A stretch of 32,338 nt of DNA from Acidimicrobiales bacterium. Lineage in GTDB: Bacteria > Actinomycetota > Acidimicrobiia > Acidimicrobiales > AC-14. Position numbers and translations under genes: made by a program. Below are positions 1 through 32,338 of the stretch, piece after piece (position 1 is the stretch's first letter; every line of letters starts with the position of its first letter). The stretch lies in the NCBI GenBank assembly GCA_025463925.1, contig JAODBK010000030.1, positions 1-32,338 of the forward strand. Direction: 5' to 3'. The notes beneath the pieces were generated by a model. It was not told where the DNA came from. It made no database searches and worked only from the letters and a program-made list of their open reading frames with translations.

Positions 1-696
1 GCTGGCCGCCCCCCCAGCGCCCCCGCCGCCCCCGCCGCCACCGCCGCCCCGGCGGCGTGACCGGCGCTTCTTGCCGACCCCGGGTGCGATCGCCTCGGCG
101 GTCGCCTCGGCGATGGCGTCGTTCATCTTCTTGCTGCTCCTGGCCGCCTTGGCGGCCTTCGCCGCCTTGGCCTTGGGCGGCGGGGCCTTCGGCACCGGCA
201 TGGGCTTCGACGACTCGGGCGATCCGATGCGCGCCTGCTGCCGCTTGGCCTCCTTCACCGCCTCGCGGCTCTTCGGCCCCCGGACCGGCGTCCGCGGCGT
301 GAAGAACCATCCGATCCCGGGCACCGGCTTGCCGCCGATCAGCCGGCCCTTGCTGAACAGCCACTCGTACTCGCCGTGGAACTCCTGGAACGAGTCGTTG
401 GACAGCACCACCGCCCCAGTGCGGTCGGCGATCTGGAGCAGGAAGCCGTCGCCCCGGCCGATGGCGCCGGCCGGCGGCGACACGATCTCGCCGGCCAGCT
501 CGGCCTCCTCGTAGGCCCGGCGCTCGGCGGCGTCGACCCGGTACTCGAACGAGGCGTCGACGACGACGATGATCTCGTCGTCGGGGTGCTCGGACCGGAA
601 GGCGCGGACCGCCTCGTCGAGCTGCGCCAGGGACGGCAGCGTCCGGCCCTCGGTGGCCAGGTTGGAGCCGTCGACGATCACCTTGCGTTGGGGCAT
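1..696 (-). CDS. NYN/PIN-fold ribonuclease-like protein (Zc3h12a-like), C-terminus cut by window edge
   Basis: The minus-strand frame is open from ATG at 696 to the window edge (232 codons, no stop), so the 3' end is missing. The N-terminus reads VIVDGSN (residues 6-12), followed by VVVDAS around D47, GRGDGFLL around D83 and VLSNDSF around D101. This spacing of acidic residues is that of NYN/PIN metal-dependent nucleases, specifically the Zc3h12a-like group, which cleave single-stranded RNA. After about residue 150 the protein becomes low-complexity: Ala/Lys/Pro-rich, then the basic run KKRRSRRR and ten consecutive glycines (bases 19-48). That tail suggests RNA binding, which is inference. 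The gene lies 60 bases downstream of kgd on the same strand and could be read from the same transcript. The fold assignment is fairly secure; the substrate is unknown. Confidence 0.8.
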   Translation of the reverse strand, partial: MPQRKVIVDGSNLATEGRTLPSLAQLDEAVRAFRSEHPDDEIIVVVDASFEYRVDAAERRAYEEAELAGEIVSPPAGAIGRGDGFLLQIADRTGAVVLSNDSFQEFHGEYEWLFSKGRLIGGKPVPGIGWFFTPRTPVRGPKSREAVKEAKRQQARIGSPESSKPMPVPKAPPPKAKAAKAAKAARSSKKMNDAIAEATAEAIAPGVGKKRRSRRRGGGGGGGGGGAGGAAS

Positions 697-756
697 TTGA
701 CCGTCAGTCAACCATCCCCCACGGCCGGAACGTGCGACCGTGATCCCGTACCCGGG

Positions 757-3700
757 TCAGGCGAGGACCCGCTCGAGCAGGTCGGCCGTCTCCTGCCCAT
801 GCACGGTTGCGCTGCCGCTGGCCGGGCTGCCCGACTCCGGCCGGGTGACCGGGCGCAGCGGGTAGTCGTCGCGCAGCAGGCGGAGGAGACGGCCCTGCAC
901 GAATGCCCACGGGCCCATGTTCTCCGGCTCCTCCTGCAACCAGACGACCTCCTCGGCCCGCTCGTAGCGGGCCAGGACGGCGGCGATCTGGCTCTCGGGC
1001 CACGGGTAGAGCTGCTCGACTCGGACGATCGCGGCCGGCGAGCCTCGCTCGTCGCGCGCCGTCATCGCGTCGTACGCCACCTTCCCGCTGCTGAGGATCA
1101 CCCGGCGCACGGTGCCGGCCCGGGTGTCGTCGATCGACGGGTCGTCGAGCACCTCGCGGAACGACCCACCCTCGAACTCGGTGACCGGCGAGCGGCTGTG
1201 GCGCGATCGCAGCAACGACTTCGGCGTGAACACCACCAACGGCTTGCGGACGTCGCGGCGCACCTGCCGGCGCAGCACGTGGAAGTACTGGGCCGCCGTC
1301 GTGGCGTTGACGATCTGCATGTTGTCCTCGGCGCTGAGCGTCAGGAACCGCTCGATGCGCGCCGACGAGTGCTCCGGGCCCTGGCCCTCGTACCCGTGCG
1401 GCAGCAGCATCACCAGACCCGACGTCTGGCCCCACTTGTCCTCGGCGGCGACGAGGAACTGGTCGATGATGATCTGCGCGCCGTTGACGAAGTCGCCGAA
1501 CTGCGCTTCCCACGCGACCAGCGCGTCCTTGTGCGCGACCGAGTAGCCGTACTCGAACCCGAGCGCGGCGTACTCCGACAACAAGGAGTCGTAGACCCAG
1601 AACTTGCCCTGCGCCGGGTCGAGGTGCGCGAGCGGCGCGTACTCCTGGCCGGTGCGGTGGTCGAACAGCACCGAGTGGCGCTGGCTGAACGTGCCGCGGC
1701 GGGTGTCCTGCCCCGACAGCCGGATGTCGTTGCCCTCGAGGAGGACCGACCCGAACGCCAATGCCTCGGCCAGCGCCCAGTCCACCTCGCCGCTCTCGTA
1801 CAGCTTCTGGCGGGTCTCGATCTGCCGCCAGAGCTTCGGGTGCACCTCGAAGCCCTCCGGCGGCGAGTGCAACGTCTGGACGACTCGGTCGAGCACGCCG
1901 CGGTCGATGCCCGTCTCGACCGGCGGCAGCACGCCGACCGCCGGCCGGGGCGGCCGGGCCTTCGCCGGTTCCGGCGGCGCCGACTGCCGGGTCTCGTCGA
2001 GCGCCGCCTGGAGCTTGGCCGAGAAGTCGTCGAGCGCCTTCTCGGCGTCCTCGATGGTGAGGTCGCCGCGGCGCACGAGCGCCTCGGTGTAGAGCTTGCG
2101 CACCGAGCGGTGGTCCTGGATCCGGCCGTACATGATCGGCTGCGTGTAACTCGGGTCGTCGCCCTCGTTGTGACCGTGCAGGCGGTAGCAGACCAGGTCG
2201 ATCACCACGTCCTTGTGGAACGCCTGCCGGAACCCGAAGGCGAGCCGCGCGACCCGCACGCACGCTTCGGGGTCGTCGCCGTTCACGTGGAAGATCGGCG
2301 CCTGCACCATCTTCGCGACATCGGTGGCGTACACCGACGAGCGCGCCGACTCCGGCGACGTGGTGAACCCGAGCTGGTTGTTGATGACGAGGTGGATCGT
2401 GCCGCCGACGCGGTAACCGCGCAGCGCCGACAAGTTGAGGGTCTCGGCGACGACGCCCTGGCCGGCGAACGCGGCGTCGCCGTGGATCAGCAGCGAGAGC
2501 ACCGAGAACGCCCCGGGATCGTTGATGAGATCCTGCTTCGCCCGCACCATCCCCTCGACGACGGGGTCGACGGCCTCGAGGTGCGACGGGTTGGCCGACA
2601 ACGTCACCGGCAGGTCGAGCCCCGAGCGGCCGACGAACTTGCCGGACGCACCGACGTGGTACTTCACGTCGCCGCTGCCCTGCGTCGTGTCGGGGTCGAT
2701 GTTGCCCTCGAACTCGTTGAAGATCTGTCGGTAGCTCTTGCCGATGATGTTGGCGAGCGTGTTCAGGCGGCCGCGGTGGGCCATCCCCATGACGGCCTCG
2801 GTCATGCCGGCCTGCGCCGACTGGTCGAGGATCTCGTCGACCATCGGGATCGCCGACTCGGCGCCTTCCAGGCCGAAGCGCTTGTGCCCGATGTACTTGG
2901 TGTTCAGGAAGCGCTCGAACGCCTCGGCGGCATTGAGCCGGTCGAGGATGTGCAGCTGCTCCTCGCGCGTGAGATCGGTCTGCACGCCTTCGACGTGCTC
3001 CTGGATCCAGCGCTTCTGATCCGGCTCCTGGATGTGCATGTACTCGACACCGATGCGGCGGCAGTACGCGTCGCGCAGCACGCCGAGGATGTCGCCGAGC
3101 GTCATCGTGTCGGTGCCGGCCAGCCCGTCGGTGAAGAACGCGCGGTCGAGGTCCCAGATCGTCAGGCCATAGGTCGCCGGGTCGAGCTCGCCGTGCATGT
3201 GCGGCTCGTGGGCGCGCAGCGGGTCGAGGTCGGCGATCAGATGACCGCGGACGCGGTACATGTTGATGAGCGTCTGGACGTGGACCTGCTTCTCGCGCTG
3301 GACCTTCTCGCCCTCGATGGGATTGATGTCGCGGTGCCAGCGGACGGGCTCGTACGGGACGCCCATGGCCCGGAAGACGTCGACGTAGAAGTCGTCCTCG
3401 CCGAGCAGCAGCTGGTGCACCCGCTTCAGGAAGAGGCCGGACTCGGCGCCCTGGATGATGCGGTGGTCGTACGTCGAGGTCAGGGTGATGACCTTCGAGA
3501 CGCCGAGGTCGGCGATCGTCATCGGGTCGGCGCCTTGCCACTCCGCCGGGAAGTCGAGGGCGCCCACGCCGATGATCGCGCCCTGACCCGGCATCAGCCG
3601 GGGCACCGAGTGGACGGTGCCGATCGTGCCCGGGTTGGTGAGGCTCACCGTCGTCCCGGCGAAGTCGTCGGGCCCGATCTTGTTGTTGCGGACCTTGCGG

Positions 3701-4395
3701 ATCATGTCCTCGTACGCCGACCAGAAGCCGCGGAAGTCGAGGGTGTCGGCGTTCTTGATGCACGGCACGAGGAGCGTGTGGCTGCCGTCGGCCTTCTCGA
3801 CGTCGACCGCCAACCCCAGCCCGACGTGCTCGTGGCGCACGACCCGCGCGTGGCCCTCGGCGTCGTGGGTGAACGACGAGTTCATGACCGGCACGTCGGC
3901 GATCGCCTTCACGACCGCGTACCCGATGAGATGGGTGAAGCTGACCTTGCCGCCGGTGGTGCGGCCGAGATAGCCGTTGATGACCTTGCGGTTGACCTCC
4001 AGCAGCCGGGCCGGCACCTGGCGGGCGCTGGTGGCGGTCGGCACCGCGAGGCTCGCCTCCATGTTGGCGACGATGCGGGCCGCGGCGCCGCGGATCGGCT
4101 CGCCCGGTGCCGCCGGCGCCGTCGCCGGAGCCGGAGCCGGCGCTTGCTGCGGCGGCACCTCGGCCGGTGCCTCGGCGGCCGGCGGCACCGCGGTCGGCCC
4201 CTTCGCCGCCGGAGGCTCGGCCGCCGGAGGCATCGTCGGCGTCACCGGCGCGCCCGCTCCATTGCTCGCGTAGTCCGCGAAGAAGTCGCGCCAACTGTCG
4301 CTGACCGACGACGGGTCCGATTGGAACTGCTCGAACATCTCGTCGACCAACCACGCGTTCGCGCCGAACGCGGTTGCCTGTGGATCGTCAGCCAC
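757..4395 (-). CDS. kgd: Multifunctional 2-oxoglutarate dehydrogenase E1/E2 (alpha-ketoglutarate decarboxylase Kgd)
   Basis: This 1212-aa protein has the actinobacterial fusion architecture. A short N-terminal segment (about residues 5-45, including SWRDFFADY) is followed by an Ala/Pro-rich linker (about 48-100), an E2-type acyltransferase domain (about 105-335) and a full thiamine-diphosphate E1 region (about 340-1212). Visible marks are YDHRIIQG near residue 311 (the E2 DHR motif in its Kgd form), the ThDP/Mg site GDAAFAGQG near 640 with INNQLGFTT near 672, and the E1 signature HNEGDDPSY near 743. The enzyme converts 2-oxoglutarate to succinyl-CoA within the 2-oxoglutarate dehydrogenase complex, or decarboxylates it, in the cytoplasmic TCA cycle. 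The start is GTG at 4395, 50 bases from a divergent gene. Length and domain order match mycobacterial Kgd, and I see no missing motif. Confidence 0.96.
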   Translation of the reverse strand: MADDPQATAFGANAWLVDEMFEQFQSDPSSVSDSWRDFFADYASNGAGAPVTPTMPPAAEPPAAKGPTAVPPAAEAPAEVPPQQAPAPAPATAPAAPGEPIRGAAARIVANMEASLAVPTATSARQVPARLLEVNRKVINGYLGRTTGGKVSFTHLIGYAVVKAIADVPVMNSSFTHDAEGHARVVRHEHVGLGLAVDVEKADGSHTLLVPCIKNADTLDFRGFWSAYEDMIRKVRNNKIGPDDFAGTTVSLTNPGTIGTVHSVPRLMPGQGAIIGVGALDFPAEWQGADPMTIADLGVSKVITLTSTYDHRIIQGAESGLFLKRVHQLLLGEDDFYVDVFRAMGVPYEPVRWHRDINPIEGEKVQREKQVHVQTLINMYRVRGHLIADLDPLRAHEPHMHGELDPATYGLTIWDLDRAFFTDGLAGTDTMTLGDILGVLRDAYCRRIGVEYMHIQEPDQKRWIQEHVEGVQTDLTREEQLHILDRLNAAEAFERFLNTKYIGHKRFGLEGAESAIPMVDEILDQSAQAGMTEAVMGMAHRGRLNTLANIIGKSYRQIFNEFEGNIDPDTTQGSGDVKYHVGASGKFVGRSGLDLPVTLSANPSHLEAVDPVVEGMVRAKQDLINDPGAFSVLSLLIHGDAAFAGQGVVAETLNLSALRGYRVGGTIHLVINNQLGFTTSPESARSSVYATDVAKMVQAPIFHVNGDDPEACVRVARLAFGFRQAFHKDVVIDLVCYRLHGHNEGDDPSYTQPIMYGRIQDHRSVRKLYTEALVRRGDLTIEDAEKALDDFSAKLQAALDETRQSAPPEPAKARPPRPAVGVLPPVETGIDRGVLDRVVQTLHSPPEGFEVHPKLWRQIETRQKLYESGEVDWALAEALAFGSVLLEGNDIRLSGQDTRRGTFSQRHSVLFDHRTGQEYAPLAHLDPAQGKFWVYDSLLSEYAALGFEYGYSVAHKDALVAWEAQFGDFVNGAQIIIDQFLVAAEDKWGQTSGLVMLLPHGYEGQGPEHSSARIERFLTLSAEDNMQIVNATTAAQYFHVLRRQVRRDVRKPLVVFTPKSLLRSRHSRSPVTEFEGGSFREVLDDPSIDDTRAGTVRRVILSSGKVAYDAMTARDERGSPAAIVRVEQLYPWPESQIAAVLARYERAEEVVWLQEEPENMGPWAFVQGRLLRLLRDDYPLRPVTRPESGSPASGSATVHGQETADLLERVLA

Positions 4396-4404
4396 GTCTG
4401 GATC

Positions 4405-4436
4405 CTACCGACCGGTCGCCGGTACCCGGCCGGTAG
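4405..4436. promoter_or_regulatory. Dyad filling the kgd / zinc-ribbon divergent spacer
   Basis: CTACCG (4405-4410) and CGGTAG (4431-4436) form an outer inverted repeat around a perfect inner palindrome, GCCGG-TAC-CCGGC (4418-4430). The structure occupies most of the 50 bases between the two GTG starts (4395 minus, 4446 plus). It could be an operator shared by both genes. In GC-rich DNA short palindromes also arise by chance, so the role is uncertain. Confidence 0.35.
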
Positions 4437-4445
4437 CCTGGCCCC

Positions 4446-5267
4446 GTGGCCTACGACGAGGCATGGACCTGTCTGTCGTGCGGCACCGGCAACGTCGGGC
4501 GAGCCTTCTGCGAGCAGTGCGGTCGGCAGCAGGGGTGGGCGAACGTCGCCACGCCGACGGCCGACGCCGCCGAACCCGACCCGTCGACCAGCCGGGGCCC
4601 GCTCATCGCGACGCTGATCGTCCTCCTGCTCGTCGGTGGGGCCGTGGTCGCGTTGGTGGCGCTGACGCGCCAGTCCTCCCAGCAGAAGGTCGCCGACCGG
4701 GCGGTCCTGAGCCCGGCCGACCTGAGTGGCGGCTGGGACCCGGCCCACCCCCCGGCCACCAACACCTTCTCCCGCGCCGAGCTCGGCCAGCAGGCCGGTG
4801 CCTGCGCCGACGCCGACGGCCCGGGCCCACCGAAGGCGTCGGCGGGTCGCGCCTTCCGCAACGGCGACCCGAAGGGCTTCGGCATCACCCGGGCCGGCTC
4901 GGCCGTCCTGGTGTACGACACCGCCGACCGGGCCCGGCGAGCGCTGGCGTACTTCGCGTCGAAGCCGTTCACCGACTGCCTTGCCAACTCGCTCCAGGAG
5001 AACGGCGGCCACGACATCATCCCGGCGCCGACGATCGAGACGCAGTCGGTCACCATGCTGCCGTCGGCCGCGGACGCGGCGTCGGTGCAGCTGCGCGCCA
5101 TCGTGCGGCTGTCGGCCGCGTCGACGGCGATCGACATGACCGTCGACGTGATCGCGTCGCAAGTCGGCCGCGCCGTCGCCATCACGTCGTTCCACAGCGA
5201 CACCGGCCCGTTCCCCGCGGCCGAGGAGACGCGCGTCGTCAACCTGGTGACGGACCGGCTGCGGTGA
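4446..5267 (+). CDS. Zinc-ribbon, single-pass membrane protein with extracytoplasmic domain
   Basis: The 273-aa protein starts at GTG 4446. An N-terminal zinc ribbon has two CxxC pairs (C9/C12 and C22/C25). A short acidic linker leads to one membrane segment (about residues 53-73, ending at R75). The remaining ~200 residues would lie outside the cell if the zinc ribbon is cytoplasmic. This domain contains two cysteines (in GACAD and TDCLA) that could form a disulfide. The arrangement recalls actinobacterial sensor-domain proteins with a PknH-like outer domain, but I cannot confirm that family. The next gene overlaps its stop codon by 4 bases (GTGA), so the two are translationally coupled. The function is not recognised. 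Confidence 0.8.
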   Translation: MAYDEAWTCLSCGTGNVGRAFCEQCGRQQGWANVATPTADAAEPDPSTSRGPLIATLIVLLLVGGAVVALVALTRQSSQQKVADRAVLSPADLSGGWDPAHPPATNTFSRAELGQQAGACADADGPGPPKASAGRAFRNGDPKGFGITRAGSAVLVYDTADRARRALAYFASKPFTDCLANSLQENGGHDIIPAPTIETQSVTMLPSAADAASVQLRAIVRLSAASTAIDMTVDVIASQVGRAVAITSFHSDTGPFPAAEETRVVNLVTDRLR

Positions 5268-5575
5268 CGGCCCGGCTCGTGCGACGGCTGGTCGTCGTGG
5301 TGTGCGTCGCCGGCATCGGCGGGATGATCGCCGGCTCCGTCGCCGACAACAACGCGGTGGCCATGACCTTCGGCCTGGTCACCGCGGCTGCCGCGCTGTG
5401 CCTGATCGTCGCGACCGCGGTCGGCGGCCGCGCACCCGGCCTCGCCGGCGAGCGGTCGGCGAGGGTCGAGCAGCTCGCCGCTGATCTCGTGGCCGGCGGC
5501 GCCGACGACGGCGCGATCCGGAGGCTCGTACGGGAATCGGTCCGCCTCGGACGTGACGTGCCAGCGGATCTTTAG
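5264..5575 (+). CDS. Small membrane protein, two predicted transmembrane segments
   Basis: The 103-aa protein starts at GTG 5264, overlapping the TGA of the upstream gene in the sequence GTGA. A basic N-terminus (RLVRR) is followed by two hydrophobic stretches (about residues 9-24 and 32-53). A hydrophilic C-terminal half (about 60-103) looks helical and contains paired arginines (RRLVRESVRLGR). I do not recognise a family. Coupling to the zinc-ribbon membrane protein suggests that the two act together at the membrane. A strong hairpin begins directly after its TAG stop, so this two-gene unit probably ends here. Confidence 0.7.
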   Translation: MTARLVRRLVVVVCVAGIGGMIAGSVADNNAVAMTFGLVTAAAALCLIVATAVGGRAPGLAGERSARVEQLAADLVAGGADDGAIRRLVRESVRLGRDVPADL

Positions 5576-5618
5576 TGCCGGGGCGGGGTGCACGGCGGAC
5601 GCACCCCTGACCCCGGCA
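5576..5618 (+). terminator. Strong stem-loop immediately after the stop codon
   Basis: TGCCGGGG (5576-5583) pairs with CCCCGGCA (5611-5618). Inside it GGGGTGC (5585-5591) pairs with GCACCCC (5601-5607), leaving a 9-base loop. That gives 15 base pairs with a small internal loop, starting one base after the TAG. No U-tract follows, as is common for actinobacterial terminators. The downstream gene on this strand starts 123 bases later. Confidence 0.6.
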
Positions 5619-5687
5619 ATTCGAACAGTCACACGCGGCCGACCCGCCGTCAAGTGCGCAGCCGTCGACCAGCCACTCACTGGAATA

Positions 5688-5729
5688 GGCCATCTGGCTC
5701 ATATCCCTCACATAAGCCGCCAGATGACC
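5688..5729. promoter_or_regulatory. Inverted repeat upstream of the 76-aa zinc-ribbon-like gene
   Basis: CATCTGGC (5691-5698) is mirrored by GCCAGATG (5719-5726). The symmetry extends outward through GG/CC after one mismatch (5688-5689 and 5728-5729). The 20-base spacer (5699-5718) is unusually A/T-rich for this genome. The element ends 12 bases before the GTG start at 5742, a position suited to an operator or a 5'-UTR hairpin. The rest of 5619-5741 shows nothing I can name. Confidence 0.4.
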
Positions 5730-5741
5730 GATCATTGATGG

Positions 5742-5972
5742 GTGGCAGCAACGAAGCAGTCGACGTTCACGAGCCGCGCCGTCTCCCGGGTCGTCGAAGC
5801 CGGGAACTCGGCCATTTGCGCCGAGTGCCAGACCCCGGTGAAGTTCACGGCCAAGATCAAGGCCCGCCAGGTCATCGCCAACGTCTATGTCGACGGCCGG
5901 TGGGACCGGGTCGAGCACTACCACGAGGAGTGCTACGACCAGGCCGGTCAGCCGTACGGCGGCGCCGACTGA
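5742..5972 (+). CDS. Small zinc-ribbon-like protein (76 aa)
   Basis: Start is GTG 5742; the nearby ATG at 5738 is out of frame. The protein has CAEC (C26/C29) and, about 30 residues later, HYHEEC (H59/H61 and C64). This makes a plausible Cx2C...HxxC zinc site. Between the two halves is a basic, beta-prone segment (KFTAKIKARQVIANVYVDG). The N-terminus is Ser/Thr/Arg-rich. No catalytic domain is visible, and I do not recognise a named family. Small single-zinc proteins of this shape often bind nucleic acid or serve as structural adaptors, which is inference only. The gene stands alone, with its own upstream inverted repeat, and converges on gmd 22 bases away. Confidence 0.7.
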   Translation: MAATKQSTFTSRAVSRVVEAGNSAICAECQTPVKFTAKIKARQVIANVYVDGRWDRVEHYHEECYDQAGQPYGGAD

Positions 5973-5994
5973 GATTCGGGCACCACCGGCGCGG

Positions 5995-6987
5995 TCACTG
6001 AACCTGCCGGGCCTTGCGGGCTTCGACCTCGAGGTCGTGGTCGACCATCATCTTGATCAGCGTCGGGAAGTCGACGGTCGGCTGCCAGCCCAGCACCTCG
6101 CGGGCCTTGGACGCGTCGCCGATCAGCAGGTCGACCTCGGCCGGGCGGGTGAAGCGCGGATCGGTCTGCACCAGCGCCTGCCAGTCGTCGATCCCCGCCG
6201 CCTGGAACGCCGCCTCGAGCAGGTCGCGAATGGTGTGCGTCTCGCCGGTGGCGACGACGTAGTCACCCGGCTCGTCCTGCTGCACCATGCGCCACATCGC
6301 CTCGACGTAGTCGCCGGCGTACCCCCAGTCCCGTGACGCCTCGAGGTTCCCGAGGGTCAGCGTGTCCTGCAGACCCAGCTTGATGCGCGCCACCGCGTTG
6401 GTCACCTTGCGGGTGACGAACTCGAGGCCCCGACGAAACCCCTCGTGGTTGAAGAGGATGCCGCTCGACGCGTGGAGGCCGTAGGACTCGCGGTAGTTCA
6501 GCGTCGTGTAGTGCCCGAACACCTTCGCGGTGCCGTACGGCGAGCGCGGGTGGAACGGCGTCATCTCGTTCTGTGGCGTCTCGCGGACCTTGCCGAACAT
6601 CTCCGACGACGACGCCTGGTAGAAGCGAATGCGGTTGTCCTGCGTCCCGCCGACGACGCGGATCGCCTCGAGCATGCGGAGCACGCCGACACCGGTGATG
6701 TCGGCGGTGAGCTCGGGCTGGCGGAACGAAAGGGCGACGAAGCTGATCGCGCCGAGGTTGTAGACCTCGTCGGGCTGCACCTGCTCCACCACGCCGATGA
6801 GCGACGAGAGGTCCTGCAGGTCGCCTTCGACGATCTCGAGCTCGGGGGTCTCATCCTGGAGGATGTGGATCTTCGGGTTGTTCTGGCCGCGCACCATCCC
6901 GTACACGTCGTAGCCCTTGCCGACGAGCAGTTGCGCTAGGTGCCGGCCGTCCTGTCCGGTGATGCCGGTGATGAGCGCCCTGGGCAT
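5995..6987 (-). CDS. gmd: GDP-mannose 4,6-dehydratase
   Basis: The 330-aa protein is an extended short-chain dehydrogenase. It has the Rossmann motif GITGQDG (residues 8-14), the family-specific SSSEMFGKV, the catalytic pair Y151/K155 in SPYGTAK, and [15 protein letters not shown] and [13 protein letters not shown] typical of GMD. It converts GDP-mannose to GDP-4-keto-6-deoxymannose in the cytoplasm, the branch point to GDP-fucose, GDP-rhamnose and related sugars of surface glycans. Start is ATG 6987. No epimerase/reductase partner (fcl or rmd) or glycosyltransferase is within the window, so the final sugar cannot be told. It is slightly shorter than the usual ~345-370 aa but carries all motifs. 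Confidence 0.95.
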
Positions 6988-7013
6988 GGTCCGGAGGGTA
7001 GCCGAGCAAGAAA

Positions 7014-7025
7014 TTCCTCAAGGAA
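7014..7025. promoter_or_regulatory. Short palindrome in the gmd / histidine kinase divergent spacer
   Basis: TTCCT-CA-AGGAA is a 12-base palindrome inside a locally A/T-rich patch (about 7009-7025) of an otherwise GC-rich 65-base divergent spacer. It lies 27 bases upstream of gmd and 28 bases upstream of the kinase start. It may be part of the shared promoter or operator region. It is short, so confidence is low. Confidence 0.3.
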
Positions 7026-7052
7026 GTCGCCGTCCGTGCCGATACGCGGGTC

Positions 7053-7892
7053 ATGGCCGACTCGACGCTGGACGACGAGGTCTTCCTCCGCGGCCTCGTC
7101 GGGCTGGTCGAGGCGCAGGCGGCGCAGCTCGACAGCTTGCGCGGTGCGCTGAGCACGCTCGAAGGCCGCGTCGCGTTGCGAGCCGAGGTCGACCGTCTCC
7201 TCGCCCACGAGCTCCGGAGCCCGCTCGCCGTCGTGATCGGCGGGCTCCAGACCCTGCTCGACGACGAACTCGATCCGGCGATGCGGCACGAACTCGCGGT
7301 GCGGGCGCTGGCGCAGGCGACCCAGCTCGGCGACATGCTCGACGACATGCTGGCGCCGGCCGACGTCGAGAGCGGGCCGCTGTTCGCCCGCACCAGGGTC
7401 CGCAGCGTCTCGCTGGTGCAACTCCTCGACCAAGCGGCCAACGCCGTCCCGCACCTCCGGACGCTCGGCCGGCTGGCCGTCGAAACCGACCGCCACGTCC
7501 AGATCTCGACCGCGCCGTCCCGCTTCGTCGCCATCGTCGTGAACCTGCTGGAGAACGCCGCCAAATACGGGGCCGGCGGCCGGGTGACGCTGCGGGCCCG
7601 CGTCGAGGACACCGGCGTCGTCGTCGAGGTGCTCGACGAGGGACCCGGCCTCGACGGTGTGCCGCCGGAGGTGCTGTTCCAGGCGTTCTCCCGCGGCCGC
7701 CATCCCGGCGAGGCCCCGGGCCACGGCATCGGCCTGTACATGGTGCGGATGCTCGCCCGCTCGCTCGGCGGCGACGTCACCATCGACGACCGGCCCGAGG
7801 GTGGCACGGTGGTGCAGGTGACGCTGCCCCAACGCCGCGACGAGGACGCCGCGGTCGCGGCGCGCCAGCGCTCGAAGGACATCTGCCGGTAG
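7053..7892 (+). CDS. Soluble sensor histidine kinase
   Basis: The 279-aa protein starts at ATG 7053. A short helical N-terminus (about residues 10-40) leads into a HisKA dimerisation/phosphoacceptor helix with H52 in the H-box LLAHELRSPLAVVIG. The ATPase domain has the N-box NLLENAAKYG (near 163), G1 DEGPGLDG (near 195) and G2 GHGIGLYM (near 224), all intact. There is no transmembrane segment and no PAS or GAF domain, so the input must come from a partner or from the short N-terminal helix. No response regulator is adjacent. The next gene begins 18 bases downstream and the following two are equally close, so the kinase heads an apparent four-gene operon. Its signal is unknown. Confidence 0.9.
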   Translation: MADSTLDDEVFLRGLVGLVEAQAAQLDSLRGALSTLEGRVALRAEVDRLLAHELRSPLAVVIGGLQTLLDDELDPAMRHELAVRALAQATQLGDMLDDMLAPADVESGPLFARTRVRSVSLVQLLDQAANAVPHLRTLGRLAVETDRHVQISTAPSRFVAIVVNLLENAAKYGAGGRVTLRARVEDTGVVVEVLDEGPGLDGVPPEVLFQAFSRGRHPGEAPGHGIGLYMVRMLARSLGGDVTIDDRPEGGTVVQVTLPQRRDEDAAVAARQRSKDICR

Positions 7893-7910
7893 TCGTCAAA
7901 CTGAAGGTGC

Positions 7911-9962
7911 GTGCCGCGCGCCCGATTCGTGACGATTCTCGCCCTCGCGGTCGGCGCCCTCGCGTCGTCGCACGCACTGGCCGCCGCTCCTCCAGTGGTC
8001 GACCCGACGGTCCCCGCGGCGCGCGAGACCGAGCCCGTCGTGCTCACCGGTGCGTCGTTCCCCCAGTGGGCGGCGCCGGCGGAGGTGACGGCCAAGGCGC
8101 CGTCGGTGTCGGGCGCGTCCTGCACGAGCGGCGACAACGGGTGCGGCCACAACTCCTACCAATCCCCCGAGGTCGCGTCGGGCAAGGCGCTCGGCGAGGG
8201 CGTGCCCATCGGCCAGCTGCTCGGGTACCGGTGGGACGGTCATGGCTTCGTGCAGATCCCGTTCCAGGTCGACGAGTTCGCCACGCGGTACCTCTCGAAC
8301 GACGCGTCGACGTTCTCCTTCTACAGCGAGACGGACCAGAACCTGACCCCGGTGTTCGACGAGGAGCGCTTCCGCTGGACCGGCCAGGACCCGGCGAACC
8401 CCTGCCGCGCGGTGCCGGCCGATCCGAAGGTCCGCACCACCGCCGACCCGGTGCCCGGCCTCGACACCAACGACGAGGTGGCGTTCATGGCGTCCGACGC
8501 CGGCCCGCCGGCGCCCGCCGGCGCCGCGCTCCCCGCGCACGTCGTCGGCGCCTACCGCGTCGACCTGCGCGATCCCACGAATCCCAACGGCCCGGCGAAG
8601 GCCGCGTACGTCATGCGCAGCGACGGCACGGTGGCGCCGGCGTACACCGCGGCCAATGGCTACGTGCGCTACCAGCCCGACGCCGACAGCGACACCTACC
8701 TGTACAGCCAGTCGGCATACGGGTCGTACGGCAACGCCGCCAAGGGCGCGTGGCTCGACCCGACCACCGGCCAGTGCGTGACGAACCAGCCGAAGCAACG
8801 CCGGCCGAAGGACACCGCGTGGGTGCGGACGCCGCGCTACCAGTTCCGCTACGACGGCCGTTGGCTGATGACCCAGGTCGGCGTCGCGCCGTCGGCGACG
8901 ACCAACGATGCGGCGGGCCCCGCGAGCTCGTGGGTGTACGGCCCCGACCTCGTGGACCAGTGGAAGGCGCGGGCGTTCCAGCAGCGACCGGGCGGGGTGA
9001 CTCCGTGCTGCGGCTACGAAGAGGAGGCCAACAACTGGGGTGGGTCGTCGATCCTGATGGGTGTGCGCGCCGGCCCGGTGCGCATGATCCGTGCCACGTG
9101 GGGCGCCGACAGCTCCACCAACAACGTCCGCACCGAGTACTTCTACCGCGACGAGATCCGGATGGACGACGCCCTCCGCGTCCACGTGATCCCGCCGGGC
9201 GACGGCATCTACACGCAGTGGGACTTCAACGCCGGCGCGGTGTCGACGTACTCCAATGCCTTCGTGCCCGACGGGGTCCCGGCGGACGGGCAGAACGACG
9301 AGGTCTTCGGCAACACCCGCGCCCATGTCGGGCCCGACGGGCTGCGGTTGCGCGACGGCGACCAGGTTCCGGTGGTCGGCCCCCAGGACGTGAGCGCGGG
9401 CTCGCCGGCCGACGGGTCGTGCAGCACGCCGGCCGGGCGGTGCATCGACAACGACATCGACGTCGTCGACCCCACGTTCTCGGGCCCGCTCGGCACGCTG
9501 TCCTACGAGGAGGTGTCGGGGCCCTACGGCACGTGGGTCGACCGCTGGACGGTGAAACAGGTCACCGGCGGCACCGCATACGGCCTGGCCACCACGCCCT
9601 ACTACCGCGATGACTCGTGCTTCGACGACGGCACCGGGTCCAATCCCGGCCCGCACGTGCGGTCGCGCGCGCCCGACCCGACCGTCGACGCCACCGGCGC
9701 GCCGCGTGCGTGTTGGAAGACGACGGACGGCGACCCCACGACCGCGGTCCCGTTCGACCACTTCTTCCAGGGCGCGATCGCGACGCACGGGCTCCACGTG
9801 AACTTGATCGCCGACTCCGACAACGCGTTCACCACGGCACCGGTCGACGAGGTCGACAGCGAGCAGCGCATCGTCCTCTTGCCGGGCCGGCTCGGCAACG
9901 TGGGCGAGCGGTACGGCCGGGGCACGGAAAAGCCGCTGATCGCGACGACCCAGCTCCTCTAG
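7911..9962 (+). CDS. Large secreted protein of unrecognised family
   Basis: The 683-aa protein starts at GTG 7911. It begins with a Sec-type signal peptide (basic PRAR, hydrophobic core to about residue 20, likely cleavage after SHALA). The mature part is hydrophilic, rich in Asp/Gly/Pro/Tyr and looks beta-rich, without further membrane segments. Ten cysteines occur, several close together (SCTSGDNGCGH, TPCCGY, GSCSTPAGRC), as expected for disulfides in an exported protein. Acidic segments such as PGLDTNDEVAFMASD recur. I recognise no catalytic motif and cannot assign a family. It sits between a histidine kinase (18-base gap) and a VanW protein (17-base gap), suggesting a role at the cell envelope. 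Confidence 0.85.
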   Translation: MPRARFVTILALAVGALASSHALAAAPPVVDPTVPAARETEPVVLTGASFPQWAAPAEVTAKAPSVSGASCTSGDNGCGHNSYQSPEVASGKALGEGVPIGQLLGYRWDGHGFVQIPFQVDEFATRYLSNDASTFSFYSETDQNLTPVFDEERFRWTGQDPANPCRAVPADPKVRTTADPVPGLDTNDEVAFMASDAGPPAPAGAALPAHVVGAYRVDLRDPTNPNGPAKAAYVMRSDGTVAPAYTAANGYVRYQPDADSDTYLYSQSAYGSYGNAAKGAWLDPTTGQCVTNQPKQRRPKDTAWVRTPRYQFRYDGRWLMTQVGVAPSATTNDAAGPASSWVYGPDLVDQWKARAFQQRPGGVTPCCGYEEEANNWGGSSILMGVRAGPVRMIRATWGADSSTNNVRTEYFYRDEIRMDDALRVHVIPPGDGIYTQWDFNAGAVSTYSNAFVPDGVPADGQNDEVFGNTRAHVGPDGLRLRDGDQVPVVGPQDVSAGSPADGSCSTPAGRCIDNDIDVVDPTFSGPLGTLSYEEVSGPYGTWVDRWTVKQVTGGTAYGLATTPYYRDDSCFDDGTGSNPGPHVRSRAPDPTVDATGAPRACWKTTDGDPTTAVPFDHFFQGAIATHGLHVNLIADSDNAFTTAPVDEVDSEQRIVLLPGRLGNVGERYGRGTEKPLIATTQLL

Positions 9963-9979
9963 CACGCGATCATCTCCGG

Positions 9980-11626
9980 ATGCCCGGAGCCAAGACCGTC
10001 GTGCTGGCCGCCGCCGGCGGCGCCGCGGTCGTCGTGCTGGCCGCGACCGCGGCCTGGGCCGTCGACACCACGAACCACGGCGGCCGGGTGGCCCGGAGCG
10101 TGCGCCTGGCCGGGCATCCGGTGGGCGGGATGAACCGGGCCGACGTGGGCCGCGTCGTGGCCGCGCTGGCCGCCCAGTACCCGAAGGCGACGGTGCAGGT
10201 CACTGCGCCCGGCGCCGTCTTCACCGCGCCGGGCGCCGACTTCGGCGTCAAGGTCCGCGAGGCCGACACCGTCGACGGCGCGCTCTCGGCCGGGCGCAAG
10301 GGCACGCTTCCGGGTCGGGTCGTCCGGTGGGTCAAGGCCTTCGTGTCGAGCTCCACCGCACCGGTCCGGGTCGATGTCGGGCGCGTCGGCACCACCGACG
10401 TCATCGCTCGCCTCGACAAGGGCCCGCGCACGCCGGCGACGGAGCCGACACTCTCGATCAAGGCCGGGCACGTCATCGCGGTGGCCGGCGAGCCGGGCCG
10501 CGGCATCGACCCGGCCGAGCTCGTCGACCGGATCCGCGCCGCCGCCGCCCGCAGCCCGCTCATCGCGGTGAACGTCGGGCGCGGCCCGGTGAAGCCGCGC
10601 TTCTCGCTCGCCGACGCGCAGAAGGTCGCCGACCGAGCGGAGGCCGAGACGCAGACGGGACTGAGCCTGAAGGCCGGCACGACCACGGCGACGGCCAACG
10701 CGATGATCCTGAAGGGCTGGGTGCAGGCGGTGCCGACCGAGAAGGGGCTCGACCTGGCGGCCGATCCGACCGCGACCATTGCCGGGCTGCGACGACTCCT
10801 GCCGTCGACCGGCACACCCGCGGTCGACGCCGGCTTCGTCGTGAGCGGCGGCCAGGTGCAGATCACGCCGAGCCGCACCGGCACCGCGTGCTGCGCGCCA
10901 AAGGCCGTCGCGCTGGTCGAGGCGGCACTGACCAGCCGCCCGTCGAGTCCCCTCGTCCTCCCGCTCCAGACGGTCGCGCCGAAGCGGACGGTGGAGCAGG
11001 CCCGCAACCTCGGGATCACCGAGGTGGCGTCCACCTTCACCACGCCGCACCACGCGGGCGAGCCGCGCGTGATCAACATCCACCGCATCGCCGACATCCT
11101 GCGGGGCGTCGTGATCGAGCCCGGCCAGACGTTCTCGGTGAACCAGTACGTCGGCCCCCGCACCACGGCCAAGGGGTTCGTCGACGCGCCGATCATCGGC
11201 GAGCACAACACCCACGCCACCGACATCGGCGGCGGCATCAGCCAGATGGGCACCACGTTCTTCAACGCCGCGTTCTTCGACGGCCTGCAGATCCTCGAGT
11301 ACCAGGCCCACACGCTCTACATCTCGCGCTACCCGTACGGTCGGGAGTCGACGCTCAACTACCCGCACCCCGATCTCGTCGTGAAGAACATCAGTCCCCA
11401 CGGCATCCTCGTGTGGCCGACGTACACCAGCACGTCGCTGACCGTGACCTTCTATTCGACCAAGTGGGTCGACGTCGCGCAGTCGGCGCAGACGACGTCA
11501 CCGCGCGGGCCGTGCACCGCGGTCAAGACCGAGCGAACCCGCAAGTTCCTCGCCGACGGCAAGACGTCGGTCGACTACTTCTTCGCGCTCTACGCACCGG
11601 CCGACGGGATCGACTGCCCGCGGTGA
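9980..11626 (+). CDS. VanW family protein with YoaR-like (PG-binding) region
   Basis: The 548-aa protein starts at ATG 9980. It has an N-terminal signal anchor (about residues 5-27), then two repeats of a YoaR/PG_binding_4-like fold (about 40-190 and 195-300). The VanW domain (about 345-490) carries INIHRIADILRGVVIEPGQTFS, quoted here only in part: HRIADIL and EPGQTFSVN. It continues with GGGISQMGTTFFNAAFFDGL. VanW domains are found in Gram-positive envelope proteins; despite the name, a direct role in vancomycin resistance is not established, and a peptidoglycan-linked role is generally assumed. It follows the secreted 683-aa protein after 17 bases and shares a GTGA overlap with the flavoprotein gene downstream. 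Its location is likely extracytoplasmic. Confidence 0.92.
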   Translation: MPGAKTVVLAAAGGAAVVVLAATAAWAVDTTNHGGRVARSVRLAGHPVGGMNRADVGRVVAALAAQYPKATVQVTAPGAVFTAPGADFGVKVREADTVDGALSAGRKGTLPGRVVRWVKAFVSSSTAPVRVDVGRVGTTDVIARLDKGPRTPATEPTLSIKAGHVIAVAGEPGRGIDPAELVDRIRAAAARSPLIAVNVGRGPVKPRFSLADAQKVADRAEAETQTGLSLKAGTTTATANAMILKGWVQAVPTEKGLDLAADPTATIAGLRRLLPSTGTPAVDAGFVVSGGQVQITPSRTGTACCAPKAVALVEAALTSRPSSPLVLPLQTVAPKRTVEQARNLGITEVASTFTTPHHAGEPRVINIHRIADILRGVVIEPGQTFSVNQYVGPRTTAKGFVDAPIIGEHNTHATDIGGGISQMGTTFFNAAFFDGLQILEYQAHTLYISRYPYGRESTLNYPHPDLVVKNISPHGILVWPTYTSTSLTVTFYSTKWVDVAQSAQTTSPRGPCTAVKTERTRKFLADGKTSVDYFFALYAPADGIDCPR

Positions 11627-12876
11627 CCAGTGCCGCCGACCCCCACCGCGCCGACGTCGCCGTGATCGGTGGTGGCCCGGCCGGGGCCGCCGCCGCGATC
11701 ACGCTGGCGCGCGCCGGGCGCGACGTCGTCGTCGTCGACCGGGCCCGGTTCCCGCGCGACAAGTGCTGCGGCGACGGACTGACGGCGGGCGCGCTGCGCC
11801 AGCTCGAGGGCCTCGGCGTGCGGCCCGAGGCGGTGGCGTCGTGGCAGCCGGTCGACGACGTGTGGGTCCGGTCGCCGTCGGGCCGCACCATCGACTTCCC
11901 GCTGCCACGCGGCCGCGGGGTCTTCGCCGCGGTGGCGCGCCGGGTCGACCTCGACGCCACGCTGCTCGACGTGGCGCGGGCCGCGGGCGCCAAGGTGCTC
12001 GACGGCCACGCGCTCGAGGGCGCCGCCGGTCACGGCGATCATGTGCGGCTCGACGTGACCGGCGTCGACGGCGGCATCACCGCGCGGTATGTCGTCGGCG
12101 CCGACGGGATGTGGTCGCCCTTGCGGCGCGCCATCGGCGCGATCGAGCCCGGCTACCTCGGCGAGTGGCACGCGTTCCGGCAGTACTTCGCCGACGTCGC
12201 CCCGCCCGCGGCGCGCGACCTGTGGGTGTGGTTCGAGCCGGATCTCCTCCCCGGGTACGCGTGGTCGTTCCCGCTGCCGGGCAACCGGGCCAACGTCGGC
12301 TTCGGCGTGCATCGCGACCGCGAGCTGCCGACCGGCTACCTCAAGTCGCTCTGGCCCGAGCTCCTCGCCCGACCGCACGTCGCCGAGGTGCTCGGGCCGG
12401 CGGCCCGGCCCGAGGCGCCGCACAAGGCGTGGCCGATCCCGGCCCGCATAGACCGGGCGGTGCTCAGCGGGCTCGGCGGCCGGGCGCTGTTCGCCGGCGA
12501 CGCCGCCGGCGCCACCGACCCGATGACCGGTGAGGGCATCGCCCAGGCGCTCATCGGCGGCCGGCTCGCGGCCCAAGCGATTCTGGCGACCGGCCCCACC
12601 CGGCCCGCGCGCGCCGCCGCCCACTACCGCCGCGCCACCGACCGCGCCCTGCTCGCCGACCACCGGATGTCGACGCTGCTCACCCGCGCGCTTCGGCACC
12701 GCGCCGGCGCGCGCGGTGCCGTCCGCGTCGTCGGCGCGACCGCGTGGTCGCGCCGGCAGTTCGCCCGCTGGCTGTTCGAGGACGAACCCCGCGCCGCCAT
12801 CGTCACCCCGCGCCGCTGGCACCGCGCCTTCCTCGGCCGCGACGGCGCGTTCGCGACGGACCCGCGGGTCAGTTGA
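11623..12876 (+). CDS. Geranylgeranyl reductase family FAD-dependent oxidoreductase (MenJ-like)
   Basis: The 417-aa protein starts at GTG 11623, overlapping the VanW stop (GTGA). It has the FAD Rossmann motif VIGGGPAGAAAA near residue 14, the family signature FPRDKCCGDGLT near 45-56, and a second FAD motif LFAGDAAGATDPMTGEGIAQ near 288-307. These are marks of the geranylgeranyl-reductase family, which saturates isoprenoid double bonds in quinones, lipids or carotenoids. The closest characterised actinobacterial type I can name is MenJ, which reduces one double bond of the menaquinone tail. The signature here reads KCCGDG where MenJ has KPCGDG. The isoprenoid substrate is not shown by the sequence. 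It overlaps the convergent acyl-CoA dehydrogenase by 8 bases. Confidence 0.9.
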   Translation: MTSAADPHRADVAVIGGGPAGAAAAITLARAGRDVVVVDRARFPRDKCCGDGLTAGALRQLEGLGVRPEAVASWQPVDDVWVRSPSGRTIDFPLPRGRGVFAAVARRVDLDATLLDVARAAGAKVLDGHALEGAAGHGDHVRLDVTGVDGGITARYVVGADGMWSPLRRAIGAIEPGYLGEWHAFRQYFADVAPPAARDLWVWFEPDLLPGYAWSFPLPGNRANVGFGVHRDRELPTGYLKSLWPELLARPHVAEVLGPAARPEAPHKAWPIPARIDRAVLSGLGGRALFAGDAAGATDPMTGEGIAQALIGGRLAAQAILATGPTRPARAAAHYRRATDRALLADHRMSTLLTRALRHRAGARGAVRVVGATAWSRRQFARWLFEDEPRAAIVTPRRWHRAFLGRDGAFATDPRVS

Positions 12877-14005
12877 GGGCGACGTCGTGCGGGAGGCCCA
12901 GCACGCGCTCGGCGATGATGTTGCGCTGCACCTCGGAGGTGCCCCCACCGATCGTCAGCGCGGGTGAGAACAGGAACCCGTAGTGCCAGATCGGGTTGTC
13001 GTCACCGAGCGGGCCGCGACCGGCGAGCATGCCCTCGGCGCCGGCCAGGTCCTTGGCGAGCTGCATGATGGCCTGGCCGTGATCGTCGGCGAGCGCCTTG
13101 CGGACCGAGGCCTCGGGTCCCGGCGGCTTGCCCTGCACTCGCGCCGTCACGGTGCGGAGCCGGATCAGGCGGAGGATCTCGGCGTCGCACCACAGCCGCG
13201 CCAGCCGCTGCCGCACGCGCGGGTCGCGCACGCCGCCGGCCCGCCGCACGACGTCGAGCAGCCCCGACGCGTCCGGGCCGTCGCCCCACAGCGCGCCGCC
13301 GCCCGACAGCGAGACCCGCTCGTTCGACAGCGTCACCTTGGCGAGCTCCCACCCCCGGTTGACGTCGCCCACGACGTTCTCGGCGGGGATCCGGACCTCG
13401 TCGAGGAAGACCTCGTTGAACAGGTGGGCGCCGGTCATCTCGACGATCGGCCGCACCTCGATGCCGGGCGCGTCCATGGGACAGATGAAGTACGTGATGC
13501 CGGCGTGCTTGGGCGCGTCGGGATCGGTGCGGGCGATCAGGATCCCGAACCGGGCGACGTGGCCGAACGAGGTCCAGATCTTCTGCCCGGTGACGACCCA
13601 CGTGTCGCCGTCGCGCACCGCCCGCGTGGCCAGGCCGGCCAGGTCCGACCCGGCGCCGGGCTCGCTGAACAGCTGGCACCACAGCTCCTCGCCGGCGAGC
13701 AGCGGGAAGAGGTACCGGGCCTTCTGGGCCTCGGTGCCGGCGTGGATGATCGTCGGGCCGGCCCAGCCGATCCCGATCATGTTGGCCGGACGGCGGACGC
13801 CGGCCCCCCGCAGCTCCTCGTCGATCACGAGCTGGTGGATCGGGTCGGCGTCGAGGCCCCACGGCCGCGGCCAGTGCGGCGCCACCAGCCCGGCCTCGGC
13901 GAGCTGGCGACCGCTCGGCGCCGGGTGCCCGGCGAGCCAGGCGCGCAACTCGACCCGCCGGGGATCGTCATCGGGCGGCAGCTCGAAGTCCACGCGCCAT
14001 AGCAT
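12869..14005 (-). CDS. Acyl-CoA dehydrogenase (FadE type)
   Basis: The 378-aa protein starts at ATG 14005. It has the full acyl-CoA dehydrogenase layout: an N-terminal helical domain (to about residue 110), the beta domain with LFSEPGAGSDLAGL and GQKIWTSFGHVA (about 112-150), and the C-terminal helical domain ending in GGTSEVQRNIIAERVLGLP, of which EVQRNIIAERVLGLP is the conserved FAD-contacting end. It oxidises an acyl-CoA to the 2-enoyl-CoA and passes electrons to ETF. The gene diverges from an acyl-CoA synthetase with 8 bases between starts, so the pair probably acts on the same acid. The subgroup resembles actinobacterial dehydrogenases of sterol or terpenoid side chains, which I cannot confirm. 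Confidence 0.93.
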   Translation of the reverse strand: MLWRVDFELPPDDDPRRVELRAWLAGHPAPSGRQLAEAGLVAPHWPRPWGLDADPIHQLVIDEELRGAGVRRPANMIGIGWAGPTIIHAGTEAQKARYLFPLLAGEELWCQLFSEPGAGSDLAGLATRAVRDGDTWVVTGQKIWTSFGHVARFGILIARTDPDAPKHAGITYFICPMDAPGIEVRPIVEMTGAHLFNEVFLDEVRIPAENVVGDVNRGWELAKVTLSNERVSLSGGGALWGDGPDASGLLDVVRRAGGVRDPRVRQRLARLWCDAEILRLIRLRTVTARVQGKPPGPEASVRKALADDHGQAIMQLAKDLAGAEGMLAGRGPLGDDNPIWHYGFLFSPALTIGGGTSEVQRNIIAERVLGLPHDVALN

Positions 14006-14013
14006 CGCCGCTC

Positions 14014-15633
14014 GTGAGCAGCGGGTGGAACTTCGCCGACGTCTGGGAGACGATTGCCGACGAGATCCCGGACGCGCGCGCGCTGGTCGACGCCGACCAC
14101 CGGCGGACGTGGGCCGAGCTCGACCACCGCGCCGACGGTGTCGCGTTGGCCCTGCTGAACGAGGCGGGCGCGGCCCATCAGGACAAGGTCGCCCAGTACC
14201 TCTACAACGGCAACGAGTACACCGAGTCCGTCGTGGCCTGCACCAAGGCCGGCCTCGTCCCGGTCAACACCAACTATCGCTACACCGACGACGAGCTGAC
14301 CTACATCTGGGACAACAGCGATGCCGTGGCCGTGGTGTTCCACGGCGCGTTCGCCGAGCGGGTGGCATCGGTGCGCGCCCGAGTGCCGAACGTCCGGCTG
14401 TGGCTCTGGGTCGACGACGGGAGCGGGCCGTGCCCCGACTGGGCGGTCCCGTACGAGGACGCCGCCACGTCGGCGTCGCCCGGCCGGCGCACCCGAGGTC
14501 CGGCGCCACGTTCCGGGGCCGACCTCTATTTCCTCTACACCGGTGGCACCACGGGGATGCCGAAGGGCGTCATGTGGCGGCAGGACGATCTGTACGACGT
14601 CTTCAGCGCCGCGACGATGCACGACCCGCCGACCGTCGACCTCGACGCGGTGCGCCGGCGGGTGAACGGCGCCGGCCCGGTCGGCCTGCCCGCCTGCCCG
14701 CTGATGCACGGCACCGGCGCGTTCACGTCGTTCCAGGTGATGTTCCTCGGCGGATCCATCGTCACCTTGACCAGCCGGAAGTTCGACGCCGCCGAGCTGC
14801 TCGACACCATCGAACGCGAGCGGGTCAACGCGCTGGCGTGGGTCGGCGACGCGTTCGCCCGTCCGGTGCTGGCGGCGCTCGACGCCGCCCCCGGGCATTG
14901 GGACATCTCGAGCCTGGTCATGATCACCAGCTCGGGCGTCATGTGGAGCGAGCCGGTGAAGGAGGGCCTGCTCCGCCACCACCCCGGCATGATGCTGGTC
15001 GACGCGTTCTCGTCGTCCGAGGCGCTGGGAATGGGCATGTCGGTGTCCGGCGGCGGCCGCACCACCAAGACAGCCTCGTTCGCGCTCGGCGACCGGAGCC
15101 GCGTGATCGACGACGACGGCCGCGACGTCGAGCCCGGCTCCGGCCGGATCGGCCGGGTCGCCGTCCAAGGGCCGTGCCCGGTCGGCTACTACAAGGACCC
15201 GGAGAAGACCGCCCGCACGTTCCTGACCATCGACGGCGAACGGTTCTCCGTGCCCGGTGACTACGCCACCGTGGACGCCGACGGCACGCTCCAGATCCTC
15301 GGCCGCGGGTCGGTGTGCATCAACACCGGCGGCGAGAAGGTCTTCCCCGAGGAGGTCGAGGAAGCCCTCAAGGGCCACCCGGCGGTGCTGGACGCGGTGG
15401 TCGTCGGCGTTCCCGACGAGCGCTTCGGCGAGGTCGTCGTCGCCTGGGTCGAGCCGATCGAGCCGGCCGGCGACATCGACGAGGCCGACGTGATCGCCCA
15501 CGTGAAGGGGCGCCTGGCGGCGTACAAGGCGCCGCGCCGGGTGCTCGCCACCGACTCGATCGGGCGCAGCCCGGCCGGGAAGGTCGACTACACCCGCCTT
15601 CGCGGGGACGCCGTCGCCGCCATGGGTGGTTGA
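14014..15633 (+). CDS. Acyl-CoA synthetase (AMP-forming, FadD type)
   Basis: The 539-aa protein starts at GTG 14014. It is an adenylate-forming enzyme: P-loop-like motif YTGGTTGMPKGVMWRQDDL (residues 175-193), TSSGVMWSEP near 310, VDAFSSSEALGMG near 330, GDYATVDADG near 415, GGEKVFPEEVEEAL near 438, and the C-terminal catalytic lysine in RSPAGKVDY near 524. It activates a carboxylic acid to its CoA thioester through an acyl-AMP. The GVMWRQDDL form of the core motif is typical of the actinobacterial FadD19-like group, known for steroid side-chain acids. Assignment of substrate from this motif is inference. It pairs divergently with the FadE gene. About 280 bases without a gene follow. Confidence 0.94.
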   Translation: MSSGWNFADVWETIADEIPDARALVDADHRRTWAELDHRADGVALALLNEAGAAHQDKVAQYLYNGNEYTESVVACTKAGLVPVNTNYRYTDDELTYIWDNSDAVAVVFHGAFAERVASVRARVPNVRLWLWVDDGSGPCPDWAVPYEDAATSASPGRRTRGPAPRSGADLYFLYTGGTTGMPKGVMWRQDDLYDVFSAATMHDPPTVDLDAVRRRVNGAGPVGLPACPLMHGTGAFTSFQVMFLGGSIVTLTSRKFDAAELLDTIERERVNALAWVGDAFARPVLAALDAAPGHWDISSLVMITSSGVMWSEPVKEGLLRHHPGMMLVDAFSSSEALGMGMSVSGGGRTTKTASFALGDRSRVIDDDGRDVEPGSGRIGRVAVQGPCPVGYYKDPEKTARTFLTIDGERFSVPGDYATVDADGTLQILGRGSVCINTGGEKVFPEEVEEALKGHPAVLDAVVVGVPDERFGEVVVAWVEPIEPAGDIDEADVIAHVKGRLAAYKAPRRVLATDSIGRSPAGKVDYTRLRGDAVAAMGG

Positions 15634-15760
15634 CAGATGGCCCGTTTGGACCACGACAAAATGGGTCGAACGAGCTATTCACCCGGCTGCCTGTCGGGGT
15701 CGATACTGATCACGGGTCAGTCGTCGAGGGTCCTCTCATCCCCCGAGGGACGCTCGTCTT

Positions 15761-15817
15761 GTTGCCGGAATGCACCGTCCCAGTGCAGACCTACATCTCT
15801 CCCACGTTCCCGGCAAC
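15761..15817 (+). other. Nested inverted repeat (possible RNA stem)
   Basis: GTTGCCGG (15761-15768) is complementary to CCGGCAAC (15810-15817). Within it TGCAC (15771-15775) pairs with GTGCA (15783-15787) around a 7-base loop. The outer arm has a second possible partner, CGGCAAC at 15881-15887, giving two alternative foldings. Confidence 0.4.
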
Positions 15818-15891
15818 CGGCTGACCCATGGCCGGTGTGGCCGTAGCGAGAGGATCCCCCTCCTCCGCTACGGCGCCCGGCGGCAACCGGC
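15811..15891. repeat. Direct repeat CGGCAACCGGC flanking a hairpin
   Basis: The 11-mer CGGCAACCGGC occurs at 15811-15821 and again at 15881-15891, 70 bases apart, on either side of the strong hairpin at 15841-15873. Each copy can pair with the upstream GTTGCCG. The second copy ends 24 bases before the DUF72 start codon. Confidence 0.55.
15841..15873 (+). terminator. Strong stem-loop upstream of the DUF72 gene
   Basis: CCGTAGCG (15841-15848) pairs perfectly with CGCTACGG (15866-15873). After one bulged A, GAGGA (15850-15854) pairs with TCCTC (15861-15865) around a 6-base loop, TCCCCC. That is 13 base pairs in 33 bases. No U-tract follows. It may be a terminator for the acyl-CoA synthetase transcript, 208 bases after its stop, or part of a structured leader for the DUF72 gene. 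Confidence 0.5.
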
Positions 15892-15915
15892 CGGCCATTG
15901 GGTAGGTTCGCCCGG

Positions 15916-16857
15916 GTGGCCCTCGACCTCGCTCCGGCACTGGAGATCGGGCGCGCCCGGGTCAAGGTCGGCACCTGCAGCTGGACCGACGCCACCCTCG
16001 TCAAGGAGACCGACTGGTACCCGAAGCGGTCGATGAAGGCGGCCGAGCGGCTGGCCTACTACGCGGCCCGCTTCCCCCTGGTGGAGGCCGACAGCACCTA
16101 TTACTTCCCGCCCACTCCTGAGCTGACGGCGAGCTGGGTCGAGCGCACCCCGCCGGGATTCACCATGAACGTGAAGGCCTGGTCGCTCCTCACCGGCCAC
16201 CCGACGTTCCCGCACTCACTGTGGCCCGACCTCCAGGGTGAGGTGCCGAGCGAGCATCGCGACAAGCGGCGCCTCTATGCGAGCCACCTCGCCCCCGACG
16301 TGCTCGACGAGGCGTTCGCCCGCTTCCGTCACGCGCTGCTGCCGCTGGCCGAGGCCGGCAAGCTCGGCGCCGTCCTCCTGCAGTACCCGCGATGGTTCAC
16401 GCCGAAGGACGACACCCGCGCCGAGATCCTCGCGGCGCGCCAGCGCCTCCCCGACCTTCCGCTGTGCGTGGAGTTCCGCAACCGGCGATGGCTCGCGGCC
16501 GCCGAGTGCGAGAACACCCTCGAGTTCCTCGAGAACCTCGACCTGGCGTTCGTCTGCGTCGACGAGCCACAGGGCTTCGACTCGTCGCTCCCGCCGGTGG
16601 TCGCGGCGACGTCGGACCTGGCGGTGGTGCGGTTCCACGGGCGCAACACCTCCACTTGGGAGGAGAGCACCGAGACGGCGGCCGAGCGGTTCAAGTACCG
16701 CTACGCCCCTGACGAGCTGGCCGAATGGGTGCCGCGGTTGGCCGAGCTGGCCGAGTCGGCGACCGAGGTGCACGTCCTCATGAACAACTGCTGGCGCGAC
16801 GACGCCGTCGTCAATGCCGCCCAGCTCGCCCGAATGCTGGCCGGCGATCCCGGGTAA
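15916..16857 (+). CDS. DUF72 (YecE-like) family protein
   Basis: The protein is 313 aa from GTG 15916; an in-frame TTG lies at 15898 but GTG is preferred, with GGGTAGG 9 bases upstream. The sequence has the DUF72 hallmarks in order: VKVGTCSWTD near residue 16, EADSTYYFPPT near 60, KAWSLLTGHP near 90, VLLQYPRWF near 155, VEFRNRRWL near 190, VRFHGRN near 237 and VHVLMNNCW near 285. The fold is a TIM barrel; conserved acidic and aromatic residues line the barrel end, but no reaction is established for the family. It is 9 bases from the following 68-aa gene and may be co-transcribed with it. The family call is secure; the function is not known. Confidence 0.92.
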   Translation: MALDLAPALEIGRARVKVGTCSWTDATLVKETDWYPKRSMKAAERLAYYAARFPLVEADSTYYFPPTPELTASWVERTPPGFTMNVKAWSLLTGHPTFPHSLWPDLQGEVPSEHRDKRRLYASHLAPDVLDEAFARFRHALLPLAEAGKLGAVLLQYPRWFTPKDDTRAEILAARQRLPDLPLCVEFRNRRWLAAAECENTLEFLENLDLAFVCVDEPQGFDSSLPPVVAATSDLAVVRFHGRNTSTWEESTETAAERFKYRYAPDELAEWVPRLAELAESATEVHVLMNNCWRDDAVVNAAQLARMLAGDPG

Positions 16858-16866
16858 GGCGCGGGG

Positions 16867-17073
16867 ATGACCGAACGCGAGGAGAAGCTCAGCGACGCGA
16901 CCCACGAGGCCGACCGCCGCGATGCGATGAAGCACGGCGAAGCCGACCGGATGCCGACTCCCGAAGAGGAGGAGCTGGCCGAGCAGCAGACACTCGACCC
17001 CGACACCGTCGCCCACGAGAAGGAGATGGCCGAGCGGGGCGCCCACCAGAAGGGCGAGGGCCGGATCGACTGA
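16867..17073 (+). CDS. Small acidic, hydrophilic protein (68 aa)
   Basis: ATG 16867 lies 9 bases after the DUF72 stop. The product is strongly charged (Glu, Asp, Lys, Arg, His make up over half), with no cysteine and no hydrophobic core. It has a central PTPEEEELAEQQ segment. It looks intrinsically disordered or a simple helix. Codon use shows the third-position GC bias of neighbouring genes, and the gene fits neatly between two others, so I take it as real. I recognise no family. It resembles in style small stress- or DNA-associated hydrophilic proteins of actinobacteria, but that is only a comparison of composition. Confidence 0.65.
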   Translation: MTEREEKLSDATHEADRRDAMKHGEADRMPTPEEEELAEQQTLDPDTVAHEKEMAERGAHQKGEGRID

Positions 17074-17094
17074 CCTCCCCGCGACCGCGGGTCA
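17071..17094. terminator. Terminator-like palindrome between convergent genes
   Basis: The stop codon TGA (17071-17073) and the opposing stop (TCA, 17092-17094) are themselves the ends of an inverted repeat whose core is CCCGC (17078-17082)-GACC-GCGGG (17087-17091). It fills the 18-base gap and could end transcription from both sides. The stem is short and has no U-tract. Confidence 0.35.
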
Positions 17095-17853
17095 GCGGCG
17101 GCGGCGCACGATGATCACGGCCACCACGACGGCGACGATCGACGCGCCGATGACACCGATCGCGATCGCCGGGCCCGACGACCCGCTTCCGCCGCCGGCC
17201 TTCGGCGCGGTGACCACCGTCGGCTTCGGAGCGTTCGGACTCCGGGCCGGCACGTAGATCCCGAAGTCCGTGAAGATGGCGGCGACGCGGGTCCCGCCGC
17301 CGATGGCGAACGTCTCGAGCGCCTTCCACGTCTTCCCGTCGTCAGCCGAGAAGAGGGCGCCGTCGGCGCCCAGGCCGGAATCGAGGGCCACGTTGCCGGG
17401 CTTGGTGATCTTCGCGATCGGCACGCCCGAGGGCGAGAACTTCGCCGTGATGCGGTACGCGTTGCCGTCGGGGCTCTCGTTGGGCGGCAGCGGACCGAGC
17501 GTCGCCGGGTCGAGCGCGTCGAACGTCACCACGACCTCGGTGTCCGGCGGGTGCGGCGGGATCGCGCCTTCGACCAGCGAGATGATCGCCTGGGTGTCGG
17601 AGGTCTGCGGCCCGGCATTGGCCGACCCGGTCGGGCCGAGCGGCACCTTCACCGACTCGGTCGCGGGCGGCTTCACGTTGCTCGCCGCGAACTCCTTCGG
17701 CGGGTGGACCCAGTGGTACGGCACGCTCGGCGTGAAGCTGTCGAACAGTGGACGGGTGTGGCGGCCGGTCACCACGGGGGTCAGCACCACGACCACGAGG
17801 TATGCGAGGGCCACCGCAGCCCCGGCCACCGCCGAACGGTGGCGCCCGGTCAC
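17092..17853 (-). CDS. Membrane protein with two terminal membrane anchors and one Asp-box
   Basis: The protein is 253 aa from GTG 17853, which overlaps the upstream stop (GTGA); longer upstream starts would run through the preceding gene. A basic N-terminus leads into a membrane segment (about residues 8-28). A ~190-residue extracytoplasmic domain follows, then a Gly/Ser linker (GGGSGSSG) and a second membrane segment closed by RRRR at the very C-terminus. Residues 169-176 read SADDGKTW, a canonical Asp-box (SxDxGxTW) as found in beta-propeller loops, but only one copy is present, so no full propeller is built. Function is not recognised. It is the last gene of a coupled set with a substrate-binding lipoprotein and another membrane protein. 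Confidence 0.78.
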   Translation of the reverse strand: MTGRHRSAVAGAAVALAYLVVVVLTPVVTGRHTRPLFDSFTPSVPYHWVHPPKEFAASNVKPPATESVKVPLGPTGSANAGPQTSDTQAIISLVEGAIPPHPPDTEVVVTFDALDPATLGPLPPNESPDGNAYRITAKFSPSGVPIAKITKPGNVALDSGLGADGALFSADDGKTWKALETFAIGGGTRVAAIFTDFGIYVPARSPNAPKPTVVTAPKAGGGSGSSGPAIAIGVIGASIVAVVVAVIIVRRRR

Positions 17854-19109
17854 GAGACCGGCAGCACGGTGATCGGGTCGGTCGCGAACGCCGGCGGCCA
17901 CACCACCTTCATGCGCCCCGGCGCCACCCACTCACCGATCACCGACGCCGCCGCCCGGTTCTCCCCGGCGTCGGGCTGGCCCGGCGGCGGGAAGTCGATG
18001 CCGCTGCCGTTGGCGAGGGTGCCGATCGGCAGGTGGGTCGCCAACGCCGCCGCGGCGACGTCGGCCGGCGCCAAGGACGCGGCGTGCGGGAGGACGTGGT
18101 GCAACAGCGCCCACGTGCTGGCGAATCCGGCCAGCACCGGCGCGTAGAGCTCGTCGTGCCACCGCTTCTCGTACTGCGCCTTGGCCCACGCCAGCTCGGA
18201 GCGCGCGTCCGGCAGCAGCGCCGCCACCTTGATGGTGTCGCCGTCGGGCTTGTCCGACGCGAACAGGCCGACCGCCGACGGGCCGAGCGCGGCGCCGAAG
18301 TCGGGCATGCAGTATCCGGAGCTCGTGCCGACGCTGGCGAGCAGCGGCAGGTGCGCCTTCACCGTTGCGCGCCGCAGGGCCACGCCGTCCTGGAGGTACG
18401 ACGCGACCGCGAGCACGTCGGGCCGGGCGGCGGCGATCCGCGACACCAGCGCGTCCATGTCGTCGGTGACCGCGTACGGGAACGCCGCCACCTCGAGTGG
18501 ACCGCGCGCCGTGATCTCGCCGAGCGCGCCCAGGCCGACCGCCCGGCCGTAGGAGTCGTCGGCGTACGCGACCGCCCACCGCAACGGGCGGCCGGCACCG
18601 AGCTTCGGCGCCAGCTCGTCGCGGACGAACGCCACCGCATTGCGACCGAGGTTGGCCCCCATCGGCGACAGCCGGAAGAAGTGGGCACCGCCCTCGGCCA
18701 GCGGCGCGGTCTCGCCGACCGCGCCGGTCTCCCAGAGCAGCTGCCCGAGCCGGGCCGCGGCCGCGCTGGCCGGCGACGAGATGGTGCTGCCGTGGGTGCC
18801 CACGACGATCATGTCGCGGCGCGCCGCGAGCTGTTCCATGGCGGCGGGGGCCTGCTCGGCCCGCGCCACGTCGATCAGGTCGAGCGCGACCCGGCGCCCG
18901 CGCACCCCGCCGCGCTGGTTGACGAGGTCGACCGCGAGCTGCGCGCCGCGGGCCTCCTCGGCGCCGCTCGTGCCCTGCGCACCGGTGAGCGGGTAGATCG
19001 CGCCGAGGTGGAGCACCGGGCCGGCGGCGCGGCCGCCACTCGACCCGCAGGCCGTCGCCAGCAGCGCCAACGTCGCGACCGCGACCCCGACCCCGGTGAT
19101 GCGCCTCAC
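17850..19109 (-). CDS. Substrate-binding lipoprotein (branched-chain amino acid-type, Peripla_BP_6)
   Basis: The protein is 419 aa from GTG 19109, overlapping the upstream stop (GTGA). A short lipoprotein signal ends in LLATAC with the lipid-acceptor C21. The mature part has the type I periplasmic-binding fold typical of Leu/Ile/Val receptors: HLGAIYPLTGAQGTSG near residue 36, GAQLAVDLVNQRGGVRGRRV near 58-77 (cited partly: LAVDLVNQRGGV), VGTHGSTISSPAS near 106 and FRLSPMGANLGRNAV near 150. It would bind a small ligand outside the membrane. No permease or ATPase gene is nearby; instead the gene is coupled on both sides to membrane proteins. It may serve a distant transporter or act as a receptor for its neighbours. 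Confidence 0.88.
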   Translation of the reverse strand: MRRITGVGVAVATLALLATACGSSGGRAAGPVLHLGAIYPLTGAQGTSGAEEARGAQLAVDLVNQRGGVRGRRVALDLIDVARAEQAPAAMEQLAARRDMIVVGTHGSTISSPASAAAARLGQLLWETGAVGETAPLAEGGAHFFRLSPMGANLGRNAVAFVRDELAPKLGAGRPLRWAVAYADDSYGRAVGLGALGEITARGPLEVAAFPYAVTDDMDALVSRIAAARPDVLAVASYLQDGVALRRATVKAHLPLLASVGTSSGYCMPDFGAALGPSAVGLFASDKPDGDTIKVAALLPDARSELAWAKAQYEKRWHDELYAPVLAGFASTWALLHHVLPHAASLAPADVAAAALATHLPIGTLANGSGIDFPPPGQPDAGENRAAASVIGEWVAPGRMKVVWPPAFATDPITVLPVS

Positions 19110-19645
19110 GACGCGACCTGGACGATGACGGAGGTCCGCACCGGGGTGCGCCACGGCACGTGGTTCGCCTGCACGAACTCGGCCTCCAACACGTGCTCGC
19201 CGGATGTCAACCCGGTCAGGTCCTGCGACAACCCGTTCACCATCGAGACCAACTGCCTGTCGATGAAGAGATGGATGTGGCCGGCATCAGGCGTCACCTT
19301 GGTCCGCGTGATCGGCACCAGCCGGGCACCTATCAGCCGCAGCTCGACGTGGACCCGCGAGCTGTGCAGCACCTCGCCCGGCCTCGGCGTCACGAACTCG
19401 AGCCGCGCCTTGGTGTCGAGCACCTTCCCCGACAGCTTTGGCTTGGGCACCCAGGTCGTCGCGGTCACCGCCGCCACCAGCACCACCATCATCACGACCG
19501 GCAGGCCGGCACCGAGCCATCGCGACGTACGGTCGGGCCGCCGCCGGATGTGCATGAACCACGCGAACAGCCCGACGTCCACCGCGAGCAGCGCGCTCGT
19601 CACGTTGTCGGCGCCCGAGCCGAGCGCGTGCGCGAGCAGACCCAC
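19106..19645 (-). CDS. Membrane protein with extracytoplasmic beta-type domain
   Basis: The protein is 179 aa from GTG 19645. Two hydrophobic segments (about residues 17-32 and 45-67) are separated by a positively charged loop, HIRRRPDRTSR. A ~110-residue domain after the second segment contains PGEVLHSSRVHVELRL, GHIHLFIDRQLVSM and GEHVLEAEFVQANHVPW. These alternating hydrophobic strands and the GHIHLFID motif recall small Ig-like domains in secreted actinobacterial proteins (DUF4399-like), a comparison I cannot verify. It is the first of three genes joined by GTGA overlaps and lies 11 bases after the NTF2-like gene. Its role is probably to work with the lipoprotein encoded next. Confidence 0.78.
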   Translation of the reverse strand: MGLLAHALGSGADNVTSALLAVDVGLFAWFMHIRRRPDRTSRWLGAGLPVVMMVVLVAAVTATTWVPKPKLSGKVLDTKARLEFVTPRPGEVLHSSRVHVELRLIGARLVPITRTKVTPDAGHIHLFIDRQLVSMVNGLSQDLTGLTSGEHVLEAEFVQANHVPWRTPVRTSVIVQVAS

Positions 19646-19656
19646 GCGGCGGCACC

Positions 19657-20073
19657 CTAACCCTGGTCCTCGTCATCCAGGGTGGCGGGCGCGGTGATCA
19701 CCGACGCGTGATGGGCGACCATCCGCCACTCGTCGTCGTCGCCCCGCGTGAAGAGGTTCATCGCGGCGACCGCCAGCCCGGCGTCCACGTCGAGCACGTT
19801 CTCGTCGAGGGACACCCAACCCACGTCGCCGTCCATCTGCCCGTACACCTCGGTGAGGATGAACTGGAGGCGCTGGTCGTTCTGGAACAGCGCGAAGAAC
19901 GAGGCCGCGACGCGGGCCCAGCCACGCAGCGTCGGCCAGCCCGGGTGGGTGCAGGTGGCCCGGTCGCTGTGCTCCCAGAGCTGGGACATGGCGTCCAGGT
20001 CGCGGGCTTCGAAGGCGTCGTAGAACGACCGATTCGCCTCGAGCACGGCTTCGAGCTCGTCGGCGGCCGGCAC
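19657..20073 (-). CDS. NTF2-like / SnoaL-type small protein
   Basis: The product is about 138 aa. The start is unsure: GTG 20073 is used here, while an in-frame TTG at 20091 and CTG at 20085 lie closer to a GAAGGG sequence (20092-20097). The sequence has the pattern of SnoaL_3 proteins: ANRSFYDAFEARDLDAM, WEHSDRATCTHPGWPTLRGW, LQFILTEVYGQM, VGWVSLDENV and WRMVAHHAS. These form a cone-shaped alpha+beta barrel that may bind small ligands or act as an enzyme; no specific activity can be inferred. It is separated by 11 bases from the membrane-protein gene downstream and diverges from the NERD-like gene. Confidence 0.85.
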   Translation of the reverse strand: MPAADELEAVLEANRSFYDAFEARDLDAMSQLWEHSDRATCTHPGWPTLRGWARVAASFFALFQNDQRLQFILTEVYGQMDGDVGWVSLDENVLDVDAGLAVAAMNLFTRGDDDEWRMVAHHASVITAPATLDDEDQG

Positions 20074-20129
20074 GACCGCGGACAGTACCAACCCTTCAGA
20101 CCGGCCCCGGTAGTGCCGATGGACTACTC

Positions 20130-20546
20130 ATGTTCACCGGTGTGCGGGTTCGGCGCGCCGCGATCGACCGGACGCTCGGCGCGCTGCCGGTGAGATGGCG
20201 CTGCGTCCTCCACGGGCGCGACCGGGTGGTGATCGGCCCGACCGGCGCCTTCGCGGTCGCCGACGACCAGCCGTCGGTGTCCGAGGCCGCCGAGCGGGTG
20301 GCCCACGCCGCGGGCGAGATCCGTGACTTCCTCGCGTCGGTGGGCTCGTGGGCGCCGTTCGTCGACCCGCTGGTGGTGGTCGACGGCCACGCCGAGCACA
20401 TCTCGCGGGCGACCATCGTCCCGAGTCGCCTCCTCAACGACGTCCTCACCTGCGGGCCACAGCAGCTCGAGGATGGCGAGATCACCCGCATCGCCGATCG
20501 CCTCGGCAGCCTGCGGCCGCCGCGCCTGCGAACCGCGATTCACTAA
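20130..20546 (+). CDS. NERD-like domain protein, apparently lacking catalytic residues
   Basis: The 138-aa protein starts at ATG 20130. The pattern WRCVLHGRDRVVIGPTGAFAV, cited partly as RVVIGPTGAFAV (near residue 32-43), then FVDPLVVVDGHAE, TIVPSRLLNDVL and EITRIADRLGSL follows the order of actinobacterial NERD (nuclease-related) domains: the VVGPTGVFVVD-type strand, the PVLCV-type strand, and the helix near the C-terminus. The Asp and Lys expected after the GPTG strand (DSK type) are replaced by ADDQPSV, so nuclease activity is doubtful. The domain is short and has no helicase or kinase partner. It is 31 bases upstream of the GGDEF-EAL gene on the same strand. The family assignment rests on motif order only. 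Confidence 0.65.
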   Translation: MFTGVRVRRAAIDRTLGALPVRWRCVLHGRDRVVIGPTGAFAVADDQPSVSEAAERVAHAAGEIRDFLASVGSWAPFVDPLVVVDGHAEHISRATIVPSRLLNDVLTCGPQQLEDGEITRIADRLGSLRPPRLRTAIH

Positions 20547-20577
20547 GACCGCCCCGGCGCCGGCCGACAGGAGCGGC

Positions 20578-22788
20578 ATGGATCCGACCACCGGCGGGCG
20601 CGACTGGGCGGGGATGAAGTTCGTGATCCCCGGCGTCGCCGCGCTCGCGGCCGCCGTGTCCCTGGCCGGCCGATGGCACTGGTCGGCTCGCGTCCCGTTC
20701 GTCGCGATGTTTGGCGTGCTCGTGGCCAGCGCCGTCGCCTCGACCGCGCTGGCGACCATCGGCGCGGACGCACCCGCGTGGCAGCGGCACGCGCGGGTCG
20801 CGTCGGTGCTCGGGACGTGCACGGTGGCCATGTACCTCACCGGGTGGGGCCCGCTGCTGTCGGTGGGGTACCTGTACGTCGTCGCCCAACTGCTGGAGGA
20901 CCACGGCAGCCGCGCCACCTGGCCGATCATGGCGTGGCTGACGGTCTGCAGCGCGATCGGCCTCGGTGGGGTCGCGCTCCACGTCGCGCCCACCATGCTG
21001 CACCGGCCGCTCGTGTACGGATTGGGCGCGCTCACGACGATCGGCCTGCTGTCAGGCGTGCGGCTGCTCGGCGCGTCGGCGGCCCGGGGTGAGGCGGCCG
21101 AGGAAGCCCTGCGCGGCAGCGAGATGCGATTCCGCTCGGTGCTCGCGCATTCGAGCGACCTCGTCGCGGTGATCGCCGCCGACGGCCTGATCTCGTATCA
21201 GAGCCCGTCGATCGAGAAGCTCCTGGGGCATCAGCCCGACAAGATCATGACCTTCCTCGACACCATCCATCCCGATGACCACGCCCAAGCCGGCGAGCTC
21301 TTCGCGACGATCCTCACGACCCCCGGCGCCACGATCACCGGCGAGATCCACCTCCTCCACGCCGACGGCACCGCTCGGCTGTGCGACTTCAGCGCGACCA
21401 ACCTGATCGACACGCCGGGTGTGAACGGCGTCGTCGCCAACGTCCGGGACATCACCGAGCGCCGGGCCTCCGAGGACGAGCTGAAGGAGCGGGCCTTCCG
21501 CGACGCGCTGACTGGTCTCCCGAACCGCGCACTGTTCATGGACCGGCTCGATCAAGCGCTGACCCATCTGGAGTGGCACCCCGGTCCGATGTCGGTGCTG
21601 TTCCTCGACCTCGACCGGTTCAAGGTCGTCAACGACAGCCTCGGCCACTCCGTCGGCGACGAGCTGCTGGTGATGGTCGCCCGCCGGATCGAGCAGTGCG
21701 TTCGCGACGGTGACACCGTCGCCCGACTCGGCGGCGACGAGTTCACCGTCCTGCTCGACGGGATGGACGACCCGTCCGACGCGGTCCATGTGGCCGATCG
21801 CATCGTGGCGATGTGCCGGCTGCCGTTCGTCGTCGACGGCCGGGAGGTCTTCACCACCGCCAGCATCGGCATCGTCATGTGCGAACCGGGCCAGGCGGCC
21901 GACGACGTGCTGCGCAACGCCGATCTCGCGATGTACCTGGCCAAGGACTCTGGTCGCTCGCGCCACGCGACGTTCGACGCCAGCATGTCGGCCCGCGCCG
22001 TCGCCCAGCTCGAGACGGAGACCGACCTCCGGCGGGCCATCACCCGCGGCCACCTGATGCTGCACTACCAGCCGATGGTCCGGGTCGACACCAACGAGAT
22101 CATGGGGCTCGAAGCGCTGGTGCGGTGGCCGGTGGGCGACCACCTGGTGTCGCCGAGCGAGTTCATCCCGATGGCGGAGGAGACCGGCCTCATCGTGCCG
22201 CTCGGGCGTTGGGTCCTCGAGGAGGCGTGCCGCCAGGGCGAGGCGTGGCGGGCCGAAGGCCTCCTCGGCCCCGACTCCACGATGCACGTCAACATCTCCG
22301 CCCGGCAGCTCGCGCAGCCCGATCTCGTCGCAACGGTGGCCGAGGTGCTCGGGCTCACCGGGTTCCCGGTGCATCAGCTCGTCCTCGAGATCACCGAGAG
22401 CGACGTGATGCGCGACTTCCACGACATCCTCGGGACGCTGCGGCGCCTCGAACGCCTCGGTGTCGGTCTGGCCATCGACGACTTCGGCGCCGGGTACTCG
22501 TCGTTCGGCTATCTCCGCCGCTTCCCGGCCCGGACCCTGAAGTTGGACAAGACGTTCATCGACGGCGTGGCCGGCCGGCGCCAGGCCGACACCGCCATCG
22601 TCGAGACCGTCGTGCGGCTCGCGCACACCCTCGACATGAAGGTGATCGCCGAGGGCGTCGAGACTGCCGAGCAGCTCGCGGGGCTGGTCGCAACTGGTTG
22701 CGATCTCTTCCAGGGCTACCACTTCTCACGACCGTTGCCGGCCCACGAGATGCGGGCCCTGCTCGCGCCCACCACCGCGCTCGCGTAG
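20578..22788 (+). CDS. Membrane PAS-GGDEF-EAL protein (c-di-GMP turnover)
   Basis: The protein is 736 aa from ATG 20578, with AGGAG 4 bases upstream. About six hydrophobic segments (residues 12-165) form a membrane input module. A PAS domain (about 180-297, ending in VRDITERRASEDEL) leads to a GGDEF domain with intact RLGGDEFTVLL (near 385) and an RDGD inhibitory-site motif five residues before GGDEF. The EAL domain (about 490-730) has LEALVRWP, NISARQL, EITESD, DDFGAGYSS, LKLDKTFIDG and VIAEGVET, all typical of active phosphodiesterases. It could both make and break c-di-GMP; which activity dominates cannot be read from sequence. It controls a lifestyle switch in response to a membrane or PAS-bound signal. 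Confidence 0.95.
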   Translation: MDPTTGGRDWAGMKFVIPGVAALAAAVSLAGRWHWSARVPFVAMFGVLVASAVASTALATIGADAPAWQRHARVASVLGTCTVAMYLTGWGPLLSVGYLYVVAQLLEDHGSRATWPIMAWLTVCSAIGLGGVALHVAPTMLHRPLVYGLGALTTIGLLSGVRLLGASAARGEAAEEALRGSEMRFRSVLAHSSDLVAVIAADGLISYQSPSIEKLLGHQPDKIMTFLDTIHPDDHAQAGELFATILTTPGATITGEIHLLHADGTARLCDFSATNLIDTPGVNGVVANVRDITERRASEDELKERAFRDALTGLPNRALFMDRLDQALTHLEWHPGPMSVLFLDLDRFKVVNDSLGHSVGDELLVMVARRIEQCVRDGDTVARLGGDEFTVLLDGMDDPSDAVHVADRIVAMCRLPFVVDGREVFTTASIGIVMCEPGQAADDVLRNADLAMYLAKDSGRSRHATFDASMSARAVAQLETETDLRRAITRGHLMLHYQPMVRVDTNEIMGLEALVRWPVGDHLVSPSEFIPMAEETGLIVPLGRWVLEEACRQGEAWRAEGLLGPDSTMHVNISARQLAQPDLVATVAEVLGLTGFPVHQLVLEITESDVMRDFHDILGTLRRLERLGVGLAIDDFGAGYSSFGYLRRFPARTLKLDKTFIDGVAGRRQADTAIVETVVRLAHTLDMKVIAEGVETAEQLAGLVATGCDLFQGYHFSRPLPAHEMRALLAPTTALA

Positions 22789-22799
22789 CTTGCGGGCCC

Positions 22800-23594
22800 G
22801 TGCCCGCGATGTACGACTTCGGCGGTGACGGCCCGCCGCTGGTGCTGGCGCACGCCACCGGCTTCCACGGACACGTGTGGCTGCCGGTCGTCGATCACCT
22901 GCGCGACCGCTTCCGGTGCATCGCGTTCGACGAGCGAGGGCACGGCGACAACCGCACCGCGCCGGGCGAGACCTTCGAATGGCAGCACTTCGCCGATGAC
23001 GTGCTGGCCGTCGTCGACGCGCTCGCGCTCGAGCAGCCGATGGGCGCCGGGCACTCGGCCGGCGGCGCCGCGCTGATCATGGCCGAGCTGGCCCGGCCCG
23101 GGACGTTCCGATCGCTGTGGTGCTACGAGCCGATCATCATCCCGGCCGATCCACCGCCCGCGCCGGCCGACAACCCGCTCTCGATCGGTGCCCGCCGGCG
23201 GCGCGAGGTCTTCGCCTCGCGCGAGGACGCGTTGGCCAACTTCGCGTCGAAGCCGCCGTTCGACTCGATCGCACCCGACGCGCTGGCGGCATACGTCGAG
23301 TACGGCTTCGACGACCTGCCCGACGGCACGGTGCGGCTGAAGTGCCGGCGCGACGACGAGGCCCAGGTGTACGCCCATGGCTTCTCGCACGGCACCTGGG
23401 CCCGGTTCCCCGACGTCCGGGTGCCCGTGCACATCGTGTGCGGCGAGACCACCGACGCGATGACCCCGGCGCTCATCGCCGCGCAGGCGGCCGCGCTGCC
23501 GGACGGCACGAGCGAGGTGCTCCCGGGACTCGGCCATTTCGGCCCGCTGGAGGACCCGGCGGCCGTCGCCGCGTCCATCGCCCGCCAGGCCTGA
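22800..23594 (+). CDS. Alpha/beta hydrolase
   Basis: The protein is 264 aa from GTG 22800; ATG 22809 is an equally possible start (261 aa). It has the oxyanion-region motif HATGFHGHVW, FDERGHGDN, the nucleophile elbow GHSAGG with S86, an acid D219 in ETTDAMTP, and H246 in GLGHFGPLED, which together make a complete Ser-Asp-His triad. The cap region (about 105-185) is rich in Pro and Arg. It is a cytoplasmic esterase or C-C/C-O bond hydrolase of unknown substrate. It begins 11 bases after the GGDEF-EAL stop, so the two may be co-transcribed, although their functions have no evident link. A hairpin follows its stop. Confidence 0.92.
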   Translation: MPAMYDFGGDGPPLVLAHATGFHGHVWLPVVDHLRDRFRCIAFDERGHGDNRTAPGETFEWQHFADDVLAVVDALALEQPMGAGHSAGGAALIMAELARPGTFRSLWCYEPIIIPADPPPAPADNPLSIGARRRREVFASREDALANFASKPPFDSIAPDALAAYVEYGFDDLPDGTVRLKCRRDDEAQVYAHGFSHGTWARFPDVRVPVHIVCGETTDAMTPALIAAQAAALPDGTSEVLPGLGHFGPLEDPAAVAASIARQA

Positions 23595-23599
23595 CCGGT

Positions 23600-23623
23600 C
23601 CCCGTTCCTGTCGCAGGGCGGGG
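23600..23623 (+). terminator. Stem-loop after the alpha/beta hydrolase
   Basis: CCCCG (23600-23604) pairs with CGGGG (23619-23623), and CCTG (23607-23610) with CAGG (23614-23617), around the triloop TCG. It begins 6 bases after the TGA and ends 15 bases before the nuclease start at 23639. It may be a terminator or part of the next gene's leader; no U-tract is present. Confidence 0.4.
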
Positions 23624-23638
23624 ATACCCTCGGACTCG

Positions 23639-24448
23639 ATGCCGTTGCCGCTCCCCACGTCACTGTCGCCGTCGAAGGTGGCGTCCTTCAAGGACTGCGC
23701 CCTCGCGTTCCGGTTCTCGGCGATCGACCGGCTCCCGGAGCCGCCGTCGCCCTGGGCCACCCGCGGCACGCTCGTGCACCGGGCCCTCGAGCTGCTGTTC
23801 TGCGAGGAGCCCGAGCGCCGCTCCATCGACACCGCCCTCGACTGCCTGGCCCGGGCCCGCGTCGAGATGGCCGACGACCCCGAGTTCGTCGGGCTCGGGC
23901 TCGACGCCGACGCCGAGGCGGCCTTCGCGGCCGAGGCCGAGGGCCACGTCCGCCGGTACTTCCAGATCGAGGACCCGCGCGCCGTGCACCCGATCGGGCT
24001 GGAGCTGCGGCTCGAGGCCACCGTCGGTTCGCTGACGCTGCGGGGCGTCATCGACCGCCTCGACCTCGACGCCGACGGCGAGCTCGTCGTCACCGACTAC
24101 AAGACCGGCAAGGTCCCGGGCGTCAACTACGAGCAGAGCCGGCTCGGCGGCGTGCACTTCTACGCCTTCCTGTGCGAGCAGGTGCTCGGCCGCCGGCCGG
24201 CCCGCGTGCAGCTGCTGTACCTGCAAGAGCCGGTCGCAATCATCGCCACCCCGACCGAGCAGTCGATCCGCGGCCTGCGCCAGCGCACCGAGGCGATCTG
24301 GAAGGCGGTCGAGACCGCGTGCGGGCGCGACGACTTCCGGCCACGGCCGTCGCGCCTCTGCGACTACTGCAACTTCCAGGCCTACTGCCCCGCCTTCGGC
24401 GGCGACCCCGCTCGCGCCACCGAGCTCCTCACCGCCGCGTCCGCGTAG
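23639..24448 (+). CDS. Single-domain RecB/Cas4-type PD-(D/E)XK nuclease with iron-sulfur cysteines
   Basis: The 269-aa protein starts at ATG 23639. An N-terminal LSPSKVASFKDCALAFRF segment (C20), the motif GVIDRLDL with D139, and TDYKTGK with D153 and K155 give the PD-(D/E)XK active site. The C-terminal RLCDYCNFQAYC supplies C241, C244 and C250. One cysteine before the nuclease core and a Cx2Cx5C after it match the 4Fe-4S cluster of AddB, Cas4 and Exo5-like nucleases. It should cut or resect DNA ends in the cytoplasm. There is no helicase domain and no CRISPR array in the window, so it is a stand-alone repair exonuclease of the RecB family rather than Cas4 of an array. The partner is unknown. 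Confidence 0.92.
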   Translation: MPLPLPTSLSPSKVASFKDCALAFRFSAIDRLPEPPSPWATRGTLVHRALELLFCEEPERRSIDTALDCLARARVEMADDPEFVGLGLDADAEAAFAAEAEGHVRRYFQIEDPRAVHPIGLELRLEATVGSLTLRGVIDRLDLDADGELVVTDYKTGKVPGVNYEQSRLGGVHFYAFLCEQVLGRRPARVQLLYLQEPVAIIATPTEQSIRGLRQRTEAIWKAVETACGRDDFRPRPSRLCDYCNFQAYCPAFGGDPARATELLTAASA

Positions 24449-24528
24449 GGCTCTTGCCCCCGGCAACGCTGACCCGAATGGGTGAAGACGCGGCGCCGGC
24501 GGGTTCGTAGCGTCGCCCCTCCAATCTC

Positions 24529-24534
24529 AGGAGG
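24529..24534 (+). promoter_or_regulatory. Ribosome binding site of the 53-aa gene
   Basis: AGGAGG lies 8 bases before ATG 24543. It is one of the few near-perfect Shine-Dalgarno sequences in this window and supports translation of the small downstream frame. Confidence 0.75.
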
Positions 24535-24542
24535 ACGACACG

Positions 24543-24704
24543 ATGGCCAAGGTTGCGCCGTTCCATTCCAAGCTGCCCGGTACCGACGTGTACCACGACG
24601 ACGACATCTGCACCGTCGGCGACGACCGCATCGAGAGCTACCACCGCGTCCCCGGCACCGGCGGGCTTCGAAAGTGCTCCCGCTGCCGCGACCTGAGCGG
24701 CTGA
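24543..24704 (+). CDS. 53-aa protein with C-terminal CxxC
   Basis: The frame runs from ATG 24543 to TGA 24702-24704, preceded by a near-perfect AGGAGG. The product has an acidic centre (HDDDIC, C23) and a C-terminal KCSRCRDLSG (C45, C48). A single CxxC plus one earlier Cys and nearby His could make a small zinc or redox site. It has no signal peptide and no membrane segment. I do not recognise a named family, but the strong ribosome site and codon bias argue that it is real. The stop codon TGA is the first triplet of the hairpin system at 24702-24756. It could act as an ordinary small protein, or its translation could influence folding of that RNA. Confidence 0.75.
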   Translation: MAKVAPFHSKLPGTDVYHDDDICTVGDDRIESYHRVPGTGGLRKCSRCRDLSG

Positions 24705-24756
24705 CCGGCTTTTCCGGTCACTGGTGTGGGCCGCGCCCACACTCGTGACCGGAGAA
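24702..24756 (+). terminator. Two mutually exclusive stem-loops (terminator or attenuator)
   Basis: Stem A: TGACCGG (24702-24708) with CCGGTCA (24714-24720), loop CTTTT. Stem B: TTTTCCGGTCAC (24710-24721) with GTGACCGGAGAA (24745-24756), 12 pairs with one G-U, plus an inner GTGTGGGC (24724-24731) with GCCCACAC (24735-24742) and a CGC triloop. Both stems need 24714-24720, so they cannot form together. Stem A begins with the stop codon of the 53-aa gene. The PAP2 start is 28 bases further on. The simplest reading is a terminator; a switch is possible. Confidence 0.55.
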
Positions 24757-24783
24757 GGCCGTGGGCACCGCTACGGTCTTCGG

Positions 24784-25344
24784 GTGCCGTTGCTGTCGAG
24801 CGCGACCCGTCAACGCGTGGCCGAATTCGACGCGCGGGTGGACGGGTGGTTCGACCCGATCCGCGGCCACCCGGTCGCCGACCGGGTGTTCTACGCGGCG
24901 TCGGAGCTCGGCGACTTCAGCCTCATCTGGCTGATCCTCGGCGCGGTGCGCGGGCTGCGGTCCGAGCGGGACTGGCACGCCGCAGTGCGGGCCGGGCTCG
25001 GGCTCGGCGCCGAGTCACTGCTCGTCAACGTCGGCATCAAGTCGCTCTTCCGCCGCACCCGGCCCCCGTGGGACGTCGACCGGCCGATGCGGATCCGGCG
25101 GCCCCGCACATCCAGCTTCCCGTCGGGCCACGCCACCTCGGCGTTCGCGGCCGCCGGCCTCCTGTCGGAGGACGATCCGCTGTGGCCGCTCTACTACGCC
25201 ATCGCGGTGATCGTGGCGACCAGCCGCGTCCACGTGAAGATCCACCACGCGTCGGACATCCTCGCCGGCGCCGCCATCGGCGTGGTCCTCGGCCGCGTCG
25301 GCCGGCGCCTGTCACCGCTGCCGCCGGTGGAATCGATCGTCTGA
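24784..25344 (+). CDS. PAP2 superfamily phosphatase (phosphatidate phosphatase-like)
   Basis: The protein is 186 aa from GTG 24784; a longer frame from 24724 would start inside the hairpin and is less likely. All three phosphatase motifs are present: K86-x6-RP (KSLFRRTRP), PSGH (113-116) and SRx5Hx3D (S147, R148, H154, D158). Hydrophobic stretches near residues 39-54, 118-126 and 135-147, and the segment near 160-172, would embed it in the membrane. PAP2 enzymes remove phosphate from phosphatidate, prenyl diphosphates or similar lipids. Here, 19 bases upstream of a DsbA-like gene and one gene away from a WS/DGAT, phosphatidate to diacylglycerol is the most attractive reaction, by inference. 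Confidence 0.92.
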   Translation: MPLLSSATRQRVAEFDARVDGWFDPIRGHPVADRVFYAASELGDFSLIWLILGAVRGLRSERDWHAAVRAGLGLGAESLLVNVGIKSLFRRTRPPWDVDRPMRIRRPRTSSFPSGHATSAFAAAGLLSEDDPLWPLYYAIAVIVATSRVHVKIHHASDILAGAAIGVVLGRVGRRLSPLPPVESIV

Positions 25345-25363
25345 TGGGTAGGTTGAGCCGGGT

Positions 25364-25966
25364 ATGACCCGATCCTTCGCAGTCACCTGGGACTATCGGT
25401 GCCCGTTCGCCCGCAATGCCCACGAGCACCTGCTCGTCGGGCTCGCCGCCGGTGCCGAATGGCACGTCGAGTTCGTCCCCTTCTCCCTCAACCAGATCCA
25501 CGTCGAGGAGAGCCAGCCCGCTGTCTGGGAGAACCCGGAGCACGAGGCCGGGCTGCTGGCCATGCAGGTCGGCATCTCCGTGCGGGACAACTTCCCGGCG
25601 GCGTTCCCGGCGGTGCACCGGGCACTGTTCCTCGCCCGGCACGACGAGGGTCGCGACATCCGCGACGACGCCGTGCTGCGGGCGATCCTGAAGGAGCAGG
25701 ACGTCGACGCCGACGCGGTGTTCGCCGACATCGCCGGCGGCCGCACCATGCAGGTCTTCGAGAAGGCCCACGAGCGGGCGGTCGACGAGCACGGCGTGTT
25801 CGGCGTGCCGACATTCATCGCCGACGGTCAAGCGGTGTTCGTCCGGGTGATGCACGGGCCGAGCGACGATCCCCAGGACTCGATCACCACCATCGAGCGG
25901 CTCCTCGATCTCACCACCGGCTGGCCCGACCTCAACGAGTTCAAGCACACCCGCATCCCGCGGTAG
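25364..25966 (+). CDS. DsbA-family thioredoxin-fold protein with a single active-site cysteine
   Basis: The 200-aa protein starts at ATG 25364. A thioredoxin-like start (FAVTWDYRCPFARN) places C13 where DsbA has its first cysteine; the second cysteine of CxxC is replaced by Ala (CPFA). The cis-proline loop FGVPTFI (near residue 145) is intact, and a helical insert lies between them. It has no signal peptide, so it is cytoplasmic. This layout resembles the DsbA-like/HCCA-isomerase branch, some members of which use a low-molecular-weight thiol. It is located between the PAP2 and WS/DGAT genes (gaps of 19 and 13 bases). Its function is not known; a thiol-dependent isomerase or transferase is possible. 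Confidence 0.85.
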   Translation: MTRSFAVTWDYRCPFARNAHEHLLVGLAAGAEWHVEFVPFSLNQIHVEESQPAVWENPEHEAGLLAMQVGISVRDNFPAAFPAVHRALFLARHDEGRDIRDDAVLRAILKEQDVDADAVFADIAGGRTMQVFEKAHERAVDEHGVFGVPTFIADGQAVFVRVMHGPSDDPQDSITTIERLLDLTTGWPDLNEFKHTRIPR

Positions 25967-25979
25967 CGGTCCGCCCGTC

Positions 25980-27335
25980 ATGGCCGAGCGGATGTCCGAC
26001 ACCGAGGCACTGATGTGGAACCTCGAGAAGGACCCCGCGCTCCGATCGTCGTTCCTCAACGTCACCTTCCTCGATCGCCCGCCCGACCTCGACCGGCTGC
26101 AGCGGCGCATGGCGGCCGCGATCCCGCACATCCCGAGGCTCGCGCAGCGCGTCGTGCCGGCGGCCGCCGGGTGGGGCCCGCCCGAGTGGCGCCCCGACCC
26201 GCAGTTCAGCCTCGACCACCACGTGCGGCGCATCGCGGTGCCGCCGCCCGGCGACGATCGGCAGGTGCTCGACCTCGCGGCCCGCATCTACGAGGACGCG
26301 TTCGACCGGGCCCGGCCGCTGTGGCAGTTCACGGTCGTCGAGGGGCTGGCCGGCGACCGGGCCGTGCTCCTGTCGAAGATGCACCACACCGTCACCGACG
26401 GCGTGGGTGGCCTCCGGCTCTCGATGCAGTTCATCGACGCCAGCCCCGACGGGCCCGATGCCGATCCCGACCCCGGTGCGGTCGACGGCCCGTCCGGCGG
26501 GGCTGACGGCGGGCGCTCGCTGCTCGGCAACGTCGTCCGGACCGCCGGCCTCCAGGCGTCGCGCACCGCCAAGACGGCCCGGGCCGTCGCCGGCCTGGCC
26601 GGCCATCCGGGCGCCGCGGTCGACACTGCCCGATCGCTGATGCGGCAGGTCGCGATCACCGAGCCGGCCCGCTCGCCGCTGTGGGCCGGCAAGCGCTCAC
26701 TGGCCCGGCGGTTCGAGGCGCTGCGCCTCGACCTCGACGGGTTGCACCGGTCCGCCAAGGGTCTCGGCGGCACGGTGAACGACGCCTTCGTCACGGTGAT
26801 GACCGGCGCGGTCGGCGCGTACCACCGGGCCAAGGGCGCCGAGGTCGGCGACCTCCGCATGACGATGCCGGTGAACACCCGCACCGACCGCGGTGCCAGC
26901 GGCAACTCGTTCACCCCGACGCGCCTCCTGGTGCCGGCCGGCGTGGTGGATCCGGTCGAGCGGTTCCAGATCGTGCGAGCCCGGCTCGATCAGACCAAGG
27001 GCGAGCGGGCCATCGGTCTCGCCGACGTGCTGGCCGGAGTCCTCATCAACCTGCCGACCTCGGTGCAGGTCCGGCTCGCGCACCAACAAGTCAGCACGGT
27101 CGACTTCGCCACGTCCAACCTGCGGGGCGCGCCGTTCGACCTGTGGATCGCGGGCGCGCACATCGAGTCGAACCACCCGATGGGCCCCACCGCGGGGACG
27201 GCGCTGAACGCCACGGTGCTGTCCTACAAGCGCGCGCTCGACCTGGGCCTCAACCTCGACGGGGCCGCGATCGACGACCCTGACCTGCTGGTGGCGTGCG
27301 TCATCGCCGCGGAGGCCGAACTGCTGGCCCTCTGA
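25980..27335 (+). CDS. Wax ester synthase/diacylglycerol acyltransferase (WS/DGAT)
   Basis: The 451-aa protein starts at ATG 25980. It has the condensation-type active site HHTVTDG (H135, H136, D140, G141) in MHHTVTDGVGG. Conserved WS/DGAT segments follow: NDAFVTVMTGAVGAYH near residue 265, MPVNTRTD near 298 and ATSNLRGAPFDLWIAGA near 378 (cited partly: TSNLRGAP). It transfers an acyl chain from acyl-CoA to diacylglycerol or a fatty alcohol, making storage lipid at the membrane face. Length is normal for the actinobacterial family. It is 13 bases downstream of the DsbA-like gene and on the same strand as PAP2. It converges on the 61-aa gene with 13 bases between the stops. Confidence 0.94.
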   Translation: MAERMSDTEALMWNLEKDPALRSSFLNVTFLDRPPDLDRLQRRMAAAIPHIPRLAQRVVPAAAGWGPPEWRPDPQFSLDHHVRRIAVPPPGDDRQVLDLAARIYEDAFDRARPLWQFTVVEGLAGDRAVLLSKMHHTVTDGVGGLRLSMQFIDASPDGPDADPDPGAVDGPSGGADGGRSLLGNVVRTAGLQASRTAKTARAVAGLAGHPGAAVDTARSLMRQVAITEPARSPLWAGKRSLARRFEALRLDLDGLHRSAKGLGGTVNDAFVTVMTGAVGAYHRAKGAEVGDLRMTMPVNTRTDRGASGNSFTPTRLLVPAGVVDPVERFQIVRARLDQTKGERAIGLADVLAGVLINLPTSVQVRLAHQQVSTVDFATSNLRGAPFDLWIAGAHIESNHPMGPTAGTALNATVLSYKRALDLGLNLDGAAIDDPDLLVACVIAAEAELLAL

Positions 27336-27348
27336 GAACGCTGGGGGC

Positions 27349-27534
27349 TCAGTTGGGCGAGGGCACCACGTCGTCGACGGCGGCATCGAGGGTCGCCAAG
27401 ATCGACCGGACGTCGAGCAACACGTCCGAGACCTCGGCGGTGGACACCAGCTCGCGCTGATGCAGCTCGCGCAGGTGCTGGTCGATCACGGCCAATGCTT
27501 CGACGATCGCTTCGTTCTCGAGTGTCTCGCTCAT
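27349..27534 (-). CDS. Small helical protein (61 aa)
   Basis: ATG 27534 is preceded by GGAG 8 bases upstream on the minus strand. The product is acidic and leucine-rich with a heptad-like pattern (IVEALAVIDQHLRELHQREL, cited partly as ALAVIDQHLREL), suggesting a helical hairpin or short coiled coil. It has no Cys and no membrane segment. I recognise no family. The size, the helical character and the operator-like dyad 43 bases upstream would suit a small regulator or antitoxin-like protein, but no toxin gene is adjacent and this is speculation. It diverges from the short-chain dehydrogenase gene across a 217-base region. Confidence 0.65.
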   Translation of the reverse strand: MSETLENEAIVEALAVIDQHLRELHQRELVSTAEVSDVLLDVRSILATLDAAVDDVVPSPN

Positions 27535-27577
27535 CCTGTCGTCTCCAACGAGCCGGCCGCCCGGGCTGTTCCCGGAA

Positions 27578-27604
27578 TGACGCGCTCTGTGTCAGAGATC
27601 GTCA
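27578..27604. promoter_or_regulatory. 27-base operator-like dyad
   Basis: Half-site TGACG (27578-27582), two bases, CTCTG (27585-27589), three central bases TGT, then CAGAG (27593-27597), two bases, CGTCA (27600-27604). All 20 arm positions are symmetrical. It is 43 bases upstream of the 61-aa start and 147 upstream of the dehydrogenase start, within the divergent region. It has the form of a binding site for a dimeric repressor such as TetR or GntR types. Confidence 0.6.
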
Positions 27605-27623
27605 TCAGTCGGCGATTGCTTTA

Positions 27624-27658
27624 CCCGTCACTCCACCGTAGCGAACGGCTGTGACGGG
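27624..27658. promoter_or_regulatory. Second inverted repeat in the divergent region
   Basis: CCCGTCAC (27624-27631) is mirrored by GTGACGGG (27651-27658). A small inner hairpin CCGT (27636-27639)/ACGG (27645-27648) lies between. The right arm GTGAC also forms an inverted pair with GTCAC at 27664-27668. These could be regulatory half-sites or leader RNA stems. Confidence 0.4.
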
Positions 27659-27671
27659 AATGTGTCACCAG

Positions 27672-27692
27672 GGTTACGGTTCGACCGTGACC
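27672..27692 (+). other. Tight hairpin upstream of the dehydrogenase
   Basis: GGTTACGGT (27672-27680) pairs with ACCGTGACC (27684-27692), nine pairs including one G-U, around the loop TCG. It ends 59 bases before ATG 27752. The remaining 27693-27751 is C-rich with no feature I can name. Confidence 0.35.
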
Positions 27693-27751
27693 CCCGCCAC
27701 CCCTCCCCCATTCCGGGCCCGGGCCGCCCCCGACCCGGCCAGGCTCGCCTG

Positions 27752-28552
27752 ATGGACGTCAAGGACAAGGTCGTCGTGGTCACCGGCGGCGCCGGGGGCA
27801 TCGGGTCCGCGCTGGCCCGGCGGTTCGCCGGCGAGGGGGCGCGGGCCGTCGTGGTGTCGGACCTCGACGGCGATGGCGCGACCGGGGTGGCCGCCGAGCT
27901 CGACCATGGCGTCGGCGTCGCCGTGGCGGCCAACGTCGCCGTCGAAGCGGACGTGATCAATTTGGTGGCGCGGGCCGAGTCGGAGTGCGGACCCATCGAC
28001 CTGTTCTGCGCGAACGCCGGCATCGCGGTGGGCGGCGGCCCCGAGGCCACCGACGAGCAGTGGCTGGCGTCGTGGCAGATCAACCTGATGGCGCACGTCT
28101 ATGCGGCGCGCGCGCTGCTGCCGGGTTGGCTGTCGCGTGGTGAGGGCTACTTCCTCAGCACCGCGTCGGCGGCCGGCCTGCTCACCAATCTCGGCGCCGC
28201 GCCCTACGCGGTCACCAAGCACGGCGCGGTCGCGCTGGCCGAGTGGCTCGCGATCATGTACGGCGACGCCGGCGTGAAGGTCAGCTGCCTCTGCCCGCAG
28301 GGCGTCCGCACCAACATGCTGTTCGGGGGCGCCGTCGACGACGCGGTCGGTGTCGCGGTGGTGACCGCCGCCGGTCGCGTCATCGAGCCCGACGAGGTGG
28401 CCGACGCGGTCGTCGCCGGCCTGCGCGACGAGCGCTTCTTGATCCTCACCCATCCCGAGGTCGCCGACTACGAGGCCCGTCGCGCGACCGAGCGCGATCG
28501 ATGGCTGGCCGGGATGCGGAAGCTGCTGGCCCGGCTTCAGGCCGGCAGGTAG
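27752..28552 (+). CDS. Short-chain dehydrogenase/reductase (SDR)
   Basis: The protein is 266 aa from ATG 27752; an earlier in-frame GTG at 27662 would precede the hairpin and add a Pro-rich segment not typical of the family. The NAD(P) motif TGGAGGIG (residues 11-18), the acidic D37-L-D after the second strand (SDLDGDG), NAG (in CANAGIAV near 86) and the catalytic Y152/K156 in YAVTK with an upstream Ser (LSTASAAG) are all present. The D after beta-2 favours NAD(H) over NADP(H). It oxidises or reduces a secondary alcohol or ketone; the substrate is not evident. The 3' end overlaps the convergent M23 peptidase gene by 16 bases. Confidence 0.93.
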   Translation: MDVKDKVVVVTGGAGGIGSALARRFAGEGARAVVVSDLDGDGATGVAAELDHGVGVAVAANVAVEADVINLVARAESECGPIDLFCANAGIAVGGGPEATDEQWLASWQINLMAHVYAARALLPGWLSRGEGYFLSTASAAGLLTNLGAAPYAVTKHGAVALAEWLAIMYGDAGVKVSCLCPQGVRTNMLFGGAVDDAVGVAVVTAAGRVIEPDEVADAVVAGLRDERFLILTHPEVADYEARRATERDRWLAGMRKLLARLQAGR

Positions 28553-29244
28553 TCCATCGGGTTGCGGGTGCTGCCGTCGACCCGCACCTCGAAGTGCAGG
28601 TGCGGTCCGGTGCACGCGCCGCTACAGCCTGACGCGCCGATGACGTCGCCGGTTCCGACGACTTGGCCGATCGACGCCCCCACCTTCGACAGGTGCGCGT
28701 AGATCGTGATCATCCCGTTGCCGTGGTCGATCACGACCACGATGCCGTAGCCCTCGTACCCGCCGATCACGCCGGCGCCGACGATCCGCCCGGGCGCGGC
28801 CGCGTGCACAGGGGTGCCGGGGCTGACGCTGATGTCGATGCCGGGATGGCGGCCGTTGCCCCGGCGCTCGCCGTACGGCCCGGTGATCGGCCCGCGCAGC
28901 GGCCACGCCAACGTGACCCATGGCGTCCCGAAGGTGATCGGCCTCGACCGCGACGCCGCCGCCAGGTACGCCGCCACCGCCACCCGGTCGGGTTCGGGCG
29001 ACGGGTTGGCACCGGTCACGAACACTGCCGGCACCGAGGCGGCATCGACCGTCTTGTCGGCCATCGCGGCTTCGGCGGATGCCCGGAGCCGGTCGACCGC
29101 CAGGGCGCGTCCGACGACCGCCTCCTGGACAGGGGCGGTGCCGGGGTGGAGTGTCGCTCCACTGTGGAGCGAGGCCAGCCCGAGCACTGCAGTCGGCACG
29201 GCCGCAAGGCGCACGAGGGCGCGCCAAGGCCTTGTCAGGCTCAT
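28537..29244 (-). CDS. M23 family metallopeptidase (LytM-like)
   Basis: The protein is 235 aa from ATG 29244. A signal sequence or anchor (about residues 8-28) is followed by a ~75-residue linker and an M23 domain (about 108-235). Zinc ligands are H133 and D137 in HPGIDIS and H217 in HLHFEV, with catalytic H215. The core strands GYGIVVVIDHGNG and YAHLS are intact. Such enzymes cut peptide cross-links in peptidoglycan, or serve as inactive activators when ligands are lost; here all ligands are kept, so activity is expected. It is exported to the cell wall. It lies 71 bases after the LLM oxidoreductase gene and may have its own promoter there. Confidence 0.93.
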   Translation of the reverse strand: MSLTRPWRALVRLAAVPTAVLGLASLHSGATLHPGTAPVQEAVVGRALAVDRLRASAEAAMADKTVDAASVPAVFVTGANPSPEPDRVAVAAYLAAASRSRPITFGTPWVTLAWPLRGPITGPYGERRGNGRHPGIDISVSPGTPVHAAAPGRIVGAGVIGGYEGYGIVVVIDHGNGMITIYAHLSKVGASIGQVVGTGDVIGASGCSGACTGPHLHFEVRVDGSTRNPMDYLPA

Positions 29245-29269
29245 GGGGTCGGCCGGCAAGGTAGGCGGA

Positions 29270-29286
29270 TGCCACGAGCCGTGGCA
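29270..29286. terminator. Perfect 7-bp hairpin between LLM and M23 genes
   Basis: TGCCACG (29270-29276) and CGTGGCA (29280-29286) are perfectly complementary around AGC. On the minus strand it lies 29 bases after the LLM oxidoreductase stop and 25 bases before the M23 start. It could be a terminator for the upstream operon, a regulatory palindrome or a leader stem for the M23 gene. Confidence 0.4.
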
Positions 29287-29315
29287 AATCGTCGCGCGCT
29301 GCGTGCTTCCCGAGC

Positions 29316-30293
29316 TCAGCGCGGGGCGAGGGCCCGCAGGGCCTCCCGCACGCCGTCGGGCCCGCTCCCCGGCGGCGGGAAGATCGCCAGCGCCGGCGTC
29401 GTGACGCCGTTGGCGACGTAGCGGCCGACATGGGCCCGGCACTCGTCGGGCGTGCCGTTGACGATGAGGGCGTCGACGACGTGGTCGGGGATGGCGGCGA
29501 CCGCGGCCTTGCGGTCCCCTGCGGCCCACGCGTCCCACATCGCCTGCAAGTCGTCGCCGCGGCCGAGCCACTCGTGGAAGGCGCGGTACACCGGGACGTT
29601 GAGGTAGGCGGCGATCGCGAACCGTCCCATGGCGCGCACCGCGTCGACGTCGTCGGACGGGCAGACGAAGATGCGGGCGACGATCTCCTTGCCGGCGCCG
29701 ACCTCGGGCGCGACCCGCTTCACGTCGTCGGCCGAGAGCCAGTTGATGATGGCGCCGTCGCCCTCGCGGCCGGCCAGGCGCAGCATGCCGGGCCGGAGGC
29801 CGGCGACGAGGATCGGCGGCACCGCATCCGGCGGGAGTGCCCGCCCGAGCCGGAATCCCTTGACGGTGAACGTGTCGTAGGCCTCGTCGACCTTCTGGTT
29901 GGCGAGCGCCGCCTTCAGGAATCGGACGGTGTCGCGCACACGCTTGTACGGCTCTTCGAACGGGATGCCGTTCCAACGCTCGACGATCACGTCGCTCGAC
30001 GTGCCGACGCCGAACGCGAAGCGGCCGGGCGCGGCCTCGGCCATCGACGCCACCGTCATCGCGAGCAACGCCGGGCCGCGCGTGTACGCCGGGACGATCG
30101 CGCAACCGAGTCGCATCGACGGCGTCCAGGCGGCGGCGAGCGCCAGTGGGATGAACGCGTCGGCGCCGTTGGCCTCCGACGACCAGAAGTCGGTGTACCC
30201 GAGCGCGGCCGCCTCTTCGAACCACTCGCGCTGTTCGGCGAGCAGCACGCCGTCGAACGGGATGGTGACGCCGTACCGGCTCGAGTCGGTCAC
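29316..30293 (-). CDS. LLM class oxidoreductase (likely F420-dependent)
   Basis: The protein is 325 aa from GTG 30293, overlapping the upstream TGA (GTGA); an in-frame ATG at 30314 is possible but would overlap the upstream gene further. The TIM-barrel pattern is that of luciferase-like monooxygenases: YGVTIPFDGV at the start, EEAAALGYTDFWSSE near 28, RLGCAIVPAYTRGPALLAM near 65 (cited partly: CAIVPAYTRGP), RFAFGVGTSSDVIVERWNG near 94 and PPILVAGLRPGMLRLAG near 163. In actinobacteria this branch mostly uses coenzyme F420. The substrate is unknown. Translational coupling to a thioesterase-like gene suggests a shared acyl-CoA pathway. Confidence 0.9.
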   Translation of the reverse strand: MTDSSRYGVTIPFDGVLLAEQREWFEEAAALGYTDFWSSEANGADAFIPLALAAAWTPSMRLGCAIVPAYTRGPALLAMTVASMAEAAPGRFAFGVGTSSDVIVERWNGIPFEEPYKRVRDTVRFLKAALANQKVDEAYDTFTVKGFRLGRALPPDAVPPILVAGLRPGMLRLAGREGDGAIINWLSADDVKRVAPEVGAGKEIVARIFVCPSDDVDAVRAMGRFAIAAYLNVPVYRAFHEWLGRGDDLQAMWDAWAAGDRKAAVAAIPDHVVDALIVNGTPDECRAHVGRYVANGVTTPALAIFPPPGSGPDGVREALRALAPR

Positions 30294-31099
30294 TTCGGTG
30301 CCTCCGTGCTCCATCGTCGGACGATCGTCGACTGGCTCGCGGTGCCGAGCAACGTGCCGTCCTCGGACCACAGGTGCACCAGGCCGTGGCCGAACCCACC
30401 GCGCACCGCGTGCACGCGGACGTCGAGCAGGATCCATTCGGTCGGCACCGGCGCGGCCACGCGAATCGTGTTGTCGAGGCTGTTGCCGCCGGCCCGATGC
30501 CCGAGCGCCTGCCCGATGCCCCACGGCACCAGATCGCCGACGACCGACAGCGCGGTGGTGCCGATCTCGTCGAGGTCGGGGAACCGGGCCCACATCGCAG
30601 CCCGCCCGATCCCAGCCTCGCCGTCGAGCTCCTCCATCTCGCGGCCCATTGCGATCCGCATGTCGATGCGGCTCAGCACCGTGTCGTGATGGCGCGGCAG
30701 CAACTGGCGCGGCCGGCACGACGCCGGCGGCGCAACATCGGGCATGGCGGCCCACTGGCCCTCGATGTCGAAGTCGCGCCGGCCGAGTGCGGCGTTGACG
30801 GTGAAGATCTCGTCGTCGCCGACGCGACCGACGGCCCGCGCCTGGCTGATCTGGTGGCCCGTCACCATCGACACCACGTCGATGTCGACGACCGCGTCCC
30901 GCCGTGCGAACGAGAGGTATTGCGCGGTGGCCCAGATCGTCGGCCGGCCGGTGGTCCGCTCCATCGCCTCGGTCGCGGCCGCCAGCCCGCACCCGCCGAA
31001 GAGCGCGCCCATGCCGCTCATCACCGCCGGGACGACCGTCATCCGCCACCGGGCCGGGTCCTCGGTGGGTTGCAGTCCGAGGAACTCGAGTGCGTCCAC
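30290..31099 (-). CDS. Double-hotdog acyl-CoA thioesterase (TesB-like)
   Basis: The protein is 269 aa from GTG 31099. It shows two hotdog halves. The first has MSGMGALFGGCGLAAATEAM near residue 27 (cited partly: ALFGGCGLAAA), TAQYLSFARRD near 58 and VTGHQISQARAVG near 79. The second has GNSLDNTIRVAAPVPTEWILLDV near 205 (cited partly: SLDNTIRV) and GLVHLWSEDGTLLGTASQ near 240. This arrangement is that of TesB-like or PaaI-like thioesterases, which release free acids from acyl-CoA. It is followed by the coupled LLM oxidoreductase gene and preceded, after 12 bases, by the PLP enzyme gene. The precise acyl substrate is unknown. Confidence 0.88.
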   Translation of the reverse strand: MDALEFLGLQPTEDPARWRMTVVPAVMSGMGALFGGCGLAAATEAMERTTGRPTIWATAQYLSFARRDAVVDIDVVSMVTGHQISQARAVGRVGDDEIFTVNAALGRRDFDIEGQWAAMPDVAPPASCRPRQLLPRHHDTVLSRIDMRIAMGREMEELDGEAGIGRAAMWARFPDLDEIGTTALSVVGDLVPWGIGQALGHRAGGNSLDNTIRVAAPVPTEWILLDVRVHAVRGGFGHGLVHLWSEDGTLLGTASQSTIVRRWSTEAPK

Positions 31100-31111
31100 G
31101 AGCAGGCGACT

Positions 31112-32062
31112 CTAGGCGGAACCGCCCGGCCGGCCTCCGGCGAAGGTGAGGACGAACGCGACCGACTGGCCGCGGTCGGCGAGGTCGAGGGCGGCCGCGA
31201 ACGCCTTCGCGGTGTAGGTCGGCTCGAGCGTCAGGCCGAGGTCGGCGGCCGACTCGAGCGCGGCCGCGCCGGCGGTCGTGGGGTGGCCGTAGCCGCGCCC
31301 GAGCCACGAGCGTTCGATCACGAGCCGCGCCGGTCGCGGCCGCCAGCCGCCGATGGCGAGGATCGCCGCGGTCGCAGCCTCGAGCGACCGCAAGACGACC
31401 GCGTTGGTGACCACCGCGTCCGCGGCGCGGACCGCGACGACCGTCGCATCGCGCCACCCGGCGAGCGCGAGCCCGAGCGCGATGCCGACCGCGGTCCCGC
31501 CGGAGCCCAGCGGCACCACGACGACGTCGGGCTCGGCCGGCAGCTGTGCGGTCAGCTCGAGACCGGCCGAGACGTACCCGAGGGTGCCGAGCGGCGTCGA
31601 CGCGCCCGGCCACAGCAGATACGGCCGCCGCGGCGCCAGCGCGGCCATGCGGGCCGCCAGCACCACCGGCATCGCGTACGCGTGCGGCGTCCGGGTGACG
31701 CGTACACCGCCGAGCAACGCCAGCTCCGCCTGCGTCTCGCGCACGTCGTCGGTCTCGGGTTGCGGGTAAAGCACCGCTTCGACGTCGAGCCCGAGCCGGC
31801 GCCCGTGGATCGCCGCCGCGAGCACGTGATGCGATCCGATGCCGCCGGCCGTCAGCATCGGCCCGCCGCGCCGTGCGGCGACCGGCATGACAAACTCGAA
31901 CTTGCGGACCTTGTTGCCGCCGTACCGCGACGACGTCGCGTCGTCGCGCTTCACCCACAGCCGCTCCCCGAGCTGCTCGACCCGCGTCGGCAACCCGTCG
32001 GCGAGCTCCACGAACGGCACCATGTCGGCCAGCCGGGGCAGCCGGTCGAACAGGGCGCGCAC
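31112..32062 (-). CDS. PLP-dependent ACC deaminase / D-cysteine desulfhydrase family enzyme
   Basis: The protein is 316 aa from GTG 32062; longer frames reach upstream into the preceding gene. It has the fold-type II PLP features: LWVKRDDATSSRYGGNKVRKFEF, cited partly as RYGGNKVRKFE, with the PLP lysine K51; the phosphate-binding loop GSGGTAVG near residue 187; and conserved GGIGSHH near 80 and PGASTPLGTLGY near 150. Family members deaminate 1-aminocyclopropane-1-carboxylate or desulfhydrate D-cysteine; the substrate residues cannot be judged by eye, so I leave it at family level. It lies 4 bases downstream of the edge gene and 12 bases upstream of the thioesterase gene, consistent with one operon. 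Confidence 0.9.
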   Translation of the reverse strand: MRALFDRLPRLADMVPFVELADGLPTRVEQLGERLWVKRDDATSSRYGGNKVRKFEFVMPVAARRGGPMLTAGGIGSHHVLAAAIHGRRLGLDVEAVLYPQPETDDVRETQAELALLGGVRVTRTPHAYAMPVVLAARMAALAPRRPYLLWPGASTPLGTLGYVSAGLELTAQLPAEPDVVVVPLGSGGTAVGIALGLALAGWRDATVVAVRAADAVVTNAVVLRSLEAATAAILAIGGWRPRPARLVIERSWLGRGYGHPTTAGAAALESAADLGLTLEPTYTAKAFAAALDLADRGQSVAFVLTFAGGRPGGSA

Positions 32063-32066
32063 CTCG

Positions 32067-32338
32067 CTACCTTCGCAGAGCCAACGCCGTCCATGCGTCG
32101 ACGGTGACGACCAACGCGTCGGCAAGCCGCGTCACCAACGGCAACGCGCCGTCGAAGTAGCGCTCGCGCTTCGGCCCGCCTTCGACCGGGACGGACCGGC
32201 CGCACGGGCGCACGCCGACCTCGCACCAGTCGCCCGACCGGTGCACCAGCTCGATCTCGATGTCGACCGCGCGGTGCCGGTGCAGTGCCAAGCGCGCCCG
32301 CGCCCGGCGGATCGCGGGCGCCACGCGCGCCGGCGCCG
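32067..32338 (-). CDS. Unrecognised protein, 5' end outside window
   Basis: The frame ends with TAG at 32067-32069 and stays open to the window edge, so the start may lie outside; an internal start at 32324 would give 85 aa. The visible C-terminal part is rich in Arg and Val, with DIEIELVHRSGDWCEV, RPCGRSVPVEGG and PLVTRLADALVVTVDAW. It looks alpha/beta but shows no motif I can name. It lies 4 bases upstream of the PLP enzyme gene, so the two are probably co-transcribed. No function is offered. Confidence 0.6.
   Translation of the reverse strand, partial: APARVAPAIRRARARLALHRHRAVDIEIELVHRSGDWCEVGVRPCGRSVPVEGGPKRERYFDGALPLVTRLADALVVTVDAWTALALRR

Follow-up and report, generated by a model that had tools for sequence, protein, structure and literature searches.

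A conserved envelope gene set around a Peripla_BP_6 lipoprotein without a Liv transporter, with a possible role in copper handling, in an Acidimicrobiales bacterium and its relatives

The window, that is the whole stretch of DNA analysed here (32,338 nucleotides from an Acidimicrobiales bacterium), is the entire 32-kb contig C48 of its genome and carries three adjoining genes designated P1, P2 and P3 (Table 1). Their coordinates and strands, the GTGA overlaps that join P1 to P2 and P2 to P3, and the end of a SnoaL_3 gene 11 bases ahead of P1 were as the initial annotation had given them. Such overlaps are by themselves commonplace in GC-rich operons, and it is because of its conservation, not because of the overlaps, that the cluster is considered more than a chance arrangement. 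The SnoaL_3 (NTF2-like) gene, which had been placed in the same operon, was rejected as a member, its profile having no match in 72 other loci scanned (some being the same record twice).

Table 1. Genes of the cluster and the gene preceding it, with positions in the window.
Gene	Position	Strand	Description
P1	19106..19645	-	Membrane-anchored outer Ig-like domain (predicted), related to DUF4399
P2	17850..19109	-	Peripla_BP_6 (LivJ-like) lipoprotein, without permease or ATPase
P3	17092..17853	-	Predicted ZU5/GAIN-like outer domain between two membrane helices; basic tail
SnoaL_3 (NTF2-like)	19657..20073	-	PF13474, E 3.8e-20; neighbour, outside the conserved set

P2 was confirmed as a Peripla_BP_6 protein (PF13458, E 1.3e-21), scoring 78.1 bits where the cut-off is 31.7. 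Its lipobox (LLATAC in the window) is present in 29 of 31 distinct sequences, the window's among them; another 12, in which the script's anchor motif was missing, were excluded from this count. Its best solved relative was an 'extracellular ligand-binding receptor' (E 1.2e-16), followed by Leu/Ile/Val-type binding proteins. At the positions of the LivJ contact residues, which we take to be Ser79, Thr102, Tyr150, Tyr202 and Glu226, Ser79 and Tyr150 were kept in all 34 aligned P2 sequences and Tyr202 in 33; Val stood at the Thr102 position in 34/34, and Glu226 was not kept in the alignment, where its region aligns poorly. Two further residues of P2, Glu127 and Cys267, were conserved in at least 95% of the 34 sequences.

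No LivH/M-type permease was found on contig C48, where none of the genome's 57 BPD_transp_2 matches lies, which bears out the description of P2 as a lipoprotein outside a transporter locus; in contrast, 20 of the 29 Peripla_BP_6 matches of this genome have a permease of this type no more than 5 kb away. Regular occurrence of P2 homologues beside livHMGF had been named as the finding that would overturn that description, and LivH and LivM were absent within 8 kb at all 37 P3 loci and all 23 true P2 loci. One locus outside these two sets (L067, genome G037) does have liv genes, their operon standing some 5 kb away from P2, and the intervening P2-like gene (profile E 3e-5) belongs to that liv operon. 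P2 might still bind amino acids in the ordinary way and share a Liv permease from another locus, with P1 and P3 as unrelated neighbours, given its clear Peripla_BP_6 membership, its receptor-like and Leu/Ile/Val-type solved relatives and the 57 BPD_transp_2 matches that could act in trans. This is distinctly unlikely in our estimate: P2 travels with P3, P1 and a CPBP protease gene (see below) in Actinomycetota and Chloroflexi while LivH/M adjoins none of the 23 loci, the liv operon at L067 has a P2-like gene of its own, and Thr102 of LivJ is Val in 34/34, with no Glu226 evident in the poorly aligned region around it.

The AlphaFold model of P3 (mean pLDDT 85.2) places membrane helices at residues 5-29 and 231-252, so that the P3 of the window has a short inner tail made up of a few basic residues. 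Its outer domain (residues 60-208) matched the ZU5 domain of ankyrin (Foldseek E 1.2e-4), chain 3kbt_D (VIA-align Z 10.8, rmsd 2.5, 121 aligned) and the GAIN domain of BAI3 (Z 10.0). ZU5, GAIN and FIIND proteins, domain names that we have in part presumed, filled 24 of the top 25 rows; an axonemal chain (9fqr_Hn, Z 7.9) took the remaining one, and beyond these 25 the rows were unrelated (Z 5.8 downward). The model thus predicts a ZU5/GAIN-type fold for the outer domain; Pfam ZU5 had no match among 17 P3 members, and the P3 profile matched no solved structure at E 0.1. The initial annotation had called P3 an Asp-box protein, a label that was rejected, there being a single BNR match (E 0.25, 11.9 bits against 27) and a modelled fold of the ZU5/GAIN type. 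GAIN and FIIND domains cleave themselves at a His-x-Ser/Thr motif that is not in all members of the superfamily; as this motif was not conserved across 47 P3 sequences, self-cleavage of this type was also rejected. So was a C-terminal sorting motif, since none was seen in the alignment and PGF-CTERM matched one of 17 members (E 0.27).

P1 showed similarity to DUF4399 (E 6.7e-5) at 23.6 bits, under the gathering cut-off of 28 bits, and its profile had no match among solved structures at E 0.1. Its model (mean pLDDT 79.4) consists of N-terminal helices at residues 14-35 and 47-61 and then a beta sandwich, with 10-residue blocks mostly above pLDDT 90, for which an FnIII-like module was the best structural match (Z 10.9). 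His123, His125 and His162 (His-x-His plus a single His) were kept in 40/40 aligned sequences, Asp129 in 39/40, and Met135 and His151 in 36/40 each. Judged from the alignment, these conserved His and Met residues form a candidate metal site, conservation being no proof of binding; the Ig-like fold is very common (118 chains with Z of at least 8), which counts against a copper reading.

Searches with P3, made independently of its neighbours, gave 37 other loci: 12 from 11 relatives, 5 new ones from the class (P3 present in 8/296 genomes) and 20 from the phylum (21/198 genomes, the window genome counted). On the same strand and within 8 kb of P3, a CPBP (Rce1-like) intramembrane protease gene was found at 33 loci, P2 and P1 at 27 each and a CopC-CopD gene at 17. 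A frequent fuller order was N-terminal-His secreted protein, CopC/CopD, P1, CPBP, P2, P3, and the Chloroflexi loci (L086, L087, L089) showed CopC-CopD, P1, P3, P2, CPBP, so that the gene set spans Actinomycetota and Chloroflexi. The association of P1, P2 and P3 is therefore kept in relatives, but the P1-P2-P3 stretch of the window is best read as a reduced copy of a larger conserved operon. P2 is dispensable, being missing from 10 of the 37 loci; these include uncut loci that have P1, CPBP and P3 (L100, L101, L109 and L122-L124). No partner stood beside P3 at L055, whose contig is uncut near its best P3 copy, or at L056, which is cut at a contig end; three P2 loci, two on short contigs (L077, L078) and L084, likewise showed none. 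At L050, L051 and L110, P3 is followed on the same strand by genes labelled by sequence as an ABC ATPase and a membrane protein. Of the earlier interpretation, a non-Liv lipoprotein conserved with two membrane proteins stands, and a ligand-sensing surface complex of the three is possible, whereas the NTF2-like member and the Asp-box do not stand.

The link is kept where the operon is split: the window genome has its CPBP gene on a different contig (C108), next to a second P1; in the genome of L075, CPBP adjoins a gene designated HTI; and in that of L068, a CPBP split over two frames stands next to ZnuA, ABC-3 and FUR genes. The C108 protein (PF02517, E 2.2e-14) carries the Glu-Glu-xxx-Arg, Phe-xxx-His and His motifs, in which the second Glu, the Arg and both His were conserved in 44/44 sequences and the first Glu in 43/44. 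Three window-type genomes have no CPBP beside P2. The division of the system between C48 and C108 is invisible from the window alone, as are the protease and the copper context.

With the protease near P3 in 33/37 loci, its catalytic residues kept, and the P3 outer domain flanked by two membrane helices, the set might be a signalling switch, in which P2 senses a ligand, P3 relays it to the other side of the membrane by way of its ZU5/GAIN-like domain, CPBP frees a signal by cutting an anchored protein, and the copper genes are the targets; FUR-family genes directly upstream of P1 on the same strand (L082 and L088) would fit. We regard such a switch as unlikely, as P3 has no Pfam sigma or anti-sigma domain and in the window a short basic inner tail, the GAIN/FIIND motif is not conserved in its 47 sequences, and we know of no cleaved CPBP substrate. 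A set for lipoprotein tailoring or protein sorting, in which CPBP trims or modifies P1, P2 or the C-terminal anchor of P3 and copper drives lipoprotein modification, was also considered. The P2 lipobox (29/31 readable copies) and a P1 lipobox-like site (26/37 under a permissive pattern, absent from the window P1) are in keeping with it, and the sorting proteases MrtS and MrtJ of NCBIfam match one CPBP weakly, though far under their cut-offs (24.9 against 130 and 23.4 against 75 bits). PMC7387801 describes LnsB of S. aureus, which is distantly related to CPBP proteins, as required for lipoprotein N-acylation and lit2 as found within a copper-resistance operon; it also reports LnsB to be without the CPBP catalytic residues, which are kept here. 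No shared motif was seen ahead of the C-terminal helix of P3, and a tailoring or sorting role appears very improbable.

The copper protein of the relatives combines CopC (2.9e-23), CopD (6.8e-16) and a weak YtkA match (0.0073, sub-cut-off) in one chain. No copper gene lies in the window, and the CopC-CopD gene of its genome is on contig C99; fewer than half of the P3 loci (17/37) have one nearby on the same strand, which counts against a copper reading. Several operon members have an N-terminal His after a signal-peptide-like leader (HTI in 12/12, a 227-aa protein in 16/16 and HEEIN in 5/5 distinct sequences), as do copper-brace proteins, which start with histidine. HTI had no match in the window genome at E 1e-3 in a search run without a positive control, and among 8 of its members Pfam gave no convincing match, HupE/UreJ-2 included; HEEIN reached E 0.1 against DUF1775 (YcnI), and FEN, presumably a 'fenitrothion hydrolase', had no Pfam match. 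Zinc-uptake genes adjoin two copies (L049 and L068), and the metal could be copper or zinc.

Because the protease and often copper-uptake genes, rather than a transporter, adjoin the set in many relatives, we lean, if only somewhat, towards reading P1-P2-P3 as what this genome has, in reduced form, of a conserved envelope operon that handles copper and possibly zinc as well. In such an operon P2, a Venus-flytrap lipoprotein, would capture a small extracellular ligand, either a metal chelate or something resembling an amino acid, and pass or signal it to P3, with its predicted ZU5/GAIN-like domain set between two membrane helices, while P1 might hold the metal beside P2 and P3 with its conserved His/Met set. 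CPBP, coded at the second site with another P1, may mature or trim one of the anchored proteins, and import would fall to the YcnJ-type CopC-CopD coded on the other contig. It is rather doubtful that a transporterless Venus-flytrap lipoprotein, a ZU5/GAIN-type protein and a glutamic intramembrane protease together pick up or detect a metal chelate and supply CopC-CopD; if they do, copper uptake would have a surface receptor that is built of parts like those of animal receptors and works without an ABC transporter.

Bacterial recognition and uptake of extracellular copper are described as poorly known by the authors of PMC12362106. The P1-P2-P3/CPBP gene set was not described in the titles and abstract openings of the open-licence literature among the matches listed, and searches of that literature for ZU5/GAIN in bacteria and for fenitrothion hydrolase with copper gave nothing; our results point to a hitherto undescribed cell-surface module for handling copper. 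They supply testable candidates for copper uptake (a receptor-like lipoprotein, a His/Met domain, a protease and several N-terminal-His proteins), would place a ZU5/GAIN-like fold, as modelled, on a bacterial membrane protein, and indicate that Peripla_BP_6 proteins need not be transporter parts despite names such as 'branched-chain amino acid ABC transporter substrate-binding protein'.

Compared with known systems, P2 is like LivJ/LivK (HAAT) in fold family, in being a secreted binding protein and at the Ser79, Tyr150 and Tyr202 positions, but differs in being a lipoprotein without a LivHMGF partner, in having Val for Thr102 and the added conserved Cys267 and Glu127, and in its recurring partnership with P1, P3 and CPBP. 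P3 residues 60-208 share their predicted fold with ankyrin, UNC5B, adhesion GPCRs and NLRP1/CARD8; unlike these, P3 is bacterial, is helix-anchored at both ends and has neither a Pfam ZU5 match nor a conserved self-cleavage motif. The 'anglerases' Ang-1 and Ang-2 are His-brace domains on membrane proteins (PMC12537917); HTI lacks their HupE/UreJ-2 Pfam match (8 members) but, like them, carries His1 after a secretion signal and has membrane helices at its C-terminus. In the ycnKJI operon of B. subtilis, the importer YcnJ is reported to have a three-domain CopC-CopD-YtkA plan (abstract of PMC13344008), and YcnI is a DUF1775 protein. As the abstracts describe it (PMC13344008, PMC12362106), ycnKJI is without P1, P2, P3 and CPBP, and the window genome differs from it in having CopC-CopD on another contig. 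The relatives' operon resembles ycnKJI in often encoding a CopC-CopD protein whose C-terminal part weakly matches YtkA, and in having secreted proteins that start with His.

The minus-strand genes P1 (a membrane-anchored outer Ig-like domain related to DUF4399), P2 (a lipoprotein) and P3 (a predicted ZU5/GAIN-like membrane protein) were found where the initial annotation had placed them, with GTGA as the overlap at both junctions (P1/P2 and P2/P3) and an NTF2-like gene, here a SnoaL_3 gene, just before P1. The window is the complete contig C48 of a 4.08 Mb genome in 119 contigs, and the named loci most similar in P2 come from Acidimicrobiia and other Actinomycetota metagenome genomes. A small ORF with good codon usage lies between P3 and the gene at 15916-16857.

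Features of the window and of related contigs (C) and loci (L)
Location	Feature	Coordinates	Strand	Description
C48	P1	19645-19106	minus	two N-terminal helices, outer domain near DUF4399 (23.6 bits, cut-off 28)
C48	P2	19109-17850	minus	Peripla_BP_6 lipoprotein, E 1.3e-21
C48	P3	17853-17092	minus	one helix at either end
C48	SnoaL_3 gene	20073-19657	minus	stops 11 bases ahead of P1
C48	small ORF	16867-17073	plus	acidic, 68 aa
C108 (L097)	CPBP	8262-8813		overlaps second P1
C108 (L097)	second P1	8810-9202		
L135	CPBP	6843-7529		in two frames
L054	FEN	6908-8152		
L067	FEN	6524-7948		leader ending Ala-His
L054	anchored member	8155-8328		leader ending Ala-His
L050	HTI	12059-13135		
L065	HTI	11377-12429		
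L134	HTI	7082-8143		
L055	extra P3 copies	1313-6015		
L110	ABC ATPase, membrane protein	6992-8712		
L050	ABC ATPase, membrane protein	7652-9360		

That no permease accompanies the lipoprotein was borne out on the 32-kb contig: a profile search of the window genome gave 29 Peripla_BP_6 and 57 BPD_transp_2 matches, with BPD_transp_2 within 5 kb of 20 of the 29 and none on the contig of P2. P2 is not unique in this, as Peripla_BP_6 matches on C107 and C74 also lack BPD_transp_2 on their own contigs. LivH and LivM profiles made from E. coli K-12 and scanned over 72 loci and the window matched only L067, where a liv operon carrying its own P2-like gene lies past P2 on the same strand, and L091, a Comamonadaceae match; these two served as positive controls. 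On the strand of P3 and up to 8 kb away, neither LivH nor LivM occurred at any of 37 loci (relatives, class and phylum), nor was either near P2 at the 23 P2-anchored named loci that remained of 25 once L091 (29% identity) and L092 (25%) were set aside as outgroups. L067, whose liv operon is about 5 kb off, belongs to neither set. The LivF and LivG profiles were unspecific, also matching other ABC ATPases; an ABC ATPase matched by them and an exporter-like membrane protein come directly after P3 on the same strand at three loci (L050, L051 and L110).

The P3 searches covered a relatives sample (41 genomes, 12 with P3, the window genome among them), the class (296 genomes, 8 with P3) and the phylum (198 genomes, 21 with P3), and neighbours were counted on the same strand within 8 kb of P3. 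The relatives (12 loci in 11 genomes) had P2 at 9, CPBP (an Rce1-like glutamic intramembrane protease) at 8, P1 at 4 and CopC-CopD (a YcnJ-type copper importer gene) at 3; the five new class loci had P1 and CPBP at 5 each, CopC-CopD at 4 and P2 at 2; and the 20 phylum loci had CPBP at 20, P1 at 18, P2 at 16 and CopC-CopD at 10, with one further CopC-CopD on the opposite strand. CPBP was the most constant neighbour (33/37 loci) and P1 and P2 each stood at 27/37; these counts exclude the locus in the window and L067, where the relatives search missed P3, and can only be too low at L056, L062, L066 and L103, where contigs end close to P3. No partner stood beside P3 in L055 and L056 (8 kb, same strand), and L055 holds extra partnerless P3 copies between duplicated genes, one of them split into two overlapping reading frames. 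Around P2, the 23 loci had CPBP near 17, P3 near 16, P1 near 12 and CopC-CopD near 7, with no partner in L077, L078 and L084; many records in this set are also among the P3-search genomes, so the two sets are not independent. The P1-P2-P3 locus is real and conserved, and is not a Liv transporter locus.

Gene order varied among loci (the labels HEEIN, HTI, FEN, SMALL, CUP and YtkA227 were coined in this analysis): CopC-CopD - HEEIN - P1 - CPBP - P2 - P3 - HTI in L065; cupredoxin-like - FEN - small - CPBP - P2 - P3 in L052, L054 and L059; 227-aa His protein - CopC-CopD - P1 - CPBP - P2 - P3 in, for example, L119 and L120; and CopC-CopD - P1 - P3 - P2 - CPBP in the Chloroflexi loci L086, L087 and L089. 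FEN, a multi-helix protein (414-474 aa) that Pfam does not recognise, goes with CPBP-P2-P3 in several genomes. P2 is an optional part, judged from the P1-CPBP-P3 operons without it (L100, L101, L103, L109, L122, L123 and L124, of which L103 ends at a contig edge). The window arrangement, lacking CPBP, recurs in L068 and L075. The window genome has two Rce1-like matches and a single CPBP gene belonging to this subfamily (no second match reached E 1e-8), which overlaps a second P1 away from the window; in the genome of L075 CPBP adjoins HTI, and in that of L068 it is read in two frames (L135), through either gene disruption or misassembly, beside ZnuA, ABC-3 and FUR genes. In all three window-type genomes CPBP is thus split off rather than lost, lying next to another member of the set or to metal-uptake genes.

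The link to metal begins with CopC-CopD, a single protein carrying CopC (Pfam 2.9e-23) and CopD (6.8e-16). In the window genome it lies on C99, downstream of the genes for a membrane protein of 226 aa and an N-terminal-His protein of 227 aa, the same pair that precedes it in Chloroflexi operons. ZnuA, ABC-3, FUR and ArsR genes lie within about 6 kb of the L049 cluster, and ZnuA, ABC-3, ArsP_1/YHS and YibE_F genes adjoin L068. A hydrophobic leader ending before His was found in 12/12 HTI and 16/16 227-aa proteins, in 4/5 HEEIN by script (one reading frame extends upstream) and 5/5 distinct sequences by eye, and in 21/22 CopC-CopD by pattern, but with only 17 true leader sites by eye. In CopC, the His that becomes N-terminal after the signal peptide binds copper (PMC12537917), and the CopC domain of YcnJ takes up Cu(II) in a histidine brace (PMC12362106). 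HTI proteins (about 350 aa; L050, L065, L134 and other loci) combine a signal peptide and membrane helices with a His that is invariant at the mature N-terminus. Pfam gave them no convincing match, and from their sequence they are a candidate new family of His-brace copper proteins. In P1 (n=40), His123, His125 and His162 were conserved in 40/40, Asp129 in 39, and Met135 and His151 in 36 each. In several anchored members, including the window P1 (residues 3-6), the first helix is preceded by a short leader whose last residues are Ala-His; in the longer forms of P1 a complete signal peptide ends in this way.

The outer domain of P1 is predicted to be a beta sandwich, a fold so common that it says little (3pdd scores best, Z 10.9); Methylosinus CopC is among the Foldseek matches at rank 14 (E 7.8e-4). 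Residues 60-208 of P3 gave Z 10.8 to 3kbt_D (rmsd 2.5, 121 aligned), followed by CD97 (10.2), BAI3 (10.0) and NLRP1 (8.3). We place 24 of the 25 best rows in the ZU5/GAIN/FIIND superfamily, the proteins being named in the titles and their domain assignment partly presumed; the other was an axonemal chain (Z 7.9), and unrelated enzymes appeared from 5.8 down. P3 had no Pfam ZU5 match, and the GAIN/FIIND self-cleavage motif was not conserved among P3 sequences.

The genes predict a surface assembly of a ligand-binding lipoprotein (P2), a His/Met domain (P1) and a doubly anchored ZU5/GAIN-like protein (P3), which would also include an intramembrane protease (CPBP) and a copper importer (CopC-CopD). 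That this assembly handles copper is suggested by association, backed by strong conservation. Since CPBP is steadiest at P3 and complete P1-CPBP-P3 operons occur without P2, P2 looks like an accessory that confers specificity or senses, rather than the driving component; it might deliver a chelate or sense one. The surface complex proposed in place of a transporter is partly supported, by the conserved set and the lack of a Liv transporter locus; this analysis adds the protease, the fold of P3 and the copper context. The trio belongs to a wider copper-linked gene set, of which no description was found in the literature searched.

The closest solved structure to P2 was 4mlc (E 1.2e-16), titled 'extracellular ligand-binding receptor', with Leu/Ile/Val-type binding proteins next. 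When 34 of 48 P2 sequences (the 14 shorter ones excluded) were aligned against E. coli LivJ and LivK, the LivJ positions Ser79 and Tyr150 were retained in 34/34 and Tyr202 in 33/34, the Thr102 position was Val in 34/34, and Cys267 and Glu127 were conserved in at least 95%. Given this substitution and these conserved residues, P2 probably does not hold its ligand in exactly the LivJ manner.
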